DNA of 64,000 nt from Natronospirales bacterium (GTDB taxonomy: Bacteria > Pseudomonadota > Gammaproteobacteria > Natronospirales > REEB76): contig JAKAXB010000010.1 in assembly GCA_021816765.1 (NCBI GenBank), positions 1-64,000 on the forward strand, in the 5' to 3' direction. This document shows positions 1-64,000 of this stretch, piece by piece. Position numbers and translations under genes: made by a program. The notes under the pieces were generated by a model. That model saw nothing but the letters and a program-made list of their open reading frames with translations, was not told the origin of the DNA and ran no database searches. Every line of letters begins with the position of its first letter. Positions within the stretch are counted from its first letter, which is position 1.

Positions 1-30
1 TATGCACCCACAGAAGCCAGTCCCTGTTCT

Positions 31-57
31 TGTGGGAGCGGTCGTCCCGACCGCGAT
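31..57. repeat. REP-like palindrome upstream of icd
   Basis: A perfect 7-bp inverted repeat, GCGGTCG (38-44) and CGACCGC (48-54), with a 3-nt loop sits behind the string TGTGGGAG (31-38). A GTGGGAG leader followed by a GC-rich palindrome is the shape of dispersed REP-type elements in gammaproteobacteria. Only one copy was noticed in this window, so the repetitive nature is inferred. It could instead be the terminator of a gene ending before the window, but no T-run follows. Confidence 0.4.
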
Positions 58-141
58 CACTGAAATAGCCCTGTCCTTATCGTGGCGAGTATCGTCGCTC
101 CACACAAAGTGGTTACAAACAAAATCCAGAAGGAATGATTC

Positions 142-1383
<1,242 letters not shown>

Positions 1384-1392
1384 GAACAGGTC

Positions 1393-1668
1393 ATGCCAAA
1401 AGGCATTCACGATTATCAACCTGATCCGCGCAACGCGGATATAAAATCAGCATCAGCGGCGAGCGGTTCCCGCGCGCAGGTCAAGGTTTCTGTTTTCGAC
1501 AGCAGGTTTGTCCCGGGGGATGGTGTGTGGGAATTTCTGCGCGTGCATGATAGCGGCCTGCCGTTCCTGGACAGGGGCTTTATGAAGGTGCGCGGGCCCT
1601 TGATCCGGGGATTAGGGTTGACCCACAAGCAACTGACGCAGCGCATGCTTGACGTGTTACACGCCTGA
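1393..1668 (+). pseudogene. remnant of a class IV aminotransferase
   Basis: A 91-codon reading frame that holds only the first part of a PLP-dependent class IV aminotransferase (branched-chain or D-amino-acid type, normally near 300 aa). The segment VSVFDSRFVPGDGVWEFLRV, then PFLDR and LTHKQLTQRMLDVLHA, follow the family's N-terminal domain in order. The residues before VSVFDS do not fit the family, and a short piece between PFLDR and GLTHKQ looks scrambled. The catalytic lysine and the whole second domain are absent. It is therefore a broken gene, not a small functional one. The 300 bases that follow (1669-1967) contain no convincing gene. Confidence 0.7.
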
Positions 1669-1967
1669 ACATCGCTTTCAGCGGACGCATGCTCCACTGG
1701 CTGGCGGATTCCCGTACCGGCGACGGCGTGTGGCGAAATATTGGTACCGGACAGTGGAACAATCCACGGGGTTTGAGCCCTACCACCCGCAATGAAAGAG
1801 AAATTAACCGCATTCCGGGCGTGGCTTGTAAAGCAGTGCCGGCCTCACTAGGAACGGCTCGCGACCCCCCGGCTTACGGCATTTCCCCAGCCAATTCAGT
1901 AAAATAGAGCACTCGATAGCCCGGGGCCACAACGGTTCCGGCATGACTTCCCTGCTGCGGAGCTTAC

Positions 1968-4900
1968 ATGTACCAACCTGCTGATTCGGAAGTGATTTCG
2001 CATTCGTGTTTCGTGTTCGACGGGGCGCCCCCCGTACTCAAACCGCTACGCGCCGCCATCAACGAACTATATCTCGCCGATGAAACCCGCTGCGTGGACG
2101 CCCTGCTCACTGAGGCGAAGCTCGATGCAGGGGCGCAGCAGCGTATCCAGGCGCGCGCTACTGATCTGGTGCGGGCGGTGCGCGCGCACCGCAAGCCCAA
2201 GGGCGGGGTGGAAGAATTCCTGCGTCAGTACGACCTGTCTTCCCAGGAAGGCATGGTGCTCATGTGTCTGGCGGAAGCCTTGTTGCGAATTCCTGATGCT
2301 GACACGGCCGACAAGCTGATTCGCGACAAGATCGTGAACGGTAAATGGGCAGACCATTTGGGTGCCAGTCCATCGCTGTTTGTGAATGCCTCCACCTGGG
2401 GCCTGATGCTCACAGGCAAACTTATCGCGCTTGATCAGAGCGTGGAGAAAAATGTTTCGAATTACATGGCAAAGCTGGCAACCCGCCTCGGTGAGCCGGT
2501 GATCCGCACGGCCTTCCGTCAGGCCATGCGCATCATGGGACACCAGTTCGTCATGGGACGCAACATTGAAGAGGCATTGAAGCGCGCCAAAAGCGAGGAG
2601 CATCGCGCTTTCCGGCATTCCTACGATATGCTGGGCGAAGCAGCGCTGACAGCAACAGATGCGCAGCGTTACTTTGACGAATACGGCAAAGCCATTGATG
2701 CCATCGGTGCGACAGTTGCGAAGGAACAGAGCGTATTCGCGGCGCCCAGCATTTCAGTTAAGCTCTCGGCCCTGTATCCGCGTTACGAGCTGGCGCAACA
2801 CGAACGGGTGATGAAGGAACTTGCACCCAAACTGCTGACTCTGGCGGGGCATGCCAAGAAATATGATATGGGTTTGACGGTGGATGCGGAGGAAGCCGAA
2901 CGCCTGGATCTTTCGCTGGATCTCATCGCGGCAGTGTATCGCTCGCCGTCGTTGAGCGGCTGGGAAGGGTTCGGTTTGGCAGTGCAGGCCTATCAGAAGC
3001 GCGCTATCCGCGTACTGGACTGGCTGATCGCGCTGGGCAAAGAGGGCAGGCGTCGCATCCCGGTGCGGCTGGTGAAGGGCGCCTATTGGGACAGTGAAGT
3101 GAAACGCGCCCAGGAACGCGGCCTTGATGGCTATTCGGTGTTTACGCGCAAACCCGGCACCGATGTTTCCTATCTCGCCTGCGCACGCAGAATGCTGGCG
3201 CACCGCGATGTGCTATACCCCATGTTTGCCACCCACAACGCCCAGACGCTTTCCAGCGTGCTGGAAATGGCAGAAGGTAATCTGGAATTCGAATTCCAGC
3301 GCCTGCATGGCATGGGTGAGGAGCTATATGCCGAAGTGGTGGGAATGGACAAACTCAGCCTCAACTGCCGCGTGTACGCGCCGGTGGGCAGCCATGAGGA
3401 TCTGCTGCCTTATCTGGTGCGGCGCCTGCTGGAGAACGGCGCCAACACCTCGTTCGTGAACCGCATCATTGACGAGGAAGTGCCGGTGGGAAGTATCGTC
3501 GCCGACCCCGTCGCGGAAGTGGAGGCGCTCCAGGTAAAACCACATCCGCGCATCCCGCTACCGGCGGACATATACGGCGCCAAGCGGCGCAATTCCCGGG
3601 GCCTGAATCTCGCTGACCAGGCGGTGCTGAATAAACTCGCCGGGGACATGCGGCAGGCCATGCGGCGTGAATGGATCGCCGCACCCATCGTCGGGGGCAA
3701 AGTGCTCTCCGGCAAGGCTAAACCCTCCCTGAATCCCGCGGACAACCGCCAGAGCGTGGGTATTATTCATGAAGCGGATGCCGATGCCATCCGCAAGGCC
3801 GTGGACATCGCGGCCGCCGCTCAGCCAGGCTGGGACATGACGCCAGCCGTGGAGCGCGCGCGCATTCTGTGCCGCGCTGCCGCTCTGTTCGAGGAACATA
3901 CCGCCGAACTCATGGCACTGTGCGTGCGCGAGGCAGGCAAATCCATTCCCGATGCGGTGTCCGAAGTGCGCGAGGCGGTGGATTACCTGCGTTACTACGC
4001 CCAGCAAGCGGAAGAGGATTTCGGCAAGCCCCAGCGCTTGCCCGGGCCTACCGGTGAATCCAACGAATTGTGGTTGCAGGGACGCGGTGTGTTCGTGTGC
4101 ATCAGCCCGTGGAATTTTCCGCTGGCGATTTTCACCGGCCAGATGACCGCGGCACTGGCCGCTGGCAACGCGGTGCTGGCCAAACCCGCGGAACAGACTT
4201 CACTTATCGGCGCTCAAGCGGTGCGGCTGCTGCACCAGGCGGGCGTACCTGGCGAGGTGCTGCATTTCATTCCGGGTCGCGGCTCGGTGGTGGGGCAGCA
4301 CGCGGTCGCGGATGCACGTATCGCTGGCGTGGCATTCACGGGTTCCACCGGGACTGCCAAGGTCATTCATCAAACGCTTGCCAACCGGGACGGCATCATC
4401 CCGGTGCTGATCGCCGAGACCGGCGGCCAGAATGCCATGCTGGTGGATTCCTCGGCGCTGCCGGAACAGGTGGTACCGGATGTGATCGCCAGCGCCTTCA
4501 ACAGCGCCGGTCAGCGTTGCTCGGCATTACGAGTGCTGTTTGTGCAGGAAGAAATCGCCCCGCGCGTCATCGAAGTGCTCACGGGCTTCATGGATGAGCT
4601 GAGTATGGGTGATCCTGCCTTCCTGAACACCGATGTGGGCCCGGTGATTGATGCCGAAGCCAAAAAAAACCTTGATGAACACAAACAATGGATCAAAACC
4701 CAGGGTAAGGTATTGCACGAACTCAAGCTTCCAGCGGCCTGTGCCCACGGAACTTATGTTGCACCTCTGGCCGTCGAGCTGCCGTCACTGGATATTCTCA
4801 AGCACGAGGTTTTCGGCCCGGTGCTGCATGTAATCCGCTTCAAGGCCAGTGAACTGGATGCGGTCATCGCAAGCATCAACCACACCGGCTATGGCCTGAC

Positions 4901-5159
4901 CCTGGGCGTACATTCGCGCATTGACAGCCAGGCGCAGTACATCCAGCGGCGTATCCGCGTGGGTAACGTGTACATTAACCGCAATATCATCGGCGCAGTG
5001 GTGGGTGTGCAACCTTTCGGCGGTCAGGGTTTATCGGGCACGGGGCCGAAGGCCGGTGGGCCGCACTATATGCACCGTTTTTCCACTGAGCGCACCGTGA
5101 GTATCAATACAGCAGCGGTGGGCGGGAATGCGACATTGCTGTCGCTCGGGGACGAGTGA
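1968..5159 (+). CDS. putA: bifunctional proline dehydrogenase / glutamate-semialdehyde dehydrogenase
   Basis: Converts proline to glutamate in two steps, feeding electrons to the quinone pool at the membrane. At 1063 aa this is the minimal two-domain PutA: an FAD-binding proline dehydrogenase barrel at about 150-480 (SVKLSALYPRYE, VRLVKGAYWDSE, FATHNAQTL, EFEFQRLHGMG) and an aldehyde dehydrogenase domain at about 570-1040. The dehydrogenase Glu817 (AETGGQN) and Cys851 (AGQRCSA) are in place with the usual 34-residue spacing. The N-terminal ribbon-helix-helix DNA-binding domain of trifunctional PutA is absent, so this protein should not repress its own gene. Start ATG 1968 follows a GGAG sequence. 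It stands alone; sdaA follows after 134 bp. Confidence 0.95.
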   Translation: MYQPADSEVISHSCFVFDGAPPVLKPLRAAINELYLADETRCVDALLTEAKLDAGAQQRIQARATDLVRAVRAHRKPKGGVEEFLRQYDLSSQEGMVLMCLAEALLRIPDADTADKLIRDKIVNGKWADHLGASPSLFVNASTWGLMLTGKLIALDQSVEKNVSNYMAKLATRLGEPVIRTAFRQAMRIMGHQFVMGRNIEEALKRAKSEEHRAFRHSYDMLGEAALTATDAQRYFDEYGKAIDAIGATVAKEQSVFAAPSISVKLSALYPRYELAQHERVMKELAPKLLTLAGHAKKYDMGLTVDAEEAERLDLSLDLIAAVYRSPSLSGWEGFGLAVQAYQKRAIRVLDWLIALGKEGRRRIPVRLVKGAYWDSEVKRAQERGLDGYSVFTRKPGTDVSYLACARRMLAHRDVLYPMFATHNAQTLSSVLEMAEGNLEFEFQRLHGMGEELYAEVVGMDKLSLNCRVYAPVGSHEDLLPYLVRRLLENGANTSFVNRIIDEEVPVGSIVADPVAEVEALQVKPHPRIPLPADIYGAKRRNSRGLNLADQAVLNKLAGDMRQAMRREWIAAPIVGGKVLSGKAKPSLNPADNRQSVGIIHEADADAIRKAVDIAAAAQPGWDMTPAVERARILCRAAALFEEHTAELMALCVREAGKSIPDAVSEVREAVDYLRYYAQQAEEDFGKPQRLPGPTGESNELWLQGRGVFVCISPWNFPLAIFTGQMTAALAAGNAVLAKPAEQTSLIGAQAVRLLHQAGVPGEVLHFIPGRGSVVGQHAVADARIAGVAFTGSTGTAKVIHQTLANRDGIIPVLIAETGGQNAMLVDSSALPEQVVPDVIASAFNSAGQRCSALRVLFVQEEIAPRVIEVLTGFMDELSMGDPAFLNTDVGPVIDAEAKKNLDEHKQWIKTQGKVLHELKLPAACAHGTYVAPLAVELPSLDILKHEVFGPVLHVIRFKASELDAVIASINHTGYGLTLGVHSRIDSQAQYIQRRIRVGNVYINRNIIGAVVGVQPFGGQGLSGTGPKAGGPHYMHRFSTERTVSINTAAVGGNATLLSLGDE

Positions 5160-5183
5160 TCGGAGTGGTGAGAGGTGAGGAGT

Positions 5184-5205
5184 GAGGGGTTCAATCCTCG
5201 GCTTT
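5184..5205 (+). terminator. weak terminator-like hairpin after putA
   Basis: GAGG (5184-5187) can pair with CCTC (5196-5199) around an 8-nt loop, extended by one G-T wobble, and a run of five T follows at 5203-5207. It lies 25 bp after the putA stop codon, where a terminator is expected. Flanking sequence adds an imperfect longer inverted repeat (GGTGAG near 5167 and CTCACC near 5218 and 5230). The short stem makes this tentative. Confidence 0.35.
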
Positions 5206-5293
5206 TTCTTGCTTTTCTCACCTTATATCTCACCGGTGCGTAGCATTTAGAACCATGGCGCTGAATTATGCCAGAGGCTAAAGTAGCAAATAT

Positions 5294-6661
5294 ATGGCTA
5301 TTTCCGTTTTCGACATGTTCAAGATCGGTGTGGGACCGTCCAGTTCCCATACCGTCGGCCCCATGCGCGCTGCGCGCCAGTTCCTGCTGGATCTGGAGGC
5401 CAAGGGCCTGTTTGAGCATACCACCCAGGTTGTGGCCCAGTTCTATGGATCCCTGGCCCTTACCGGCAAGGGCCACGGGACCGACCGCGCTGTGTTATTG
5501 GGGCTGGAGGGAGAAACCCCGGATGCGGTGGATCCGGACAGCGTACCGCAGCGGCTGAAGCACATCCGCAGCAGCGGCAAAATCAAATTACTCGGCAAGC
5601 GCGAGATTGTGTTTGACGAACCCATGAACCTGCTGTTCCACAAGGACCAGGTATTACCCAAGCATTCCAACGGCCTGCGGTTCACGGCGCTGGATTCGGA
5701 AGGCGAGGTATTGCTGAAGGATGATTTTTATTCCATCGGCGGCGGTTTCATTATCCGCGGCACCGATGAGGAAGGTGACACTGCCGCGGTGGACGTTCAA
5801 CTGCCGTATGCCTTTACCTCCGCGGAGGAATTGCTGGGCTTATGCAATAAATATGCGCTGCGGGTGGATCAGCTCATGTTGGAGAATGAGCATGCCTGGC
5901 GCAGCGAGGCGGAAACCCGCGCCGGGCTGGTGAAAATCTGGCAGGTGATGCAGGCTTGTGTGGCACGGGGTGTTCGCGAATCGGGCGAACTGCCCGGTGG
6001 CCTGCATGTCATGCGCCGCGCGCCCAAGCTGTATCACGATCTTTCCCAGCAGAAAAAAACCACGGCGCTGGATGCCATGGATTGGGTGAACCTGTGGGCG
6101 CTCGCGGTGAATGAAGAAAATGCCGCCGGCGGCCGGGTAGTGACCGCGCCCACCAACGGCGCTGCGGGCATCATACCGGCGGTGGGACATTACTACCTGC
6201 GTTTCGTGGAGAGCGCCGACCAGGAAGGCATCATCCGCTACCTGCTCACCGCTGCGGCCATCGGCATCCTGTATAAGAAGAATGCTTCCATCTCCGGCGC
6301 CGAAATGGGTTGCCAAGGGGAGGTGGGCGTGGCTTGCTCCATGGCGGCTGGGGGTTTGGTGGCAGCCATGGGTGGCAGCAACGGCCAGATTGAAAACGCC
6401 GCCGAGATCGGTATGGAGCACAACCTGGGTCTCACCTGCGACCCGGTGGGCGGACTGGTGCAGATTCCCTGCATCGAACGCAATGCCATGGGTTCGGTCA
6501 AGGCCATCAATGCCGCGCGTCTCGCCCAGCACGGCGACGGACAGCACCGCGTATCGCTGGATCAGGTGATCGCCACCATGCGCCAGACCGGCCGCGACAT
6601 GCGCAGCATTTACAAGGAAACCTCATTGGGTGGATTGGCGGTCAATGTTCCCGAGTGCTAA
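5294..6661 (+). CDS. sdaA: L-serine ammonia-lyase, iron-sulfur type
   Basis: Deaminates L-serine to pyruvate and ammonia using a 4Fe-4S cluster. The 455-aa protein is the fused single-chain type: the beta domain comes first ([20 protein letters not shown] at residues 5-24) and the catalytic alpha domain follows. The cluster cysteines are seen in [19 protein letters not shown] and [13 protein letters not shown], as in characterised enzymes. The ending [17 protein letters not shown] is typical of the family. ATG 5294 fits the conserved N-terminus [12 protein letters not shown]; the ribosome site is weak. With putA just upstream, the region looks like an amino-acid catabolic neighbourhood, though the genes are 134 bp apart and not evidently one operon. 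Confidence 0.95.
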
Positions 6662-6738
6662 TCATGTCGGGGCTCTGGAGCGGGGGGTGTTGCTGGACTG
6701 TCCTGTATCCGCCGCAGTTGATCGAGGAACAGCCTGCG

Positions 6739-7092
6739 ATGGCGCGTAGCCTGAAGTTCAAGCGCGCATATGCGGCACCCGCAAAAGCGGATGGTTTTCG
6801 CATTCTGGTGGATAGGATCTGGCCGCGGGGGCTGACCAGGGAAAAGGCGAGGATTGATTGTTGGGCGCGGGATATTGCACCCAGCACCAGGTTGCGCCAG
6901 TGGTTTGGCCATGATCCGGAGAAATGGCCAGAGTTCAAAAACCGCTATTTCACCGAATTGCGCCATAACCGGGAGGCGGTGGAGAATCTGCGGAAAATCC
7001 TCAAAAACCATGCCAGCGTCACGTTTGTGTTCGCGGCGCGCGACGCGCGACATTGCAATGCCGTTGCCCTGAAGTCCTATCTGCGGTACTGA
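6739..7092 (+). CDS. DUF488 family protein (YeaO-like)
   Basis: A 117-aa cytosolic protein of the DUF488 family, whose biochemical function is not established. The diagnostic N-terminus is present: FKRAYAAPAKADGFRILVDR followed by IWPRGLTREKARID, then WFGHDPEKW and FKNRYFTEL. The C-terminal strand TFVFAARDARHCNAVALK closes the domain. The frame is open further upstream to 6655, overlapping sdaA, but GAGGAA at 6724-6729 lies about 9 nt before ATG 6739 and homologues begin at this point, so that start is chosen. It is followed by an inverted repeat and then the copper repressor gene. Confidence 0.85.
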   Translation: MARSLKFKRAYAAPAKADGFRILVDRIWPRGLTREKARIDCWARDIAPSTRLRQWFGHDPEKWPEFKNRYFTELRHNREAVENLRKILKNHASVTFVFAARDARHCNAVALKSYLRY

Positions 7093-7095
7093 ACT

Positions 7096-7146
7096 CTCAG
7101 CCAAGTACCTGAAATTCAAGGCTATCTGTCGAGTCACTTGGCTGAG
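7096..7146. repeat. 11-bp inverted repeat with 29-nt spacer
   Basis: CTCAGCCAAGT (7096-7106) is exactly complementary to ACTTGGCTGAG (7136-7146). It starts four bases after the DUF488 stop codon and ends eight bases before the CsoR-type operator. There is no T-run, so it is not a standard terminator. It could be a transcript-stabilising hairpin, a second protein-binding site, or the trace of a small mobile element. Confidence 0.55.
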
Positions 7147-7153
7147 TTGACGC

Positions 7154-7179
7154 ATATACCATAGGGGGGTATGGTATAT
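7154..7179. promoter_or_regulatory. CsoR/RcnR/FrmR-type operator
   Basis: A perfect palindrome: 10-bp arms ATATACCATA (7154-7163) and TATGGTATAT (7170-7179) flank a run of six G (7164-7169). A G-tract between AT-rich inverted arms is the known architecture of sites bound by the CsoR/RcnR/FrmR repressor family, and the next gene encodes such a repressor. The operator runs through the first possible ATG (7171), which supports placing the start of translation at 7183. The G-tract may also serve as part of the ribosome site. Confidence 0.8.
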
Positions 7180-7182
7180 ATC

Positions 7183-7458
7183 ATGAAGCACCCCGACCAT
7201 CAATCCCAGCTCGCGCGCCTGAAGCGTATCCACGGTCAGGTGGCCGGTCTCAGCCGCATGGTGGAAGAGGAGCGGTATTGTGCGGACATCCTGATCCAGC
7301 TGCGGGCGGTGCAGGCGGCGCTAGGTGCTGTGGAGCAGGAAATCCTGAAAAACCACATCGCGCATTGTGTCGCCGGTGCCATCGAAAGCGGCGATCCGCA
7401 CGAGCGCGATGCCAAACTCACCGAGCTATACCAGATTCTCAAGCGCTTCAGTATCTAG
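7183..7458 (+). CDS. csoR: CsoR-type metal-sensing transcriptional repressor
   Basis: Small all-helical repressor (DUF156) that releases DNA when it binds metal. The 91-aa protein starts [20 protein letters not shown], the family's first helix. The ligand set is Cys in ERYCADIL, then His and Cys in NHIAHCV, spaced as the Cys-His-Cys copper site of CsoR rather than the His-rich nickel site of RcnR or the formaldehyde site of FrmR. The palindromic operator lies immediately upstream and a Cu(I) ATPase gene begins 41 bp downstream, so autoregulated copper control of both genes is the natural reading. An in-frame ATG at 7171 falls inside the operator and is less likely as the start. Confidence 0.88.
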
Positions 7459-7499
7459 TCCAGTGTCGTTACCACGGTAAATTGTCAAGGAGCATTCCC

Positions 7500-9866
7500 A
7501 TGGACGAGCAGCCACACGCTGGCAGCAGGGCGGCTGTCCCCGATCCCGTCTGCGGCATGCAGGTGGATCCGGAGCATAGCGACGTCCGAGCGCAGCACGC
7601 CGGCAAGATCTTTCACTTCTGCAGCGATCACTGCCGTAAGCGGTTTGTGGCAACACCGGAGAAATATCTGCAATCTTCAGCACCGGATGAAGCGGCGTGC
7701 TGTGGCAATCATGCTACCCATCCTGTCCCTGTGCGTGACAAACAGGGGAGCACACCGTCCTATACTTGTCCCATGCATCCAGAGGTGATCCAGGATCATC
7801 CTGGCTCTTGTCCGAAATGTGGCATGGCCCTTGAGCCCATGTTACCGGCGACGGAGGAGCAGGCGGACCCGGAATTGCGTGGCATGAACCGGCGCTTCTG
7901 GGTGGGCGTAATGCTGACCATTCCGCTTGTATTCATTGCCATGCGTGAAATATTTCTGCATCCATGGATGCATGCGCTGTCCGGCGCTGCATGGAATTGG
8001 AGTGAGTTCGTGCTGGCGACGCCGGTGGTGCTGTGGGGCGGCTGGCCGTTCTTCGTACGCGCTTGGTATTCTCTCGTGAACCACAGCCTCAACATGTACA
8101 CGCTTATCAGTATGGGCGTGAGCGCGGCCTATGTGTACAGCTTGGTGGCGTTGCTGTTCCCGGGATGGTTTCCTGCTACCTTCCGCATGGCGGACGGCGC
8201 GCTACCGGTGTATTTTGAATCTGCCGCGGCCATTATCGTACTGGTGCTGCTGGGCGAGGTGTTGCAACTGCGTGCGCGCCATTCCACCTCTGCCGCCATC
8301 CACGCACTGCTGGATTTGGCGCCACCCGTGGCGCATCGCGTGAGCGCTGACGATAACGAGCAGGATGTATTCTTGGCTGCGGTGCAGACGGGTGACCGGT
8401 TGCGGGTGCGACCGGGGGAAAAGCTGCCGGTGGACGGCGTGGTGCTGGAAGGCAGAAGCAGCGTGGATGAATCCATGCTCACCGGTGAACCGCTGCCGAT
8501 AGAGAGGAGTCCTGGTGAAAAGGTGATAGGCGGCACGCTGAATGGCCACGGCAGTTTCGTGATGCGTGCCGAGCGCGTGGGTACAGCTACGCTGCTGGCG
8601 CGCATTGTGGCGCAGGTGGCGGCGGCCCAGAGAAGTCGCGCTCCCATTCAGTCGCTGGCAGACCGCATGTCCGCGTGGTTCGTACCGGCAGTGATACTGG
8701 CGGCCCTGGCCACGTTTCTTCTGTGGTATTTTTCCGGACCCGCACCACAGTTCGCCCATGGGCTGGTGAACGCGGTGGCGGTACTCATCGTTGCCTGCCC
8801 GTGCGCCCTGGGTCTCGCCACGCCCATGTCCATCACGGTGGCCATGGGCAGGGGTGCGCAGGCAGGTGTGCTGTTTCGTAATGCCGAAGCAGTGGAGACC
8901 CTGCGGCACATCGACACACTGCTGGTGGACAAAACCGGCACGCTCACCGAAGGCAAGCCAAAAGTTAGCGCGGTGGTGCCCGTGGGAGGCGGAAATGGGA
9001 ATGTGCTCCTGTCGCTGGCTGCCAGTCTTGAACGGGGCAGCGAACATCCCCTGGCATCAGCCGTCATCGCCGCGGCTCTGGAACAGCAGGTGGAGATCAA
9101 GAAAGTGGCGGAGTTTGAATCACGTGCCGGTGAAGGTTTGGCGGGCATCGTGGATGGAAAGCACATCGCGCTCGGCAATGAGAAACTTGCGCTATCGTTC
9201 AATGTGGCGCTTGAGTCGGTTGCGGCTCAAGTACACAAGCTGCGCGAACAGGGTGCGACGGTCATGTATGTCATACAGGAAGGCGGACTAGCGGGCTTTA
9301 TCGCAGTGGCGGACCCAATCAAGCGCACCACAATGGAAGCGATTGCGGGCCTGAAACAGGCAGGATTGAAGGTCATCATGGTAACCGGCGACAATCAAGT
9401 CACTGCACGCGCCATTGCCGAACGTCTCGGTCTGGACGATGTCATCGCCGGTGTTTCACCCGCGGGTAAAGCTGAAGTGGTGAAACGTTTTCAGGCAGAA
9501 GGCAGGCGCGTTGCCATGACCGGCGACGGGGTGAACGACGCTCCGGCATTGGCCGCAGCCGGTGTCGGCATCGCCATGGGCACCGGCACGGATATCGCCA
9601 TGGAGACCGCATCGGTGACCCTGGTAAAGGGTGATCTGCGGAGTATATTACGCGCGCGACGGCTTTCAGAAGTCACGTTGCGCAATATCCGTCAGAATCT
9701 GTTTTGGGCTTTTATTTACAATTCGGTTGGGATACCCGTGGCCGCAGGGGTACTGTATCCATTTTTCGGTCTGCTGCTATCGCCGATGATTGCGGCGGCA
9801 GCCATGTCGTTCAGTTCGGTGTCGGTGGTAGGCAATGCCTTGCGCTTGCGCTATACCCGCCTTTAG
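7500..9866 (+). CDS. copA: copper-translocating P1B-type ATPase
   Basis: Inner-membrane pump that exports Cu(I) from the cytoplasm. The 788-aa protein starts with a YHS metal-binding domain ([15 protein letters not shown], about 15-60) and a CPMHP/CPKCGM heavy-metal-binding motif (about 90-115) instead of the usual GMTCASC HMA domain. It then has the P1B core: TGE-type actuator loop (MLTGEPLP), Cys433-Pro-Cys435 in the transport helix, phosphorylated Asp477 in [20 protein letters not shown] hinge, and the last helices FIYNSVGIP and [16 protein letters not shown], which mark the Cu(I) subclass. The start ATG 7500 follows AAGGAG at 7487-7492; the frame extends further upstream through csoR but without a ribosome site. 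Likely co-transcribed with csoR. Confidence 0.93.
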
Positions 9867-9982
9867 CTGGTTGCTCCATTGTATTTATGTAAGTTTTCGG
9901 GCAGCGGTGTAGCAATGAAGTTCGCCAAATTTTCATATCCCCGGCCTGGGGCTCACGCCTTGGTCATGCTAGGAGAATTTTC

Positions 9983-10978
<996 letters not shown>

Positions 10979-10996
10979 GTATTCCGGAGTATCTCT

Positions 10997-11656
10997 ATGG
11001 ATAAATTTGAACTGGTCATCGGCAACAAAGCCTATTCATCCTGGTCTTTGCGCGCCTGGTTGGTGCTCAGGCATGTGAGCGCGCCATTTACAGAAACCCG
11101 CTTGGCCATGGATACTCCGGAGTTCAAGAGCAGAGTGCGCGAGTATTCACCCACCGGTAAAGTGCCATTGCTCAAACACGGTAATCTGACCGTGTGGGAT
11201 TCCATTTCCATTTGCGAATACCTGGCAGAAAGATTCCCGGCCGCACGGCTATGGCCGGACGATGCAGAAACCCGCGCCGCGGCAAGGTGCGTAAGCGCGG
11301 AAATGCACGCCGGTTTCATGGCAATTCGCAAGAGTATGCCGTTCAACTGCCGTGCCACTGACCGGCATGCGCCTGTCTCGCCGGAGCTGGAAGCCGAGAT
11401 CGCCCGTGTGGCGGAAATCTGGCGCAACTGCCGTCAGCAATATGGCCAGACGGGACCCTGGTTATTTGGCCGGTTTTCCATTGCCGACGCAATGTACATT
11501 CCGGTGGCACTGCGTTTTATGACCTATGGCGTGAGTCTCGGCAGGACTGAGCAGGCCTATGTGGATACGGCTCGGGCTCTTCCGGCCATGCAGGAATGGA
11601 TCGCGGCGGCTAAGGAAGAAGAGGAAGTTATCCCGACCAGTGAAGTCGGCCTGTAG
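10997..11656 (+). CDS. glutathione S-transferase family protein
   Basis: Cytosolic GST-fold protein of 219 aa. The thioredoxin-like N-terminal domain begins with LVIGNKAYSSWSLRAWLVL, where the Ser in SSWS is in the place of the catalytic Ser/Cys of the zeta/omega-like classes. TGKVPLLKHGNLTVWDSISI carries the cis-Pro and the glutathione-gamma-glutamyl Asp-Ser pair. The helical C-terminal domain has FGRFSIADAMYIPVALR, the conserved N-capping Asp. The gene lies 18 bp downstream of the aldo/keto reductase. The natural substrate cannot be told from sequence. Confidence 0.9.
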   Translation: MDKFELVIGNKAYSSWSLRAWLVLRHVSAPFTETRLAMDTPEFKSRVREYSPTGKVPLLKHGNLTVWDSISICEYLAERFPAARLWPDDAETRAAARCVSAEMHAGFMAIRKSMPFNCRATDRHAPVSPELEAEIARVAEIWRNCRQQYGQTGPWLFGRFSIADAMYIPVALRFMTYGVSLGRTEQAYVDTARALPAMQEWIAAAKEEEEVIPTSEVGL

Positions 11657-11733
11657 GATGTTTTGCCGCCGGTTTGCAGGGGAGGGGGCGAGTCTGACGG
11701 CCCGTAGCCGGCGATGAGATTCTATGGTTTTGA

Positions 11734-12700
11734 TCAAGCCCCGATGAACGCGGGATCGAAGCAGGTGTCGTGTTTATGCAATGCAAAGGCTACGCGCACC
11801 AGCTTGCGGGCGAGTACCACGAGGGCGGCGGTGGTGGACAGGCCCTTGGCGCGCTGGCGTTCGTAGAAGGGTTTCCAGGTGGTGGTCTTGGCCGCACTCA
11901 TGGCAGCGTTATAGAGCAGGCGGCGCAATTCTGCTGGGCCGCGCTGGGACAGCCGGCGGCGATTGTGCCGCTGACCGGAGTCGCAGGGCCGTGGGTCGAG
12001 GCCGAGATAAGCGATGCCGGCGTCACTGCGCGGGAAGGACACGCGGGAGAACCGTTCGGTGAGGGCGGCCCCCGACAGTGGCCCGATGCCGGGGAGGGTG
12101 CGCAGGTGTACCCAGCGCGAGGGGCCTTGCGGCAGCGCCCGGACGGCCTGCGGCAACGCGCGATCCAGGGCGGAGAGAAGTGCATCGAGTTGGTTCAAAG
12201 TGGCCTCCCGCTCCACCGGCAAGATGTCGAGACCGGCGAGGCTGGCCCGCAATAGGCCCTTGGCCACCACGACTTTGGCGCGGCGTTTGAGCAGTTGGGT
12301 CAGGCGATCTTGGGCCGGGGTGGGTGGCTGCCAGGGATGCAAGCCGACATGCTCCTGGGCCAAGTAGCGGGCCAACACGGCCGCATCGACTCGATCGGTT
12401 TTGGCACGGCGCCCCAGCGCGCGGGCATAGTGGTGGACATCGTGGGGGTTAAGCACATAGACGGTGATGCCCCGGGCATGGGCGCGCTCGGCCAGTAAGC
12501 GGTGGTGGTCACCGGTGGATTCCACCCCGAGGTGGACGGTCTCCGGCAGGGTGGCGAGCCAGGCATTCACGGCGGCGGGCGCGTGGGCGCACGTCGTCAC
12601 GCCGGCCTGGCCGAAGACGGCCGCCACGAGTTCGTGTTGGGCCACATCGACACCGATATAACAGTCAGATATAACAGTCAGAAGGCAGGCAGGTATTCAT
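11734..12700 (-). pseudogene. IS110-family transposase, frameshifted at the N-terminus
   Basis: Recombinase of the IS110 family: an N-terminal RuvC-like DEDD domain and a C-terminal Transposase_20 domain with a serine. Visible are YIGVDVAQHELVA, LGVESTGDHHRLL, GRRAKTDRVDAAVLARYL, TLPGIGPLSGAALTERF and SQRGPAELRRLLYNAAMSAA. The longest open frame starts only at GTG 12645 (303 aa) and loses the first catalytic Asp of GVDVA. An ATG at 12700 would give MNTCLPSDCYIGVDVAQHE, a natural N-terminus, but a 13-bp tandem duplication at 12655-12680 shifts it out of frame. Removing one copy restores the full protein. The element is therefore probably inactive unless it is rescued by frameshifting. It sits at the left edge of the hopanoid/mevalonate island. 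Confidence 0.85.
12655..12680. repeat. 13-bp perfect tandem duplication in the IS110 start region
   Basis: The unit GATATAACAGTCA occurs twice head to tail (12655-12667 and 12668-12680). On the minus strand it falls between the ATG at 12700 and the conserved YIGVDVAQ start of the transposase. One copy fits the reading frame and two do not, since 13 is not a multiple of three. It looks like a replication-slippage or repair duplication that inactivated the transposase. Confidence 0.9.
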
Positions 12701-13716
12701 AGTTCCCCCGTACCGGTGCAGAAGGAGAGGTGTCGGGGTGGCCGCCTCGGGACGCGGGAGCTTGCAATTCAATCGGCGTTCGAGCATCACTACTCGGCGC
12801 TAGATTCCTCATCGACGCTGAACGAGGTGGAATGGGGAGAGTACTCATCGAGTGGGTCCGGCCCACGCCGGCCCATGCCAAGGAACGTCCCTCCACCCCG
12901 GCGCTTTGGATATACACCCAAGCGCTGGCTGAACCATACAAGCCAAGGAAACGCGAGGTGAAGAGCCCCCTTCGAGGACTTCCAAGGGTCGCCTACGGTA
13001 GCGCCAGCGGCCGTAGCACAGCATCTGTCCGCGTGGTGAGATGGCCGCCGGGGGGTAGACCACCTCTACCTCGAAGCGTTGGCAGGAATGGAACTGAGTG
13101 GATACCCCTTATGTGAAATACAGATTCGAGCGATATCCAGAGCTAAACCCACGCACAGACGGCAGTGGATATTTTATTTAATTCAATGGGTTATTGATTA
13201 TCTTGGATTGCTACCCGCGAACGGGAACTACCCGTTCGGCTGGGCTTCGAATCCGCAAATGCAGATGAAAACTACCTGCGTACCGCAGTCTGAAAGGGTA
13301 TGATTGAGCCACTGCCCGGCGCTGCCCGGGTTATCCGCATTACCGATCCTCCCGGTTTCCCGGTAGTCGGCCGGGTAGCGGCGGGCAGTCTTACTCTCAT
13401 CCAGATGCACAGCACAGGCCGGTTACCACCTTGATGCGCATCTGCCATCCCGATATCCGCTTCAGTGTGTGCAGTATTAACCCAGATTAATGGAGTGGTT
13501 CCCAAATGGTTTAATCGTCCGATCCAAAAATTTGATAACGGAAAGGGTTGTGACGAGACCGTCAAATTTATAAGGCTGGATTAGCGCGCTTTCCCATCAA
13601 GGCCCGAAGGTATCACTGCCCTCATCACGAGGCCGAATACATTGGCGCAAACTGCCTCTGGCCATCTCACCCATTCAACCTTGGCAACGGGAGTCGGACT
13701 ATCCCATTAATTTGGG
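12701..13716. other. about 1 kb without a recognisable gene between IS110 and the hopanoid island
   Basis: The first part (12701 to about 13100) is GC-rich and lies upstream of the transposase, where IS110 elements carry the non-coding end that in characterised members encodes the bridge RNA. Short open frames here on both strands have no recognised domain and look like chance frames. From about 13130 the composition drops to the AT-richer style of the following island. I see no tRNA, no clear terminal repeats and no credible coding sequence. Confidence 0.5.
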
Positions 13717-14757
13717 TTAAAGCTTTATTTGATGGGGCTTCCTTTTGAACATGTCACTCAGGTGCCTGCCTTCCGTCCATTGCCACGACATCAATACCGG
13801 CAAGCCAAATGCAATGTCCCGGAAACGCTTGGCGAGTGAGAGTGCGATTGCTAATTCAAGATTGAGGCCAGCTATCCCTCCTAATAATACCAGGCTGGCT
13901 TCCTGTATTCCGATCCCGGCAGGGACAATGAATGTCGCACTACGGAGCGCCTGACTCAGACTCTCAATCATGAGTGCCGCGCTAGGTGATATCTCGTATT
14001 TGAGCAAATAGAGTATAAACCAGGTTTCGGCGGCGCCCGTCAGTAACCCGGCCATCTGCCATATGCCGCAGCGGATCAGATCGTAACGGCGATGGTAGAG
14101 ACCTTTGATTTCGGTGTCGAGCAGGGCAGGGTTGCCGAGGAGGGCAAGCAGCTTACTTCCATTTGGCAGACAAGCAGTCAGCCGTTTAAGATGTTGGGAA
14201 ATGCCACTGTGCTGCAGTAGCACGAATACCGCAAATAATGGCAGGGAAATCAGTAAAGCCAGCAGTATCGTTCCTATCAAATACGCACCGTGTATATCGA
14301 AAGCAAGCAGCGCAACACCCAAAATGGCGAAAAGATATTGGTTTATAAGTGTCAGTGTAGTCTCAACAATCACGCTGGCGACTGCGAATTCCGGTACCAT
14401 TTTCTTTTTTATCATGAGACGTATCCCGACAACTTCGCCGCCAATCATTGCGACCGGGAGCAAACTATTGATGGCACTCCGGATGGAAGCTACCCAGAAT
14501 ACGTATGGAAAGGGAATATGTGTCGATTTAAGTTTTTTAAGAAGGATATTCCATCCTTCGGCATCCAGTGCGATTGGCAGCAAATGAAATGGTACGACCC
14601 AGAGCATCTGCCAGCCTGCGACAGAGATAGTGGTTATGATGCTGTTAACACCTTCATGGAAAATGAGTGTTGTAAAAAACAAGAGGCCCACGAAGCCGGT
14701 TGTATACGTGATGATTTTCACATAATTGAGTTTATGTATGGCTCCGTCGTCGCTCAT
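13717..14757 (-). CDS. hpnL: HpnL-like membrane protein of the hopanoid cluster (UPF0104 / LPG synthase TM domain)
   Basis: Integral inner-membrane protein of 346 aa with about eight hydrophobic segments, in the family of the lysylphosphatidylglycerol-synthetase transmembrane (flippase-like) domain. Recognisable pieces are VVPFHLLPIALDAEGWNILL, SLLPVAMIGGEVVGIRLM and FIVPAGIGIQEASLVLLGGI, the last being the family signature PxGIGxQE. In hopanoid loci such a gene is called hpnL; its role is not experimentally settled. The start is ATG 14757, one base after the TGA of hpnN, rather than a longer upstream extension that would overlap it. This coupling says hpnN and hpnL are one transcript. It is the last gene of the minus-strand hopanoid operon. 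Confidence 0.8.
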   Translation of the reverse strand: MSDDGAIHKLNYVKIITYTTGFVGLLFFTTLIFHEGVNSIITTISVAGWQMLWVVPFHLLPIALDAEGWNILLKKLKSTHIPFPYVFWVASIRSAINSLLPVAMIGGEVVGIRLMIKKKMVPEFAVASVIVETTLTLINQYLFAILGVALLAFDIHGAYLIGTILLALLISLPLFAVFVLLQHSGISQHLKRLTACLPNGSKLLALLGNPALLDTEIKGLYHRRYDLIRCGIWQMAGLLTGAAETWFILYLLKYEISPSAALMIESLSQALRSATFIVPAGIGIQEASLVLLGGIAGLNLELAIALSLAKRFRDIAFGLPVLMSWQWTEGRHLSDMFKRKPHQIKL

Positions 14758-14758
14758 A

Positions 14759-17458
14759 TCAGTGCCGCGAAGCATGGTTGTCCGGTGTGGATGACTGCTG
14801 ACGATCATAGGTGAACAGCGTCAAGACTGCGGGTAAAACGATCAGGGTACATACCAGGACCCATCCAAGCGCGATACTCAAGGTAATTCCCAACATAGCT
14901 ACAGCAGGATCCGATGCAACAGCAAGGCTTCCGAAAGTACTCATTGTTGTGAGTGCACTGAAGAATATTCCGATCGGAGTACTGCTACGCATGACTTTAT
15001 TTATATCCGTACCATCTCGCCAGCGCAGGATTAAATATATTCCATAAGCGATCCCCAAACCTACCAGCAATGGCAGCACGATAATATTTGCGAGATTGTA
15101 TGAGATGCCAGCCAGTTCCATGGTGGCGCTTGTAAGTAGACACGCGAGGCCAAGTGGTGCAAGCACTAGTATAGTGTCTCGCAGGTTGCGCAGCACTAGT
15201 AGTAGCATGATGGCAATGAACACTATTGCGGTAATTGTTGCCTGGCGAAATGCATTGATTACAGCATTTCCACCTTCTACCATCATGACGGAGATACCAA
15301 CGGCATCGGGGGAAACAGCCTTAACATCGTTTACGAAGCGCCGCATATTGGCGGTTGCGTTAAGGTTCAAAGACGAAAATACCTGGATCCGTGCTTGCCC
15401 ATTTGCAGAAAGGTATTGATCGCGCAGGTCTGTTGGTAATGTAGCTAGCGTTACAGGTTGCGCATTGAATGCTTGATGCAAGCGCGCAAGTTCTTCAGGT
15501 AGAGTTCCGATAACTCGTTGCTGGAGTAATAAGTATTTCTGAGGACTGTCTGCATATTTTTGTTGAAACTGGGCAAGTGCCATATCGAGTGCCTGCATGG
15601 AACGACGCAAATCAGGTTTCTTTATGTTCCGGACGGCGTGTTTGAGATGCGAGCGGAATTTATTTATTGAATCTTCAATCTGCCGAACACTGGGTGCAAC
15701 GATTGTCGATGAGGGAAGCAAGGTAAACGGCGGTGAAATTATAGACATCTGGCGAATGATATTCAGTTTATAGGCTTGATTGGTCGGAATAAAGCTGTCC
15801 AGTGTTATCGCCTGTGCGACGGAGCGCACATGGCTGATTCTGGCAGCGACCCGTTTTGCACTAGTGAGATCAGGTTCGAGTATATCTATTGTATAGGGTG
15901 AGTACTTACTCTCTGCCAGCAGTTTATGGAATGCTTCAACGCCTTCAGATTTAGGGTTCTGGAGGTGTAGTGGATTGAAGTCAAAGTGTGTTCGTAATAC
16001 GAGAGGGATGGAGAGCACACCTGCTATGACGGCGATAATCGTGATGCCAGGCGCATATTGTTTGAAATGGAGATGGCGCAAGTTGAAGTGATACTGGTCA
16101 CGCAGGATGCTTGGTTTTATACGCATCAGGGCCAGTAAGGACGGTAGGACCGTTAGATAGGAAAATAAGGCGATGAAAATACCAGTCCCGGCAATGATAC
16201 CCAGTCCGATTATGCCTGCATATGCTGTCGGGACGAATGAATAAAAGCTTGCAGCTGCAGCAATTGCCGCAAGAGTGAGGCCTCCACCCATCCTCAAAGA
16301 GGTTGTATGAAGTGCCGATGCCAGCTCGCTGTTTGTGCGGGATTCTTCAAGATAGCGGACACAGAATTGGATGCCAAAATCAACACCGAGCCCCAAAAAT
16401 AAGACAGCGAAAGAAATAGAAATTAAATTAAACGGCCCGACAAAATATAGTGCGAATGCGGTTGTCCAAATCAATCCAGCGATCAATGTGATAAGAACTG
16501 CTGCTATGATGCGCCAGCTACGTAGGCCAAGTGTCAGCAAAATAGCAACCAGGCAAAAAGCTAATATCGTGGCGAAACTTATTCCAGTTGATACGGTGCG
16601 GAGTTGATTGTTATCTAGGACTGCCTCACCTGTTAGGTGTACCCGGACCCCCTCGGCGGCACTGAGATGGAGTGATTCTATCCGTTGCCTAAGATCGTTA
16701 ATTGAAGCTGCATAAGGCCTAAATGTATGACGCTCTGCTATCGGTTTGACCATTATGAATTGGAGGTGTTGCTGAGATGACACCTTATTTCCAACGATCA
16801 GTGAACCCCATGGCATCTGGTAATAATGTCGGCTATCTATAGTATTTACGGTTCTACTCAGTTTGTTGAATATAGGGCGCAGTCCTGAAAGCATAAAATT
16901 ATCATTGTTACTGTTTTCCAGTGCTTGATCCAGTAATCCAAATACCCCACGTAAATTTGGGTCTTGTGTCAATCTTGCAATTAGCGGTTGCGCCTGTGAC
17001 AATTTATCGCTCAAACCTTGAAGTTGATCTGCACTTAGATAAAGCAAGCCATTCTGTGCGAAAAATCTACCTCCCCCAGGTTGATAAACGAAGCTGTACT
17101 CTTTTGGACGCGAACGTAACCATGCAGACAGTTCATCCGCTGCCCGAGTGGCCAAGCCAGCCGTATCACCTTGGATTACAACGGTTACTGTCTCATGCAA
17201 TTGTGGGAATGCGTTTACGTATTTGATATTGCGTTGTTGAAACGGAAGATCTCTGGCTATGAGATCACTGGAATTCGTATTGATTGAAAAGTGGGTAACC
17301 ACGTAGAGAATTGACAGGCAGGTGATGATGGCAGTCAGTAGCAAGACAGAACCAGCCTTGCGTCGGGAAAAATCGACTACGTGGCATAACAGCCGAATGT
17401 AGGCATTGCCAGTTGCTGTCAATATCGGATTGAGATTCTTAATCTTATGTAATGTCAT
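14759..17458 (-). CDS. hpnN: hopanoid transporter HpnN (RND/MMPL superfamily)
   Basis: Inner-membrane RND-type transporter; HpnN proteins move hopanoids towards the outer membrane. At 899 aa it has the family's length and layout: a first helix (VLLLTAIITCLSILYVV), a large periplasmic loop, five clustered helices including LISISFAVLFLGLGVDFGIQ, a second large loop, and a second cluster with LANIIVLPLLVGLGIAYGIY. The paired GLGVDFGI and GLGIAYGI motifs in equivalent helices are the sterol-sensing/MMPL signature. Its start overlaps hpnK by 14 nt and hpnL begins one base after its stop, indicating translational coupling. Composition is AT-richer than genes outside the island. Confidence 0.9.
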   Translation of the reverse strand: MTLHKIKNLNPILTATGNAYIRLLCHVVDFSRRKAGSVLLLTAIITCLSILYVVTHFSINTNSSDLIARDLPFQQRNIKYVNAFPQLHETVTVVIQGDTAGLATRAADELSAWLRSRPKEYSFVYQPGGGRFFAQNGLLYLSADQLQGLSDKLSQAQPLIARLTQDPNLRGVFGLLDQALENSNNDNFMLSGLRPIFNKLSRTVNTIDSRHYYQMPWGSLIVGNKVSSQQHLQFIMVKPIAERHTFRPYAASINDLRQRIESLHLSAAEGVRVHLTGEAVLDNNQLRTVSTGISFATILAFCLVAILLTLGLRSWRIIAAVLITLIAGLIWTTAFALYFVGPFNLISISFAVLFLGLGVDFGIQFCVRYLEESRTNSELASALHTTSLRMGGGLTLAAIAAAASFYSFVPTAYAGIIGLGIIAGTGIFIALFSYLTVLPSLLALMRIKPSILRDQYHFNLRHLHFKQYAPGITIIAVIAGVLSIPLVLRTHFDFNPLHLQNPKSEGVEAFHKLLAESKYSPYTIDILEPDLTSAKRVAARISHVRSVAQAITLDSFIPTNQAYKLNIIRQMSIISPPFTLLPSSTIVAPSVRQIEDSINKFRSHLKHAVRNIKKPDLRRSMQALDMALAQFQQKYADSPQKYLLLQQRVIGTLPEELARLHQAFNAQPVTLATLPTDLRDQYLSANGQARIQVFSSLNLNATANMRRFVNDVKAVSPDAVGISVMMVEGGNAVINAFRQATITAIVFIAIMLLLVLRNLRDTILVLAPLGLACLLTSATMELAGISYNLANIIVLPLLVGLGIAYGIYLILRWRDGTDINKVMRSSTPIGIFFSALTTMSTFGSLAVASDPAVAMLGITLSIALGWVLVCTLIVLPAVLTLFTYDRQQSSTPDNHASRH

Positions 17459-18308
17459 GGTAAGCTATCCGGTCTATACCCAAGTTATCGAGAAGTTTAC
17501 GCACAGATGGACTCAATAACGCTTTTAATTCCCTATCATGCTGGGAATTTTCCTTAATCGCAGCTAAGGAAGACGTGGCGGGATGAAAATATATTTCATT
17601 TATTCCGTGTGGCAGGTGATTCACGATTTTAATGAGAGTTTCTTCGTTCATTCTTCCGGTTTCGCTTAATCCGAACAGGTGGTCATTGTGTGCGATATTG
17701 GCAGAAGCCAGCTTAGCGCGCAGCAACGTCATCCAGGGAGCGATGAACAAAGACCAAGCGATATTCTTTATCGCGAGGTGGTTTGAGATGCGACGGGTAA
17801 CTCTCAGCGGCTCATATGGCAGTCTGATAGCGCGCATGCCATAGTCAGGACCGATGCGGATGAGCATATTGAGTATGGTGGGATGCAGATGAAAATGTTT
17901 ATGCACGTTAACATGATCTAACGTCAGACCAAAGCCAATGAACGAATCGAACTGAGCACGAATCTCGGTTTCGAGCTGACGGCGTACCCGCTGCAGAAAA
18001 AAGAATCGAAATCCTGCCTGTACCATGTCGATGGGTAAGTACCCATTGGTATCAATCAAGTCAGGAATTATTTCGGATCGAGAGGTAGGCCAGCCATCAC
18101 TCAGGACAAGATGAAGACCTATCCGCAGAGTAGGAATATTTTTAGCACGCCGGACGGCATCTGCTGTGGCAGGAGCTCCAACCATTAGACTGGCGGATGT
18201 TAATATCCCGTATCGGTGTGCTTGTTCCACAGCCTCATTGATGGGTATCGTCAAACCAAAATCATCCGCTGTCAGGATGACCCGAGTGGGTTTGGATGTG
18301 TTCGTCAC
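17445..18308 (-). CDS. hpnK: hopanoid deacetylase HpnK (YdjC/ChbG family)
   Basis: Carbohydrate deacetylase of the YdjC fold. In hopanoid biosynthesis HpnK removes the acetyl group from the N-acetylglucosaminyl hopanoid made by HpnI. The 287-aa protein opens with VILTADDFGLTIPINEAVE, carrying the metal-binding Asp pair, followed by GIGLH-type RIGLHLVLSDGWP and the His cluster LDHVNVHKHFHLHP. The ending HPATSS is also family-like. The start codon is GTG 18308. It overlaps hpnN by 14 nt downstream. A 439-bp stretch with no gene separates it from hpnJ upstream, which is unusual because hpnI-J-K usually run close together. Confidence 0.9.
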   Translation of the reverse strand: MTNTSKPTRVILTADDFGLTIPINEAVEQAHRYGILTSASLMVGAPATADAVRRAKNIPTLRIGLHLVLSDGWPTSRSEIIPDLIDTNGYLPIDMVQAGFRFFFLQRVRRQLETEIRAQFDSFIGFGLTLDHVNVHKHFHLHPTILNMLIRIGPDYGMRAIRLPYEPLRVTRRISNHLAIKNIAWSLFIAPWMTLLRAKLASANIAHNDHLFGLSETGRMNEETLIKIVNHLPHGINEIYFHPATSSLAAIKENSQHDRELKALLSPSVRKLLDNLGIDRIAYHDIT

Positions 18309-18747
18309 TGTTAGCCTATGGTCAACGGTAAGCAGGACAGGTATGTTAAATTAGTCAGCTAACATGGTCTACCAGCGTATCTTTATCAATACCCCAGGCA
18401 TCAGTACATGCCACATCGGTTCTGCCAATAACTCACCGGGTGCAACACAGCATCGCGGGTAGAATAATCACTTAAACCCTTGCAGCAATGAAAATCTGAC
18501 CTGGCATAGTGCCCCACTATGCACTGTCATAAGTATTGAAAGTCAAACCGGCTCTCCTGAAGCTGGAGAAATAGCCGATGCGAACGAACAGCCGAAGAAG
18601 CGGAACTTGGTACTGAATGCAGTGGAACGAGCTCAACTGGTGAGCTAATGTCATTGCCTGTGCCCGTTCGTTCCTGTGGGCCGTCACCACCGACTCCATC
18701 CTCTCCAAAGTAGAACGAATTTCAAAACGTATCGGTGGGACGCGCTA
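18309..18747. other. 439-bp gap inside the hopanoid operon
   Basis: No recognised gene, RNA or repeat. A 63-codon frame on the minus strand (18517-18708, containing RLFVRIGYFSSF) has no family I know. The stretch may hold a promoter for hpnK-hpnN-hpnL or the remains of a lost gene. Confidence 0.4.
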
Positions 18748-20175
18748 CTAGAACGAGGTTTGACGTTGGCGTAAGAAATGAGCGAACTCAAGTCCCTCAC
18801 GTAAGCGACGTTTCACCATATCAGGGCTTTTTATCATTTCCAACACCAACTCGGTTATCTTGCCGGGCCGGAAATAGAACCGTTTGTAGAAGGTTGTTAA
18901 GGAGTTGAAAATTTCGGTGTGATCCAAGTCGGGGTAGCTGAGTGGAATCAATTGGAAGCCATTAGCGTTGACAAGATTATCTTGATTGATTTTTGTTAAC
19001 CAGCCATTTTCAATCGCTTCGCGATAAAGTCGCGTGCCAGGGTAAGGGGCGGCAAGTGAAATCTGTATGGTGTGAGGATTGATTTCCTGGGCAAAACGTA
19101 TGGTTTCCTGAATGGTCTCCCTTGTCTCACCAGGTAACCCAAGAATGAAAGTACCATGAATAGTTATTCCGAGATCACGACAGTCCCGGGTAAACCGTCG
19201 CGCGATGTCGAGTCGCAGACCTTTCTTTATGTTGTAAAGAATCTGCTGGTTTCCGGATTCGTAACCAACTAATAAGAGTCTCAGGCCATTTTCTCGCATA
19301 ACCTTTAAGGTTCCATACGGCACATTGGCTTTGGCATTACAAGACCAAGTGACTCCCAATTTGCCAAGTCCACGCGCGATTTCTTCTACGCGTGGTTTAA
19401 AATCCGTGAATGTATCATCGTCGAAGAAAATTTCCTTAACCTGAGGAAAGTTATGCCGTATATATTTTACTTCTTCGATGACATGCTCAGGGCTACGTAC
19501 ACGGTATCGGTGGCCCCCCACTGTCTGTGGCCACAGACAGAATGTGCATTTGGATCGGCAACCACGTCCCGTGTAGAAAGAGATATAAGGATGTTTTAGG
19601 TATCCAATGAAATAATTCTCGATGGTAAGGTCGCGCTTATAGACCTCTGAAACAAAGGGCAATTCATCCATGTTCTCAATCGTGGCACGGCCAATATTAT
19701 TGATGATTTTTCCGAATCCGTCTTTGTAACTGATTCCCGCCGTTTTACTGAGTTCCCGGCCTTCCGCAATCTCTTTGATTGTGTAGTCAAATTCCTCGCG
19801 AGCAACAAAATCTATTGCCGATGCGACGATCAGAGAGGCTTCGGGTTCCACGGCTACCTTTGCACCTACCATGCCAATCAGCAAACCGGGATTTTCCTCT
19901 TTCAATATTTCGGCACATTTCGTGTCTGCCAAGAAGGAGGGAGAACTGGTATGCATGATTACCAGGTCGTATTGCTTAGCGAGCGGCCTGATATCTTGGA
20001 TACTAAGCCCATCAGCCGGCGCATCGATGAGTTTACTGTCGTGGATCATGGCTGCTGGCTGAGCCAGCCATGTGGGATACCAGAATGACCGTATTTCACG
20101 CCTCGCTTGGTAACGAGATCCGGCGCCGCCATCAAAACCATCATAAGAGGGCGGGTGCAAAAAAAGGGTTCTCAT
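18748..20175 (-). CDS. hpnJ: hopanoid radical SAM enzyme HpnJ
   Basis: B12-binding-type radical SAM enzyme. HpnJ acts after HpnI and HpnK to turn the glucosaminyl head group of bacteriohopanetetrol into the cyclitol ether. The 475-aa protein starts MRTLFLHPPSYDGFDGGAGS, an N-terminal cobalamin-like domain, and the 4Fe-4S cysteines are in GCRSKCTFCLWPQ near residues 204-212 (CxxxCxxC). EIFFDDDTF, GLRLLLVGYESGNQ and GTFILGLPGETRET are standard radical SAM strands. The start ATG 20175 overlaps the hpnI stop in ATGA; an open extension upstream is not used. Frames in hpnI and hpnJ are thus translationally coupled. Confidence 0.92.
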   Translation of the reverse strand: MRTLFLHPPSYDGFDGGAGSRYQARREIRSFWYPTWLAQPAAMIHDSKLIDAPADGLSIQDIRPLAKQYDLVIMHTSSPSFLADTKCAEILKEENPGLLIGMVGAKVAVEPEASLIVASAIDFVAREEFDYTIKEIAEGRELSKTAGISYKDGFGKIINNIGRATIENMDELPFVSEVYKRDLTIENYFIGYLKHPYISFYTGRGCRSKCTFCLWPQTVGGHRYRVRSPEHVIEEVKYIRHNFPQVKEIFFDDDTFTDFKPRVEEIARGLGKLGVTWSCNAKANVPYGTLKVMRENGLRLLLVGYESGNQQILYNIKKGLRLDIARRFTRDCRDLGITIHGTFILGLPGETRETIQETIRFAQEINPHTIQISLAAPYPGTRLYREAIENGWLTKINQDNLVNANGFQLIPLSYPDLDHTEIFNSLTTFYKRFYFRPGKITELVLEMIKSPDMVKRRLREGLEFAHFLRQRQTSF

Positions 20176-21344
20176 GGAGGATCTCCAGATCGTATTTCTG
20201 CTGAACCATCCGCGTGTAGAGACAAGCGCTGTTCTCGCCAGCGAACCGTATTGCGACCGAAGCTGGCACACCATTCGACAAAGGTCAGGGTATCACGTAA
20301 GGGGATTAGCCGCCATGATAACCGGTTGACCGTATGAGATGTCCGTTCGACCATGAAATGTTGCATAAACCGCAATAATAGTGAGGTGCCCAGCAGTAGC
20401 AGCGAGGGGAAGCTCCCTCTTGTCAGGAGAACACCAAAAGCCGTGATGAGAAGAGAATGAGTAATGAGAGAGAAAATGTACCCGATTGGGTGCAGATTTC
20501 GGATCGTGCAGGACCAGCGCATTTCGTGATGCCAGAGTGTACACAGATCTTGGTCTGGCACCGTTGTTCTAACGATATAACTGGAAAGTACCGTTCTCAA
20601 TCCGCGTCTGCGAGTGAGTTCGCCGAGTCTATAGTCATCTGCCAGGGAGTTTGAGATGGCTTCAAACCCTCCTATTGCAACCAAGGTTTCGCGTCGTAGA
20701 GCAATCGTGGCGCCAAAGGCAAATGCGCGGGATCCAAATGCATGTGCAACAAGTACAGAAGGGAAGAACCAATCATTTATGAAAAGAGTACCAAGTTGCG
20801 ACCAAATCCCATTAATCGGGATACCAGCATAAAGACAAGTCACTATGCCGACGTCCATGTTTTCCAGAGGAGCGACCAAATTTTTCAGATAGTCAGGATC
20901 TACCACGATATCGCTGTCAGCAAGAACCAGCCAGTCATGCTTGGCACTAGGCAGCATATTCAGCAGGTTGCATACTTTCAAATTACTTCCGACGGCAATG
21001 TCGTTAATTACCACCGCCATATCCACATTCGGGAACTCCAGACGCAGATGTTCGACAACGATAAGTGCTGGATCGTCAGGCTCCCGTACGCCAAACACAA
21101 TCTGGTAACGCGGATATTTTTGTAGGCAAAAGGAACGGAGATTCTCGTAAATGTGAGGTTCTTCACCGCATAAAGGCTTCAGGATGCTAATAGGGCGTGA
21201 AACGGCGGGCTCCGCTGGCTTGCGGAAGCGCCAGAGTGCGACAACGCTGAGAGCCACTATCTGATAAACCATTGCTACGCCGCCAAGGGTGTAGCCGATG
21301 ATCGCTAGAATTCCAACGCTAGAGGACGTCAGCATGCTTGTCAT
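20172..21344 (-). CDS. hpnI: hopanoid glycosyltransferase HpnI
   Basis: Membrane-bound family 2 glycosyltransferase related to ceramide glucosyltransferase; HpnI adds N-acetylglucosamine to bacteriohopanetetrol. The 390-aa protein has an N-terminal helix (IIGYTLGGVAMVYQIVALSV), the donor-site strand VSRPISILKPLCGEEPHIYE, DSDIVVDPDYL (DxD-like metal site), DDYRLGELTRRRGL (catalytic acid), and WHHEMRWSCTIRNLHP, which matches the (Q/R)xxRW motif of the family. C-terminal helices follow. It is the first gene of the minus-strand operon and diverges from hpnA across 211 bp, which must hold the promoters of both. Its stop overlaps the hpnJ start. Confidence 0.9.
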   Translation of the reverse strand: MTSMLTSSSVGILAIIGYTLGGVAMVYQIVALSVVALWRFRKPAEPAVSRPISILKPLCGEEPHIYENLRSFCLQKYPRYQIVFGVREPDDPALIVVEHLRLEFPNVDMAVVINDIAVGSNLKVCNLLNMLPSAKHDWLVLADSDIVVDPDYLKNLVAPLENMDVGIVTCLYAGIPINGIWSQLGTLFINDWFFPSVLVAHAFGSRAFAFGATIALRRETLVAIGGFEAISNSLADDYRLGELTRRRGLRTVLSSYIVRTTVPDQDLCTLWHHEMRWSCTIRNLHPIGYIFSLITHSLLITAFGVLLTRGSFPSLLLLGTSLLLRFMQHFMVERTSHTVNRLSWRLIPLRDTLTFVEWCASFGRNTVRWREQRLSLHADGSAEIRSGDPP

Positions 21345-21555
21345 CCATCATGAAATCGCAGCTCCAAAAACAGCAGATGTTCCTGAGAGAATTTTATAGT
21401 GGGGGCGGGATAGGTATATTGAAAGATCGGGAGTCAGTGATGCCGTGCTGTACGTCGATCCGGTGTGAAATCCAGCGATCGTAGTATAAACTGAACGGTC
21501 ATACGGATACACATTTCCAGTAGAGATACCCGTTGCCTGCTCGTGAGGGTGGCAG

Positions 21556-22545
21556 ATGAAAATACTCCTTACCGGTGGGACCGGCTTTGTAGGTTCAGCG
21601 GTTTTGCGCAGACTGCTTCTTGCCGGTTATCAGGTGAGAGCCCTTGTAAGGCAATCGAGTAACCGGCGTAATCTGGAAGGTTTGGATGTAGATATCGTAA
21701 TAGGGGATTTGTGTGATTCAGCTTCTCTGGCATCCGCCATTAGAGGGTGCACTGCCTTATTCCATGTTGCAGCCGACTACCGCCTTTGGGCATCTGATGC
21801 CGCCGAATTGTACCGTAGTAATGTGGAAGGTACGCGAAATATCATGCTTGCAGCCGGCCGGGAGGGCGTTGATCGCGTTGTTTATACAAGCAGTGTAGCT
21901 ACACTGGGGTTGAATAAAGATGGTTCACCTGCGAACGAAGATACGGCTTCAGTACTGGATGACATGATCGGACACTATAAGCGCTCCAAATATTTGGCAG
22001 AGTCTGAAGTCAGACGCCTTGCTTTGGAAGAAGTGGTTCCTGCCGTCATTGTCAATCCTTCGGCTCCTGTCGGACCGCGCGATGTAAAACCGACACCGAC
22101 TGGGCGGATGATCTTGGATGTGGCTTCTGGCAATATGCCTGCCTACGTAGATACCGGATTGAATATCGTGCATGTGGATGATGTAGCCGAAGGGCATTTG
22201 CTGGCATATCTGCATGGGCAGATTGGCGACCGCTATATACTGGGCGGAACAAACCTGACACTTAAAGAGATATTTTCTCAAGTATGCAGAATTAGCGGGA
22301 ATCGACCACCGAGAATCCGCTTGCCTCACAACCTGCTGCTGCCGATAGGCTATGCGGTCGAAGCATGGGGTCACCTGACGGGACAGGAACCCAGATTCAC
22401 GATTGATGGCATACGACTTGCCAGGAAGAAAATGTTCTTTGTCGCAGATAAGGCTATCCGGGAACTCAATTACCGTCCTCGTCCGGTCACCATGGCATTT
22501 CAAGATGCTGTTCAATGGTTCAGAGAGAATGACTACTTAAAGTAG
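21556..22545 (+). CDS. hpnA: hopanoid-associated sugar epimerase HpnA
   Basis: Extended short-chain dehydrogenase of 329 aa. The NAD(P)-binding motif GGTGFVGSAVLRRLL is at residues 7-21, LFHVAADYRLWA follows, and YTSSVATLG with the YxxxK-type HYKRSKYLAE carries the catalytic residues. VNPSAPVGPRDVKPTPTG is typical of HpnA, a hopanoid-locus subfamily whose exact substrate is not firmly known. A GAGGGTGG ribosome site precedes ATG 21556. It heads the plus-strand run that continues with squalene synthase after about 400 bp. Confidence 0.9.
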   Translation: MKILLTGGTGFVGSAVLRRLLLAGYQVRALVRQSSNRRNLEGLDVDIVIGDLCDSASLASAIRGCTALFHVAADYRLWASDAAELYRSNVEGTRNIMLAAGREGVDRVVYTSSVATLGLNKDGSPANEDTASVLDDMIGHYKRSKYLAESEVRRLALEEVVPAVIVNPSAPVGPRDVKPTPTGRMILDVASGNMPAYVDTGLNIVHVDDVAEGHLLAYLHGQIGDRYILGGTNLTLKEIFSQVCRISGNRPPRIRLPHNLLLPIGYAVEAWGHLTGQEPRFTIDGIRLARKKMFFVADKAIRELNYRPRPVTMAFQDAVQWFRENDYLK

Positions 22546-22954
22546 GGATCGGATAAACCCCGAAGATTTGGTCCCTCGAACTAGATTCGCTGTGCACGTC
22601 GCAAACGAGTCATCACGGGAGGCAATATATAGGCATATTTGGGAATTATTTGGACAGATACCTGCCTAAACTATAGGATTGGGTTGGCTGATCATTAACT
22701 TGATTTATACTTGTTTTCACTGCTGTCAAGAGGATTAGAAAATGAACTGTTTTTTGGTTGTAAGTTGTTGATTTTTCAAGATGGTGTTTTTGGATATTGA
22801 AGTTGAAATCGCACCACCTCTCAGACCTCGAAGAGCCGTATCGGCAAAAGCTTTGCGAGAATCGTGTCCCCAGACAACCGGATAGTAGTGACTTGTTTTA
22901 GTCAACGATCACGTGGAAACTGATTTCTGGAACAACAGGCAAATACACCCACCC
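22546..22954. other. AT-rich gap between hpnA and squalene synthase
   Basis: About 400 bp with no gene or RNA I can recognise. It is among the most AT-rich stretches of the island and probably contains the promoter for the squalene synthase to hpnG run. I could not pick a convincing -35/-10 pair. Confidence 0.4.
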
Positions 22955-24046
22955 ATGTCACAAGTACCCAACAGCGACTTAAAAAGCAATGTTGACGCTT
23001 ACCAAGAGGAGATACTGTACAAGGTGTCGCGAACGTTTGCTTTGACTATACCCCAGTTGCCAGCGGTTCTTCGACGTATTGTCGGGAATGCGTATCTATT
23101 GTGCCGGATAGCGGACACTATAGAAGATGAGGTCGCACTTACGCGTGAGCAAAAACGCGGATTTCATAATCAATTCACTTCAGTCGTAGCGGGCAGGGAG
23201 GAGGCGGAAAAATTTACATCAGCAATCTATCCGTTGTTGTCTGAGCGCACGCTTGCGGCGGAGCGCGAGCTCGTACGGAGTACGCCACTTGTTGTCAGTC
23301 TGACACATCAATTTAGCAAGGAACAGCGGATTGTGATTGAAAGATGTTTGAATATCATGTGTCAAGGCATGCCGGAGTTTCAGTATCATACCGGTCTTGG
23401 TGGTCTGAAAGACATGAGGCAGCTTGATCGTTATTGTTACTACGTAGCGGGAGTGGTCGGGGAAATGCTGACAGACTTATTTTGCACTTACTCACCAGAG
23501 ATTAAAAAACACCGCACCTCCCTGATGCCGCTGTCGATTTCGTTTGGGCAGGGGCTCCAAATGACAAATATCCTTAAAGATGTATGGGAAGATCGAGCAA
23601 ATGAAGTGTGCTGGTTGCCGTATGAATTATTCCTTAAAGAAGAGTGCGATCTATATACGCTTACCTCGGGACGCTACAACAAAGGGTTTGACATCGGTCT
23701 GGAGAGGATGATAGCTATTGCTCATACTCATCTCCGCAATGCGCTTGCATATACCTTGCTAATACCAAGCCAAGAGGTCGGCATTCGCCGCTTTTGTCTC
23801 TGGGCGATAGGGTTTGCCGTGCTGTCGCTGCGTAAATTGCGGAATACACCGGGATTTGCCTCCGGCCAACAGGTTAAGATTTCACGGCGTTCGGTTAAAA
23901 TTGTCATGGTGATGGTAAACGCTGCGGTTCATAATGACGTCATACTCAAACTGTTGTTCCGATGGTCCGTCCACGGCTTGCCGTCCGGTTCTCTGGATCC
24001 TGACTGGGCGCCTTGGGAAATCATGGATATTTCGAGTCGGGATTAA
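22955..24046 (+). CDS. squalene synthase (phytoene/squalene synthase family)
   Basis: Head-to-head prenyltransferase expected to join two farnesyl diphosphates into squalene for the cyclase encoded next door. The first aspartate-rich site is CRIADTIEDE, the second is TNILKDVWEDR, and RYCYYVAGVVGEMLTDLF lies between them. These resemble the one-step (eukaryote-like) squalene synthases such as that of Methylococcus more than the HpnC/HpnD pair, and no hpnC, hpnD or hpnE is present here. No membrane anchor is evident. ATG 22955 gives 363 aa; a GTG at 22913 would add 14 residues and neither has a strong ribosome site. It ends 23 bp before the cyclase gene. Confidence 0.87.
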   Translation: MSQVPNSDLKSNVDAYQEEILYKVSRTFALTIPQLPAVLRRIVGNAYLLCRIADTIEDEVALTREQKRGFHNQFTSVVAGREEAEKFTSAIYPLLSERTLAAERELVRSTPLVVSLTHQFSKEQRIVIERCLNIMCQGMPEFQYHTGLGGLKDMRQLDRYCYYVAGVVGEMLTDLFCTYSPEIKKHRTSLMPLSISFGQGLQMTNILKDVWEDRANEVCWLPYELFLKEECDLYTLTSGRYNKGFDIGLERMIAIAHTHLRNALAYTLLIPSQEVGIRRFCLWAIGFAVLSLRKLRNTPGFASGQQVKISRRSVKIVMVMVNAAVHNDVILKLLFRWSVHGLPSGSLDPDWAPWEIMDISSRD

Positions 24047-24069
24047 GGTAACCTGGAGCGATATTCCGG

Positions 24070-26031
24070 ATGCATAAACGCCTGCCGCTTTCAGAAACTC
24101 ATTATCATGGCGATGGAGCACATATACAAGTTAAGGATACTGGCGGTGGAATTTCCCTGGCGGCGGCGATTGATGCCACGCGCCTTGCGCTGCTGAGGCT
24201 ACAGCATCCAGATGGCCATTGGTGTTTTGAGTTGGAAGCGGACTGCACTATTCCATCTGAATACATTCTGATGATGCACTACATGGATGAAATTGACCTC
24301 GGCTTGCAGTCGAAGTTGGCCACTTATTTACGCGCTCACCAAGCAAGCCACGGGGGATGGCCTCTGTACAGCGGTGGAGTCTTTAATATCAGTTGTTCCG
24401 TCAAGGTTTACTATGCCTTAAAACTCGCTGGCGATTGTCCTGATGAGCCACACATGGTGCGCGCCCGTAAGGCGATCCTTGCTGCGGGAGGAGCGGCACG
24501 GGCCAATGTGTTCACACGCATAACCCTAGCGTTTTTCCGCCAAATACCGTGGCGTGGCGTCCCTTTCATGCCTATCGAAATCATGTTGTTTCCACGCTGG
24601 TTTCCATTCCATCTGGATAAAGTTTCCTACTGGTCACGCACTGTGATGGTACCCCTTTTAATCTTATGCAATTCGAGGGCACGAGCAAGGAATCCGCAGA
24701 ACGTGGATATACGGGAATTATTTGTCGTACCGCCCGAGAAGGAGCGTCATTATTTTGAATCCCGCTCGGGTATTAACCGTATATTCCTGCTATTGGACAA
24801 GATCGGACGGACGCTTGACCCTCTATTCCCAAGGTGGATACGGCGACAGGCTGTCCGAAGGGCAGAAGAATGGTTTGTCGAGCGACTAAACGGTGAGGAC
24901 GGTCTTGGGGCGATTTTTCCTGCTATGGTCAATGCGTATGAAGCACTGGCATCGTTGGGATACGGGCCGGACCATCCATGTTGCGTGCAAGCCCGGACTG
25001 CTTTGGAAAAACTTTTGGTTGTGGGCGAGACCTCGGCTTACTGTCAGCCTTGCATGTCACCCGTTTGGGATACGGCACTGACTGTGTTGGCTTTGCAAGA
25101 AAGCGATGACTGTCTCAGCGAGCCCGTAAAACAAGCTTTGGACTGGCTCAGAGACCGCCAGATAAGCAATGCAGCGGGCGACTGGCAGAGATCCAGGCCT
25201 GACATACCAGCCGGAGGATGGGCATTCCAATATTCCAATTCTCATTATCCTGACCTGGATGACACATCAGTGATCGCTTGGGCCATGGATCAGGCTGGTA
25301 CGCCTGCCCGATATGGTAAATGCATTGAACGAGCTGCAGCATGGTTATGCGGTATGCAGTGCCGCAATGGGGGTTTCGCCTCGTTTGATGTGGACAATAC
25401 ACATTACTATTTGAATGAGATTCCATTTGCTGATCACGGCGCCCTGCTGGATCCACCGACCAGTGATGTAAGTGCGCATGTGCTCAGTTTTTTAAGCCGT
25501 CTGAAACAACCCACCGTCCGTCCCATGGTTGAAAAATGTCTCGCCTTCTTACGCAGCGAACAGGAGGAGGAGGGGGCATGGTTCGGCCGTTGGGGGACGA
25601 ACTACATATATGGGACTTCTTCCGTGCTGCTTGCGCTGGAACAGGCAGGTATAGGCGCTGAGCAACCGTGGGTGCGCAAGGCAGTGACATGGCTAAAGCG
25701 TATACAACGTTCCGATGGCGGTTGGGGAGAAGATAATCATACTTATTTTGAGCCGTCGTGTGCTGGTCAGGGTTTCACCAGTACATCGTTTCAAACAGCA
25801 TGGGCGCTACTCGGCCTGATGGCTGTGGGTCAGGGAACATCCAAGTCAGTGCAACGTGGCGTGGATTATTTACTTCGTACCCAAGGATCCGATGGTATGT
25901 GGCAAGATACCGTGTTTACTGCACCAGGTTTCCCACGGGTCTTCTATCTCAAGTATCATGGCTATTCAATTTATTTTCCTTTGTGGGCATTAGCGCGTTA
26001 TCGCAAGTTGAATGAGTGCATGGTTCATTAG
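24070..26031 (+). CDS. shc: squalene-hopene cyclase
   Basis: Monotopic membrane enzyme that cyclises squalene to hopene and hopanol. The 653-aa length is normal. The catalytic protonation motif is Asp395-Leu-Asp-Asp398 in PDLDDTSVIAWAM. Several QW repeats are visible, for example DGHWCFELEAD, GGWPLYSGG, GGWAFQYSN, GGFASFDVDN and GGWGEDN, and the active-site strand GRWGTNYIYGTSSVL is intact. It lies 23 bp after the squalene synthase gene and directly before hpnG, so substrate supply, cyclisation and side-chain maturation are on one transcript. The symbol hpnF is also used for this gene. Confidence 0.95.
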   Translation: MHKRLPLSETHYHGDGAHIQVKDTGGGISLAAAIDATRLALLRLQHPDGHWCFELEADCTIPSEYILMMHYMDEIDLGLQSKLATYLRAHQASHGGWPLYSGGVFNISCSVKVYYALKLAGDCPDEPHMVRARKAILAAGGAARANVFTRITLAFFRQIPWRGVPFMPIEIMLFPRWFPFHLDKVSYWSRTVMVPLLILCNSRARARNPQNVDIRELFVVPPEKERHYFESRSGINRIFLLLDKIGRTLDPLFPRWIRRQAVRRAEEWFVERLNGEDGLGAIFPAMVNAYEALASLGYGPDHPCCVQARTALEKLLVVGETSAYCQPCMSPVWDTALTVLALQESDDCLSEPVKQALDWLRDRQISNAAGDWQRSRPDIPAGGWAFQYSNSHYPDLDDTSVIAWAMDQAGTPARYGKCIERAAAWLCGMQCRNGGFASFDVDNTHYYLNEIPFADHGALLDPPTSDVSAHVLSFLSRLKQPTVRPMVEKCLAFLRSEQEEEGAWFGRWGTNYIYGTSSVLLALEQAGIGAEQPWVRKAVTWLKRIQRSDGGWGEDNHTYFEPSCAGQGFTSTSFQTAWALLGLMAVGQGTSKSVQRGVDYLLRTQGSDGMWQDTVFTAPGFPRVFYLKYHGYSIYFPLWALARYRKLNECMVH

Positions 26032-26113
26032 AGACGCGGCTGCAGCATCGCGCCAACACAGTATCGTCGGTGTCCATTCCTGCAAATATTCGAGCCGTCT
26101 GGATGGGTATCTT

Positions 26114-26881
26114 ATGCCTGGTGACACATTCCGTGCTTCCTGCCATCCTGGCACTACAACTGGGGTTGTTGCGGCTCTACCGGTTGAAGGCGATTGTTTA
26201 ACAGCATCCCGTATACATCCAGGGATTCTTGAAAGATTGCCAAGCGGTACATTGCTATGGATAGCGGGGATCGGTCCAGGACCAGCTATGCAGGCCGCTC
26301 ATGCCCTGATTGATGCCCACTGCACTGCGCTCGTTTCCTGGGGCATAGCCGGGGCTTTGAATCCGGAACTTGCGCCAGGTAGTGTTGTGGTACCCAGCCG
26401 GGTCATTACCTCTTCCGGAACGGCCTATGCGACCGAGCCTTCGTGGCGGCAGCGCATAGTTGATATCTGCCGTTGTTGGGTCCCTGTTATGGAGGGTGAA
26501 TTAATTTGTTCTGACCAGATTGTCTCGACCGTTACAGATAAAGCGGCATTGTGGCGACACTCAGGGGCAGCTGCAGTCGACATGGAAAGTGCGGCGGTGG
26601 CTGCGGTAGCGGCAGAGGCTGGGGTGCCTTTTCTAGCAATACGAGCCGTGGCTGACCTCGCCGATGAAATCTTGCCGGCTTTTGTGCTGCGGTCCCTTAA
26701 CCCATGGGGACGACCCAGGATTATGCCGCTGGCGGCGGGTTTATTGCGGTGTCGCCTGACCGACCTGGGTATGCTCTGGCAGTTGTCCCGGCACTTCGGG
26801 GCAGCAAGGCAGGCACTGACCGTTGTGGCAACACAATTAGGCGCGGGATTTCTCGCGCCAGAACAGCATGCCGACTGTTGA
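26114..26881 (+). CDS. hpnG: hopanoid phosphorylase HpnG (nucleosidase family)
   Basis: Member of the purine nucleoside phosphorylase / MTA-SAH nucleosidase fold. HpnG releases adenine from adenosylhopane to give ribosyl- or phosphoribosyl-hopane. TGVVAALPVEGDCL is the first strand, IAGIGPGPAMQAAHALI the substrate loop, VSWGIAGALNPELAPGSVVV the core, and VDMESAAVAAVAAEAGVPFL contains the conserved ME(S/T) that contacts ribose. From ATG 26114 it is 255 aa. The frame is open back to an ATG at 26012, inside the end of the cyclase gene, but those 34 residues do not resemble the family, so the later start is preferred. Its partner HpnH is at the far end of the island. Confidence 0.85.
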   Translation: MPGDTFRASCHPGTTTGVVAALPVEGDCLTASRIHPGILERLPSGTLLWIAGIGPGPAMQAAHALIDAHCTALVSWGIAGALNPELAPGSVVVPSRVITSSGTAYATEPSWRQRIVDICRCWVPVMEGELICSDQIVSTVTDKAALWRHSGAAAVDMESAAVAAVAAEAGVPFLAIRAVADLADEILPAFVLRSLNPWGRPRIMPLAAGLLRCRLTDLGMLWQLSRHFGAARQALTVVATQLGAGFLAPEQHADC

Positions 26882-27113
26882 TGAATGAGTAGTCAATCCT
26901 GCGACCAGGAATTTCAAATAGTCCGAATAGATTGCGGTAGAATATGTTCACGGGCGCTAACACCCTCTTAGTGTTATATTGCAAGGGAAGCCTGATATAG
27001 GCGGGTGTTTTGCATTTAATGAGCACGTGAAAATATATTCGATTCCATGACCAGTGTGTATGCAAATTGCCTGATTTCTCTGCTCGCTTGATTGTGTAAA
27101 CAGAAACGAATAT

Positions 27114-28085
27114 ATGCAGGCCACGGCCCAAGCACAACCCAATATTGCCCTCATCAAGTATTGGGGCAAGCGACAAACCAAGCTTAACCTGCCAGCAGTC
27201 GGGTCTTTATCGATCACTCTCGATTCACTCTGGACACGGACATATGTGCGATTTGATTCGGGTTTGGAAAAAGATGAGTTTCATCTCAACGGTCAGTTGG
27301 ATACCATAAGGTGTCGGCGTGTTAGTCAATGCCTTGATCTTATGCGCCGCCGGGCAAATATTTCATACTGCGCTGCAGTAGTTAGCGAAAATAATTTCCC
27401 GACCGAAGCAGGCCTTGCTTCTTCAGCATCAGGATTTGCTGCGCTTGTCCTTGCCAGTTCTAAGGCCTTGGGGCTTGATTTGACTGATGAAGAGCTATCG
27501 GAGATTGCACGGCAAAGCTCTGGGTCAGCAGCACGCTCAATCTTCGGCGGATTCGTCGAGATGGAACTGGGCCATTGTAAGGATGGCTCAGATGCCATTG
27601 CCCATCCTCTGATTGGGCCTGAAGAGTGGCCATTGCATGTGGTCGTGGTCATTACTTCCGATCGCACGAAAATTATCGGATCTACTGAAGGCATGCAGCG
27701 TACATCTCTTTCATCCCCATACTATCAGGCCTGGATACAAAATCATGTATCTGATATCGAGGCGGCAAAACACGCCATTGCATCGCGTGACTTTTATGCA
27801 TTGGCGGACATTAGTGAGCATAATTGCCTTAAGATGCATGGCCTCGCATTATCAACCAGGCCAGCGCTTATCTATTGGAATGGTGCCACAGTCGAGTGCA
27901 TGAACTGCGTCAGGGATTTGCGTGCGTCGGGAACGGCGGCGTTTTTTACTATTGATGCGGGACCACAAGTAAAAGTCGTCTGTGCACCCTCAGAAACCCA
28001 GAAGGTTATGGACGCATTGCGGAATGTCCCCGGAGTGCTGTGTGTCTTGAACAGCTGTATCGGCCAGGGTGCTCGTCTTCTCTAG
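27114..28085 (+). CDS. mvaD: diphosphomevalonate decarboxylase
   Basis: Last enzyme of the mevalonate pathway: ATP-dependent decarboxylation of mevalonate diphosphate to isopentenyl diphosphate. The 323-aa GHMP-kinase-fold protein shows PNIALIKYWGKRQTKLNLP near residue 9, then EAGLASSASGFAALVLASSK (phosphate loop), SGSAARSIFGGFVEM, and FFTIDAGPQVKVVC with the catalytic Asp. These are specific for the decarboxylase within the superfamily. It opens the mevalonate cluster 232 bp after hpnG and is followed by phosphomevalonate kinase after 92 bp. The ribosome site is weak. Low-GC codon use matches the island. Confidence 0.93.
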   Translation: MQATAQAQPNIALIKYWGKRQTKLNLPAVGSLSITLDSLWTRTYVRFDSGLEKDEFHLNGQLDTIRCRRVSQCLDLMRRRANISYCAAVVSENNFPTEAGLASSASGFAALVLASSKALGLDLTDEELSEIARQSSGSAARSIFGGFVEMELGHCKDGSDAIAHPLIGPEEWPLHVVVVITSDRTKIIGSTEGMQRTSLSSPYYQAWIQNHVSDIEAAKHAIASRDFYALADISEHNCLKMHGLALSTRPALIYWNGATVECMNCVRDLRASGTAAFFTIDAGPQVKVVCAPSETQKVMDALRNVPGVLCVLNSCIGQGARLL

Positions 28086-28177
28086 CAGGCGCAGCCAGCC
28101 GGATTTCTGCCCCATATGATAGAACAACAGGCTTAGACATAATTCATACGCACGAACTCATCCCGGAGAGAGGTCAG

Positions 28178-29251
28178 ATGCAGGTATTCACGTCAGCGCC
28201 AGGCAAACTGGTTGTACTTGGCGAATACGCGGTGTTGCATGGAGCGCCCGCCCTGATAATGGCGATAAACCGTCGCGCTGAGGTGAGAGTAACGCCTGTC
28301 GCAAAGGGCTTAAACAGAGTTGATTCACTGGGATCAGGTATTGAGAGTGCGCATTTTATGTTTGATGGCGGTATACGCTGGCATCATGCTTCCCGGCAGA
28401 CGCAGGAACGTATGCAGCTTGTCACCCACATCATGCAGTTTTTTGCCAATAATGAAAATTGCCAACGACTGTGTTTCCCAACTTTCCATGTTCGATTGGA
28501 TACGAGTGGTTTCTTTTCCCCATCTGAATGCGGAAGAAGTAAACTTGGGTTGGGTTCAAGCGCTGCTTTGACCATTGCACTGGCTTCAGCACTCGTTATA
28601 TTTGGAGGCGCAGAGGAGGCCCTTACTGATAGACATACTTGGTTGGCGCGAGTACTGGTACTGTACAAAAATTTTCAAGATGGTTCCGGGAGCGGGCTTG
28701 ATTTGGCCGCAAGTCTGTATGGTAATGTGATCCGCTACGCGCTGAGCAGTTCAAGAGGAGCACCGGATGTCAGATTCATCAATCTGCCGCGCGGTATTCA
28801 CACTGTTTTTATATGGTCTGGACAACCGACATCCACACCTCAATTTCTCAAGCGACTTCATAGTTGGCGATTACAACAGCCGGGTCAGTACGATTCAGTG
28901 ATGCAGGAGCTGGCGGCCATTGCCGACATGGGTATCGTAGCTGTAGAGGAGGATAATGCTGCGGCATTTGTTGACACCGTCAAACTCTATAGTGCAGCAT
29001 TGAAACGGTTTGGAGAGGAGAGCGCAGTGGAAATATTTTCATCGGAGCATCGGCACATTGAAAAACTTGTTGCTTCACTGGGTGCTGCGTACAAGCCCTG
29101 TGGTGCAGGCGGCGGAGACATCGGCATGGCGATCACCATGGATCCTGAGGTGGCGTCACTACTGTCCAAGCGTATTGCAAGGGCCGGCTATCAGGTCGTC
29201 CCATTGCAAGTGGATAAGGTGGGGCTAAAAACTCAAACCATCACGGAGTAA
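28178..29251 (+). CDS. phosphomevalonate kinase (GHMP kinase)
   Basis: Phosphorylates 5-phosphomevalonate to the diphosphate. The 357-aa protein begins MQVFTSAPGKLVVLGEYAVL, the first GHMP motif. GLGSSAALTIALASALVI is the ATP loop, FQDGSGSGLDLAASLYGNVI matches phosphomevalonate kinases rather than mevalonate kinases, and CGAGGGDIGMAI is motif 3. ATG 28178 has a GAGAGAGG ribosome site; an open extension upstream into mvaD is not supported. The stop codon overlaps the ribosome site of the following fusion gene, so the genes are tightly linked. Assignment as the phosphomevalonate step also follows by elimination, because mevalonate kinase is found in the next protein. Confidence 0.87.
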   Translation: MQVFTSAPGKLVVLGEYAVLHGAPALIMAINRRAEVRVTPVAKGLNRVDSLGSGIESAHFMFDGGIRWHHASRQTQERMQLVTHIMQFFANNENCQRLCFPTFHVRLDTSGFFSPSECGRSKLGLGSSAALTIALASALVIFGGAEEALTDRHTWLARVLVLYKNFQDGSGSGLDLAASLYGNVIRYALSSSRGAPDVRFINLPRGIHTVFIWSGQPTSTPQFLKRLHSWRLQQPGQYDSVMQELAAIADMGIVAVEEDNAAAFVDTVKLYSAALKRFGEESAVEIFSSEHRHIEKLVASLGAAYKPCGAGGGDIGMAITMDPEVASLLSKRIARAGYQVVPLQVDKVGLKTQTITE

Positions 29252-29254
29252 AAC

Positions 29255-31513
29255 ATGGATCGATCCCGGATTCCTAATTTTTACAAGCTTTCGGTCGCCG
29301 AGCGTGTCCGCATCATCCATGAACGTGGCTTGCTATCGATGGAAGATTACCTGTCACTTGCTACGGGTAAGCACACCCTGAAGATTCACCACGCTGACAA
29401 GATGATCGAAAACGTAATCGGCGTGATGGGGTTACCTGTGGGATTGGGTTTAAACTTCCTGGTAAATGGCAGGGATTATGTGGTACCACTCGTTGTGGAG
29501 GAGCCATCGATAGTGGCGGCCCTGTGTTCTGCTGCCAAATTAGTCCGGCGTGCCGGTGGATTCCGTACCAGGAGTACCGAGTCAATCCTTATCGGCCAAG
29601 TCCAGATTATGGATGTTCCCCATCCTGCCAAGGCACAGGCAGCTTTACTGCAGAAAAAAGATGAAATCTTGAACCTTGCCAACAGTCTGCATCCGAAAAT
29701 GGTCGCCCGTGGGGGTGGTGCTAAGGATATCGAGGTAGTTATTCATCCTTGTGCGAGCACCGGCCATGACATGGTCGTGTTGCATCTGCTTGTAGATACA
29801 TGTGATGCAATGGGAGCTAATCTCGTCAATACCATGTGCGAAGGCATCGCGACGTTTGTGGAGAATATCACGGCAGGCAAGGTATTCCTGAGGATACTTT
29901 CAAATCTGACGGATCGTGCCCTTGTGTACGCTCAATGTGTCATTCCGACAGAATATCTTGACGACAATGGCCATGATGGTGAACAGGTTCGCGATGGGAT
30001 CATTATCGCGAATGATTTTGCCGCTATAGATCCGTATCGGGCTGCTACCCACAACAAGGGCATCATGAATGGTGTGGATGCAATGGCGCTTGCCACAGGA
30101 AACGATTGGCGAGCACTCGAGGCAGCGGCACATGCATATGCGGCACGGGGCCATACATACACGTCCTTGACGAGGTGGTACAAGAATGAGACAGGCGACC
30201 TCGTAGGCGACATTGAAATGCCCATGAAAGTCGGCATTGTCGGTGGCCCGTTGCAGTCGAACCCAACCGTTGCCATGAATCAGCGACTCCTGGGGGTCAG
30301 ATCTGCTCGTGAACTGGCTGAACTCATGGGTGCGGTCGGATTAGCACAAAATTTTTCAGCATTGCGTGCTCTCGTAACCGAGGGAATTCAGCAAGGACAT
30401 ATGACATTGCATGCGCGGAGTGTTGCGGTAGCGGCAGGTGCGACGCCCGAGATATTTGATTCGGTAGTGGAGCGGCTTATCGAAAGCGGTGATATCAAAA
30501 TATGGAAAGCCCAGGAAATTATTGACACAGTTCGCAAACAGGCATTCCCAAGCATGAAGGATAAAGTTCTTTCGGAGGGAAAAAAGGAAATCGAATATGG
30601 CGCCGGCTACGGGAAAGTTATCTTGCTCGGCGAGCATGCCGTGGTGTATGGGCGTCAGGCGATCGCTGCACCGATTCCACTGGCGATACGTTCAAAAATA
30701 GAGGACGCCAAGAAAGGCGTGACTCTTATTATTCCCCGCTGGGGTATCGAACAGAAGATACATGAAAAATCCGATTACCCTGATTCCTTTCAAAATAACA
30801 TGATTGGAATCATCATAGAAAAACTAGGACTGAGCAATCAGCCAATGCGTATCGAGGTATTCCCTAATGTACCCCGTGCGATGGGGTTGGGTGGTTCAGC
30901 CGCAATGGCCGTAGCGATCATACGTGCCATCGATAGACATTACAGGCTAGGCTTGTCTGACGAGGCAGTTAATGCTCTTGTCTTCGAGTGTGAAAAAGTA
31001 GCTCATGGTACGCCTTCCGGGATAGATAACACTGTGGCGACATATGGGAAATTTTTACTATACCGATCCGGAACCCCGCCCCATGTCCGTGAGTTGCTGG
31101 TCAGGAAACCTATCCCTATGGTAATAGGTTTGAGCGGCGTGGAGAGTCTGACAGCAAAAATGGTCGCACGTGTGCGACAATCTTGGGAGAGAAATACAAA
31201 ACTATATGAACACATTTTTGATGAAATCGAGCTATTGGTATTGCAAGGCCTAGACGCTATCGAAGCATACGATCTTGAGCAACTCGGTGCATTGATGAAT
31301 GTGTGTCAGGGTTATTTAACCGCATTACAAGTTTCGAGTTGGGAAATTGAGGAGCTTGTTCAGATTGCCCGTGATAACGGTGCATTGGGCGCCAAACTTA
31401 CAGGCGGAGGCGGGGGGGGCTCAGTGATTGCGCTATGTCCAGATAAGGCCGATCAAGTAATTAAAGCGATGCAAGAGGCGGGTTATCAGGGTATGGAGGT
31501 GCAAATTGGATAG
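29255..31513 (+). CDS. fused HMG-CoA reductase (class II) and mevalonate kinase
   Basis: One 752-aa protein that should carry out two successive steps: HMG-CoA to mevalonate, then mevalonate to 5-phosphomevalonate. Residues 1-432 are a class II HMG-CoA reductase: Glu83 in VVEEPS, DTCDAMGANLVNTM, Lys268 in HNKGIMNGVDA, Asp284 in TGNDWRALEA and His386 in LHARSVAVAAG are the catalytic set. Residues about 448-752 are a mevalonate kinase: GYGKVILLGEHAVVYGRQAI, PRAMGLGGSAAMAVAI, VAHGTPSGIDNTVATYG and KLTGGGGGGSV. The linker is under 20 residues and contains Met434 but no ribosome site before it, so separate translation is unlikely. It starts 3 bp after the phosphomevalonate kinase stop and overlaps idi by 8 nt. 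Confidence 0.92.
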   Translation: MDRSRIPNFYKLSVAERVRIIHERGLLSMEDYLSLATGKHTLKIHHADKMIENVIGVMGLPVGLGLNFLVNGRDYVVPLVVEEPSIVAALCSAAKLVRRAGGFRTRSTESILIGQVQIMDVPHPAKAQAALLQKKDEILNLANSLHPKMVARGGGAKDIEVVIHPCASTGHDMVVLHLLVDTCDAMGANLVNTMCEGIATFVENITAGKVFLRILSNLTDRALVYAQCVIPTEYLDDNGHDGEQVRDGIIIANDFAAIDPYRAATHNKGIMNGVDAMALATGNDWRALEAAAHAYAARGHTYTSLTRWYKNETGDLVGDIEMPMKVGIVGGPLQSNPTVAMNQRLLGVRSARELAELMGAVGLAQNFSALRALVTEGIQQGHMTLHARSVAVAAGATPEIFDSVVERLIESGDIKIWKAQEIIDTVRKQAFPSMKDKVLSEGKKEIEYGAGYGKVILLGEHAVVYGRQAIAAPIPLAIRSKIEDAKKGVTLIIPRWGIEQKIHEKSDYPDSFQNNMIGIIIEKLGLSNQPMRIEVFPNVPRAMGLGGSAAMAVAIIRAIDRHYRLGLSDEAVNALVFECEKVAHGTPSGIDNTVATYGKFLLYRSGTPPHVRELLVRKPIPMVIGLSGVESLTAKMVARVRQSWERNTKLYEHIFDEIELLVLQGLDAIEAYDLEQLGALMNVCQGYLTALQVSSWEIEELVQIARDNGALGAKLTGGGGGGSVIALCPDKADQVIKAMQEAGYQGMEVQIG

Positions 31514-32108
31514 TCATCTGCATGAAAATACCGATGAGATTGTATCTTTCACGTCAGAACAATTGATCATGGTAGATAGTCATGACAGGGAAGTGGGATA
31601 TGAGAGTAAAATTATCTGCCATGAAGGGCAAGGAATTTTACATCGCGCATTATCCCTGTTTATATTCAACAGTATCGGAGAATTACTGATACAGCGTCGT
31701 AGCGGCCAGAAGCTGCTTTGGCCCAATTATTGGTCGAATAGCTGCTGTAGTCATCCGCGCCGGGGAGAAACCACGGATGCCGCTGCTCACAGGCGTCTTG
31801 AGCAGGAACTGAGATTGACCAGTGAATTAAGATATTTATACAAGTTTCAGTATCAGGCTAGGTTTGGTGATATTGGTTCCGAACATGAGTTGTGCTGGGT
31901 ATACATCGGTAAGAGTTCAGAGCTGGTGCATGTCAATAGCCATGAGATTAGTGACTGGCGCTATATCAGTCCGGCACGGCTTAATCAGGAGATAGCTGAA
32001 AAACCAGAAGTATTCACTCCATGGTTTAAGATGGAGTGGAAGCGGATTAACAGAGATTACGCATCAGAGCTAGAAAAATTAAATCATGCTGCACAGGCAG
32101 TCTGCTGA
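31506..32108 (+). CDS. idi: isopentenyl-diphosphate delta-isomerase, type I
   Basis: Nudix-fold isomerase that interconverts IPP and DMAPP, the starter for farnesyl diphosphate. The 200-aa protein has the catalytic Cys81 in SNSCCSHPRRGE, the Nudix helix AAHRRLEQELRL, and the Glu-containing EHELCWVYIG. The start is an unusual TTG at 31506: GGAGG lies six bases upstream (31495-31499) and the conserved strand EQLIMVDSHDREVG requires a start before the first internal ATG (31569). The gene overlaps the end of the fusion gene by 8 nt, so translation is coupled. It is the last gene of the plus-strand run and converges on hpnH. Confidence 0.9.
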   Translation: MDSHLHENTDEIVSFTSEQLIMVDSHDREVGYESKIICHEGQGILHRALSLFIFNSIGELLIQRRSGQKLLWPNYWSNSCCSHPRRGETTDAAAHRRLEQELRLTSELRYLYKFQYQARFGDIGSEHELCWVYIGKSSELVHVNSHEISDWRYISPARLNQEIAEKPEVFTPWFKMEWKRINRDYASELEKLNHAAQAVC

Positions 32109-32180
32109 CGGGGTAAAAAAATAATCAGCAACAAAATCTCACGGTTATCCATGAATAATATCTGTATTTGATATGCGCTT

Positions 32181-32203
32181 GTCATTAAGTAACAGGTAAT
32201 GAC
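32181..32203. repeat. inverted repeat between convergent idi and hpnH
   Basis: GTCATTA (32181-32187) and TAATGAC (32197-32203) form a 7-bp stem with a 9-nt loop in the 106-bp gap between two convergent genes. No T-run follows on either strand, so it is at best a weak two-way terminator. Confidence 0.35.
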
Positions 32204-32214
32204 GACCCAGACTA

Positions 32215-33348
32215 TTAATCTATATTTGCAATTCGTGCGCGGTGCTGGATATCTGCCACATTAACCCTGATTGATGTAGCTTCTGAACGGTTACCGTATA
32301 AAATTGGAACCTCCGCGGCCATCGGTCCATTGGTACGGGGTCCACGCATCATAACCTTCAATGCTTTCAGTGGATGCGAGAATGTATCATTCACTGCTGT
32401 ACCCTCATATCCACAGTGCGCCATACAGTTGTCGCATTTCGGGTTCCGCCCGGTACCGTAACTGTCCCAGTCGGTTTTCTCCATTAACATCGTGTAACTG
32501 CTTGCATATCCCTCATCGACCAGCAGATAACACGGTTTTTGCCAGCCGAAGATATTATAGGTCGGGTTGCTCCAAGGTGTGCAATGGTAAGTTTGATTTC
32601 CTGCCAGAAAATCAAGATACAAGCTTGACTGATTGAATACCCACTTACGGCGGCGTTCTTTCCCCTGTTTGAAAATATCCCGGAATAGTTGTTTACTCTG
32701 TGTCCGCGGAAGGAAGACGTCTTGTCTTGGTGCATGTTCGTAACTGTATCCAGGAGAAATTGTGATGCCCTCAACGCCTAGTCCCATCGCGAAGTCAAAA
32801 AAATCCGCTACTTCTTTTGAATCCTCCTTTTGGAACAGTGTGCAGTTTATCGTTACGCGGAACCCGCGGTGACGGGCAATCTTGATAGCGTTAACTGCTT
32901 TGTCAAATACACCCTCTTTGCAGACAGAGGCATCATGACGCTCGCGGTTGCCATCCAAATGGATGGAGAATGTCAAATAAGGTGAGGGTTTGTAGAGATC
33001 GATTTTCTTAGGTAACAAGATTGCATTTGTGCAAAGGTAAACAAATTTCTTGCGTGAAATAATACCCTCAACAATTGATGGCAAATCTTTATGGATGAGT
33101 GGTTCGCCTCCCGGAATCGAGATCATTGGCGCTCCACATTCATCCACTGCATTGAGTGCATCTTCGACACTCATCCTCTTTTGGAGGATTTCTTCATCAT
33201 AATCAATTTTGCCACACCCTGAACAGGCAAGATTGCATTGAAACAAGGGTTCAAGCATCAGCACCAGCGGGTAGCGCTTCTCACCGCGCAGCTTCTTGCC
33301 GAGAATATAACGTGCCACGCGAAATTGCTGAATTATCGGTACGCTCAT
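32215..33348 (-). CDS. hpnH: hopanoid radical SAM enzyme HpnH (adenosylhopane synthase)
   Basis: Radical SAM enzyme that links an adenosyl group to hopene to make adenosylhopane, the first side-chain step; HpnG acts next. The 377-aa protein has the cluster cysteines Cys38, Cys42 and Cys45 in FQCNLACSGCGK, ISIPGGEPLIHKDLPSIVEG for SAM binding, and FSIHLDGNRERHD. The C-terminal cysteines in CDNCMAHCGYEGTA are also typical of HpnH. ATG 33348 is the start. It faces the plus-strand genes and has its own promoter region in the 142 bp before mlaA; the composition change to GC-rich DNA happens in this gap. Confidence 0.95.
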   Translation of the reverse strand: MSVPIIQQFRVARYILGKKLRGEKRYPLVLMLEPLFQCNLACSGCGKIDYDEEILQKRMSVEDALNAVDECGAPMISIPGGEPLIHKDLPSIVEGIISRKKFVYLCTNAILLPKKIDLYKPSPYLTFSIHLDGNRERHDASVCKEGVFDKAVNAIKIARHRGFRVTINCTLFQKEDSKEVADFFDFAMGLGVEGITISPGYSYEHAPRQDVFLPRTQSKQLFRDIFKQGKERRRKWVFNQSSLYLDFLAGNQTYHCTPWSNPTYNIFGWQKPCYLLVDEGYASSYTMLMEKTDWDSYGTGRNPKCDNCMAHCGYEGTAVNDTFSHPLKALKVMMRGPRTNGPMAAEVPILYGNRSEATSIRVNVADIQHRARIANID

Positions 33349-33490
33349 TCGTCAATCCTCATCATTTCCAGCGGGTAATGCGGTTTCCTGATCCACGAGT
33401 GATCCAAATACTATAGCCGGGTCAGCCAACGTGACTGCAACATATTACCCTTTTGCATGACGATAGTCCCGGACATTGAAGATGTATCAA

Positions 33491-34438
33491 TCAGGGCGGC
33501 GTGGATTTTCCCACCGACTTTGTTTTTGCCACATGCGTTAATCCATGCACGGCTGCCGGTGCTATTCGGGAGGCGGCCGCCGGCGTAACGGTGTCGTGTG
33601 TAGCATTCGCGGGTGGGGCAGTAGTGGCCATTGCGGCAGGCACGGTGCTGGAAGCCGCTGCTGGAGTGTTGTTGTCGCTGGCGCCATCATCCGATGGCAG
33701 ATCCGGATAGCTCGGATATTCCATGGGCGGATTGCCGTTATAGATCTGGTAACGGCGGTGCTGGATCCAGGCATCGCGCACGAAAATATAGGGGTCGTAG
33801 GCGCTGTCAATCGTGCTGTCGAGATCCAGAAAGCCGGCGCGCGTATCTATACCGTTCAAGAGGGCGCCAGCGTTGCGGTAGCGTGTCTGCATGTTGTTCC
33901 TGATGGGATTGGCGTAGTAATCCGGATACATGGCACTGGCGTCACGCACGCTGCTCGGCCCCAACAATGGGATCACCAGATAGGGGCCGGAAGGTACGCC
34001 CCAGTGGGCAAGGGTTTCCCCCAGATCCGCATCGTGGTCGGGCAGGCCCACGTGCCTTGCCACGTCGAACCAGCCCAGCAGCCCGAAGGTGCTGTTGATG
34101 AGGAAACGCCCTGTGTCCTTGAGGGTCTGTTTGATCTGCCCTTGCAGCGCATCATTCACGATAGTGACCGGTTCATCCAGATTATTGAAGAAGTCGTGAA
34201 TGCCACTACGCGCCTGCTTGGGGACGGCACGTACATAAGTCTTGGCCAGGGGCCGGGCAATGGCCTTGTCAAATTTCTGATTGAAGGCAAAAGTGATCCG
34301 GTTCATCTTTTCCCACGGATCCTTGGTTTGGGTGGTGTAATACGGCGGTACGGATGCGCAACCGGCGAGTAGCGCAAGGCCTGCGAGATACATAAAGGCA
34401 AGTTGCCGCCGGGATAGGCGACCATATTGCTTTGTCAT
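33491..34438 (-). CDS. mlaA: MlaA-family outer-membrane lipoprotein (VacJ)
   Basis: Outer-membrane lipoprotein that removes phospholipids from the outer leaflet in the Mla lipid-asymmetry pathway. The 315-aa protein has a lipobox LALLAGC with Cys27, then DPWEKMNRITFAFNQKFDKA, the family's first conserved block, and RFLINSTFGLLGWFDVA, FGETL-like DLGETLAHWGV and GPYLVIPLLGPSSVRDA. The last 65 residues are a low-complexity Ala/Pro/Thr tail not needed for the fold. Start ATG 34438 has GGGAG upstream. No other mla gene is nearby. It lies just outside the island, on GC-rich DNA, in the same direction as the protease gene upstream. Confidence 0.92.
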   Translation of the reverse strand: MTKQYGRLSRRQLAFMYLAGLALLAGCASVPPYYTTQTKDPWEKMNRITFAFNQKFDKAIARPLAKTYVRAVPKQARSGIHDFFNNLDEPVTIVNDALQGQIKQTLKDTGRFLINSTFGLLGWFDVARHVGLPDHDADLGETLAHWGVPSGPYLVIPLLGPSSVRDASAMYPDYYANPIRNNMQTRYRNAGALLNGIDTRAGFLDLDSTIDSAYDPYIFVRDAWIQHRRYQIYNGNPPMEYPSYPDLPSDDGASDNNTPAAASSTVPAAMATTAPPANATHDTVTPAAASRIAPAAVHGLTHVAKTKSVGKSTPP

Positions 34439-34460
34439 TGAAACTCCCGTAAGCAGGTGA

Positions 34461-34480
34461 GCCTGCCTATCCTGGCAGGC
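34461..34480. repeat. hairpin between bepA-like and mlaA genes
   Basis: GCCTGCC (34461-34467) pairs with GGCAGGC (34474-34480) around a 6-nt loop, 22 bp upstream of the mlaA start codon. There is no T-run. It may be an mRNA structure that tunes mlaA expression or a remnant of a small repeat. Confidence 0.45.
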
Positions 34481-34500
34481 AGGTACGCGAAGACCGGCTC

Positions 34501-36108
34501 TCAGGACCCGGGGCCGTTCTGGGTGACTAGGGATTGATGGTTGGCACGACTCCATGCCTGTAATCGGTCCAGACGCGTCTGGTAGCGTTGTCTTTGTATG
34601 CTGTTTATACCCGGCGTGGCGAGCGCAATGCGCAACTGATCTGCCGCCGCGGCCGGGAGGCCGACATTGAAATAGTACTCGCACATGTAGTAATGGGAAT
34701 CAGCCGGATCGCCCTCCTTATCATAGGCTTTGGCAATCAGTCGCAACGCACCGGGATCGCTGCGGGCCTGCAAGGATAATGGCAGCAACAGGCCGATGGC
34801 GCGCTGAGTCTGGTTCGCCTCGATGAGATCGCGGGCATAACTCAGAGTAAGCGCCCTGCTATCAGGGAACAACTGCAGCGCCCGCTGATAGGTGGCTACC
34901 GCCGCCACGGTTTCGCCCGCCGCTATTTGTGCACTCGCCAGACTGATGTGGAAGGCTACCACATCGTCGTATGTGTCGCGTAGCTGCTGCATGATCTTGA
35001 TCGCGTCGGTGACGTGATTGGTGCTCATGTAGGTGAGCGCGAGACCATAGCGCATTGCCTCCCGGTTCCAGCCGTGGCTGGAGGCAACCCCCGCCTTGAA
35101 GAATTGCAGAGTCTTATCCAGATTATTGCTCTCCAGTACCCGCAGGCGTGCTTTCATGATGGCGTAGTCACGACTGTCAGGGCGCGGCGGCACGTGCATG
35201 GAAAGTGCACGATTTTCCAGTTCAGCCATGCGGATGCGGTCCAGGGGATGATCCAGGAGAAACTCCGGTATCTGATTGTAGCCATTCAGTGCGTCATCGC
35301 GCTGCATTTTTCTGAAGAAATCGATCATCCCCTGCGGGGGGAAACCGGCGCGCGCCAGGGTCTGAATGCCGACCCGATCCGCCTCCGCTTCCTCGGCACG
35401 GGTAAAATTGATCTGGTGCTGGATGATGGAGGCCTGGGCCGCGGCCACCGTTCCCATGGCGGTATAGGGATCACCTGCATTGGCTGCCACCAGGATGGCT
35501 CCGAGCATCGTGGCTATGTTGAGCAGGCTGCGGCTTTTCCTGTCGGCAAGCGAGCGTGCAATATGGTTTTGCGTGACGTGAGCGGTCTCGTGTGCCATCA
35601 CGCCGGCGAGTTCGTCCTCATTGTCGGTATCGAGGAACAGCCCGCTGTATACTCCGATGAAGCCACCGGGTAATGTGATGGAATTAATGGCCGGGTCATT
35701 CAGCACAAAATACCTGAAATGCAGTGTTGGATTATCACTGTGGGATGACAGTTCGTGCCCCAGGTTATTGATATAGTCTTCAATGAGAGGGTCGTCCAGT
35801 ATGGCGCCCTCATCACGCAGCTGATTCATGATCTGTACGCCAATCCGGTACAGTTGCGCGGGCGTGATTACATTGTCACCGGCTTGTCCGATCTGTGGCA
35901 GGTTAAAATCGCTGTGTGGTTCCGGGTTGGCATAGTCCGTGTTGCTGTTGGGCAAAAGATGGGGAGGCGACATCCCGTATGACAGCGCATGGCTCCACCC
36001 CGGCGTGAGGGGACTGGAAGAGGATGTTGCCCATGCCGATGCGCCAGTCAATGCCAGCAGGGCCGCAAGCAGGGCAATACAGGCTATATCCAGGCGTCGC
36101 GTGTGCAT
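34501..36108 (-). CDS. bepA: M48 metalloprotease with TPR repeats (BepA-like)
   Basis: Periplasmic zinc protease of the BepA/YfgC type, which works in outer-membrane protein quality control. A signal peptide spans about residues 1-27 (ACIALLAALLALTGASAWA). The zinc motif HETAH is near residue 170 in GVMAHETAHVTQNHIARSL, with the third ligand in RAEEAEADRVGIQTLARAG. The second half (about 300-520) is helical repeat sequence consistent with TPRs. ATG 36108 is chosen because it gives a clean signal peptide at 535 aa; ATG 36138 would add ten polar residues. mlaA follows 62 bp downstream in the same direction. Confidence 0.88.
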   Translation of the reverse strand: MHTRRLDIACIALLAALLALTGASAWATSSSSPLTPGWSHALSYGMSPPHLLPNSNTDYANPEPHSDFNLPQIGQAGDNVITPAQLYRIGVQIMNQLRDEGAILDDPLIEDYINNLGHELSSHSDNPTLHFRYFVLNDPAINSITLPGGFIGVYSGLFLDTDNEDELAGVMAHETAHVTQNHIARSLADRKSRSLLNIATMLGAILVAANAGDPYTAMGTVAAAQASIIQHQINFTRAEEAEADRVGIQTLARAGFPPQGMIDFFRKMQRDDALNGYNQIPEFLLDHPLDRIRMAELENRALSMHVPPRPDSRDYAIMKARLRVLESNNLDKTLQFFKAGVASSHGWNREAMRYGLALTYMSTNHVTDAIKIMQQLRDTYDDVVAFHISLASAQIAAGETVAAVATYQRALQLFPDSRALTLSYARDLIEANQTQRAIGLLLPLSLQARSDPGALRLIAKAYDKEGDPADSHYYMCEYYFNVGLPAAAADQLRIALATPGINSIQRQRYQTRLDRLQAWSRANHQSLVTQNGPGS

Positions 36109-36240
36109 AACTGCGGATTCTGCAACCGGGGTATCCACCGCCGAAACAATAAGACTGCAGCATTATCGCATGCCTTTTAAAACGGCGGCAGTCCAGCGTC
36201 ATTGGACAGCGGAAACCCGGGATTTACGGCAGTGTCGCAT

Positions 36241-36266
36241 AAAAAAGCCCCCGGGGAACGGGGGCC
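36241..36266 (-). terminator. rho-independent terminator of the fadL-like gene
   Basis: Read on the minus strand, GCCCCCG (36265-36259) pairs perfectly with CGGGGGC (36253-36247) around a 5-nt loop and is followed directly by six T (36246-36241). It begins 18 bp after the stop codon of the outer-membrane protein gene, as expected for its terminator. Confidence 0.88.
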
Positions 36267-36283
36267 CTGGTGGCACGGGACTC

Positions 36284-37708
36284 TTAGAACTGGTAGATGT
36301 ACTGTACGCCCAGGATATCCGCATCCACATTGAACTGGCCGGCAATGTGGTCGCCACCGCCGCCGTTCACCTGATTAAAAGGCACATGCCCGTTGAGGAA
36401 CAGGTGCTCATAGCCGATATCCCATTGGCTATGGTTCGAAACCTGCCAACTGGCACCGACAGCGAGAATGAACCGGTTGGCATCCGGCAGCCGCGCGGTG
36501 CGGCTGGCATTGATGGCATTGGAGCAGTTATCTGAATAATTGCTTGAAGGGGTGCATGGCGTGTTGGGTGCGGGTGCATTGGTCGGGTTCGGCACCGGCG
36601 ACTTGTCGTAAGCCACACCACCGTGAAAGGTCCACCGGTCATCATACTTGTAGTTGGCACCCACGGAGAAGCGGCTGACATTCGACAAGCCTTGCTGCAC
36701 CGTGGCCGGCGGCTGATTCGGGTTGGAGAAATTGATGGTCAGATTCTGGAAGCTGCTCCAGCCGGTGTAGGTCCAATCCGCCATCAGCGACCACTGATTG
36801 TTGAGATGCCGGTAAAGGCTCAACTCCGCGATCTGCGGTGTGGTGAACTGCGCGGTGATACCCTGGTTCTGGAACAGACCCTGACCCGCAAAGACAGCAG
36901 GCACGTTGGTAAAGGTGGCGCCGCCATCCAGAGTGTGCTTTACGCGGGAGCGGTAGGAAAAACCCACACGGGTGTCGCCGTAATCCCACAGCAGGCCGAA
37001 GTTGTAGCCGGTGGCGGTATCACTGGCTGTACCCTGAAAGAAGCCATCATGGCCCTGGGGCACAAGCCCGAAGCTTTGACTGCACACCGTGGGACTGACT
37101 TCGGCGAAACACACGGCGCCATAATCCACGGCATTGGTGAGTTTTACATTCATATGCTGGATGTCCACGCCAAAGCCGGCTGAAAAATGACTGGTGAACT
37201 TGTAAGCCAGCGTCGGGTTCAGGTTGAGCACACTCACGCTGGTGTAGATGGCCTGATAGCGGAAGATGGACTGTGCGTTGTAGCTGGTGGAAAGGCCGAA
37301 AGGCACGCCCAGTCCGATGCCGAAATCCAGCTTGTCCGTGAGCGGCTGGGAGTAATACATGAAGGGCACCGCACCCAGTTTTCCGGGGTTGCCGCCGTTA
37401 TTTCCGGACAGGGGCTGGCCGGTGGCATCCACGGCGGTGGTGGGCGAGAAGTTGGCGCCCAAGCGTACCAGATTGAAGCCGGCAGTCAGTTCCTTGCCAT
37501 TCAAGCGCGTGAGGCCGGCGGGATTGAACCAGATGGTGGAGGCGTCTTCCGCATAGGCCGCCCCGCCCGAACCCGCGGTGCTCATATTGGTGGTGCTTTG
37601 AATGTCGCTAAGGCTGAAATTGGAGGCCAAGACCGCACTGGGCAGGGCAGCGGCAACCGCAGCCGTGAGCAGGGGCAAGGTTCGCAGGGCAAACTGTTTT
37701 TTCTTCAT
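36284..37708 (-). CDS. OmpP1/FadL-family outer-membrane transporter
   Basis: Outer-membrane beta-barrel for uptake of long-chain fatty acids or other hydrophobic compounds. The 474-aa precursor has a signal peptide (LPLLTAAVAAALPSAVLA) and then the FadL N-terminus: NFSLSDIQSTTNMSTAGSGG with EDASTIWFNPAGLTRLNG, the 'NPA' plug motif. Alternating aromatic strands follow and the protein ends IQYIYQF with a terminal Phe, the outer-membrane insertion signal. ATG 37708 has GAGGA upstream. A strong terminator follows. The cargo cannot be told from sequence. Confidence 0.92.
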   Translation of the reverse strand: MKKKQFALRTLPLLTAAVAAALPSAVLASNFSLSDIQSTTNMSTAGSGGAAYAEDASTIWFNPAGLTRLNGKELTAGFNLVRLGANFSPTTAVDATGQPLSGNNGGNPGKLGAVPFMYYSQPLTDKLDFGIGLGVPFGLSTSYNAQSIFRYQAIYTSVSVLNLNPTLAYKFTSHFSAGFGVDIQHMNVKLTNAVDYGAVCFAEVSPTVCSQSFGLVPQGHDGFFQGTASDTATGYNFGLLWDYGDTRVGFSYRSRVKHTLDGGATFTNVPAVFAGQGLFQNQGITAQFTTPQIAELSLYRHLNNQWSLMADWTYTGWSSFQNLTINFSNPNQPPATVQQGLSNVSRFSVGANYKYDDRWTFHGGVAYDKSPVPNPTNAPAPNTPCTPSSNYSDNCSNAINASRTARLPDANRFILAVGASWQVSNHSQWDIGYEHLFLNGHVPFNQVNGGGGDHIAGQFNVDADILGVQYIYQF

Positions 37709-37809
37709 CGGTTGATCCTCAATGGGATGAAGCGATCTAAGGCTGTCTGATTTAATCACAGGCGGAGCGCGGTGTCATTACCCGCGGCTGCCGCCACGCC
37801 GGGCGCGGC

Positions 37810-39222
37810 TTACAGGATGGCCGACGCATGGTCCGCCAGCCGTGAGCGCTCGCCTCGCAGCAGGGTGATATGCCCCGAGTGCGGCCACTGTTTGAAGCGA
37901 TCCACCACGAAAGTAAGGCCGGAAGTGGTTTCCGTAAGGTAGGGCGTGTCGATCTGAGAGATATTGCCGATACATACCATTTTGGTGCCGGGACCGGCGC
38001 GGGTGATCAGCGCCTTCACCTGTTTGGGTGTGAGGTTCTGGGCTTCGTCCACGATAATGTAGCGGTTCAGAAAGGTACGCCCGCGCATGAAGTTCATGGA
38101 GCGGATCTTGATGCGGGCACGCAGCAGATCGTTGGTGGCGGCGCGGCCCCATTCACCACCTTCACCGCTGGATTGAGTGAGCACCTCCAGGTTGTCCATG
38201 AGCGCCCCCATCCACGGCGTCATCTTTTCTTCCTCCGTGCCTGGCAGGAAGCCGATATCCTCCCCGAGCGGCACGGTCACGCGCGTCATAATGATTTCGC
38301 GGTAGCGGCTTTGTTCCAGGGTCTGCGCCAGCCCCGCGGCCAACGCCAGCAGTGTCTTGCCGGTACCGGCGGCGCCCAGCAACGTGACAAAATCCACATC
38401 GGGGTCAAGGAGTAAATTCAGGGCGAAATTCTGTTCCCGGTTGCGCGCGTGGATACCCCATACTGCATGACGGATGCCGCGATAGTCACGCGTGAGTTCC
38501 AGCAGCGCACCACGTGAGTCCATTGAGCGCACCATGGCTTCGAAATTGTCCACTTCACTGTAGAGAAACCCATTCGGGTACCAGGTTTTCACCTGGGGTC
38601 CCTGTATACGGTAGTAGGTGCGACCTTCCTGTTGCCAGGATTCCATGTTTTTGCTGTGGTGTTCCCAGAAGTCCTTTGGCAGTGCATCCATGCCGGTGAA
38701 CAGCAGGTCGAGGTCATCTAGTGCTTTGTCGTTGAAATAATCCTCTGCATGGATACCTACCACCGCCGCCTTGATGCGCAGATTGATGTCCTTGGAAACC
38801 AGCGTTACGCGCCGGTCAGGGTACTTCTGTTGCAGCGCCAGGGTGGTACCGAGGATATTGTTGTCAGGTTTGTTTCCGGGCAACGTGTCCGGCAGTAGTG
38901 AAGGCAGCGGGTCCGTCTGGAAAAACAAGCGTCCGCTGATCAGTGCGGCGGCACTGGCGGAGCGATGCTGGCCGGGGATTGCCAAGCCTGCGTCAATTTC
39001 CGACTTGTGAGCATTGCGCATCATCTCGTCCAGGAAGCGACTCACCTGACGCACGTTTCGTGCCGATTCCGACAGACCCTTTTTACCGGCGTCCAGCTCC
39101 TCCAGCGCCACCATCGGCAGGAATATGTCATGCTCTTCAAAGCGGAAGATGGCGGTGGGATCGTGCATCAGCACATTGGTGTCGAGCACATACAAGCGGC
39201 GCAGCTCGCGGGATTTTTTCAC
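37810..39222 (-). CDS. PhoH-family ATPase with N-terminal PIN domain
   Basis: Cytosolic protein of 470 aa joining a PIN ribonuclease-like domain (RLYVLDTNVLMHDPTAIF, then MVALEELDAGKKG, about 1-140) to a PhoH ATPase domain. Walker A is GAAGTGKTLLALAAG near residue 280 and Walker B YIIVDEAQNLTPKQVKAL near 385. PIN-PhoH proteins are proposed to act on RNA; the cellular role of this one is not known. The start is GTG 39222 with GGAGGG just upstream; a longer frame would run into the peroxiredoxin gene. It follows bcp by 17 bp in the same direction, so the two are probably co-transcribed. Confidence 0.9.
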   Translation of the reverse strand: MKKSRELRRLYVLDTNVLMHDPTAIFRFEEHDIFLPMVALEELDAGKKGLSESARNVRQVSRFLDEMMRNAHKSEIDAGLAIPGQHRSASAAALISGRLFFQTDPLPSLLPDTLPGNKPDNNILGTTLALQQKYPDRRVTLVSKDINLRIKAAVVGIHAEDYFNDKALDDLDLLFTGMDALPKDFWEHHSKNMESWQQEGRTYYRIQGPQVKTWYPNGFLYSEVDNFEAMVRSMDSRGALLELTRDYRGIRHAVWGIHARNREQNFALNLLLDPDVDFVTLLGAAGTGKTLLALAAGLAQTLEQSRYREIIMTRVTVPLGEDIGFLPGTEEEKMTPWMGALMDNLEVLTQSSGEGGEWGRAATNDLLRARIKIRSMNFMRGRTFLNRYIIVDEAQNLTPKQVKALITRAGPGTKMVCIGNISQIDTPYLTETTSGLTFVVDRFKQWPHSGHITLLRGERSRLADHASAIL

Positions 39223-39239
39223 GGCTATCCCTCCGGCGC

Positions 39240-39710
39240 TCAATTCAGTGCCTTGATGGCGTCCAGCACCTCGGCCACGTGACCCTTGACACTGACCTTG
39301 CGCCATTCCTTTCTCAGAACACCCTTGCCGTCAATCAGGAAGGTGCTGCGTTCAATGCCCTGAAATTTGCGACCGTACATGTTCTTTTCCTTCATGACGT
39401 CAAACCATTTGCAGAGTTTTTCCTTCTCATCGGAAAGCAGGTCAAATTTGAAATTATATTTGCGGCGGAAATTCTTGTGTGATTCCAGGCTGTCACGGGA
39501 TACACCCAGTATCACTGTATTCAGTCGCTTGAATTTGGCTTGGTGATCACGGAAATCCTGGCCCTCGAGCGTGCAGCCCGTGGTGTTGTCCTTGGGGTAA
39601 AAATACAGCACCACATTCTGTCCCTTGAACCCGGAGAACCTGACAGCCTTGTCAACGGTGGCGGGGAGTTCGAAATCAGGGATTTTTTTACCGATGGACA
39701 CTTTAGTCAT
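39240..39710 (-). CDS. bcp: thioredoxin-dependent peroxiredoxin, Bcp/PrxQ type
   Basis: Reduces hydrogen peroxide and lipid hydroperoxides in the cytoplasm. The 156-aa protein has the peroxidatic Cys46 in YPKDNTTGCTLEGQDFRD. The resolving cysteine five residues on, present in many Bcp proteins, is replaced by Gln; another Cys near residue 99 (EKLCKWF) or a thioredoxin must resolve the disulfide. LGVSRDSLESHKNFRRKY and ERSTFLIDGKGVL are family strands. ATG 39710 gives the standard N-terminus. It is followed by the PhoH-like gene and diverges from nothing; gcvR lies 148 bp upstream on the same strand. Confidence 0.92.
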   Translation of the reverse strand: MTKVSIGKKIPDFELPATVDKAVRFSGFKGQNVVLYFYPKDNTTGCTLEGQDFRDHQAKFKRLNTVILGVSRDSLESHKNFRRKYNFKFDLLSDEKEKLCKWFDVMKEKNMYGRKFQGIERSTFLIDGKGVLRKEWRKVSVKGHVAEVLDAIKALN

Positions 39711-39858
39711 GTTCGCACCTCATGCTCAAGAATGTTGATTCCGTGCCGGGCGCCGCCAGTATCGTCCGGTGCCGACAGGATGCAAAAAATGGGCGGCATG
39801 ATAGCGCCCTCAAGGGGTTATCGATGAGTGGGGCAGGCAATTCCGCATCCGATCGATT

Positions 39859-40389
39859 TCAGCTTTTGATGGGTTCCATGATGGCGTCCAGGTTCAGGTG
39901 GTCACAGAAGTCCATGAATTCCTCCCGCAAGGTGCCAATGTGAATATCCGCCGGTATGTTCACCGCCATCTGCACCGCGGACATGGGGGCACCGGTATTT
40001 GTCGCCGGATAGCTGCGGGTGGCGAGATCGGCGACGCCGATATTGCGCTCAGCAAAGAAATTGGCGAGATTAACCATGATGCCCGGCTGATCAAGGCATA
40101 CCACATCAACGGCGTACGGAAGAAGGTTCTGACGCGGTTCGCGCTCGCTGGTGCGGCGCATTGAAACGGTGAGTCCCAGGCGTTTTTCCAGCTTGGGTAA
40201 CTGCGTTTCCAGTTTGGTGATGGTGTTCCAGTTTCCGGACACCAGCAGCAGCATGGTGAATTCGCCGCCCAGCACCGTCATGCGGCTTTCCACTACGTTG
40301 CAGCCGCAGTCCTTAACCGCACGTGCGATATCGTGGAGAATACCGGGCCGGTCCTCAGCTAGCGCGGACACCACCAGAAACTGTTTCAT
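39859..40389 (-). CDS. gcvR: glycine cleavage system repressor-like ACT protein
   Basis: Two-ACT-domain regulatory protein of the GcvR type, which senses glycine and restrains GcvA in E. coli. The 176-aa protein begins MKQFLVVSALAEDRPGILHD (first ACT domain, glycine-binding loop DRPGIL) and has VDVVCLDQPGIMVNLANFFA as the second. LATRSYPATNTGAPM is also family-like. ATG 40389 is the first codon consistent with homologues; an open upstream extension overlaps dapA on the other strand and is rejected. It diverges from dapA over 149 bp, the same arrangement as in E. coli, which supports the assignment. No gcv operon is present here. Confidence 0.88.
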   Translation of the reverse strand: MKQFLVVSALAEDRPGILHDIARAVKDCGCNVVESRMTVLGGEFTMLLLVSGNWNTITKLETQLPKLEKRLGLTVSMRRTSEREPRQNLLPYAVDVVCLDQPGIMVNLANFFAERNIGVADLATRSYPATNTGAPMSAVQMAVNIPADIHIGTLREEFMDFCDHLNLDAIMEPIKS

Positions 40390-40538
40390 TCGGGCTCGCA
40401 GCGGACGATCCTGCCTTGGGTGAGCGCACCAGCAGTTTACCGGGTTTGACGTGTTGCGCAACCGCGGCGGGGCGGATTTTACCTTGAGCCGGAGGGCTCC
40501 GGGCCGGTAACATACGTCTTTCTCGTTGGGACAGGCAC

Positions 40539-41414
40539 ATGTTTCAGGGCAGCATGGTGGCGCTGGTGACGCCCATGACCGATGACGGCCAGGTGGACTT
40601 TGCCGCGCTTGAAACGCTGGTGCACTGGCATATTGCCGAGGGCACCGATGCCTTGGTTGCGGCGGGTACCACCGGCGAATCGGCCACCCTCGAAATCGAC
40701 GAGCACATGCGGGTAGTGGAATGTTGCTTGCAGGCGGCGGCGGGGCGTATTCCGGTCGTCGCCGGCACGGGTTCCAATTCCACCGCCCATGCCCTGGCCC
40801 TGACGCGCCTCGCCCAGGAGCGCGGTGCCGCCGCCGCACTCATCGTGGTACCGTACTACAACAAACCGACCCAGGAGGGGCTGTACCGGCATTTCCGTGC
40901 CATTGCGGAAGCGGTATCCATCCCCATCATCGCTTATAACGTGCCGAGCCGTACCGTGGCGGATCTGCTGCCGGAGACCGTCGAACGGCTGGCGGCGTTA
41001 TCCAATATCATCGGCATCAAGGAAGCCACGGGTAATCTCGATCGTCTGCAGGAAATCCGCCGGCGTTGCGGGGATGCATTCCAGCTGCTCAGTGGCGACG
41101 ATGCCACGGCCATGGAGTTCATTCTGCAGGGCGGTCAGGGCGTGATTTCGGTGACCGCCAATGTGTCGCCCAGGTTGATGCATGAAATGTGTGCGGCGGC
41201 ACGCAATGGTGATCGCAAGAAAGCCGGAATACTCAATCAGCGGCTTGCTACACTGCACAAGCAATTGTTTGTGGAGAGCAACCCGATTCCGGTCAAATGG
41301 GCGCTCGCGGAGATGGGACATATACCGCCTGGTATCCGCTTGCCACTCACGCCGCTTGCGCGTGAGTACCATGACAAAGTGCGCACCGCACTGAAGTTGG
41401 CGGGCGTGTTGTGA
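40539..41414 (+). CDS. dapA: 4-hydroxy-tetrahydrodipicolinate synthase
   Basis: First committed enzyme of lysine and diaminopimelate synthesis, condensing pyruvate with aspartate semialdehyde. The 291-aa barrel has AGTTGESATLEIDEH (substrate Thr-Thr), IIAYNVPSRTVADL with the catalytic Tyr, GIKEATGNLDRL with the Schiff-base Lys, and SGDDATAMEFILQGGQG. ATG 40539 matches the family start MFQGSMVALVTPM. It is divergent from gcvR and is followed 31 bp later by a small lipoprotein gene. Confidence 0.97.
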   Translation: MFQGSMVALVTPMTDDGQVDFAALETLVHWHIAEGTDALVAAGTTGESATLEIDEHMRVVECCLQAAAGRIPVVAGTGSNSTAHALALTRLAQERGAAAALIVVPYYNKPTQEGLYRHFRAIAEAVSIPIIAYNVPSRTVADLLPETVERLAALSNIIGIKEATGNLDRLQEIRRRCGDAFQLLSGDDATAMEFILQGGQGVISVTANVSPRLMHEMCAAARNGDRKKAGILNQRLATLHKQLFVESNPIPVKWALAEMGHIPPGIRLPLTPLAREYHDKVRTALKLAGVL

Positions 41415-41445
41415 ATGAACTGTTAGTCACTGGATACAGATAATC

Positions 41446-41883
41446 ATGGTTAAATCAAGTGAATTTTTAAGTGTGCTCGTCACCTTTGCGCTGGCCGGCT
41501 GCAGTACGCTCACCTGCGGTGATCCGCATCCCTATTTGCACAGCGTGGCGCGCCCGCCACTCAAGGCGCCGCCGGGGCTCAGTGTGCCCGCTCCCGATCC
41601 CGCCTACTCCATACCGCCTGCTGCCAGCAGTCAGGGTCAGCGCACGGATCGGGATGCGGTCGGTGCCTGCCTGATCAACCCGCCCCAGGTGGTGTTACCT
41701 CAGCCGGCAGCGGTAGCCCAGCCCAAACCGGGTGCCATTGCGCCGCAGGGCGGCAGCATGAATCCGGCACCTGAGAAAGCTCCTCCGGCTACAAAACCCA
41801 CCGCCAAAGAAAATACAGCGGCACCGTCCGCTGCCACCATTGTCCCGCCGCCTTCGGTTGCGGGTCCAGGGCGTATACGGTAA
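41446..41883 (+). CDS. small proline-rich lipoprotein in the bamC position
   Basis: A 145-aa predicted lipoprotein. The signal peptide ends in the lipobox FALAGC with Cys19 as the lipid-bearing residue. After it, ARPPLKAPPGLSVPAPDPAY resembles the N-terminal region of BamC (NlpB), which binds BamD, and bamC directly follows dapA in many gammaproteobacteria. The helix-grip domains of BamC are missing; the rest is a Pro/Ala-rich chain. It may therefore be a reduced BamC or an unrelated lipoprotein at the same site. I give no symbol. Confidence 0.75.
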   Translation: MVKSSEFLSVLVTFALAGCSTLTCGDPHPYLHSVARPPLKAPPGLSVPAPDPAYSIPPAASSQGQRTDRDAVGACLINPPQVVLPQPAAVAQPKPGAIAPQGGSMNPAPEKAPPATKPTAKENTAAPSAATIVPPPSVAGPGRIR

Positions 41884-41969
41884 CCTCCCGCGCCTTTTCC
41901 TGCAAAGTTAGCGGTGCCAGCTGGCCGGCCCACCAGGGAGGGTTCCGGGTAGCGGCAGAAAGGGTTTGT

Positions 41970-42062
<93 letters not shown>

Positions 42063-42118
42063 TTTGTGGCCATGTAGCAGAACAATTCTGCCTGCCTGTG
42101 TCATGATCAAAGTTCCAT

Positions 42119-42233
42119 GGCAGCCTGCGCCGGTTCCCTCGCAACGATAAACTGTGAACCCCGTCAGACCCGGAAGGGAGCAGCGGCAGCAGTGGTCTCG
42201 TGTGCCGGGGTGCAGCTGACGCAGGTTGCCACC
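42119..42233 (+). ncRNA. ffs: 4.5S signal recognition particle RNA
   Basis: Small bacterial SRP RNA of about 115 nt. The universally conserved Ffh-binding loop is present as CCGTCAGACCCGGAAGGGAG (42161-42180) and is matched by GTGCCGGGGTGCAGCTGACG on the 3' side. The ends pair: GGCAGCCTGCG (from 42119) with CGCAGGTTGCC (to 42230). It sits between tRNA-Ser and dnaX, a common gammaproteobacterial arrangement. The exact 3' end is approximate. Confidence 0.93.
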
Positions 42234-42310
42234 CTTGTTCAGGCCCGCGTCTGGTAAAGTAGCTCTACGCCTGCATGGCGCAAGCCACTGTCACGCAATC
42301 AGGTATCGTA

Positions 42311-43906
42311 ATGTCCTATCAGGTATTGGCAAGAAAATGGCGCCCGCGCACGTTCGCGGAGATGGTGGGTCAGGAGCACGTGCTCAAGGCGCTCATCAAC
42401 GCCCTCGACCACAACCGCCTGCACCATGCCTTCTTGTTCGCCGGCACACGCGGCGTGGGCAAGACCAGCATCGCGCGCATTCTGGCAAAGTCGTTGAATT
42501 GTGAAAAGGGCGTGAGCTCAAAACCCTGCGGCCAGTGCGATGCCTGCGTAGAGATTGATACAGGCCGCTTTGTGGATCTGATTGAGGTGGATGCCGCTTC
42601 GCGTACCAAAGTGGATGACACCCGTGAACTTCTGGACAACGTGCAGTATGCGCCGACCCGCGGCCGCTACAAGGTGTACCTGATTGACGAAGTGCACATG
42701 CTGTCCACCCATTCCTTCAATGCGCTGCTGAAAACGTTGGAGGAGCCGCCACCCCATGTGAAATTCCTGCTGGCCACCACCGACCCGCAGAAGCTGCCGG
42801 CGACCGTACTGTCGCGCTGCCTGCAATTCAATCTGAAACGGCTGCCGGGGAGTCTGATCCAGGGATATCTGCAGCATATTCTTGACGTAGAAAAAATCAC
42901 CCATGAATCGGCGGCGTTGGCACTGATCAGCAGTGCGGCGGACGGCAGCATGCGCGATGCCTTGAGTCTGCTGGACCAGGCCATCGCCCACGGTGGTGGC
43001 ACGCTCAAGGAGCCGGAGGTGCGTGCCATGCTCGGCACCATCGAGCTCAGCCATTTGCGCACCCTGCTCGATGCAGTGGTAAAAAAGGACGGCAAAGCGC
43101 TGCTTGAAGTTGTTGCGGAACTGGATGGACAGGCGCCGGATTATGAGCTGGTACTAGCTGACATGGCTGCGTTTCTGCAGCGTCTGGCGTTGGTGCAGGC
43201 TGTGCCCGAGGCAGGTGCGGAATACAGCGACGCCACCGATCTGCGGGCACTGGCGCAGCAACTGAGCGCGGAAGACGTGCAGCTCTATTATCAGATTGCC
43301 TTGCTGGGCAAGCGCGACCTGCCGCTGGCGCCTTCGCCGCGTGGCGGCTTTGAAATGACCCTGCTGCGCATGCTGGCGTTCGCGCCACATGCGCCGAGCG
43401 GTGACAAAGCCGCCAACCCACGGGCGGCACGCGCGGCCGATGGCCCGGCCGGCCGCGCTGCAAAATCCGCCGACATGCCGGCAATGGAAACAGTGGCTGC
43501 GGCCCGGAAATCCGCACAAGCCTGGCAGGAACCGGACTGGATGGGGTTGGTGGAATGCCTCGATCTCAAGGGTGCGGCGCGGCAACTGGCGCTCAACTGT
43601 GCGTACCGGCGCCGCGAAGGCAATGTGCTGCACCTGGAGCTGGATGCCGCGCACGAACACATGGCAACGGATCAATTGGTGAATCGCATGCAGGAATCGC
43701 TGTCGCGCTACTATGGCGAGGCGCTGAAGGTTCGCATCCAGCCGGTGTCCGGTAATCTGGAGACGCCTGCAAAACGCGACGAGCGCCGCCAGGCAGAGCA
43801 TCTCAAGGCGGCGCAGGAAGCCATCGTGGCGGATCCCAACGTGCGCAATCTATGCGAAACCTTCGGTACACAGGTAAATCCTGAACTGGTAAAGCCGGCG
43901 GATTGA
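42311..43906 (+). CDS. dnaX: DNA polymerase III subunit gamma/tau
   Basis: Clamp-loader ATPase of the replisome. The 531-aa protein starts MSYQVLARKWRPRTFAEMVG. Walker A is GTRGVGKTSIAR near residue 45, the zinc cysteines are in CEKGVSSKPCGQCDAC, Walker B is YLIDEVHMLS, and the SRC finger is LSRCLQFNLKRL. Domain III runs to about 365, then an Ala-rich linker and a C-terminal tau domain (WMGLVECLDLKGAARQLALN). ATG 42311 is chosen over an in-frame ATG 42275. A slippery A-AAA-AAG heptamer lies in frame at 43081-43087 but well before the end of domain III. ybaB and recR follow in the usual order. Confidence 0.95.
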   Translation: MSYQVLARKWRPRTFAEMVGQEHVLKALINALDHNRLHHAFLFAGTRGVGKTSIARILAKSLNCEKGVSSKPCGQCDACVEIDTGRFVDLIEVDAASRTKVDDTRELLDNVQYAPTRGRYKVYLIDEVHMLSTHSFNALLKTLEEPPPHVKFLLATTDPQKLPATVLSRCLQFNLKRLPGSLIQGYLQHILDVEKITHESAALALISSAADGSMRDALSLLDQAIAHGGGTLKEPEVRAMLGTIELSHLRTLLDAVVKKDGKALLEVVAELDGQAPDYELVLADMAAFLQRLALVQAVPEAGAEYSDATDLRALAQQLSAEDVQLYYQIALLGKRDLPLAPSPRGGFEMTLLRMLAFAPHAPSGDKAANPRAARAADGPAGRAAKSADMPAMETVAAARKSAQAWQEPDWMGLVECLDLKGAARQLALNCAYRRREGNVLHLELDAAHEHMATDQLVNRMQESLSRYYGEALKVRIQPVSGNLETPAKRDERRQAEHLKAAQEAIVADPNVRNLCETFGTQVNPELVKPAD

Positions 43907-43929
43907 TGCAGACGAGAGGCAGGTAAACA

Positions 43930-44253
43930 ATGAAAGGTGGATTGAGCGGCCTGATGAAACAGGCCCAGCAGTTGCAGGCGAACATGCAGAAAGCCCAGGA
44001 AGAGCTGGCACGCATGGAAGTCACCGGCCAGGCGGGCGGCGGCATGGTCAGCGTGGTGATGAGCGGACGCCACGAAGTGCGTCGCGTGACGCTTGATCCC
44101 AAGCTTATGGGCGATGACAAGGAAATGCTGGAGGATCTGTTGGCCGCGGCGGTGAACGATGCGGTGAACAAGATTGAAGCCCTCATGCGGGAGCGCTTCT
44201 CGGGACTCACAGCGGGCATGACCTTGCCCGGCGGTATGCAGTTGCCGTTCTGA
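43930..44253 (+). CDS. ybaB: YbaB/EbfC nucleoid-associated protein
   Basis: Small dimeric DNA-binding protein of 107 aa that coats the nucleoid. [20 protein letters not shown] forms the N-terminal helix, [19 protein letters not shown] the central strands and [20 protein letters not shown] the C-terminal helix, all diagnostic. It lies between dnaX (23 bp upstream) and recR (4 bp downstream), a conserved three-gene unit likely transcribed together. Confidence 0.95.
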
Positions 44254-44257
44254 GACC

Positions 44258-44857
44258 ATGGCCTATACGCCGCTTCTGCAACAGCTGATGGACGCACTGC
44301 GCTGCCTGCCGGGTGTGGGTCCCAAGTCGGCGCAACGTATGGCATTCCATCTATTGGAACGCAACCGTGAGGGCGCGATGGCGCTTGCCGGGGCGCTGGA
44401 AGCGGCGGTAAGCGGTGTCCGTCACTGTGAGCGCTGCCGCATGTTTACTGACAAACCATTGTGCGAGATTTGCGCGTCCGCAAGGCGCGATGCCAGTGTG
44501 CTGTGCGTGGTGGAGACTCCGGTGGACGTCTATGCTATCGAGAGCGCCACTGGCTTCCGTGGCAGATATTTCGTGCTCATGGGGCATTTATCGCCCCTGG
44601 ACGGCATCGGGCCCCAGGAGCTGGGGTTGGGCCAGCTGGAGGCCTGTCTCGCTGAGGGCGGCATTGCCGAGCTGATACTGGCCACCAATCCGACCGTGGA
44701 GGGCGAAGCTACTGCGTACTACGTGGCGGAATTGGCGCGCGCCCACGGTATCCGCACCACGCGTATCGCCCACGGTGTGCCCTTGGGCGGTGAACTGGAA
44801 TTTGTGGACGGCGGCACGCTGTCACATGCGTTCAGCGGCCGGCAGGACGTTCATTAG
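44258..44857 (+). CDS. recR: recombination mediator RecR
   Basis: Works with RecO and RecF to load RecA at gapped DNA. The 199-aa protein has the helix-hairpin-helix [19 protein letters not shown], a four-cysteine zinc finger ([16 protein letters not shown]), and a Toprim domain with [12 protein letters not shown] and [15 protein letters not shown]. The C-terminal Walker-like [19 protein letters not shown] is intact. It starts 4 bp after ybaB stops and precedes the HIT gene by 8 bp. Confidence 0.96.
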
Positions 44858-44865
44858 GAGGAGGC

Positions 44866-45210
44866 ATGACGGATTGTTTGTTCTGCAAGATGGTGCAGGG
44901 TGAGATCAAGCCCAGTACGGTCATGGCAACGGAAGACCTGATTGCGTTCCGCGACATCCATCCGCAGGCGCCCACACACATCCTGGTAGTGCCGCGCAGG
45001 CACATCAGCACCCTCAACGACATCACGCCAGCCGATGCAGGGCTCATCGGTAAAATGGTGCTGGCTGCGCAACAGATTGCCCGGCAGGAGGGTATTGCCG
45101 AGTCCGGTTACCGCCTGGTGATGAATTGCAACCAGGGCGGCGGCCAGACGGTTTTCCACATCCACTTGCACCTCTTGGGCCGGCGCCTCATGACTTGGCC
45201 GCCAGGGTAA
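44866..45210 (+). CDS. hinT: HIT-family nucleotide hydrolase (HinT-like)
   Basis: Purine nucleoside phosphoramidase of the histidine-triad family, 114 aa. CLFCKMVQGEIKPSTV and DIHPQAPTHILVVPRRHIS are the fold's first half, and the catalytic triad is FHIHLHLLG. A GGAGG ribosome site precedes ATG 44866. The gene's 3' end overlaps the convergent rsgA gene by 23 bp, so the two transcripts are complementary at their ends. Confidence 0.92.
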   Translation: MTDCLFCKMVQGEIKPSTVMATEDLIAFRDIHPQAPTHILVVPRRHISTLNDITPADAGLIGKMVLAAQQIARQEGIAESGYRLVMNCNQGGGQTVFHIHLHLLGRRLMTWPPG

Positions 45211-46078
45211 TGCTGCGATAACTCTGGTAGCGACGCGCTGAAATTGCACCGTTTGTGACGGCGGCCGTCACCGCACAGCCGGGCTCCTGTTCATGCAGGC
45301 AGTTCGAGAAGCGGCATTGTGGTGCGTATTTGCGGAATTCCACAAAACACTGTGCCAGCTGTGCAGGCGGCAGCGGCCAGAGATGGAAGTTGCGTACGCC
45401 GGGTGAATCAATGAGGGCTCCCCCCTCCGGCAGATGATAGAGGGTGGCGACGCTGGTGGTATGGCGCCCTTCATCGGTCGCTTGGGAAATTTCGCCGATG
45501 CGGATTTCGGCTTCCGGTACCAGCGCCTTGAGCAGTGATGATTTGCCCGCCCCTGACTGACCCAGCACCACGCTGGTGTGCCCACGCAGAGCCTTCTTGA
45601 CCGTCTGCAACCCTTCGCCGCTACGCACACTCACTTTCAGCATTGCATAACCGATGGCGATGAACTCATCCAGCCGCCGGTTACATTCCGACGATTCAAT
45701 ATCCGTGAGCAGGTCGGTTTTGTTGAATACCAGCAGAGCGGACAACCGCAGCACCTCGGCGGCCGCCAAATAGCGGTCCAGCATGAACGGGTCGAGTTCG
45801 GGGCGGGGTGCCACCATCACCAGCATGCGGTCCACATTGGCGGCGAGAGGCCGCTGGCCATGGCGCGGATCCTGGCGCACCAGCAGTGAACGTCGCCCTT
45901 CGATGTGTGTGATAAGTCCGCTGCCGTCCGCCAGCGGCTGCCATCGCACCTCATCGCCGCAGACTGGATGCAACTCACGGCCCTTGATGCGGCAGCTGAC
46001 CCGTTGCCCTTCGGGCGTTTCCAGCGTCATGTGACGGCCGTAATTGACGATGACGACTCCGATGCGCGTCGCTGTCAT
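45188..46078 (-). CDS. rsgA: ribosome small-subunit-dependent GTPase A
   Basis: Circularly permuted GTPase that helps late 30S ribosome maturation. In the 296-aa protein the OB fold comes first (VSCRIKGRELHPVCGDEVRW), then the G motifs in permuted order: FNKTDL (G4), GQSGAGKSSLLKAL (G1) and DSPGVR (G3). The C-terminal zinc site is CRFSNCLHEQEPGC. ATG 46078 overlaps the stop of the upstream protease gene by 4 nt, suggesting co-transcription. Its end overlaps the convergent HIT gene. Confidence 0.95.
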   Translation of the reverse strand: MTATRIGVVIVNYGRHMTLETPEGQRVSCRIKGRELHPVCGDEVRWQPLADGSGLITHIEGRRSLLVRQDPRHGQRPLAANVDRMLVMVAPRPELDPFMLDRYLAAAEVLRLSALLVFNKTDLLTDIESSECNRRLDEFIAIGYAMLKVSVRSGEGLQTVKKALRGHTSVVLGQSGAGKSSLLKALVPEAEIRIGEISQATDEGRHTTSVATLYHLPEGGALIDSPGVRNFHLWPLPPAQLAQCFVEFRKYAPQCRFSNCLHEQEPGCAVTAAVTNGAISARRYQSYRSITLAAKS

Positions 46079-47337
46079 GGGGTGCGGTGTACAGTGCCGG
46101 CGAGTTCTTGCAGGCGCGCGATACGCGAGAGCGCCGGCGGATGTGAGTCATGGCAGGCGGAATGCAAAGGATCAGGCGTAAGTGTGGTGGCGTTGTCGCG
46201 GTAGAGCTTCACCAGCGCACGGATCAGCGTCGCGGCATTCGTCTGGCGGCTGGCGTACGCATCCGCCTCGAATTCATGCTGGCGCGACCAGGCGGAACTC
46301 AAGGGTTCCAGCAGGAACAGGAACGGTGGTGCCAGCAGTGTGAACAGCAGCAATGCCATGTAGGCGGAAGCTTGCGGCACACCCAGACCATGATAGAACC
46401 AGGCGCTTGCCGCCAGCCAGCCGAGTATCGTCAGGCCCGCGAGACTCATGATGGCAGTGACCGCGAGCCGCTGGATGACATGCTTGAGGCGGAAGTGGCC
46501 CAATTCGTGAGCGAGCACCGCCTCGATTTCCTCCGCTGCGAGTTTATCCATGAGGGTGTCGAAGAACACGATGCGTTTGTTGCGCCCGAAACCGGTGAAA
46601 TAGGCATTACCATGGGCGGAGCGCGTGGAGCCGTCCATCACGAACACGCCACGGCTGGCGAAGTCGCAGCGCGTCAGCAATGATTCGATGCGCTGTTTCA
46701 GGCTGGCATCGGTTAACGGCGAGAATTTGTTGAACAGCGGCGCGATGATCACCGGATACGCCCAGGTGATCAGCAAGCTGAAACCCAGCCACAGTGCCCA
46801 TACATACAGCCACCACAACCGGCCGGAGCGTTGCATAAGCCACAGAACGGCATATAAAAGCGGTACGCCCAGGATGACAGCAAGCAGCAACAGCTTGAGA
46901 ATATCCAGCAGATAAGTTTTCACGCGCGTACGGTTGAAGCCGTAACGTGCCTCGATACCGAAGGTGGAATATGCTCCCAGCGGCAGTTCGATTGCGGCGT
47001 TTACGAGGGCGAAACTGCCGATCACCAGCACCCCGGTATTGAGCAGATTGAGGTCCGCCTGGCGCCAGAACGCATCCAGCAGCGCGAGACCTCCCCCCAG
47101 GGTCCAGAACAGCGCCAGTGCCAGGTCCAGCGCCAGGCCCAGCAGGCTGAAGCGGGTTTTGCTGACGGTATAATCCGCCGCCTTCTGGTGCGCCGCCAGC
47201 TCGATATCACCGACGAATGCATCCGGCACCCGTATGCGCTTGCGGCGTACGTGCCGGATCTGGCGGCCGGCCAGCCAGCCGCGCAGCGCAGCGCTGATGC
47301 ACAGCGCAATGATGAAAATCCAGGTCAGAGTGTTCAT
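46075..47337 (-). CDS. M48 family metallopeptidase (Ste24/CAAX protease-like)
   Basis: Integral inner-membrane zinc protease of 420 aa in the Ste24 group. Several hydrophobic helices surround the zinc motif HELGH in LAHELGHFRLKH, with the third ligand in QHEFEADAYASRQ. The N-terminal region includes YGFNRTRVKTYLLDILKLLL, conserved in the family. ATG 47337 begins a clean first helix (LTWIFIIALCISAALRGWL); an ATG nine codons earlier is possible. In bacteria the substrates are not known. It is coupled to rsgA by a 4-nt overlap. Confidence 0.92.
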   Translation of the reverse strand: MNTLTWIFIIALCISAALRGWLAGRQIRHVRRKRIRVPDAFVGDIELAAHQKAADYTVSKTRFSLLGLALDLALALFWTLGGGLALLDAFWRQADLNLLNTGVLVIGSFALVNAAIELPLGAYSTFGIEARYGFNRTRVKTYLLDILKLLLLAVILGVPLLYAVLWLMQRSGRLWWLYVWALWLGFSLLITWAYPVIIAPLFNKFSPLTDASLKQRIESLLTRCDFASRGVFVMDGSTRSAHGNAYFTGFGRNKRIVFFDTLMDKLAAEEIEAVLAHELGHFRLKHVIQRLAVTAIMSLAGLTILGWLAASAWFYHGLGVPQASAYMALLLFTLLAPPFLFLLEPLSSAWSRQHEFEADAYASRQTNAATLIRALVKLYRDNATTLTPDPLHSACHDSHPPALSRIARLQELAGTVHRTP

Positions 47338-47443
47338 GGGCGGAGCATTTTTCGGGTGGTGCATTGTAAGCGATGGTCGCCAGGATGGGCAGGCCGGACA
47401 AGGCGCGTTAAACTAGCTGCACGTTTTTGAATAAGGGCATCCC

Positions 47444-48004
47444 ATGCTGTTGAATGCGGAGAATCTGATCTGGCTCGATCTGGAGATGACCGGCCTCAAT
47501 CCCGACAGCGATCGCATCCTGGAAATTGCCACTCTGGTGACCGACAAGCAGCTTGCTATTCTCGCCGAAGGTCCGGTGATTGCGATACATCAGAGTGACG
47601 CGGTGCTGGCGGCCATGGGCGAATGGTGCACGCGCCAGCATGGCCAGTCGGGCCTCACCCAGCGGACGCGCGAGAGTCGCGCGAACGAGGCGCAGGCGCA
47701 GCGGCTCACACTCGAATTCCTGCGGCAATATCTGCCGCCCAACACCTCACCCCTGTGCGGCAACAGCATCTGCCAGGATCGGCGCTTCCTTGCCCGCCAC
47801 ATGCCGGAGCTGGAAAGATTCTTCCACTACCGCAATCTGGATGTGAGCACGCTGAAGGAGCTGGCCAGACGCTGGGCCCCGGGTATTCCCGACGGCTTTA
47901 CCAAGGAATCCAGTCATCTGGCACTGCAGGATATTCGCGACTCGGTAGCGGAGCTCAGGTATTATCGCGCGCATTTGTTCCGACCGGAATTTCTCGTGTC
48001 GTAA
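47444..48004 (+). CDS. orn: oligoribonuclease
   Basis: DEDDh 3'-to-5' exonuclease that finishes RNA decay by degrading two- to five-nucleotide RNAs. The 186-aa protein has the first acidic pair in [40 protein letters not shown] in the middle and [20 protein letters not shown] at the C-terminus with the catalytic His and Asp. It is divergent from the Ste24-like gene over 106 bp. The gene is widespread in gamma- and betaproteobacteria, supporting the taxonomic placement. Confidence 0.96.
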
Positions 48005-48025
48005 GAGGGCACAGGTATTGAAATT

Positions 48026-48904
48026 TCAGTTCTGAACGGTCGTTCTGCGCAATTCGCCGCGCAATGCCACGATGCCGCCGGTAATGATGAGCAGTGCTCC
48101 CATCCAGAACCAGCCGCCCGGCACTTCGCTCCAAATGAGCCAGCCGTACAGGGCGGCAAACAGGATAGAACTGTAGGTGAAGGGTCCAATCCGGGCGGCA
48201 GACGCCAGCGCATAGCCGCGAGTCATGAGCAATTGCCCGATCGCTGCCAGTGAGCCCATCAGGATAAACAGCAGAAAATCGTGCGCATTGGGTGTCCGCC
48301 ATGCCCAGACAAGAGGGATTGCCGAACCGAGCGTGCCGAACAGGCTGAAATAGAACACGATGCGTGTCGGCGGCTCGGTGCGCAATGCACGACGGATGGT
48401 GACCACGGAAAAAGCAGCGGCAATACCCGATGTCAGGCCGATGAGCGCCGGCCAGGAAATGATACCGCGACCGGGCCTCAATACCAGCACCACGCCAATG
48501 AAGCCGATGAGGATCGCCCAGCGCACCTTCACCGGCACGTATTCCTTGAGCCACAGGAAGGCGATGAAGGGCACAAATAGTGTGGCCGTCTGGTTGAGCA
48601 ACATGGCAGCGGCGATGTGCAGATGCCCAAGCGCATAAAACAGGCAGTACATGGATACCAGTCCCGAGGTGGCGCGCATCACATGCAGATGCATGTGCCG
48701 GCTGCCGAGATGCCGCAGGCTGAGACGCAGCAACCACGGCAACAGGAACGCCAGCGAGAACAAATTGCGCCAGAACACCATGATCTCGTCTGGCATGTGC
48801 ACGGACAGCATACGCACCAGTGCACCCATGGTGGAAAAGGCCGCTGCTGCGCCGATAATGTAGAGCGCGCCGCGGGCGGGATGATCGTGGGTCAGACGCT
48901 TCAA
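48026..48904 (-). CDS. EamA/DMT-superfamily transporter
   Basis: Inner-membrane protein of 292 aa with about ten hydrophobic helices in two repeated halves (GALYIIGAAAAFSTMGALV at the start of the first, IGLTSGIAAAFSVVTIRRAL at the start of the second), the drug/metabolite transporter fold. The substrate is not predictable. The gene converges on orn with a 21-bp gap and diverges from the dehydratase gene. Confidence 0.9.
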   Translation of the reverse strand: MKRLTHDHPARGALYIIGAAAAFSTMGALVRMLSVHMPDEIMVFWRNLFSLAFLLPWLLRLSLRHLGSRHMHLHVMRATSGLVSMYCLFYALGHLHIAAAMLLNQTATLFVPFIAFLWLKEYVPVKVRWAILIGFIGVVLVLRPGRGIISWPALIGLTSGIAAAFSVVTIRRALRTEPPTRIVFYFSLFGTLGSAIPLVWAWRTPNAHDFLLFILMGSLAAIGQLLMTRGYALASAARIGPFTYSSILFAALYGWLIWSEVPGGWFWMGALLIITGGIVALRGELRRTTVQN

Positions 48905-49003
48905 GCCGGAGTATGCTCATGGCCCGGGACAGGTAGCGGGCGCGCTATTATCCCTTGCCACCGCGACCGGTGGAAGCGCAGCCATGCCTTGCTGAGGGTA
49001 TTT

Positions 49004-49954
49004 ATGAATGACATCCTGAGTTTCAACGCTATCCGTGAGGCGGCCGCACGCATTGCGCCGCACATATGCCGCACGCCGGTACTGCGCTGTGCCCGGCTGG
49101 AGGAGAAATTGGACGCGGAAGTATTTTTCAAGTGCGAGAACTTCCAGGAAATGGGCGCATTCAAACTACGCGGCGCCAGCAACGCCATCTTTTCATTGCC
49201 TGAGGCACGTGTATCGCAGGGCGTGGCCACCCATTCCTCCGGCAATCACGGTACGGCGGTGGCGCTGGCGGCGAAACGGCGCGGTGTGCCTGCCTGCGTG
49301 GTAATGCCGGAGAACGCCAGCGCCTACAAAAAACGTACGGTGGCGGAGTACGGCGCCCACGTCATTTATTGCGAATCCACCCAGCAGGGACGCGAAGCGG
49401 CGCTCGCCAGCTATGTGCAGAAAACCGGCGCGGCGCTGGTGCACCCGTACAACGATCCGGTGGTCATGGCGGGGCAGGGCACGGCCGCGCTGGAATTGCA
49501 TGAAGACGTGTCCGACCTGCAATTGATATTGGCGCCGGTGGGTGGCGGCGGGCTGCTCTCCGGCACGGCGGTGGCCACGCGCGCGCTTCGGCCTGGCTGC
49601 AAAGTCATGGGCGTGGAACCACTGGGTGCCGATGATGCCTGGCGTTCGCTTAAGGCCGGCCACATCGAAGCAGTGCCGAAGCCGGACACCATCGCCGATG
49701 GATTGCGTGCCACTCTGGGTCTGCTTACGTTTGCGGTGATCCGGGATGAAGCGGACGGTATCCTGCGGGTTTCCGAAGAGGCCATCATCGCCGCCATGCG
49801 CTTTGTATGGGAGCGCATGAAGATCACCATCGAGCCCTCTTCGGCGGTGGTGGTGGCGGCGCTACAGGAGGGGCTGGTGGAGGTGAAGGGCCGGCGGGTC
49901 GGTGTTATTCTCACCGGCGGCAACGTGGATTTGGACCATTTACCCTGGCGGTAA
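49004..49954 (+). CDS. threonine/serine dehydratase-like PLP enzyme
   Basis: Fold-type II PLP enzyme of 316 aa. The Schiff-base Lys is in MGAFKLRGASNAIFSL, the phosphate and substrate loops are HSSGNHGTAVALAAKRRG and PVGGGGLLSGTAVA, and the end is GVILTGGNVDLDHL. There is no C-terminal ACT regulatory domain, so this is the short catabolic dehydratase or serine racemase type rather than biosynthetic IlvA. Start ATG 49004 follows GAGGG. The sequence does not distinguish dehydratase from racemase activity. Confidence 0.88.
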   Translation: MNDILSFNAIREAAARIAPHICRTPVLRCARLEEKLDAEVFFKCENFQEMGAFKLRGASNAIFSLPEARVSQGVATHSSGNHGTAVALAAKRRGVPACVVMPENASAYKKRTVAEYGAHVIYCESTQQGREAALASYVQKTGAALVHPYNDPVVMAGQGTAALELHEDVSDLQLILAPVGGGGLLSGTAVATRALRPGCKVMGVEPLGADDAWRSLKAGHIEAVPKPDTIADGLRATLGLLTFAVIRDEADGILRVSEEAIIAAMRFVWERMKITIEPSSAVVVAALQEGLVEVKGRRVGVILTGGNVDLDHLPWR

Positions 49955-50052
49955 GTTGCAGCCATGGAAGAAACCGCTGGCCGTGGCATGATACTGCGGG
50001 TATGTTGCCGCACTCGCAATGGTTTTGATGAAAGCTTCCCGGAGGTTGTTGT

Positions 50053-50613
50053 ATGCGGACCGTGATGATGTGGATTCTCGTGATTGCGGGCATGATGTTT
50101 GACGTGATGGCGCTCGCCGGTCCGCCGGCCTCCAAGCCGGTGGATGTACGCGACCTCATGAGTGTCACTCAATATGACCAGGCCGGTCTCAACAAGCTGT
50201 CACCCGGCGAGCTTACAGCGCTCAATGCCTGGTTGAACCACTACCTGGGCACACGTGCTCAGGCCACAGCTGCTTTTCCTGTCGCGCAGGTGGCCTCGCC
50301 ACCCGCAGCCGCCGTGCCGGCAGCGGCTGCCCGGTCCGCAGTGGCCAGTTTCGGTGCGGATACCATGGCACCCATGGAAAGCGCCGATGAACCCAGACGT
50401 ATCGAAACGCGCATCGCGGGCCTGTTCACCGGCTGGACGGGCGATACGGTTTTCCCGCTGGAAAATGGCCAGGTGTGGAAACAGGCTGCATCGGGTTATT
50501 ACACCGACGCGCGCCTGAATCACCCGCGTGTGGTCATCAAAAAACTGGTATTTGGGTACCTGCTGACACTGCCGGGACACAGCGAGACTGTGTTTGTGCG
50601 CCGCATCAAGTAG
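50053..50613 (+). CDS. conserved hypothetical exported protein
   Basis: A 186-aa protein with an N-terminal hydrophobic signal (MMWILVIAGMMFDVMALA). The segment DVRDLMSVTQYDQAGLNKLS with LTALNAWL follows, then an Ala/Pro-rich linker. The C-terminal 60 residues (GLFTGWTGDTVFPLENGQVW and LNHPRVVIKKLVFGYLLTLP) look like a small beta domain seen in uncharacterised gammaproteobacterial proteins. No enzyme motif is visible. The stop codon is inside an 11-bp tandem duplication. Confidence 0.75.
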   Translation: MRTVMMWILVIAGMMFDVMALAGPPASKPVDVRDLMSVTQYDQAGLNKLSPGELTALNAWLNHYLGTRAQATAAFPVAQVASPPAAAVPAAAARSAVASFGADTMAPMESADEPRRIETRIAGLFTGWTGDTVFPLENGQVWKQAASGYYTDARLNHPRVVIKKLVFGYLLTLPGHSETVFVRRIK

Positions 50614-50624
50614 GCATCAAGTAG
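50603..50624. repeat. 11-bp tandem duplication spanning a stop codon
   Basis: GCATCAAGTAG occurs twice in tandem (50603-50613 and 50614-50624). The first copy supplies the TAG stop codon of the exported protein gene; the second lies between it and the acetyltransferase start. Like the 13-bp duplication in the IS110 gene it looks like a slippage event, here without coding effect. Confidence 0.85.
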
Positions 50625-50637
50625 GAAGACGCGCTGC

Positions 50638-51156
50638 TTGCATAGCGTACAGGAAAACGTTCTTGCTGATCTGCATCTGAGCATGCGCCATGGCTTGCGG
50701 AAAGATGGTGCGGCCCTGAATGGCCTGATCCGTGGCATCCTGGAAAGCTATGGATTGTCGCCGGATCGGGAAGGCAGGGACGCGGACCTGGATGATGTCG
50801 AGACTTTCTACCATGCACGCGGTGGAATATTCATAGTACTGGAGGATTTCAACGGCGCGGTAGTGGGAAGCTGTGGCGTGCTGCCGCTGTCTCATGAGCG
50901 GTGTGAGTTGCGCAAGCTGTATCTGGCCCACGCCTTTCGGGGACACAGTCTGGGGAAACTGTTGCTGCGGTACGCCATGGACTGGGCGAGAAATCGGGGA
51001 TTCCAGGAGATGGAGTTGCATACCGCGGTCAGGCTCAAGGAGGCAGTAGGACTTTACCGGCGGTTTGGGTTTGAGCGCAGCGGATTCAAGGGCGCAACTG
51101 ACCGATGTGAATTGCATTTCCGGTGCAAACTTGCCGCACCGGTGTCCGAGTGGTGA
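50638..51156 (+). CDS. GNAT-family N-acetyltransferase
   Basis: Acetyl-CoA-dependent acetyltransferase of 172 aa with unknown acceptor. GIFIVLEDFNGAVVGSCGVL forms the central strands, CELRKLYLAHAFRGHSLGKL is the acetyl-CoA loop (R-x-x-G-x-G variant RGHSLGK), and EAVGLYRRFGFERSG is the C-terminal motif. The start is taken as TTG 50638, with GGAAG about nine bases upstream, because a first strand is needed before RHGLRKDG; ATG 50683 is the alternative. Confidence 0.85.
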   Translation: MHSVQENVLADLHLSMRHGLRKDGAALNGLIRGILESYGLSPDREGRDADLDDVETFYHARGGIFIVLEDFNGAVVGSCGVLPLSHERCELRKLYLAHAFRGHSLGKLLLRYAMDWARNRGFQEMELHTAVRLKEAVGLYRRFGFERSGFKGATDRCELHFRCKLAAPVSEW

Positions 51157-51286
51157 TAGCTTGTGAAAGCACGGTACGGTACACAAATGCAAATTCCTGT
51201 ATCCATTCACGCTACCCGCTGTGGCGGCGCGTAATGCATCCGCATGTGGCCCGATATCGCATCCAAGAGGAGGCTGCTCAGGTTCC

Positions 51287-51802
51287 ATGAAAAGTATCAG
51301 CATGTATTTTTTCGGATTCGCCCTGACTGCACTCGCGGCATTTGTACCGGCCGTCAGCCATGCCGGCAATGATGCAGACCGCATACTCGGCGTATGGCTC
51401 ACGCAGGATGGCAAGGCCAGGGTGCAAGTGGTGGAGCAACGGGGTATCTATGACGGCCACATCATCTGGCTGAAACAGCCGCTTTATCCCGCCAACGATC
51501 CGCATGGCATGGGCGGCAAACCCAGAGTGGATCGCAGGAATCCGCGCAAATCCCTGCGCGAACGTCCCATCATCGGTTTGCCGCTGGTAAGCGGCTTCCA
51601 TTATGCCGGTGATGGTGAGTGGGACGGCGGCATCATCTATGATCCGGAAAGCGGAAAAACCTACCGTTGCAAGATGACATTGACGGCAGAGGGCACGCTG
51701 CGGGTGCGCGGCTACGTGGGGATTTCACTCTTCGGCCGTACCACCGTGTGGACGCGTGTCACGGCGCCGGATTCACATGCTGCCGCTGCCATAGTTCATT
51801 AA
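51287..51802 (+). CDS. DUF2147 family exported protein
   Basis: A 171-aa protein with signal peptide MYFFGFALTALAAFVPAVSHA. The mature part has the DUF2147 features ILGVWLTQDGKARVQVVEQ, GHIIWLKQPLYP and DGGIIYDPESGKTYRCKM, ending in RVRGYVGISLFGRTTVWTR. DUF2147 proteins are small periplasmic beta proteins related to lipocalins; their function is unknown. It converges on a small lipoprotein gene 18 bp downstream. Confidence 0.88.
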   Translation: MKSISMYFFGFALTALAAFVPAVSHAGNDADRILGVWLTQDGKARVQVVEQRGIYDGHIIWLKQPLYPANDPHGMGGKPRVDRRNPRKSLRERPIIGLPLVSGFHYAGDGEWDGGIIYDPESGKTYRCKMTLTAEGTLRVRGYVGISLFGRTTVWTRVTAPDSHAAAAIVH

Positions 51803-51820
51803 AGAAGCGGCGATCCTGGC

Positions 51821-52096
51821 TCAACTCCGCGGCGGTTGCGCCGGCGATGGGGGCGTGCGAGTGGTGCCAGTTTGAGCCTGTATCTGCTGGTCCATTTTCT
51901 GTTTCTCCGCTTGCAGCACGTTCTGCACCTGCTTGGCTTTGTTGAGATCCTGGATATAAGGCTCAAATACGGTTTTCCTGGGTGCTTGTGCGGATTTTTC
52001 CGTGGATGCATTGCCGGAATTATTGTTTGAACCACACGCTGTCAGCAGAAGCAGAAAACTGAGCGGGAGTAACATCCCAATTACCGATGTTTTCAT
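51821..52096 (-). CDS. small lipoprotein, unknown function
   Basis: A 91-aa predicted lipoprotein: signal peptide with lipobox LLLLTAC (Cys21), a short Asn/Ser-rich linker, then a helix that is probably a coiled coil (LNKAKQVQNVLQAEKQKMDQ) and a Pro-rich tail. No family recognised. The start ATG 52096 has a GAGAACTG sequence upstream. DUF3147 lies 25 bp upstream on the same strand. Confidence 0.75.
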   Translation of the reverse strand: MKTSVIGMLLPLSFLLLLTACGSNNNSGNASTEKSAQAPRKTVFEPYIQDLNKAKQVQNVLQAEKQKMDQQIQAQTGTTRTPPSPAQPPRS

Positions 52097-52121
52097 TTGC
52101 AGTTCTCCTGCCTGATTATGC

Positions 52122-52475
52122 TCAGGTGGTCCAGAATCCCAGGTGTTTAAGCAACAAAACCATAACGCCATAGCAGAGCAGCATGACCGCGATGGCCAGC
52201 ATCAATGCCAGCGGAAAACTCAATTGCTGCCTGATAAGCAGCGGCAGGGCCAGAAACAGCGTCAATGATGGCAGTACCAGCCAGAATATGCTCCAGGACA
52301 AGGCCACCACTTTGGTATCGTCACGGGTGTCCAGGTACAACCATACCATGGCGAGAATGGATACCAAGGGCAGTGAAGCCAGCAAGCCACCCCAGAATGG
52401 CAAACGCTTGGCTACCTCCGACACCGCGACAATAGTAACGGCTGACAGCAATAACTTCATAAGGTAGTAAACCAT
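52122..52475 (-). CDS. DUF3147 family membrane protein
   Basis: A 117-aa protein with four hydrophobic helices (LLLSAVTIVAVSEVAKRLPF, LLASLPLVSILAMVWLYLDT, WSIFWLVLPSLTLFLALPLL, LALMLAIAVMLLCYGVMVLL), matching the DUF3147 family. Function unknown. It sits between the lipoprotein gene and the AmmA gene, all on the minus strand, so it may be part of that transcript. Confidence 0.85.
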   Translation of the reverse strand: MVYYLMKLLLSAVTIVAVSEVAKRLPFWGGLLASLPLVSILAMVWLYLDTRDDTKVVALSWSIFWLVLPSLTLFLALPLLIRQQLSFPLALMLAIAVMLLCYGVMVLLLKHLGFWTT

Positions 52476-52499
52476 TGTCTGTGTTCCTCCATGGCGGTT

Positions 52500-53072
52500 T
52501 CAGGAAAGCGCAGCATCATCACCGAAATTGTCTGTCTGATAACGGAATAGTTTCAGCGACGATGACCAATATGCCGCGCCGAGACCGGCTTTCTGCATGA
52601 GTTGATCGAAAAAATCGTCGGCATCCGGCAACGACTCCCAGACGCTGGGCAGGAAAGTTGCGCGCCGTGCGCCTTCCTGTACGATCAGACCGTCTTTTCC
52701 TGGTTGCAGCAGTTGCAGCAGCTCGACGCGGTTGCGCGCGGTGATCGGTACCGCGATGGAAAGCACTGAGATTTCGATGTGCAAGCCCGCCAATTCCGGC
52801 TGAGTCAGCGCTGGAAAGCGCGAATCCTGGAAAGCCGCGGCCCGGGCATTATGGATAACGTCCTGCAGGAGCGAGCGCGTTGCTTCCAGCGTACCGATGC
52901 AGCCGCGTAGCGCGCCATGTCGTTTTAAAGTCACGAAGCTGGCATGTTTTTCATGCAACACCGCATCGGAATTGTCATTCTCAAATGACAACCGGTTTCC
53001 CGCAAGGGTGTGCTCGATGGACTGGCGCGCAGCCCTGAGCAGAGTTGCGCGTGCGCCGGCGTCAAGTGCCAT
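52500..53072 (-). CDS. amrA: AmmeMemoRadiSam system protein A (AMMECR1 domain)
   Basis: AMMECR1-domain protein of 190 aa. The hallmark LRGCIGTLEATRSLL is present, followed by ARAAAFQDSRFPALTQPELA and IEISVLS, and LPSVWESLPDADDFFDQLMQ near the end. The domain's biochemical role is unknown. ATG 53072 is used; it overlaps the end of the Memo-type gene by 11 nt, so the two are translationally coupled. With the Memo and radical SAM genes next to it this makes the AmmeMemoRadiSam set. The symbol follows the common shorthand and is not a validated function. Confidence 0.9.
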   Translation of the reverse strand: MALDAGARATLLRAARQSIEHTLAGNRLSFENDNSDAVLHEKHASFVTLKRHGALRGCIGTLEATRSLLQDVIHNARAAAFQDSRFPALTQPELAGLHIEISVLSIAVPITARNRVELLQLLQPGKDGLIVQEGARRATFLPSVWESLPDADDFFDQLMQKAGLGAAYWSSSLKLFRYQTDNFGDDAALS

Positions 53073-53859
53073 GGAATGCCCAGGCGCCGTAACCAACCAC
53101 GCGATCACGCGTACCGGTAGTGTCGCCGGAATTGCGCAAGTCGAGCCGGCTGATGCACAGACCGCGCGTGCGCGCCATGCTCAGCAGGCCGTTGATGGGG
53201 CGGGCGCCGCAGGCCCGCCGGTCTTCGATGGGAATCTGCAGCATTTCGATGCGCCGCGCCGTGTCCTCGTCCAGTTCGCGAGCCGCGGCATAAGGGTGAT
53301 AGTGGCTTAGATCGGAACTGATCACGATGAGGGTTTCCGCGCCTCCCCAAAGTGTTTCCAATACCTGTGCCACCTCACCCGGCTGCGCCCAGCCCACCAC
53401 CAGCGGTACCAGTGTGAAGTATCCAAGCCGTTCCTGCAGAAAGGGCAGATGCACCTCCAGGCTGTGTTCCAGCTGGTGCGCCGCATCCGAGCGGTGTATC
53501 TGCGGCAGGTCCTGAATGAGCGCGATAGCCGCATGATCCAGCGGGATATCGCCTAGCGGCGTGCGGAAGAAGTCCACGCTGGGCAGCGCCAGGCCATGCA
53601 CTGCCACCCGGTGGGCGGGGCCCAGCAGCACCACCCGTCTGATGACATCCACAGCGGGGGCTACCCGGTTATAGGCGCGCGCGGCGATGGGGCCGGAGTA
53701 TAGGTAGCCTGCGTGGGGTGCGATCAGCGCCTTGGGAACCGGGCCGTCGGCCGGGTTCGCGGTCAGCAGGCGCCGCAGCATGGTGCGGAGCTCAGCGGCG
53801 TCATCCGGGTAGAAGAGGCCGGCGGTGGCGGCGGGACGTATGGCGGGGGTTACAGTCAT
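53062..53859 (-). CDS. amrB: AmmeMemoRadiSam system protein B (Memo family)
   Basis: Memo-family protein of 265 aa, related to aromatic-ring-opening dioxygenase folds. Potential metal ligands are in LIAPHAGYLYSGPIAARA, LLGPAHRVAVHGLALP, HQLEHSLEVHLPFLQ and ISSDLSHYHPYAAARELDED, and the conserved Cys is in RRACGARPINGLL. Eukaryotic MEMO1 shares this fold. ATG 53859 diverges from the radical SAM gene with only 29 bp between, so the promoters overlap. The physiological substrate is not established. Confidence 0.92.
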   Translation of the reverse strand: MTVTPAIRPAATAGLFYPDDAAELRTMLRRLLTANPADGPVPKALIAPHAGYLYSGPIAARAYNRVAPAVDVIRRVVLLGPAHRVAVHGLALPSVDFFRTPLGDIPLDHAAIALIQDLPQIHRSDAAHQLEHSLEVHLPFLQERLGYFTLVPLVVGWAQPGEVAQVLETLWGGAETLIVISSDLSHYHPYAAARELDEDTARRIEMLQIPIEDRRACGARPINGLLSMARTRGLCISRLDLRNSGDTTGTRDRVVGYGAWAFHGT

Positions 53860-53888
53860 ATACTTAAGCTTAGTACGAAACGGACCTC

Positions 53889-54995
53889 ATGATGAAAATT
53901 CAATCCGCAACCGTCATCCCCACCCGATACTGGCATGTGCTGGCGGACGGCAAGATTCAGTGCGATGTTTGCCCGCGCGCCTGCAAGCTCAATGAAGGGC
54001 AGCGGGGTCTTTGTTTTGTGCGCGGCCGCGAGGGTGACCAGGTCAAGCTCTTCAGCTATGGCCGCTCCAGCGGTTTCTGTGTCGATCCCGTGGAGAAAAA
54101 ACCGCTGAATCATTTTCTGCCCGGCACGCCGGTATTGTCCTTTGGTACGGCCGGCTGCAATTTGGCCTGCAAGTTCTGTCAGAATTGGGATATGTCCAAG
54201 TCCCGCGAAATGGATACGCTTGCCGATCTTGCCATGCCGGAAACCCTGGCGCAGACGGCATGGGCGCTTGGTTGTGCGAGCATGGCCTATACTTACAACG
54301 ACCCGGTGATTTTCATGGAATACGCCATGGATGTGGCGGATGCCGGACATGAGCTGGGTGTCAAATCCATTGCCGTCACCGCCGGTTATATGTGCAAGGA
54401 ACCCCGCTATGAGTTTTATTGGCACATGGACGCTGCCAATGTAGACTTGAAGGCGTTCACGGAGGGTTTCTATCACAAAATCTGCGGTGGCCATCTGCAG
54501 CCGGTGCTGGATACACTCATGTATCTCAAGCACGAGACCCGGGTGTGGATCGAGATCACCACCCTGCTTATCCCGGGCGAAAATGATTCCGAGCGGGAAA
54601 TCGAGGATCTCACTCAATGGGTGATGGAGAACCTGGGAGCGGATGTGCCGCTGCATTTCACCGCATTCCATCCTGACTGGAAGATGCTGGACAAGCCGGC
54701 GACACCTCTTCCAACCCTTGCCATGGCGCGCAACATTGCGGTAAAGAACGGCCTGCATTATTGCTACACCGGAAATGTCCATGACAGAAAAGGCAGCAGT
54801 ACCTATTGTCACCAATGCGGTGTACGGCTTATTGAACGTGAATGGTATGAACTTGGTGAATGGCAGCTCGATGAGCATGGCCGGTGCCGGCGTTGTGGTA
54901 CGCCTTTAGCGGGTGTCTTTCATGGCAAACCGGGTCGTTGGGGCAGGAAGCGCATGCCGGTAAGAATCAACGCTGTGAGTCATGGTGTCTCTTGA
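53889..54995 (+). CDS. amrS: AmmeMemoRadiSam system radical SAM enzyme
   Basis: Radical SAM protein of 368 aa. The SAM-cluster cysteines are Cys90, Cys94 and Cys97 in GCNLACKFCQNWD. Upstream are four more cysteines, 25, 28, 32 and 42 (CDVCPRACKLNEGQRGLC), and the C-terminus has two CxxC pairs (YCHQCGV and RCRRCGT) that look like a zinc ribbon. Core strands SMAYTYNDPVIFMEYAMDV and NVDLKAFTEGFYHKICGG match the family. It is divergent from the Memo and AMMECR1 genes. The reaction is unknown; co-occurrence suggests that the three modify one common target. Confidence 0.92.
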   Translation: MMKIQSATVIPTRYWHVLADGKIQCDVCPRACKLNEGQRGLCFVRGREGDQVKLFSYGRSSGFCVDPVEKKPLNHFLPGTPVLSFGTAGCNLACKFCQNWDMSKSREMDTLADLAMPETLAQTAWALGCASMAYTYNDPVIFMEYAMDVADAGHELGVKSIAVTAGYMCKEPRYEFYWHMDAANVDLKAFTEGFYHKICGGHLQPVLDTLMYLKHETRVWIEITTLLIPGENDSEREIEDLTQWVMENLGADVPLHFTAFHPDWKMLDKPATPLPTLAMARNIAVKNGLHYCYTGNVHDRKGSSTYCHQCGVRLIEREWYELGEWQLDEHGRCRRCGTPLAGVFHGKPGRWGRKRMPVRINAVSHGVS

Positions 54996-55196
54996 GTGCG
55001 CAATGGTTGCAGTTATAAGACAAAAGCTGCTATAAACTGGCAACTGGATGGAAAAGAGCAGAGTTCCTGTCATAACCCACAGGTGCGAGTGCAAATTGGC
55101 CAGTGGAAGTCTGTGCTTAATCTTTTGAGTACGCGTTTCCCGGTTTTAAAGAATGCGTGTTTGATGGTTTGCGGATAGTCGATCCAGGAATGCTGT

Positions 55197-55838
55197 ATGC
55201 ACGTTGAAAGTGAAAAGTTCTACCATATCCATAAACACAATTCGCCCAAATGGGTCGAGAACACAACATTCACCTTCGGGGAGGAACCCAACAACTCCTG
55301 GCGTGCTTTCGAGGTGGCGCGTCGCGGTGTCACGAATCCGGAAACAAATGAAGTTTTTACCGTTGATCTGGTTGCGTTCCGCGCATTGCACGTATATCGC
55401 AGACAGGGGAAAAAAGACCCGCATCTGAGCTTTTATCACTACAATCCGGTTATGACGCTGGCGGAAACCCTGGATAGCCTGTTCTTGTCCACGCGCATGG
55501 TGCGGGAACTGGTTTTCGAGGAGATGCGCCGGCAGATGTACCCGGACCTGCCGTCCCGCACCAGTTGCATCTGGCTGATTCCCGAGGACGAACGCGCGGT
55601 ACGCTTCTGGCTGGAGAATATGCGCGGCGACCATAAGAAGGTATTCCGCGTCAGAGTCACGGGTGAGATGCATCGTGCTCCGCAGCAGGTGGTGATGGGC
55701 GATACCATTTCACTGACGGAATGGCACAAGCGTGCGATGGATTACTGGAATGGCGTGGATGTGGAATCGTACGACGACGAAATCACCTGCAACGGAGAGA
55801 TTGAGGTGTTGGAGGAATTGCCCATCACGAATTTCTGA
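55197..55838 (+). CDS. DUF2441 family protein
   Basis: A 213-aa cytosolic protein. The N-terminus EKFYHIHKHNSPKWVENTTF and the region FRALHVYRRQGKKDPHLSFY match DUF2441, a family with no known function. ARRGVTNPETNEVFTVDLV and RTSCIWLIPEDERAVRFWL follow. The family is often found beside or within phage and stress-related regions, but nothing here shows that. ATG 55197 is the first in-frame start. The 200-bp gap before it holds no gene. Confidence 0.7.
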   Translation: MHVESEKFYHIHKHNSPKWVENTTFTFGEEPNNSWRAFEVARRGVTNPETNEVFTVDLVAFRALHVYRRQGKKDPHLSFYHYNPVMTLAETLDSLFLSTRMVRELVFEEMRRQMYPDLPSRTSCIWLIPEDERAVRFWLENMRGDHKKVFRVRVTGEMHRAPQQVVMGDTISLTEWHKRAMDYWNGVDVESYDDEITCNGEIEVLEELPITNF

Positions 55839-55947
55839 TCAGTCTTTGGCAAAGGTTTTCGGCGGCAACGCCAGCGCGTGCCACAGTCCCGTCAACCACC
55901 GCCTGGCGTCTTGACCGTGCAGTGCCGTCAGAATCCCCTTGAGCCCG

Positions 55948-57334
55948 TTAATAAGTCTTCAGGTCGTAGGGCATCCAGAATGGCTAGTGCCGGGCAGGTT
56001 TGAACCCGTCGCTGATAATGACCTTGGGTGCGGTGACCGCCTCGAAGGCGAACTGGCCATGACCGCGGCGCTTATCCCCGAGTCTCCAAAGTCTCCCCGG
56101 GGCGTTTCTGCGAGGCTGTGGGAGAGCAGGTGGTCATTGACCATGATCTCGCCGGCGCAGTTCTGTTCTGCGAGGCGTACCGCCTTAATCCAGGTCATGA
56201 CCACACGGAACCGACCAGTGCATAAGGTGAATCATTGGCAAGACGCATGGCCTCCGCTTCATTGTCCACCGGCATGATGCCCAGTACCGGCCCGAACGTT
56301 TTTTCGCGCATGATCGCCATGCGGTGATCCACGTGGGTGAGCACCATCGGTGGGATGAAATGCGGATTGTCCGTGCTCGCCGCCCCGGTTTTGGCGACCA
56401 TGGTGACGCCGTTCCCGAGAGCTTTTTGCAGATGACGTTGTATCGTACTTACCTGTTGCTCAGTGCACAGGGCGCCCACATCCACATTGAACGTCGTGTC
56501 ACGACCGACGCACAAAGTCTCCACTGTTTTTTGCGAGGCGTTGCATAAGGGGCGCATACACTTCCTTATGCACGTAGATACGTTCCACGCCGGCACAAGA
56601 TTGGCCGGCGTTAGATTAACCCACCCACACGATGCCGGCGGCGGCACGTTCCATATCCGCATCGGCACACGCGATTATGGCGTCTTTGCCGCCCGGTTCC
56701 AGCGACGCGGGAGTGAGTGTCTTGGCAGCTTTGTTTACATTGTTGTAAACGCAACCTGCGGTAGCCAAGCGAGCCGGAAAAGTTCTGCGAACTTGAAGCC
56801 CACCGGCAGGGTTTCGGGTGCAATTTTGAACACCACCGCATTAGCGGTCAGCAGTGCCGGCACAATCTCGTGCATGGGAATGCCGAAAGGGTAGTTGCAG
56901 GGCGAGATAATGCCCGCCACGCCCCACGGCAGGCGATACGGCGTGCTGCGTTTGCTGAAGAACAACACGGAACCGTTCCGCAGATGTCACGATTGCAAGA
57001 ATTTTGCTGCGTGTTTTTCGTACCAACGGCTGCCGATTACGCTGGGTATGACTTCGGTGGCCAGTGCCTCGACGCGTGTCTTGCCCACAAAATCGGAAAT
57101 AAGCTGTGCAACGTCGTCGGTTTTGGCCGGCAATATTTCCCGCATACGGAAAATGCAGCGCTGGTATTCCGCCAGCGGCGTGCCCGCCCAGGCAGGCTGC
57201 CGACCACGCGCTCGCTGAATCGCCGCGCGTACCGCATCTGCCGTCTGTTCCGGATATTGGCCGATGACTTCGCCGCTGGTGGGATTACGCACTGTGACCT
57301 GTGCCAAGTCAGGTGGTTGGGGCTGGGCACTCAT
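55948..57334 (-). pseudogene. aldehyde dehydrogenase, multiply frameshifted
   Basis: All parts of one NAD(P)-dependent aldehyde dehydrogenase can be read, but in different frames. From the start: VTVRNPTSGEVIGQYPEQTA and RMREILPAKTDDVAQLISDF, then a shift to SPCNYPFGIPMHEIVPALLT, another to the Glu/Cys region (SCAGVERIYVHKEVY-like, with the Cys codon disturbed), then TFNVDVGALCTEQQ, TFGPVLGIMPVDNEAEAMRL, and finally FEAVTAPKVIISDGFKPARH, an in-frame TAG near 55985, and WMPYDLKTY. At least four frame changes plus that stop mean no product. The order of pieces is intact, so the decay is by small indels and not rearrangement. Confidence 0.85.
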
Positions 57335-57415
57335 GACAATAGCCATCTGGCGGGATTATTCATCGTGGCCCGGGAGCGTGCCCCCACGCAGGGAACGCGG
57401 CAGGCGTGACTGCAT

Positions 57416-58066
57416 TCAGAATACGAGTTGCACGGGCTGCTTGATGACATCAAAGGCAACGATGGCACGTTCACCCTCGCCGCGAAAGGGATAAACATAA
57501 TGGATGTAGTAGGGTGGAAAGATGATCAGGTCGCCCGTATCGGGATATAACCGCCGGGTGAGGCTGATGGCGTGATAGTGGGCGGCAGGATGGGGATTCA
57601 GGAATTCGATGCAACCCTGGGGTTTCGGTTTTTCAGGGACTTCGACATAGTACACGCCACTCGCAAGATTGTCATGCGTGGGATGCATATGGGGCGCCTG
57701 CCAGTCGCCTGCGGAGAGGATATTGGCCCAGGAAACCAGCCGTGTCTTGATCTCCCTGATTGGTTCACCGTAGACCTTGGCAAGGTAGCGCTCCACGCCA
57801 GGCAGAATAACCTGGTCGCGCAAGGTCTGGACGGCCGGTTCCAGGCGATTCAGGAACATCATCTTCTTGGATGTCTGGTAGCCGCCATAGGTCGTGATCG
57901 TGCCGCTTAAAGCCTCGTTTTCCCTTTGGTCATTCATGTGCCTGTCTTTGAGGGCGCGGATAATTACGAAGGTTTCGTGGTTAACGGCAGTGAGTCCGGT
58001 GTGGTGACTCACCATAACCTGTATGGGAAAGTGGTCCTCAAATTGGGTTTCCGTACTGATAGTCAC
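57416..58066 (-). CDS. putative 2OG-Fe(II) oxygenase (TIGR02466-like)
   Basis: A predicted 216-aa cupin-fold protein. The first metal-binding segment is APHMHPTHDNLASGVYYVEV, and GDLIIFPPYYIHYVYPFRGE followed by ERAIVAFDV gives the distal His and the 2-oxoglutarate Arg, as in the TIGR02466 group. The N-terminal part HFPIQVMV and YGGYQTSKKM also fits that group, so an ATG at 57937 would cut off conserved sequence. GTG 58066, 17 bp after the ppsA stop, is the best start though the ribosome site is poor. Substrate unknown. It may be co-transcribed with ppsA. Confidence 0.75.
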   Translation of the reverse strand: MTISTETQFEDHFPIQVMVSHHTGLTAVNHETFVIIRALKDRHMNDQRENEALSGTITTYGGYQTSKKMMFLNRLEPAVQTLRDQVILPGVERYLAKVYGEPIREIKTRLVSWANILSAGDWQAPHMHPTHDNLASGVYYVEVPEKPKPQGCIEFLNPHPAAHYHAISLTRRLYPDTGDLIIFPPYYIHYVYPFRGEGERAIVAFDVIKQPVQLVF

Positions 58067-58082
58067 ACTCGGTCTCGCGCAT

Positions 58083-60455
58083 TCATTGTGTTTCACCGGC
58101 CAGATACAACCAGGTCTCAACGACGGTGTCCGGATTGAGGGAGATGCTTTCAATACCCTGATGCAGCAGCCAGCGGGCCAGATCCGGATGGTCCGAAGGC
58201 CCTTGGCCGCAGATGCCGATGTATTTCTTGTGTTTGCGGCAGGCCTGGATGGCCATGCTCAGCATGGCTTTGACCGCGTCATTGCGCTCGTCGAAGAGAT
58301 GGGCGACGACGCCGGAGTCGCGATCCAGACCCAGGGTGAGCTGGGTCATGTCGTTGGAACCGATGGAGAAGCCGTCAAAGTATTCCAGAAACTGTTCCGC
58401 CAGCACGGCGTTGGAAGGCAACTCGCACATCATGATAAGTTTCAGGCCCTGTTCGCCGCGTTTCAGGCCGTTGGCAGCCAGGATCTCCGTCACTTTCCCT
58501 GCTTCATCCAGGGTACGTACAAAGGGAATCATGACCTGTACGTTGCTGAGCCCCATGTCCTCGCGGACTTTCCTGAGCGCCTTGCACTCCAGCGCGAAAC
58601 ATTCGCGGAAGCCCGGGTCAATGTAGCGTGAGGCACCGCGGAAACCGAGCATGGGGTTTTCCTCATGGGGTTCATATTGACGGCCGCCGATGAGGTTGGC
58701 GTATTCGTTGGATTTGAAATCGGAGGTGCGCACAATCACCGGTTCCGGTGCAAATGCCGCAGCGATGGTGGCGATACCTTCCGCCAACCGTCCCACGTAA
58801 AAACTCACGGGATCGGGGTAACCGGCGATACGCTCCCGGATCTGCTGTTTGACGTCGGCAGGCTGTTGTTCGAGGTTGAGCAGGGCCTTGGGATGCACGC
58901 CGATCATGCGGGTGATGATGAACTCCAGGCGCGCGAGGCCGACGCCTTTATGGGGAATACCGGCAAAATCGAAAGCCCGTTCCGGATTGCCGACGTTCAT
59001 CATGATCTTGAGCGGCGCCTGCGGCATGCTGTCCATGCTGAACTCACGCCGCTCAAATTCCAGCTTGCCGTCATAGATGAAGCCGGTATCGCCCTCGGCG
59101 CAGGATACGGTTACCGGCTGCCCATCCTGGATAATTTTGGTGGCATCGCCACAGCCCACCACCGCCGGGATGCCCAATTCACGGGCGATGATGGCGGCAT
59201 GACAGGTGCGCCCGCCGCGGTTGGTGATAATGGCTGCAGCACGCTTCATGATGGGTTCCCAGTCGGGGTCGGTCATGTCCGTCACCAGTACATCGCCCGG
59301 TTGGATGCGGCTCATCTCGCTGAGGCTGTGAATGACTCTGGCGGTGCCCGTACCGATTTTCTGACCGATGCTGCGGCCTTCGGCAATCGCCTTGCCACGC
59401 GCTTGCAGCCGGTAGCGCTCGATGCTCTGGGCTTTTTTGTTTTTAACCGTTTCCGGTCGCGCCTGCAGAATGTAGAGCTTGCCATCGGCACCGTCCTTGG
59501 CCCATTCGATGTCCATGGGCCGGCCGTAATGCTTCTCGATGGCGACTGCCTGCTTCGCCAGCATGATTACATCCTCGTCGCTGATGCAGAAGCGCGTGCG
59601 CGCCTCGGCATGCACGTCAATGGTTTTAACCGGGGGACCATTGGTGTCACACTCGGCATAAACCATCATGACCATCTTGCTGCCGAGGTTACGACGAATG
59701 ATGGGGTACTTGCCCGCCGTAAGCGCCGGCTTGTACACGTAGAATTCATCCGGGTTCACGGCACCCTGTACCACGGTCTCACCCAGACCGTAGGAAGCGG
59801 TAATGAATACCGCCCTGTCAAAGCCCGATTCGGTATCCAGGGTGAACATGACGCCGCTCGCGCCCAGATCGCTGCGTGCCATGCGTTGAATGCCGGCGGA
59901 GAGTGCCACCTGAGCGTGGTCGAAACCGTGATGTACGCGGTAGCTGATGGCACGATCGTTGTACAGTGAGGCGAAGACGCATTTCACAGCGTGCAGCACC
60001 TGCTCCATGCCGTGCACGTTGAGGAAAGTCTCCTGTTGACCGGCGAAGGAGGCATTCGGCAGATCCTCGGCAGTGGCGGAGGAGCGTACCGCCACGGAAA
60101 TCCCCTTGCCGGAATGTTTCAGCAGGCTGTCGTAGGTGATACGGATGGCTTGCTCAAGCGCAGCAGGAAATGGAGTTTCCATAACCCATTGGCGGATGCG
60201 TGCGCCGGTATCAGCCAGTGCTGCCGTATCATCCACGTTGAGCTTGGCGAGTTCCTTATTGATGCGTGTCACCAGGCCGTCGTGAGCGAGGAACTCGCGG
60301 TAAGCCTCCGCCGTGGTGGCGAAGCCGCCCGGGACTGAAACCCCCAGTTTGGCAAGATGACTGAGCATCTCGCCCAGGGAAGCGTTCTTGCCGCCTACCC
60401 GGTCCACATCATGCATGCCCAGTTGTTCGAAGCCGATCACGTAACGCTGATTCAT
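58083..60455 (-). CDS. ppsA: phosphoenolpyruvate synthase
   Basis: Gluconeogenic enzyme that makes PEP from pyruvate and ATP. At 790 aa the three domains are in order: nucleotide-binding ([20 protein letters not shown] near 21; [20 protein letters not shown]), phosphohistidine ([20 protein letters not shown] with the catalytic His), and the PEP/pyruvate barrel (ending [20 protein letters not shown] with the catalytic Cys). ATG 60455 gives the usual start [12 protein letters not shown]. It is divergent from its regulator gene across 105 bp, a standard arrangement. A long open frame on the opposite strand inside this gene is a coding-phase shadow. Confidence 0.96.
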
Positions 60456-60560
60456 TGACGAGTCCTTAGCGCCTGAACACTCTTTCCGCAGGGATATACT
60501 TGGTTTCTGGCTGCGATCCATCAATAATAAACACAAATTCCCCCATTTCGATCCTCAGCC

Positions 60561-61382
60561 ATGGAAAAACAGCGCACGGTATTCTTTGTTTCGGACCGCA
60601 CCGGTATCACGGCGGAGGCCCTGGGGCGGAGTCTCATGAGCCAGTTTGACGGGGCCGGGTTTCGGCAGGTCACTCTGCCATTTATCGCCAGCGTTGACAA
60701 GGCGGATGCGGCGGTGGCACGCATCAATGCCACAGGTATCGAAGACGGTGTTCGTCCGGTGGTATTCAGCACCATTGTGGATGACACAATGCGGGTCATC
60801 ATCCACCGCAGCGAGGCGCTATGCCTGGATTTTTTCGATGCCTTCATCGGGCCGTTGGAGCGGGAGCTGGGTATGAAGTCTTCCCATACGGCCGGCCGCG
60901 CCCACGCCTCGGCGAGCGATGCCGCCTATATAAATCGTATAGAAGCCGTAAATTTTGCGCTGGCCAATGATGATGGCATCACCACGCGCAACTATCCAAA
61001 GGCCGACGTGGTGCTGGTGGGTGTGTCACGCTCCGGCAAGACGCCTACCTGCCTGTATTTGGCGTTGCAGTTTGGTATTTTTGCCGCCAACTATCCGCTG
61101 ACAGAAGATGATTTGCAGCGCGGTCGCCTGCCGGAAGTGTTATTGCCTTTTCGGGAAAAACTCTACGGTCTGACTATCGAGCCCGCACGCCTGCAGCAGA
61201 TTCGCCATCAGCGTCGCCCGGATAGCCGCTACGCGTCTTCTGACCAAGTACGCTATGAGGTGGAACGTGCGGAGAATATTTTTCGTGCCGCAGGCGTACC
61301 GCATATGAACACCACCCATCCGTCCATTGAGGAGATCGCCAGTACGATTCTGCATCAGACCGGTATCAAACGCCGTTTCTGA
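60561..61382 (+). CDS. ppsR: PEP synthase regulatory kinase/pyrophosphorylase
   Basis: Bifunctional DUF299 enzyme that inactivates PEP synthase by ADP-dependent threonine phosphorylation and reactivates it by phosphate-dependent removal. The 273-aa protein begins RTVFFVSDRTGITAEALGRS, and the P-loop GVSRSGKTPTCLYLALQFGI is near residue 155. The C-terminus YASSDQVRYEVERAENIF is conserved. Divergence from ppsA supports the pairing. ATG 60561 is the family start. Confidence 0.96.
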   Translation: MEKQRTVFFVSDRTGITAEALGRSLMSQFDGAGFRQVTLPFIASVDKADAAVARINATGIEDGVRPVVFSTIVDDTMRVIIHRSEALCLDFFDAFIGPLERELGMKSSHTAGRAHASASDAAYINRIEAVNFALANDDGITTRNYPKADVVLVGVSRSGKTPTCLYLALQFGIFAANYPLTEDDLQRGRLPEVLLPFREKLYGLTIEPARLQQIRHQRRPDSRYASSDQVRYEVERAENIFRAAGVPHMNTTHPSIEEIASTILHQTGIKRRF

Positions 61383-61406
61383 TTCCGATCACGCTTGTGG
61401 GTGCCG

Positions 61407-61423
61407 CGATACCCGGGGTATCG
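61407..61423. repeat. 17-bp perfect palindrome after ppsR
   Basis: CGATACCC (61407-61414) and GGGTATCG (61416-61423) are exact inverted arms around one G. It lies 25 bp after the ppsR stop codon. It has no T-run and could be a protein-binding site or a hairpin that stabilises the ppsR mRNA end. Confidence 0.5.
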
Positions 61424-61446
61424 AGCCGCGCGAGGCCATGCGCCAT

Positions 61447-61463
61447 GCGTGAAACGCTTTTTT
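61447..61463 (+). terminator. possible weak terminator of ppsR
   Basis: GCGT (61447-61450) pairs with ACGC (61454-61457) around a 3-nt loop and is followed by six T (61458-61463). The stem is only four pairs, so this is a weak candidate, but the T-run and position are right. Confidence 0.35.
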
Positions 61464-61635
61464 GATTGCAGTGGGTACATCGGGATTCGTACTGTTACAG
61501 GCAGATGCGCAACGCGGCGCTGCCCGGTTTTCCATCGTTGCAAGGACAGGCGGGAATGGCCGGGGTGTGCGTCATGCCTTTGTATCGGCGGGTTGCCAAG
61601 CTTGGCGATCCAAGTGTCTGTGATATAGTCCCGGC

Positions 61636-62085
61636 ATGTTCATTGAAACCGTTGGACAACGTGTACGCTTGGTGCGCCCCCGCAGCTTTGCGGGCCTGAT
61701 GACGCTTTATGCAAGCAATCATGTACGCCTGAGGCAACTGCTCGGTAATCTGCGAAGTCTGCCATCCGGGTCCGTTTCCACAAGCCCGACCGATCTCAGC
61801 ATCCATCTCATATTGAATGAACGCAGCCGTTATACCACCACTCTGCACATGACCTACTGGTTTGAGGTGCGGGGGCTTATGCTGACCGACCCTGATCTTC
61901 TGTTGCGCATCTATCATGATGCCCGCCTGGCCGAAGCGGTGAGTTGTTCTGCACAGCCGCGGCATGCGGCACTCAAAGACCTGTTATTGCCGGGTACGTC
62001 CGAGTTGGCACGGCGCTGGTCACTCAATATCTTCCTGAATAAATGGCTGGAGCATTGCCTGGATCACCGGCATCGTTTTGCATAA
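61636..62085 (+). CDS. DUF1249 family protein (YqiB-like)
   Basis: A 149-aa cytosolic protein of the DUF1249 family, function unknown. VRPRSFAGLMTLYASNHVRL is the family's opening, followed by DLSIHLILNERSRYTTTLHM, DPDLLLRIYHDARLAEAV and FLNKWLEHCLDHRHRF at the end. The start ATG 61636 adds about 12 residues before the conserved RPRSF; a later start is possible. It stands alone between ppsR and a 730-bp stretch without genes. Confidence 0.82.
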   Translation: MFIETVGQRVRLVRPRSFAGLMTLYASNHVRLRQLLGNLRSLPSGSVSTSPTDLSIHLILNERSRYTTTLHMTYWFEVRGLMLTDPDLLLRIYHDARLAEAVSCSAQPRHAALKDLLLPGTSELARRWSLNIFLNKWLEHCLDHRHRFA

Positions 62086-62818
62086 CCGGTGATTTGATAC
62101 TTTGCCCCTCATTCCGCTGATTTGCGGATCACACGACAGCCTCTCCGGGAACAAGGAGGCATGCTCTGCTGCCCCACTCCGCCCGCTATCCACTATCCAG
62201 CGGACGGGCTGGATTTTTGTCGGGTACCGCTTAGGTGAGGGTCATGCCATGGACCGGGTTCTGCATCTTCCTTTTATCCTAATTTGCCTTTGCATACCCT
62301 GCTCTTGTCGGCGCTGATCGTATGCGGCAAAGCGGGAGATGCCGGTGACCCGACACCTGTGCAAATCGCTGCCGCCCGTGGACTCAGCGCGAAGCTGGAG
62401 CACCGCGATCTGCACTGGTCAAAGACATGCGTGTGGTTTTCCCAGGAAAGACGAGCCAGTCGCCTTGGTTCGCTGGAAATTTCCAGTACATTAAGGGCAG
62501 TAGCTTTGTGGCTTCTTGGAGTCTATTATGTTAACTTAAATACCGATAGGGTACAGCCAGAGTATGCCCATCTTTAAGATTATCAGGCTGTTTAAAAACA
62601 GCCCGATTGAACGTCGCAGACATGTGATGCGGCGTGGGGAGAAGGGTGGCGCATTGCACTGGACGAGCGGATAGGGCGAGAGCATAGCTTCGCCTGGGGC
62701 CGCCTGTGCGTGGAACAGGGCTGCGAAGCGTACAGGACCTTTCAACAGACCGTGAGAGATGAGTAAGCAAGCCACGGCCGGCATGGTTTGTCCGCAATTT
62801 ATCCGAGGAAGCCTCTTC
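62086..62818. other. 733-bp stretch without a recognisable gene
   Basis: Short open frames here on both strands (for example 62284-62577, with a hydrophobic start) have no family resemblance, and their codon pattern is unlike the neighbours. No tRNA, clear repeat or terminator seen. It could hold a small gene I cannot recognise. Confidence 0.4.
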
Positions 62819-63946
62819 ATGGCGGCGTTTTTTAAAAAGGCAGTAGCCGGGAAAGATAGTGCTCGGGAAGCAGTCAGCAGCAATCCGGCTCCGGACCCGA
62901 ATACGAAACTCGTGGAGTTGTTTGAAAACCGTAACCTGATCAAACGCGAGCTGGATCAGGTCACGGCGGAGCGGGATGTGCTCAAGGCGGATGTGGAGGA
63001 TCTGCGCGCACGTCACGAAGAACTGCAGCGCCAGCTGGCCAGTCTCGAAAAAATGCTGGCGGATGCAGAACGTGGGCAAAGCGCCATCATCTATTACCGC
63101 CTGCGGGCAGTCTGGGACACCTGTCGGCAGCAGCTGCGGATTCTGGCCGAGGATCTCGGCAACCGTTATGAAAAGGCTGAACGCGCAGGTTTTGAGGAAA
63201 ACTCAGGAAAGGAACGCAGCCGTCGTCTCGATGAACTCGCGCAGCAGTTTGACAAGTTGGAGCGAGACCGCCGCAATCTGAGAAACAGCATGGGTGATTT
63301 GCAGAAACAGTTGGCACATCTGCAAAAATTCTGGCATATACGCAAACGTGAGAAAGTACAATTTCAAATCGACAGGCTTACCAAGCAATTTAAACCTATC
63401 GAGACCATGAAGCTGGAGTTGCTGGCCGCAATGGATGGGCTGCGCAAACAGAAGCAGCGGGTGTGGCCGGGTATCAGTGTCGCGTCCAGGCGTACCGTCA
63501 ATTTATGGCTGTTGGCTCTGGCGCAGTATCTCTACCTGCATTTCACCGAATACAATATTTCGGAAATGGCGCGCAGCGCTGGCACAAAACCGGTATCGGA
63601 CGTGAATTTCGGCCTGTTGAATGATTGTTTGACCATTGGCAATCACGTATATGAGGTGGTGGTGAAGTTGCGTGCCGACAAGGCGCGGCCCGAGAAGCTG
63701 CGTTTCCGTGCCGAATATCTGCGCCGCACCGCCACCTATGCCTCGGACGGCGACACGATTCCCGAAGAATCCTGCCTGGATTACATTCCGCCGGCCTCCC
63801 AGGCAGCGCCCACGATAGACGCGGAAGCCCAGCCGGCGGCCACCAATATCCTGCGGCTGAGCTATTGGGACATCCAGAATATTCTGCTCAAGCCACTGGA
63901 GCCCGCAGCAGAGACTGAACCCCAGGCGGTAGCTCTCGCTGATTAG
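62819..63946 (+). CDS. coiled-coil protein of unknown function
   Basis: A 375-aa protein with no family I recognise. Residues about 35-90 and 130-215 are rich in Glu, Arg, Lys and Leu and predict long coiled coils (LKADVEDLRARHEELQRQLA; LAQQFDKLERDRRNLRNSMG). A C-terminal region (about 240-330, TVNLWLLALAQYLYLHFTEY) is more globular and holds a hydrophobic helix, followed by an acidic Ala/Pro tail. No signal peptide is evident. ATG 62819 has GAGGAAG nine bases upstream; ATG 62759 is open too but adds an unlikely leader. Possible roles as a structural or scaffolding protein are guesses. Confidence 0.7.
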   Translation: MAAFFKKAVAGKDSAREAVSSNPAPDPNTKLVELFENRNLIKRELDQVTAERDVLKADVEDLRARHEELQRQLASLEKMLADAERGQSAIIYYRLRAVWDTCRQQLRILAEDLGNRYEKAERAGFEENSGKERSRRLDELAQQFDKLERDRRNLRNSMGDLQKQLAHLQKFWHIRKREKVQFQIDRLTKQFKPIETMKLELLAAMDGLRKQKQRVWPGISVASRRTVNLWLLALAQYLYLHFTEYNISEMARSAGTKPVSDVNFGLLNDCLTIGNHVYEVVVKLRADKARPEKLRFRAEYLRRTATYASDGDTIPEESCLDYIPPASQAAPTIDAEAQPAATNILRLSYWDIQNILLKPLEPAAETEPQAVALAD

Positions 63947-64000
63947 CAGTATTCTGCAAGCCCTGCTGCGCTTCGCAGCCCTGCTCCACGCAGGACCCAG

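Follow-up and report, generated by a model that had tools for sequence, protein, structure and literature searches.

The window, by which we mean the whole stretch of 64,000 nucleotides that was analysed, carries a hopanoid-mevalonate island spanning hpnL (13717) to hpnH (33348). The minus strand of the island encodes the membrane protein HpnL (13717..14808; TIGR03476, 309.2 bits), the transporter HpnN (14759..17458; TIGR03480, 921 bits), HpnK (17445..18308; TIGR03473, 360.5 bits), HpnJ (18748..20274; TIGR03471, 803.3 bits), HpnI (20172..21344; TIGR03472, 446.7 bits) and, at the other end, the adenosyl-hopene transferase HpnH (32215..33348; TIGR03470, 544.2 bits). The plus strand bears a series that begins with HpnA (21556..22545; TIGR03466, 487.5 bits). 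A squalene synthase of the SQS type (22955..24046, 363 residues), recognised from its SQS_PSY domain, its place in a tree, its motifs and its predicted fold, stands between hpnA and the gene of a squalene-hopene cyclase of 653 residues (24070..26031; TIGR01507, 832 bits for a cut-off of 431, with both the N and the C SQHop_cyclase domains of Pfam). Then come the phosphorylase HpnG (26012..26881; TIGR03468, 198.6 bits, cut-off 187.1), diphosphomevalonate decarboxylase (MVD, 27114..28085; TIGR01240, 297.8 bits, cut-off 171), a GHMP kinase that is probably phosphomevalonate kinase (PMK, 28040..29251), a fusion of class II HMG-CoA reductase with mevalonate kinase (HMGR-MK, 29255..31513) and type 1 isopentenyl-diphosphate isomerase (IDI, 31506..32108; TIGR02150, 152.7 bits, cut-off 105.8). 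The PMK-like protein scores 107.3 bits against TIGR01220 (cut-off 165.7) and takes its name from the equal slot in related islands; the portion of its frame that aligns with relatives begins near 28178. In the fusion, the reductase occupies residues 1 to 387 or so (TIGR00532, 407.6 bits) and the kinase about residues 453 to 727 (TIGR00549, 248.3 bits), both above cut-off. Gaps of 23 bp between SQS and cyclase, 232 bp between hpnG and MVD and 3 bp between PMK and the fusion interrupt this series; the remaining neighbours from SQS to IDI overlap. A promoter scan stayed at chance level, with 16 sites found for 16.2 expected. Elsewhere in the window (41970-42224), a tRNA and the small SRP RNA lie directly before dnaX.

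Read on the plus strand, the SQS frame goes from ATG to TAA with zero internal stops, and upstream of this ATG it stays open as far as a GTG at 22913. An earlier note on this DNA had placed before the cyclase a single enzyme with the motifs DTIEDE, YCYYVAGVVGEMLTDLF and LKDVWEDR: exactly this frame was recovered, and the three motifs start at residues 54, 160 and 207. The protein scores 187.7 bits against the Pfam family SQS_PSY (PF00494, cut-off 26). Among the NCBIfam models, that of squalene synthase, TIGR01559, ranks first with 106.9 bits, a wide margin short of its curated cut-off of 286.75; HpnD follows with 61.3 bits and HpnC with 47.3, likewise under their curated cut-offs (278.6 for TIGR03465 and 250.45 for TIGR03464); a haloarchaeal relative also misses TIGR01559, with 108.1 bits. 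By simple Nei-Gojobori counts, the ratio dN/dS between the window gene and that of its nearest relative, at locus L075, is 0.10.

To locate the protein among its kind, a tree was built from 73 rows (LG+C20, PMSF). Its SQS rows come from a set of fetched loci that represents part of the 47 class genomes with SQS; it samples 15 of 30 HpnD rows (those of even-numbered loci) and 15 of 16 HpnC-like rows, the HpnC labels resting on adjacency and on similarity to HpnD, while L004, L007 and L030 were omitted as duplicates. The window protein pairs with that of L075 (100/100), forms with L068 and L066 a group of four rows (100/95) and is enclosed in a gammaproteobacterial SQS group of 35 rows (100/99). 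A branch supported at 100/100 separates the HpnC and HpnD rows, which stand together, from the SQS rows and from those of eukaryotes, haloarchaea and betaproteobacteria, so that the window protein falls outside the HpnD clade; a place within that clade would have told against the reading of the earlier note. Three eukaryotic rows join two haloarchaeal ones (97/84), a grouping to be read with a warning about long branches, the eukaryotic rows being segments only. The idea that the first part of the island was assembled along eukaryote- or archaea-like lines finds no support in this picture: the protein nests among gammaproteobacterial rows, apart from the eukaryotic and haloarchaeal ones, and SQS occurs in 47 of 274 genomes of the class Gammaproteobacteria. 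As far as model matches go, the mevalonate proteins do not support it either: they match models of bacterial type (class II HMGR TIGR00532, MVD TIGR01240, type 1 IDI), and the relatives of the fusion found by scanning are mostly labelled as gammaproteobacteria, with one labelled Rhodospirillales.

The motifs tell the same story. The window protein has both aspartate-rich motifs, DTxED and DxxED, as well as YCxYVAGxVG. The first of these is kept as D-T-x-E-D in 33 of the 34 other SQS rows (the remaining row carries V in place of T) and is also present in eukaryotes, while its equivalent is DDxVD in HpnD (15/15) and DDxAD in HpnC (15/15). Phenylalanine 280 aligns with human F288, numbered from the chain offset worked out for 3vj8, a residue with a role in the second half-reaction; it is kept in 33 of the 34 other SQS rows and in none of the HpnD rows. 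Going by the titles of the entries, structures of human F288A and F288L with bound presqualene diphosphate have been solved. Where the human enzyme has P292 and Q293, the window protein has A and I.

A structure predicted from three aligned sequences only (pLDDT 80.8) resembles most closely the eukaryotic squalene synthases (Z about 32-34.5 overall): that of Trypanosoma cruzi matches with Z 34.5 over 311 residues at 2.3 Å, and the human one with Z about 33-34. CrtM-like structures follow with Z 25-27 (best 27.0), and HpnC (4hd1) with Z 22.8 over 257 residues at 3.2 Å. By tree, motifs and predicted fold, then, the window protein groups with the one-enzyme squalene synthases and not with HpnC or HpnD. 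That it might be an HpnD- or HpnC-type enzyme in need of partners would agree with the weak scores which it obtains from those two profiles, yet tree, motifs and fold all speak against it, as does the absence of partners above cut-off, and we find the proposal scarcely credible. The CrtM structures, as next-best fold matches, bring to mind a dehydrosqualene synthase for C30 carotenoids. We hold this to be very improbable, as the SQS structures match better, the equivalent of F288 is kept, the next gene codes for the cyclase, and another source of squalene was not found in the genome of the organism.

This genome (G000) is a draft of 2.58 Mb in 47 contigs, 99% complete. A search with PF00494 found two places only in it, the window SQS and C34:78007. 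HpnD (TIGR03465) gave nothing over cut-off there, and HpnE (TIGR03467) one partial match of 33 bits, for a cut-off of 283 bits, in a search that yields weak matches in all 14 control genomes too. Thus none of hpnC, hpnD and hpnE reaches its curated cut-off in the assembly, whereas an hpnC or hpnE needed for squalene would have told against the earlier note, and the proposal of that note that a single SQS-type enzyme replaces the three proteins is upheld by the tree together with the genome-wide search. The protein at C34:78007 (L002, 1408-2277), a member of the SQS/PSY family of 289 residues, has an RmuC-like frame on one side and an SDR-like frame on the other. It was considered as a hidden HpnC or HpnD and rejected: both aspartate motifs are absent from its sequence, it reaches 155.6 bits where HpnD requires 278.6, and it stays below the HpnC cut-off. 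We take it to be a paralogue that would not make squalene, perhaps NDUFAF6-like.

The distribution of the two routes points the same way. With orthologues of SQS defined by an identity of at least 40% and an E value of at most 5e-58, and HpnD by its cut-off, 47 of the 274 class genomes have SQS, 68 have HpnD and none has both, for 11.7 expected (p = 4e-7, a value inflated by kinship); this lack of co-occurrence indicates that they are alternative routes. The statement that most hopanoid loci use HpnC, HpnD and HpnE therefore stands in the class, but loosely, with 68 HpnD genomes to 47 with SQS. The swap is ordinary: it is common in the class and has already been published for Methylomonas. Proteins with 27-32% identity to the window SQS also occur, at L158 and L159, where the first motif reads DTxAD, and in ten class genomes (G033, G071, G075, G077, G101, G128, G179, G201, G206 and G242), all of which have HpnD over cut-off as well. 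As for HMGR, it is over cut-off in 53 of the 274 genomes, and SQS is present in five of these for 9.1 expected, so that a general link between SQS and HMGR is absent.

We are thus highly confident that the window gene codes for a one-enzyme squalene synthase of the ordinary gammaproteobacterial clade, which replaces HpnD, HpnC and HpnE and lies upstream of a mevalonate module probably giving a second supply of C5 units. Gene content, the lack of HpnC, HpnD and HpnE over cut-off, clade, motifs, predicted fold and selection are the observations on which this rests; from them we infer the catalysed reactions, the cofactor and the joint use of the SQS and mevalonate modules. The enzyme would join two molecules of farnesyl diphosphate into presqualene diphosphate and use NAD(P)H to reduce the latter to squalene; from this squalene the adjacent cyclase would form hopene. 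That the cyclase needs squalene and starts 23 bp past the stop of the gene supports this function. MVD, PMK, the HMGR-MK fusion and IDI would probably provide, alongside the methylerythritol phosphate (MEP) pathway, a second source of the C5 units from which hopanoids are made. The MEP enzyme DXR is present in the genome and C5 units need not, therefore, depend on the mevalonate module; that the module would feed hopanoids in particular is suggested by the gene neighbourhood.

HMGR, mevalonate kinase and MVD are all over curated cut-offs. The four genes of the module have intact frames, and the dN/dS values between window and L075 (again simple Nei-Gojobori counts) point to purifying selection on each of them: 0.04 for HMGR-MK, 0.07 for IDI, 0.16 for MVD and 0.26 for PMK. 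Five of the 274 class genomes have the fusion, judged by frame length and similarity, and a pattern-based scan of genome contigs found it in 12 loci. We found no report of such a fusion in open-access articles, searched mostly at abstract level. A predicted model of it (pLDDT 57.6) was set aside. G239 was dropped as a further fusion genome because its frame of 847 residues matches the fusion over 147 residues only, with 24% identity. In the stretches fetched for 10 of the 12 loci, the fusion is accompanied by the cyclase or by one or more hpn genes, and neither is present in those of L081 and of L082, which is short. SQS lies beside the cyclase in L066, L068, L075 and L083, and the islands of L121, L122 and L123 have SQS frames upstream of them. 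The SQS-hopanoid-mevalonate island thus recurs, with its order rearranged, in records which their depositors labelled as Natronospirales, Nevskia and others. The nearest relative, L075, has a fusion 95% identical to that of the window and shares with it the right flank of the island. In G118, the PMK-like gene (L066, 1684-2745) lies past hpnH on the opposite strand and MVD adjoins hpnG, which shows a module rearranged.

The island is common to G000, G274, G118 and G234, and these four form one group (98/96) in a tree of the fusion, with G280 apart; that tree holds 16 of the 17 fusion genomes, the sequence of G281 (L082), which is cut off, having been left out. The same four make one group in the SQS tree as well. 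The GC content of the island in the window is 48.8%, for flanks of 59.2% and 58.4%, and this low value suggests lateral transfer. The island of G234 is at about 49% GC, where the leucine-degradation cluster of that genome is at 61%, and the island of G118 is at 63%; the two other genomes of the same order in the sample are both without SQS and without a full HMGR. An IS110-type transposase (11734-12645) is found near the left edge of the island.

One enzyme is missing from this scheme. HMG-CoA synthase (PF01154) gave no match in G000, G118, G234, G274 and G280, and the module may therefore not run from acetyl-CoA. The thought that hopanoid-mevalonate islands generally go without the synthase was overturned: G171 and G167 have it, and so do 10 of the 12 genomes to which the named loci belong, eight of these ten within the fetched island stretch, G279 on another contig and G281 as the tenth. 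Besides G000, G274, G118 and G234, 12 of the 13 other fusion-bearing genomes have it, a pattern which we read as one loss in those four plus one draft genome, G280. Might the gene sit in an assembly gap, or the enzyme be non-homologous or very diverged? The many contigs of the draft would leave room for this, and several related islands have the synthase just after hpnH; but the window is contiguous across that site with no remnant of the gene, G000, G118 and G234, which are 99%, 96% and 94% complete, lack it as does G274, and the sole place matching PF08541 in G000 is FabH-like. We consider such an oversight unlikely. In the same way, we would not expect, though we would not be astonished, to see the module incomplete and idle, or running on imported mevalonate. 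The missing synthase and the presence of DXR, which may make the mevalonate route dispensable, are in keeping with idleness, and in Mycobacterium ulcerans a disrupted hmgS is described as likely to leave the pathway non-functional (PMC13001223). Against this, window and L075 both have all four genes intact, and in G118 and G234 the genes were found in line; their dN/dS values of 0.04 to 0.26 are lowest for HMGR-MK, and imported mevalonate would make HMGR needless.

There remains leucine, which would add to the SQS explanation rather than replace it. A cluster of liu type, complete with its six genes in each of G000, G274, G234 and G118, comprises HMG-CoA lyase, which a specific curated model identifies above its cut-off, together with an isovaleryl-CoA dehydrogenase-like gene, a thiolase, two carboxylase subunits and an enoyl-CoA hydratase, all five named from resemblance to their families and from the order of the genes. 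In an established pathway, a cluster of this kind breaks leucine down by way of HMG-CoA. Here that compound would arise through isovaleryl-CoA dehydrogenase, 3-methylcrotonyl-CoA carboxylase and methylglutaconyl-CoA hydratase, and the HMGR-MK fusion would take part of it before HMG-CoA lyase cleaves it. The lyase is over cut-off in 5/5 of the fusion genomes without synthase and in 4/12 of those with it (17 genomes; Fisher p 0.029, which ignores kinship). The complete cluster with its lyase in all four island genomes, where the synthase is absent, and the purifying selection on the mevalonate genes favour a feed of this kind, and trypanosomatids and halophilic archaea are reported to make isoprenoids in a leucine-dependent way (PMC6832408). 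On the other side, the loss of synthase is about one event plus G280, so that the association comes close to a single data point; clusters of liu type consist of ordinary genes of catabolism, and the lyase competes for the same substrate. We found no leucine-fed bacterial mevalonate pathway in the open-access literature, which was searched mostly at abstract level. Taken together, lyase association, cluster and precedents make leucine the most likely single way in which the gap is filled, quite possible while short of probable. More tentatively still, we propose a mevalonate pathway that lost HMG-CoA synthase and draws leucine-derived HMG-CoA through the HMGR-MK fusion, for hopanoids made by way of the one-step SQS, beside an MEP pathway serving other isoprenoids, the whole set moving as one island.

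With reference to known systems, the SQS adds a further case to a swap already described. In Methylomonas, a single gene with an SQS/PSY domain is clustered with the cyclase while hpnCDE are absent (PMC10745290), and homologues of squalene synthase and cyclase are reported in Methylococcus capsulatus (PMC517821). The window is like Methylomonas in having SQS beside the cyclase without hpnCDE; it differs from both in that the passages concerned mention no adjoining mevalonate module, M. capsulatus being said to be mevalonate-independent. With the eukaryotic enzymes (human, T. cruzi, Aspergillus flavus), the window SQS has in common DTxED, YCxYVAGxVG, the second DxxED, the F288 equivalent and the predicted fold, but it is only 20-24% identical to them, belongs to a separate clade, whose own invariants are W211 and R278, and stays below the TIGR01559 cut-off. 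The HpnC/HpnD/HpnE route also supplies a cyclase of this kind with squalene, but with three proteins, other motifs and another clade, never together with SQS in 274 genomes.

It is the hopanoid-mevalonate island without HMG-CoA synthase, more than the SQS, that is worth following. In Streptomyces, mevalonate genes lie inside biosynthetic clusters, as a second C5 supply beside MEP (PMC13001223), and the window module, co-located with product genes, is probably likewise a second supply; the window cluster differs in serving hopanoids, in the fusion of HMGR with mevalonate kinase and in that HMG-CoA synthase was not found. The island therefore offers a testable case of two isoprenoid routes, one tied by neighbourhood to hopanoids and devoid of the enzyme through which it is normally entered. 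Should leucine be a source, the hopanoids of such bacteria would carry carbon from an amino acid rather than from sugar or acetate, which would bear on how they are read as biomarkers. The mevalonate pathway is described in one article as having its own HMG-CoA synthase and hence as independent of the breakdown of branched-chain amino acids (PMC9636800); were the leucine feed true, the island would be an exception to that statement.
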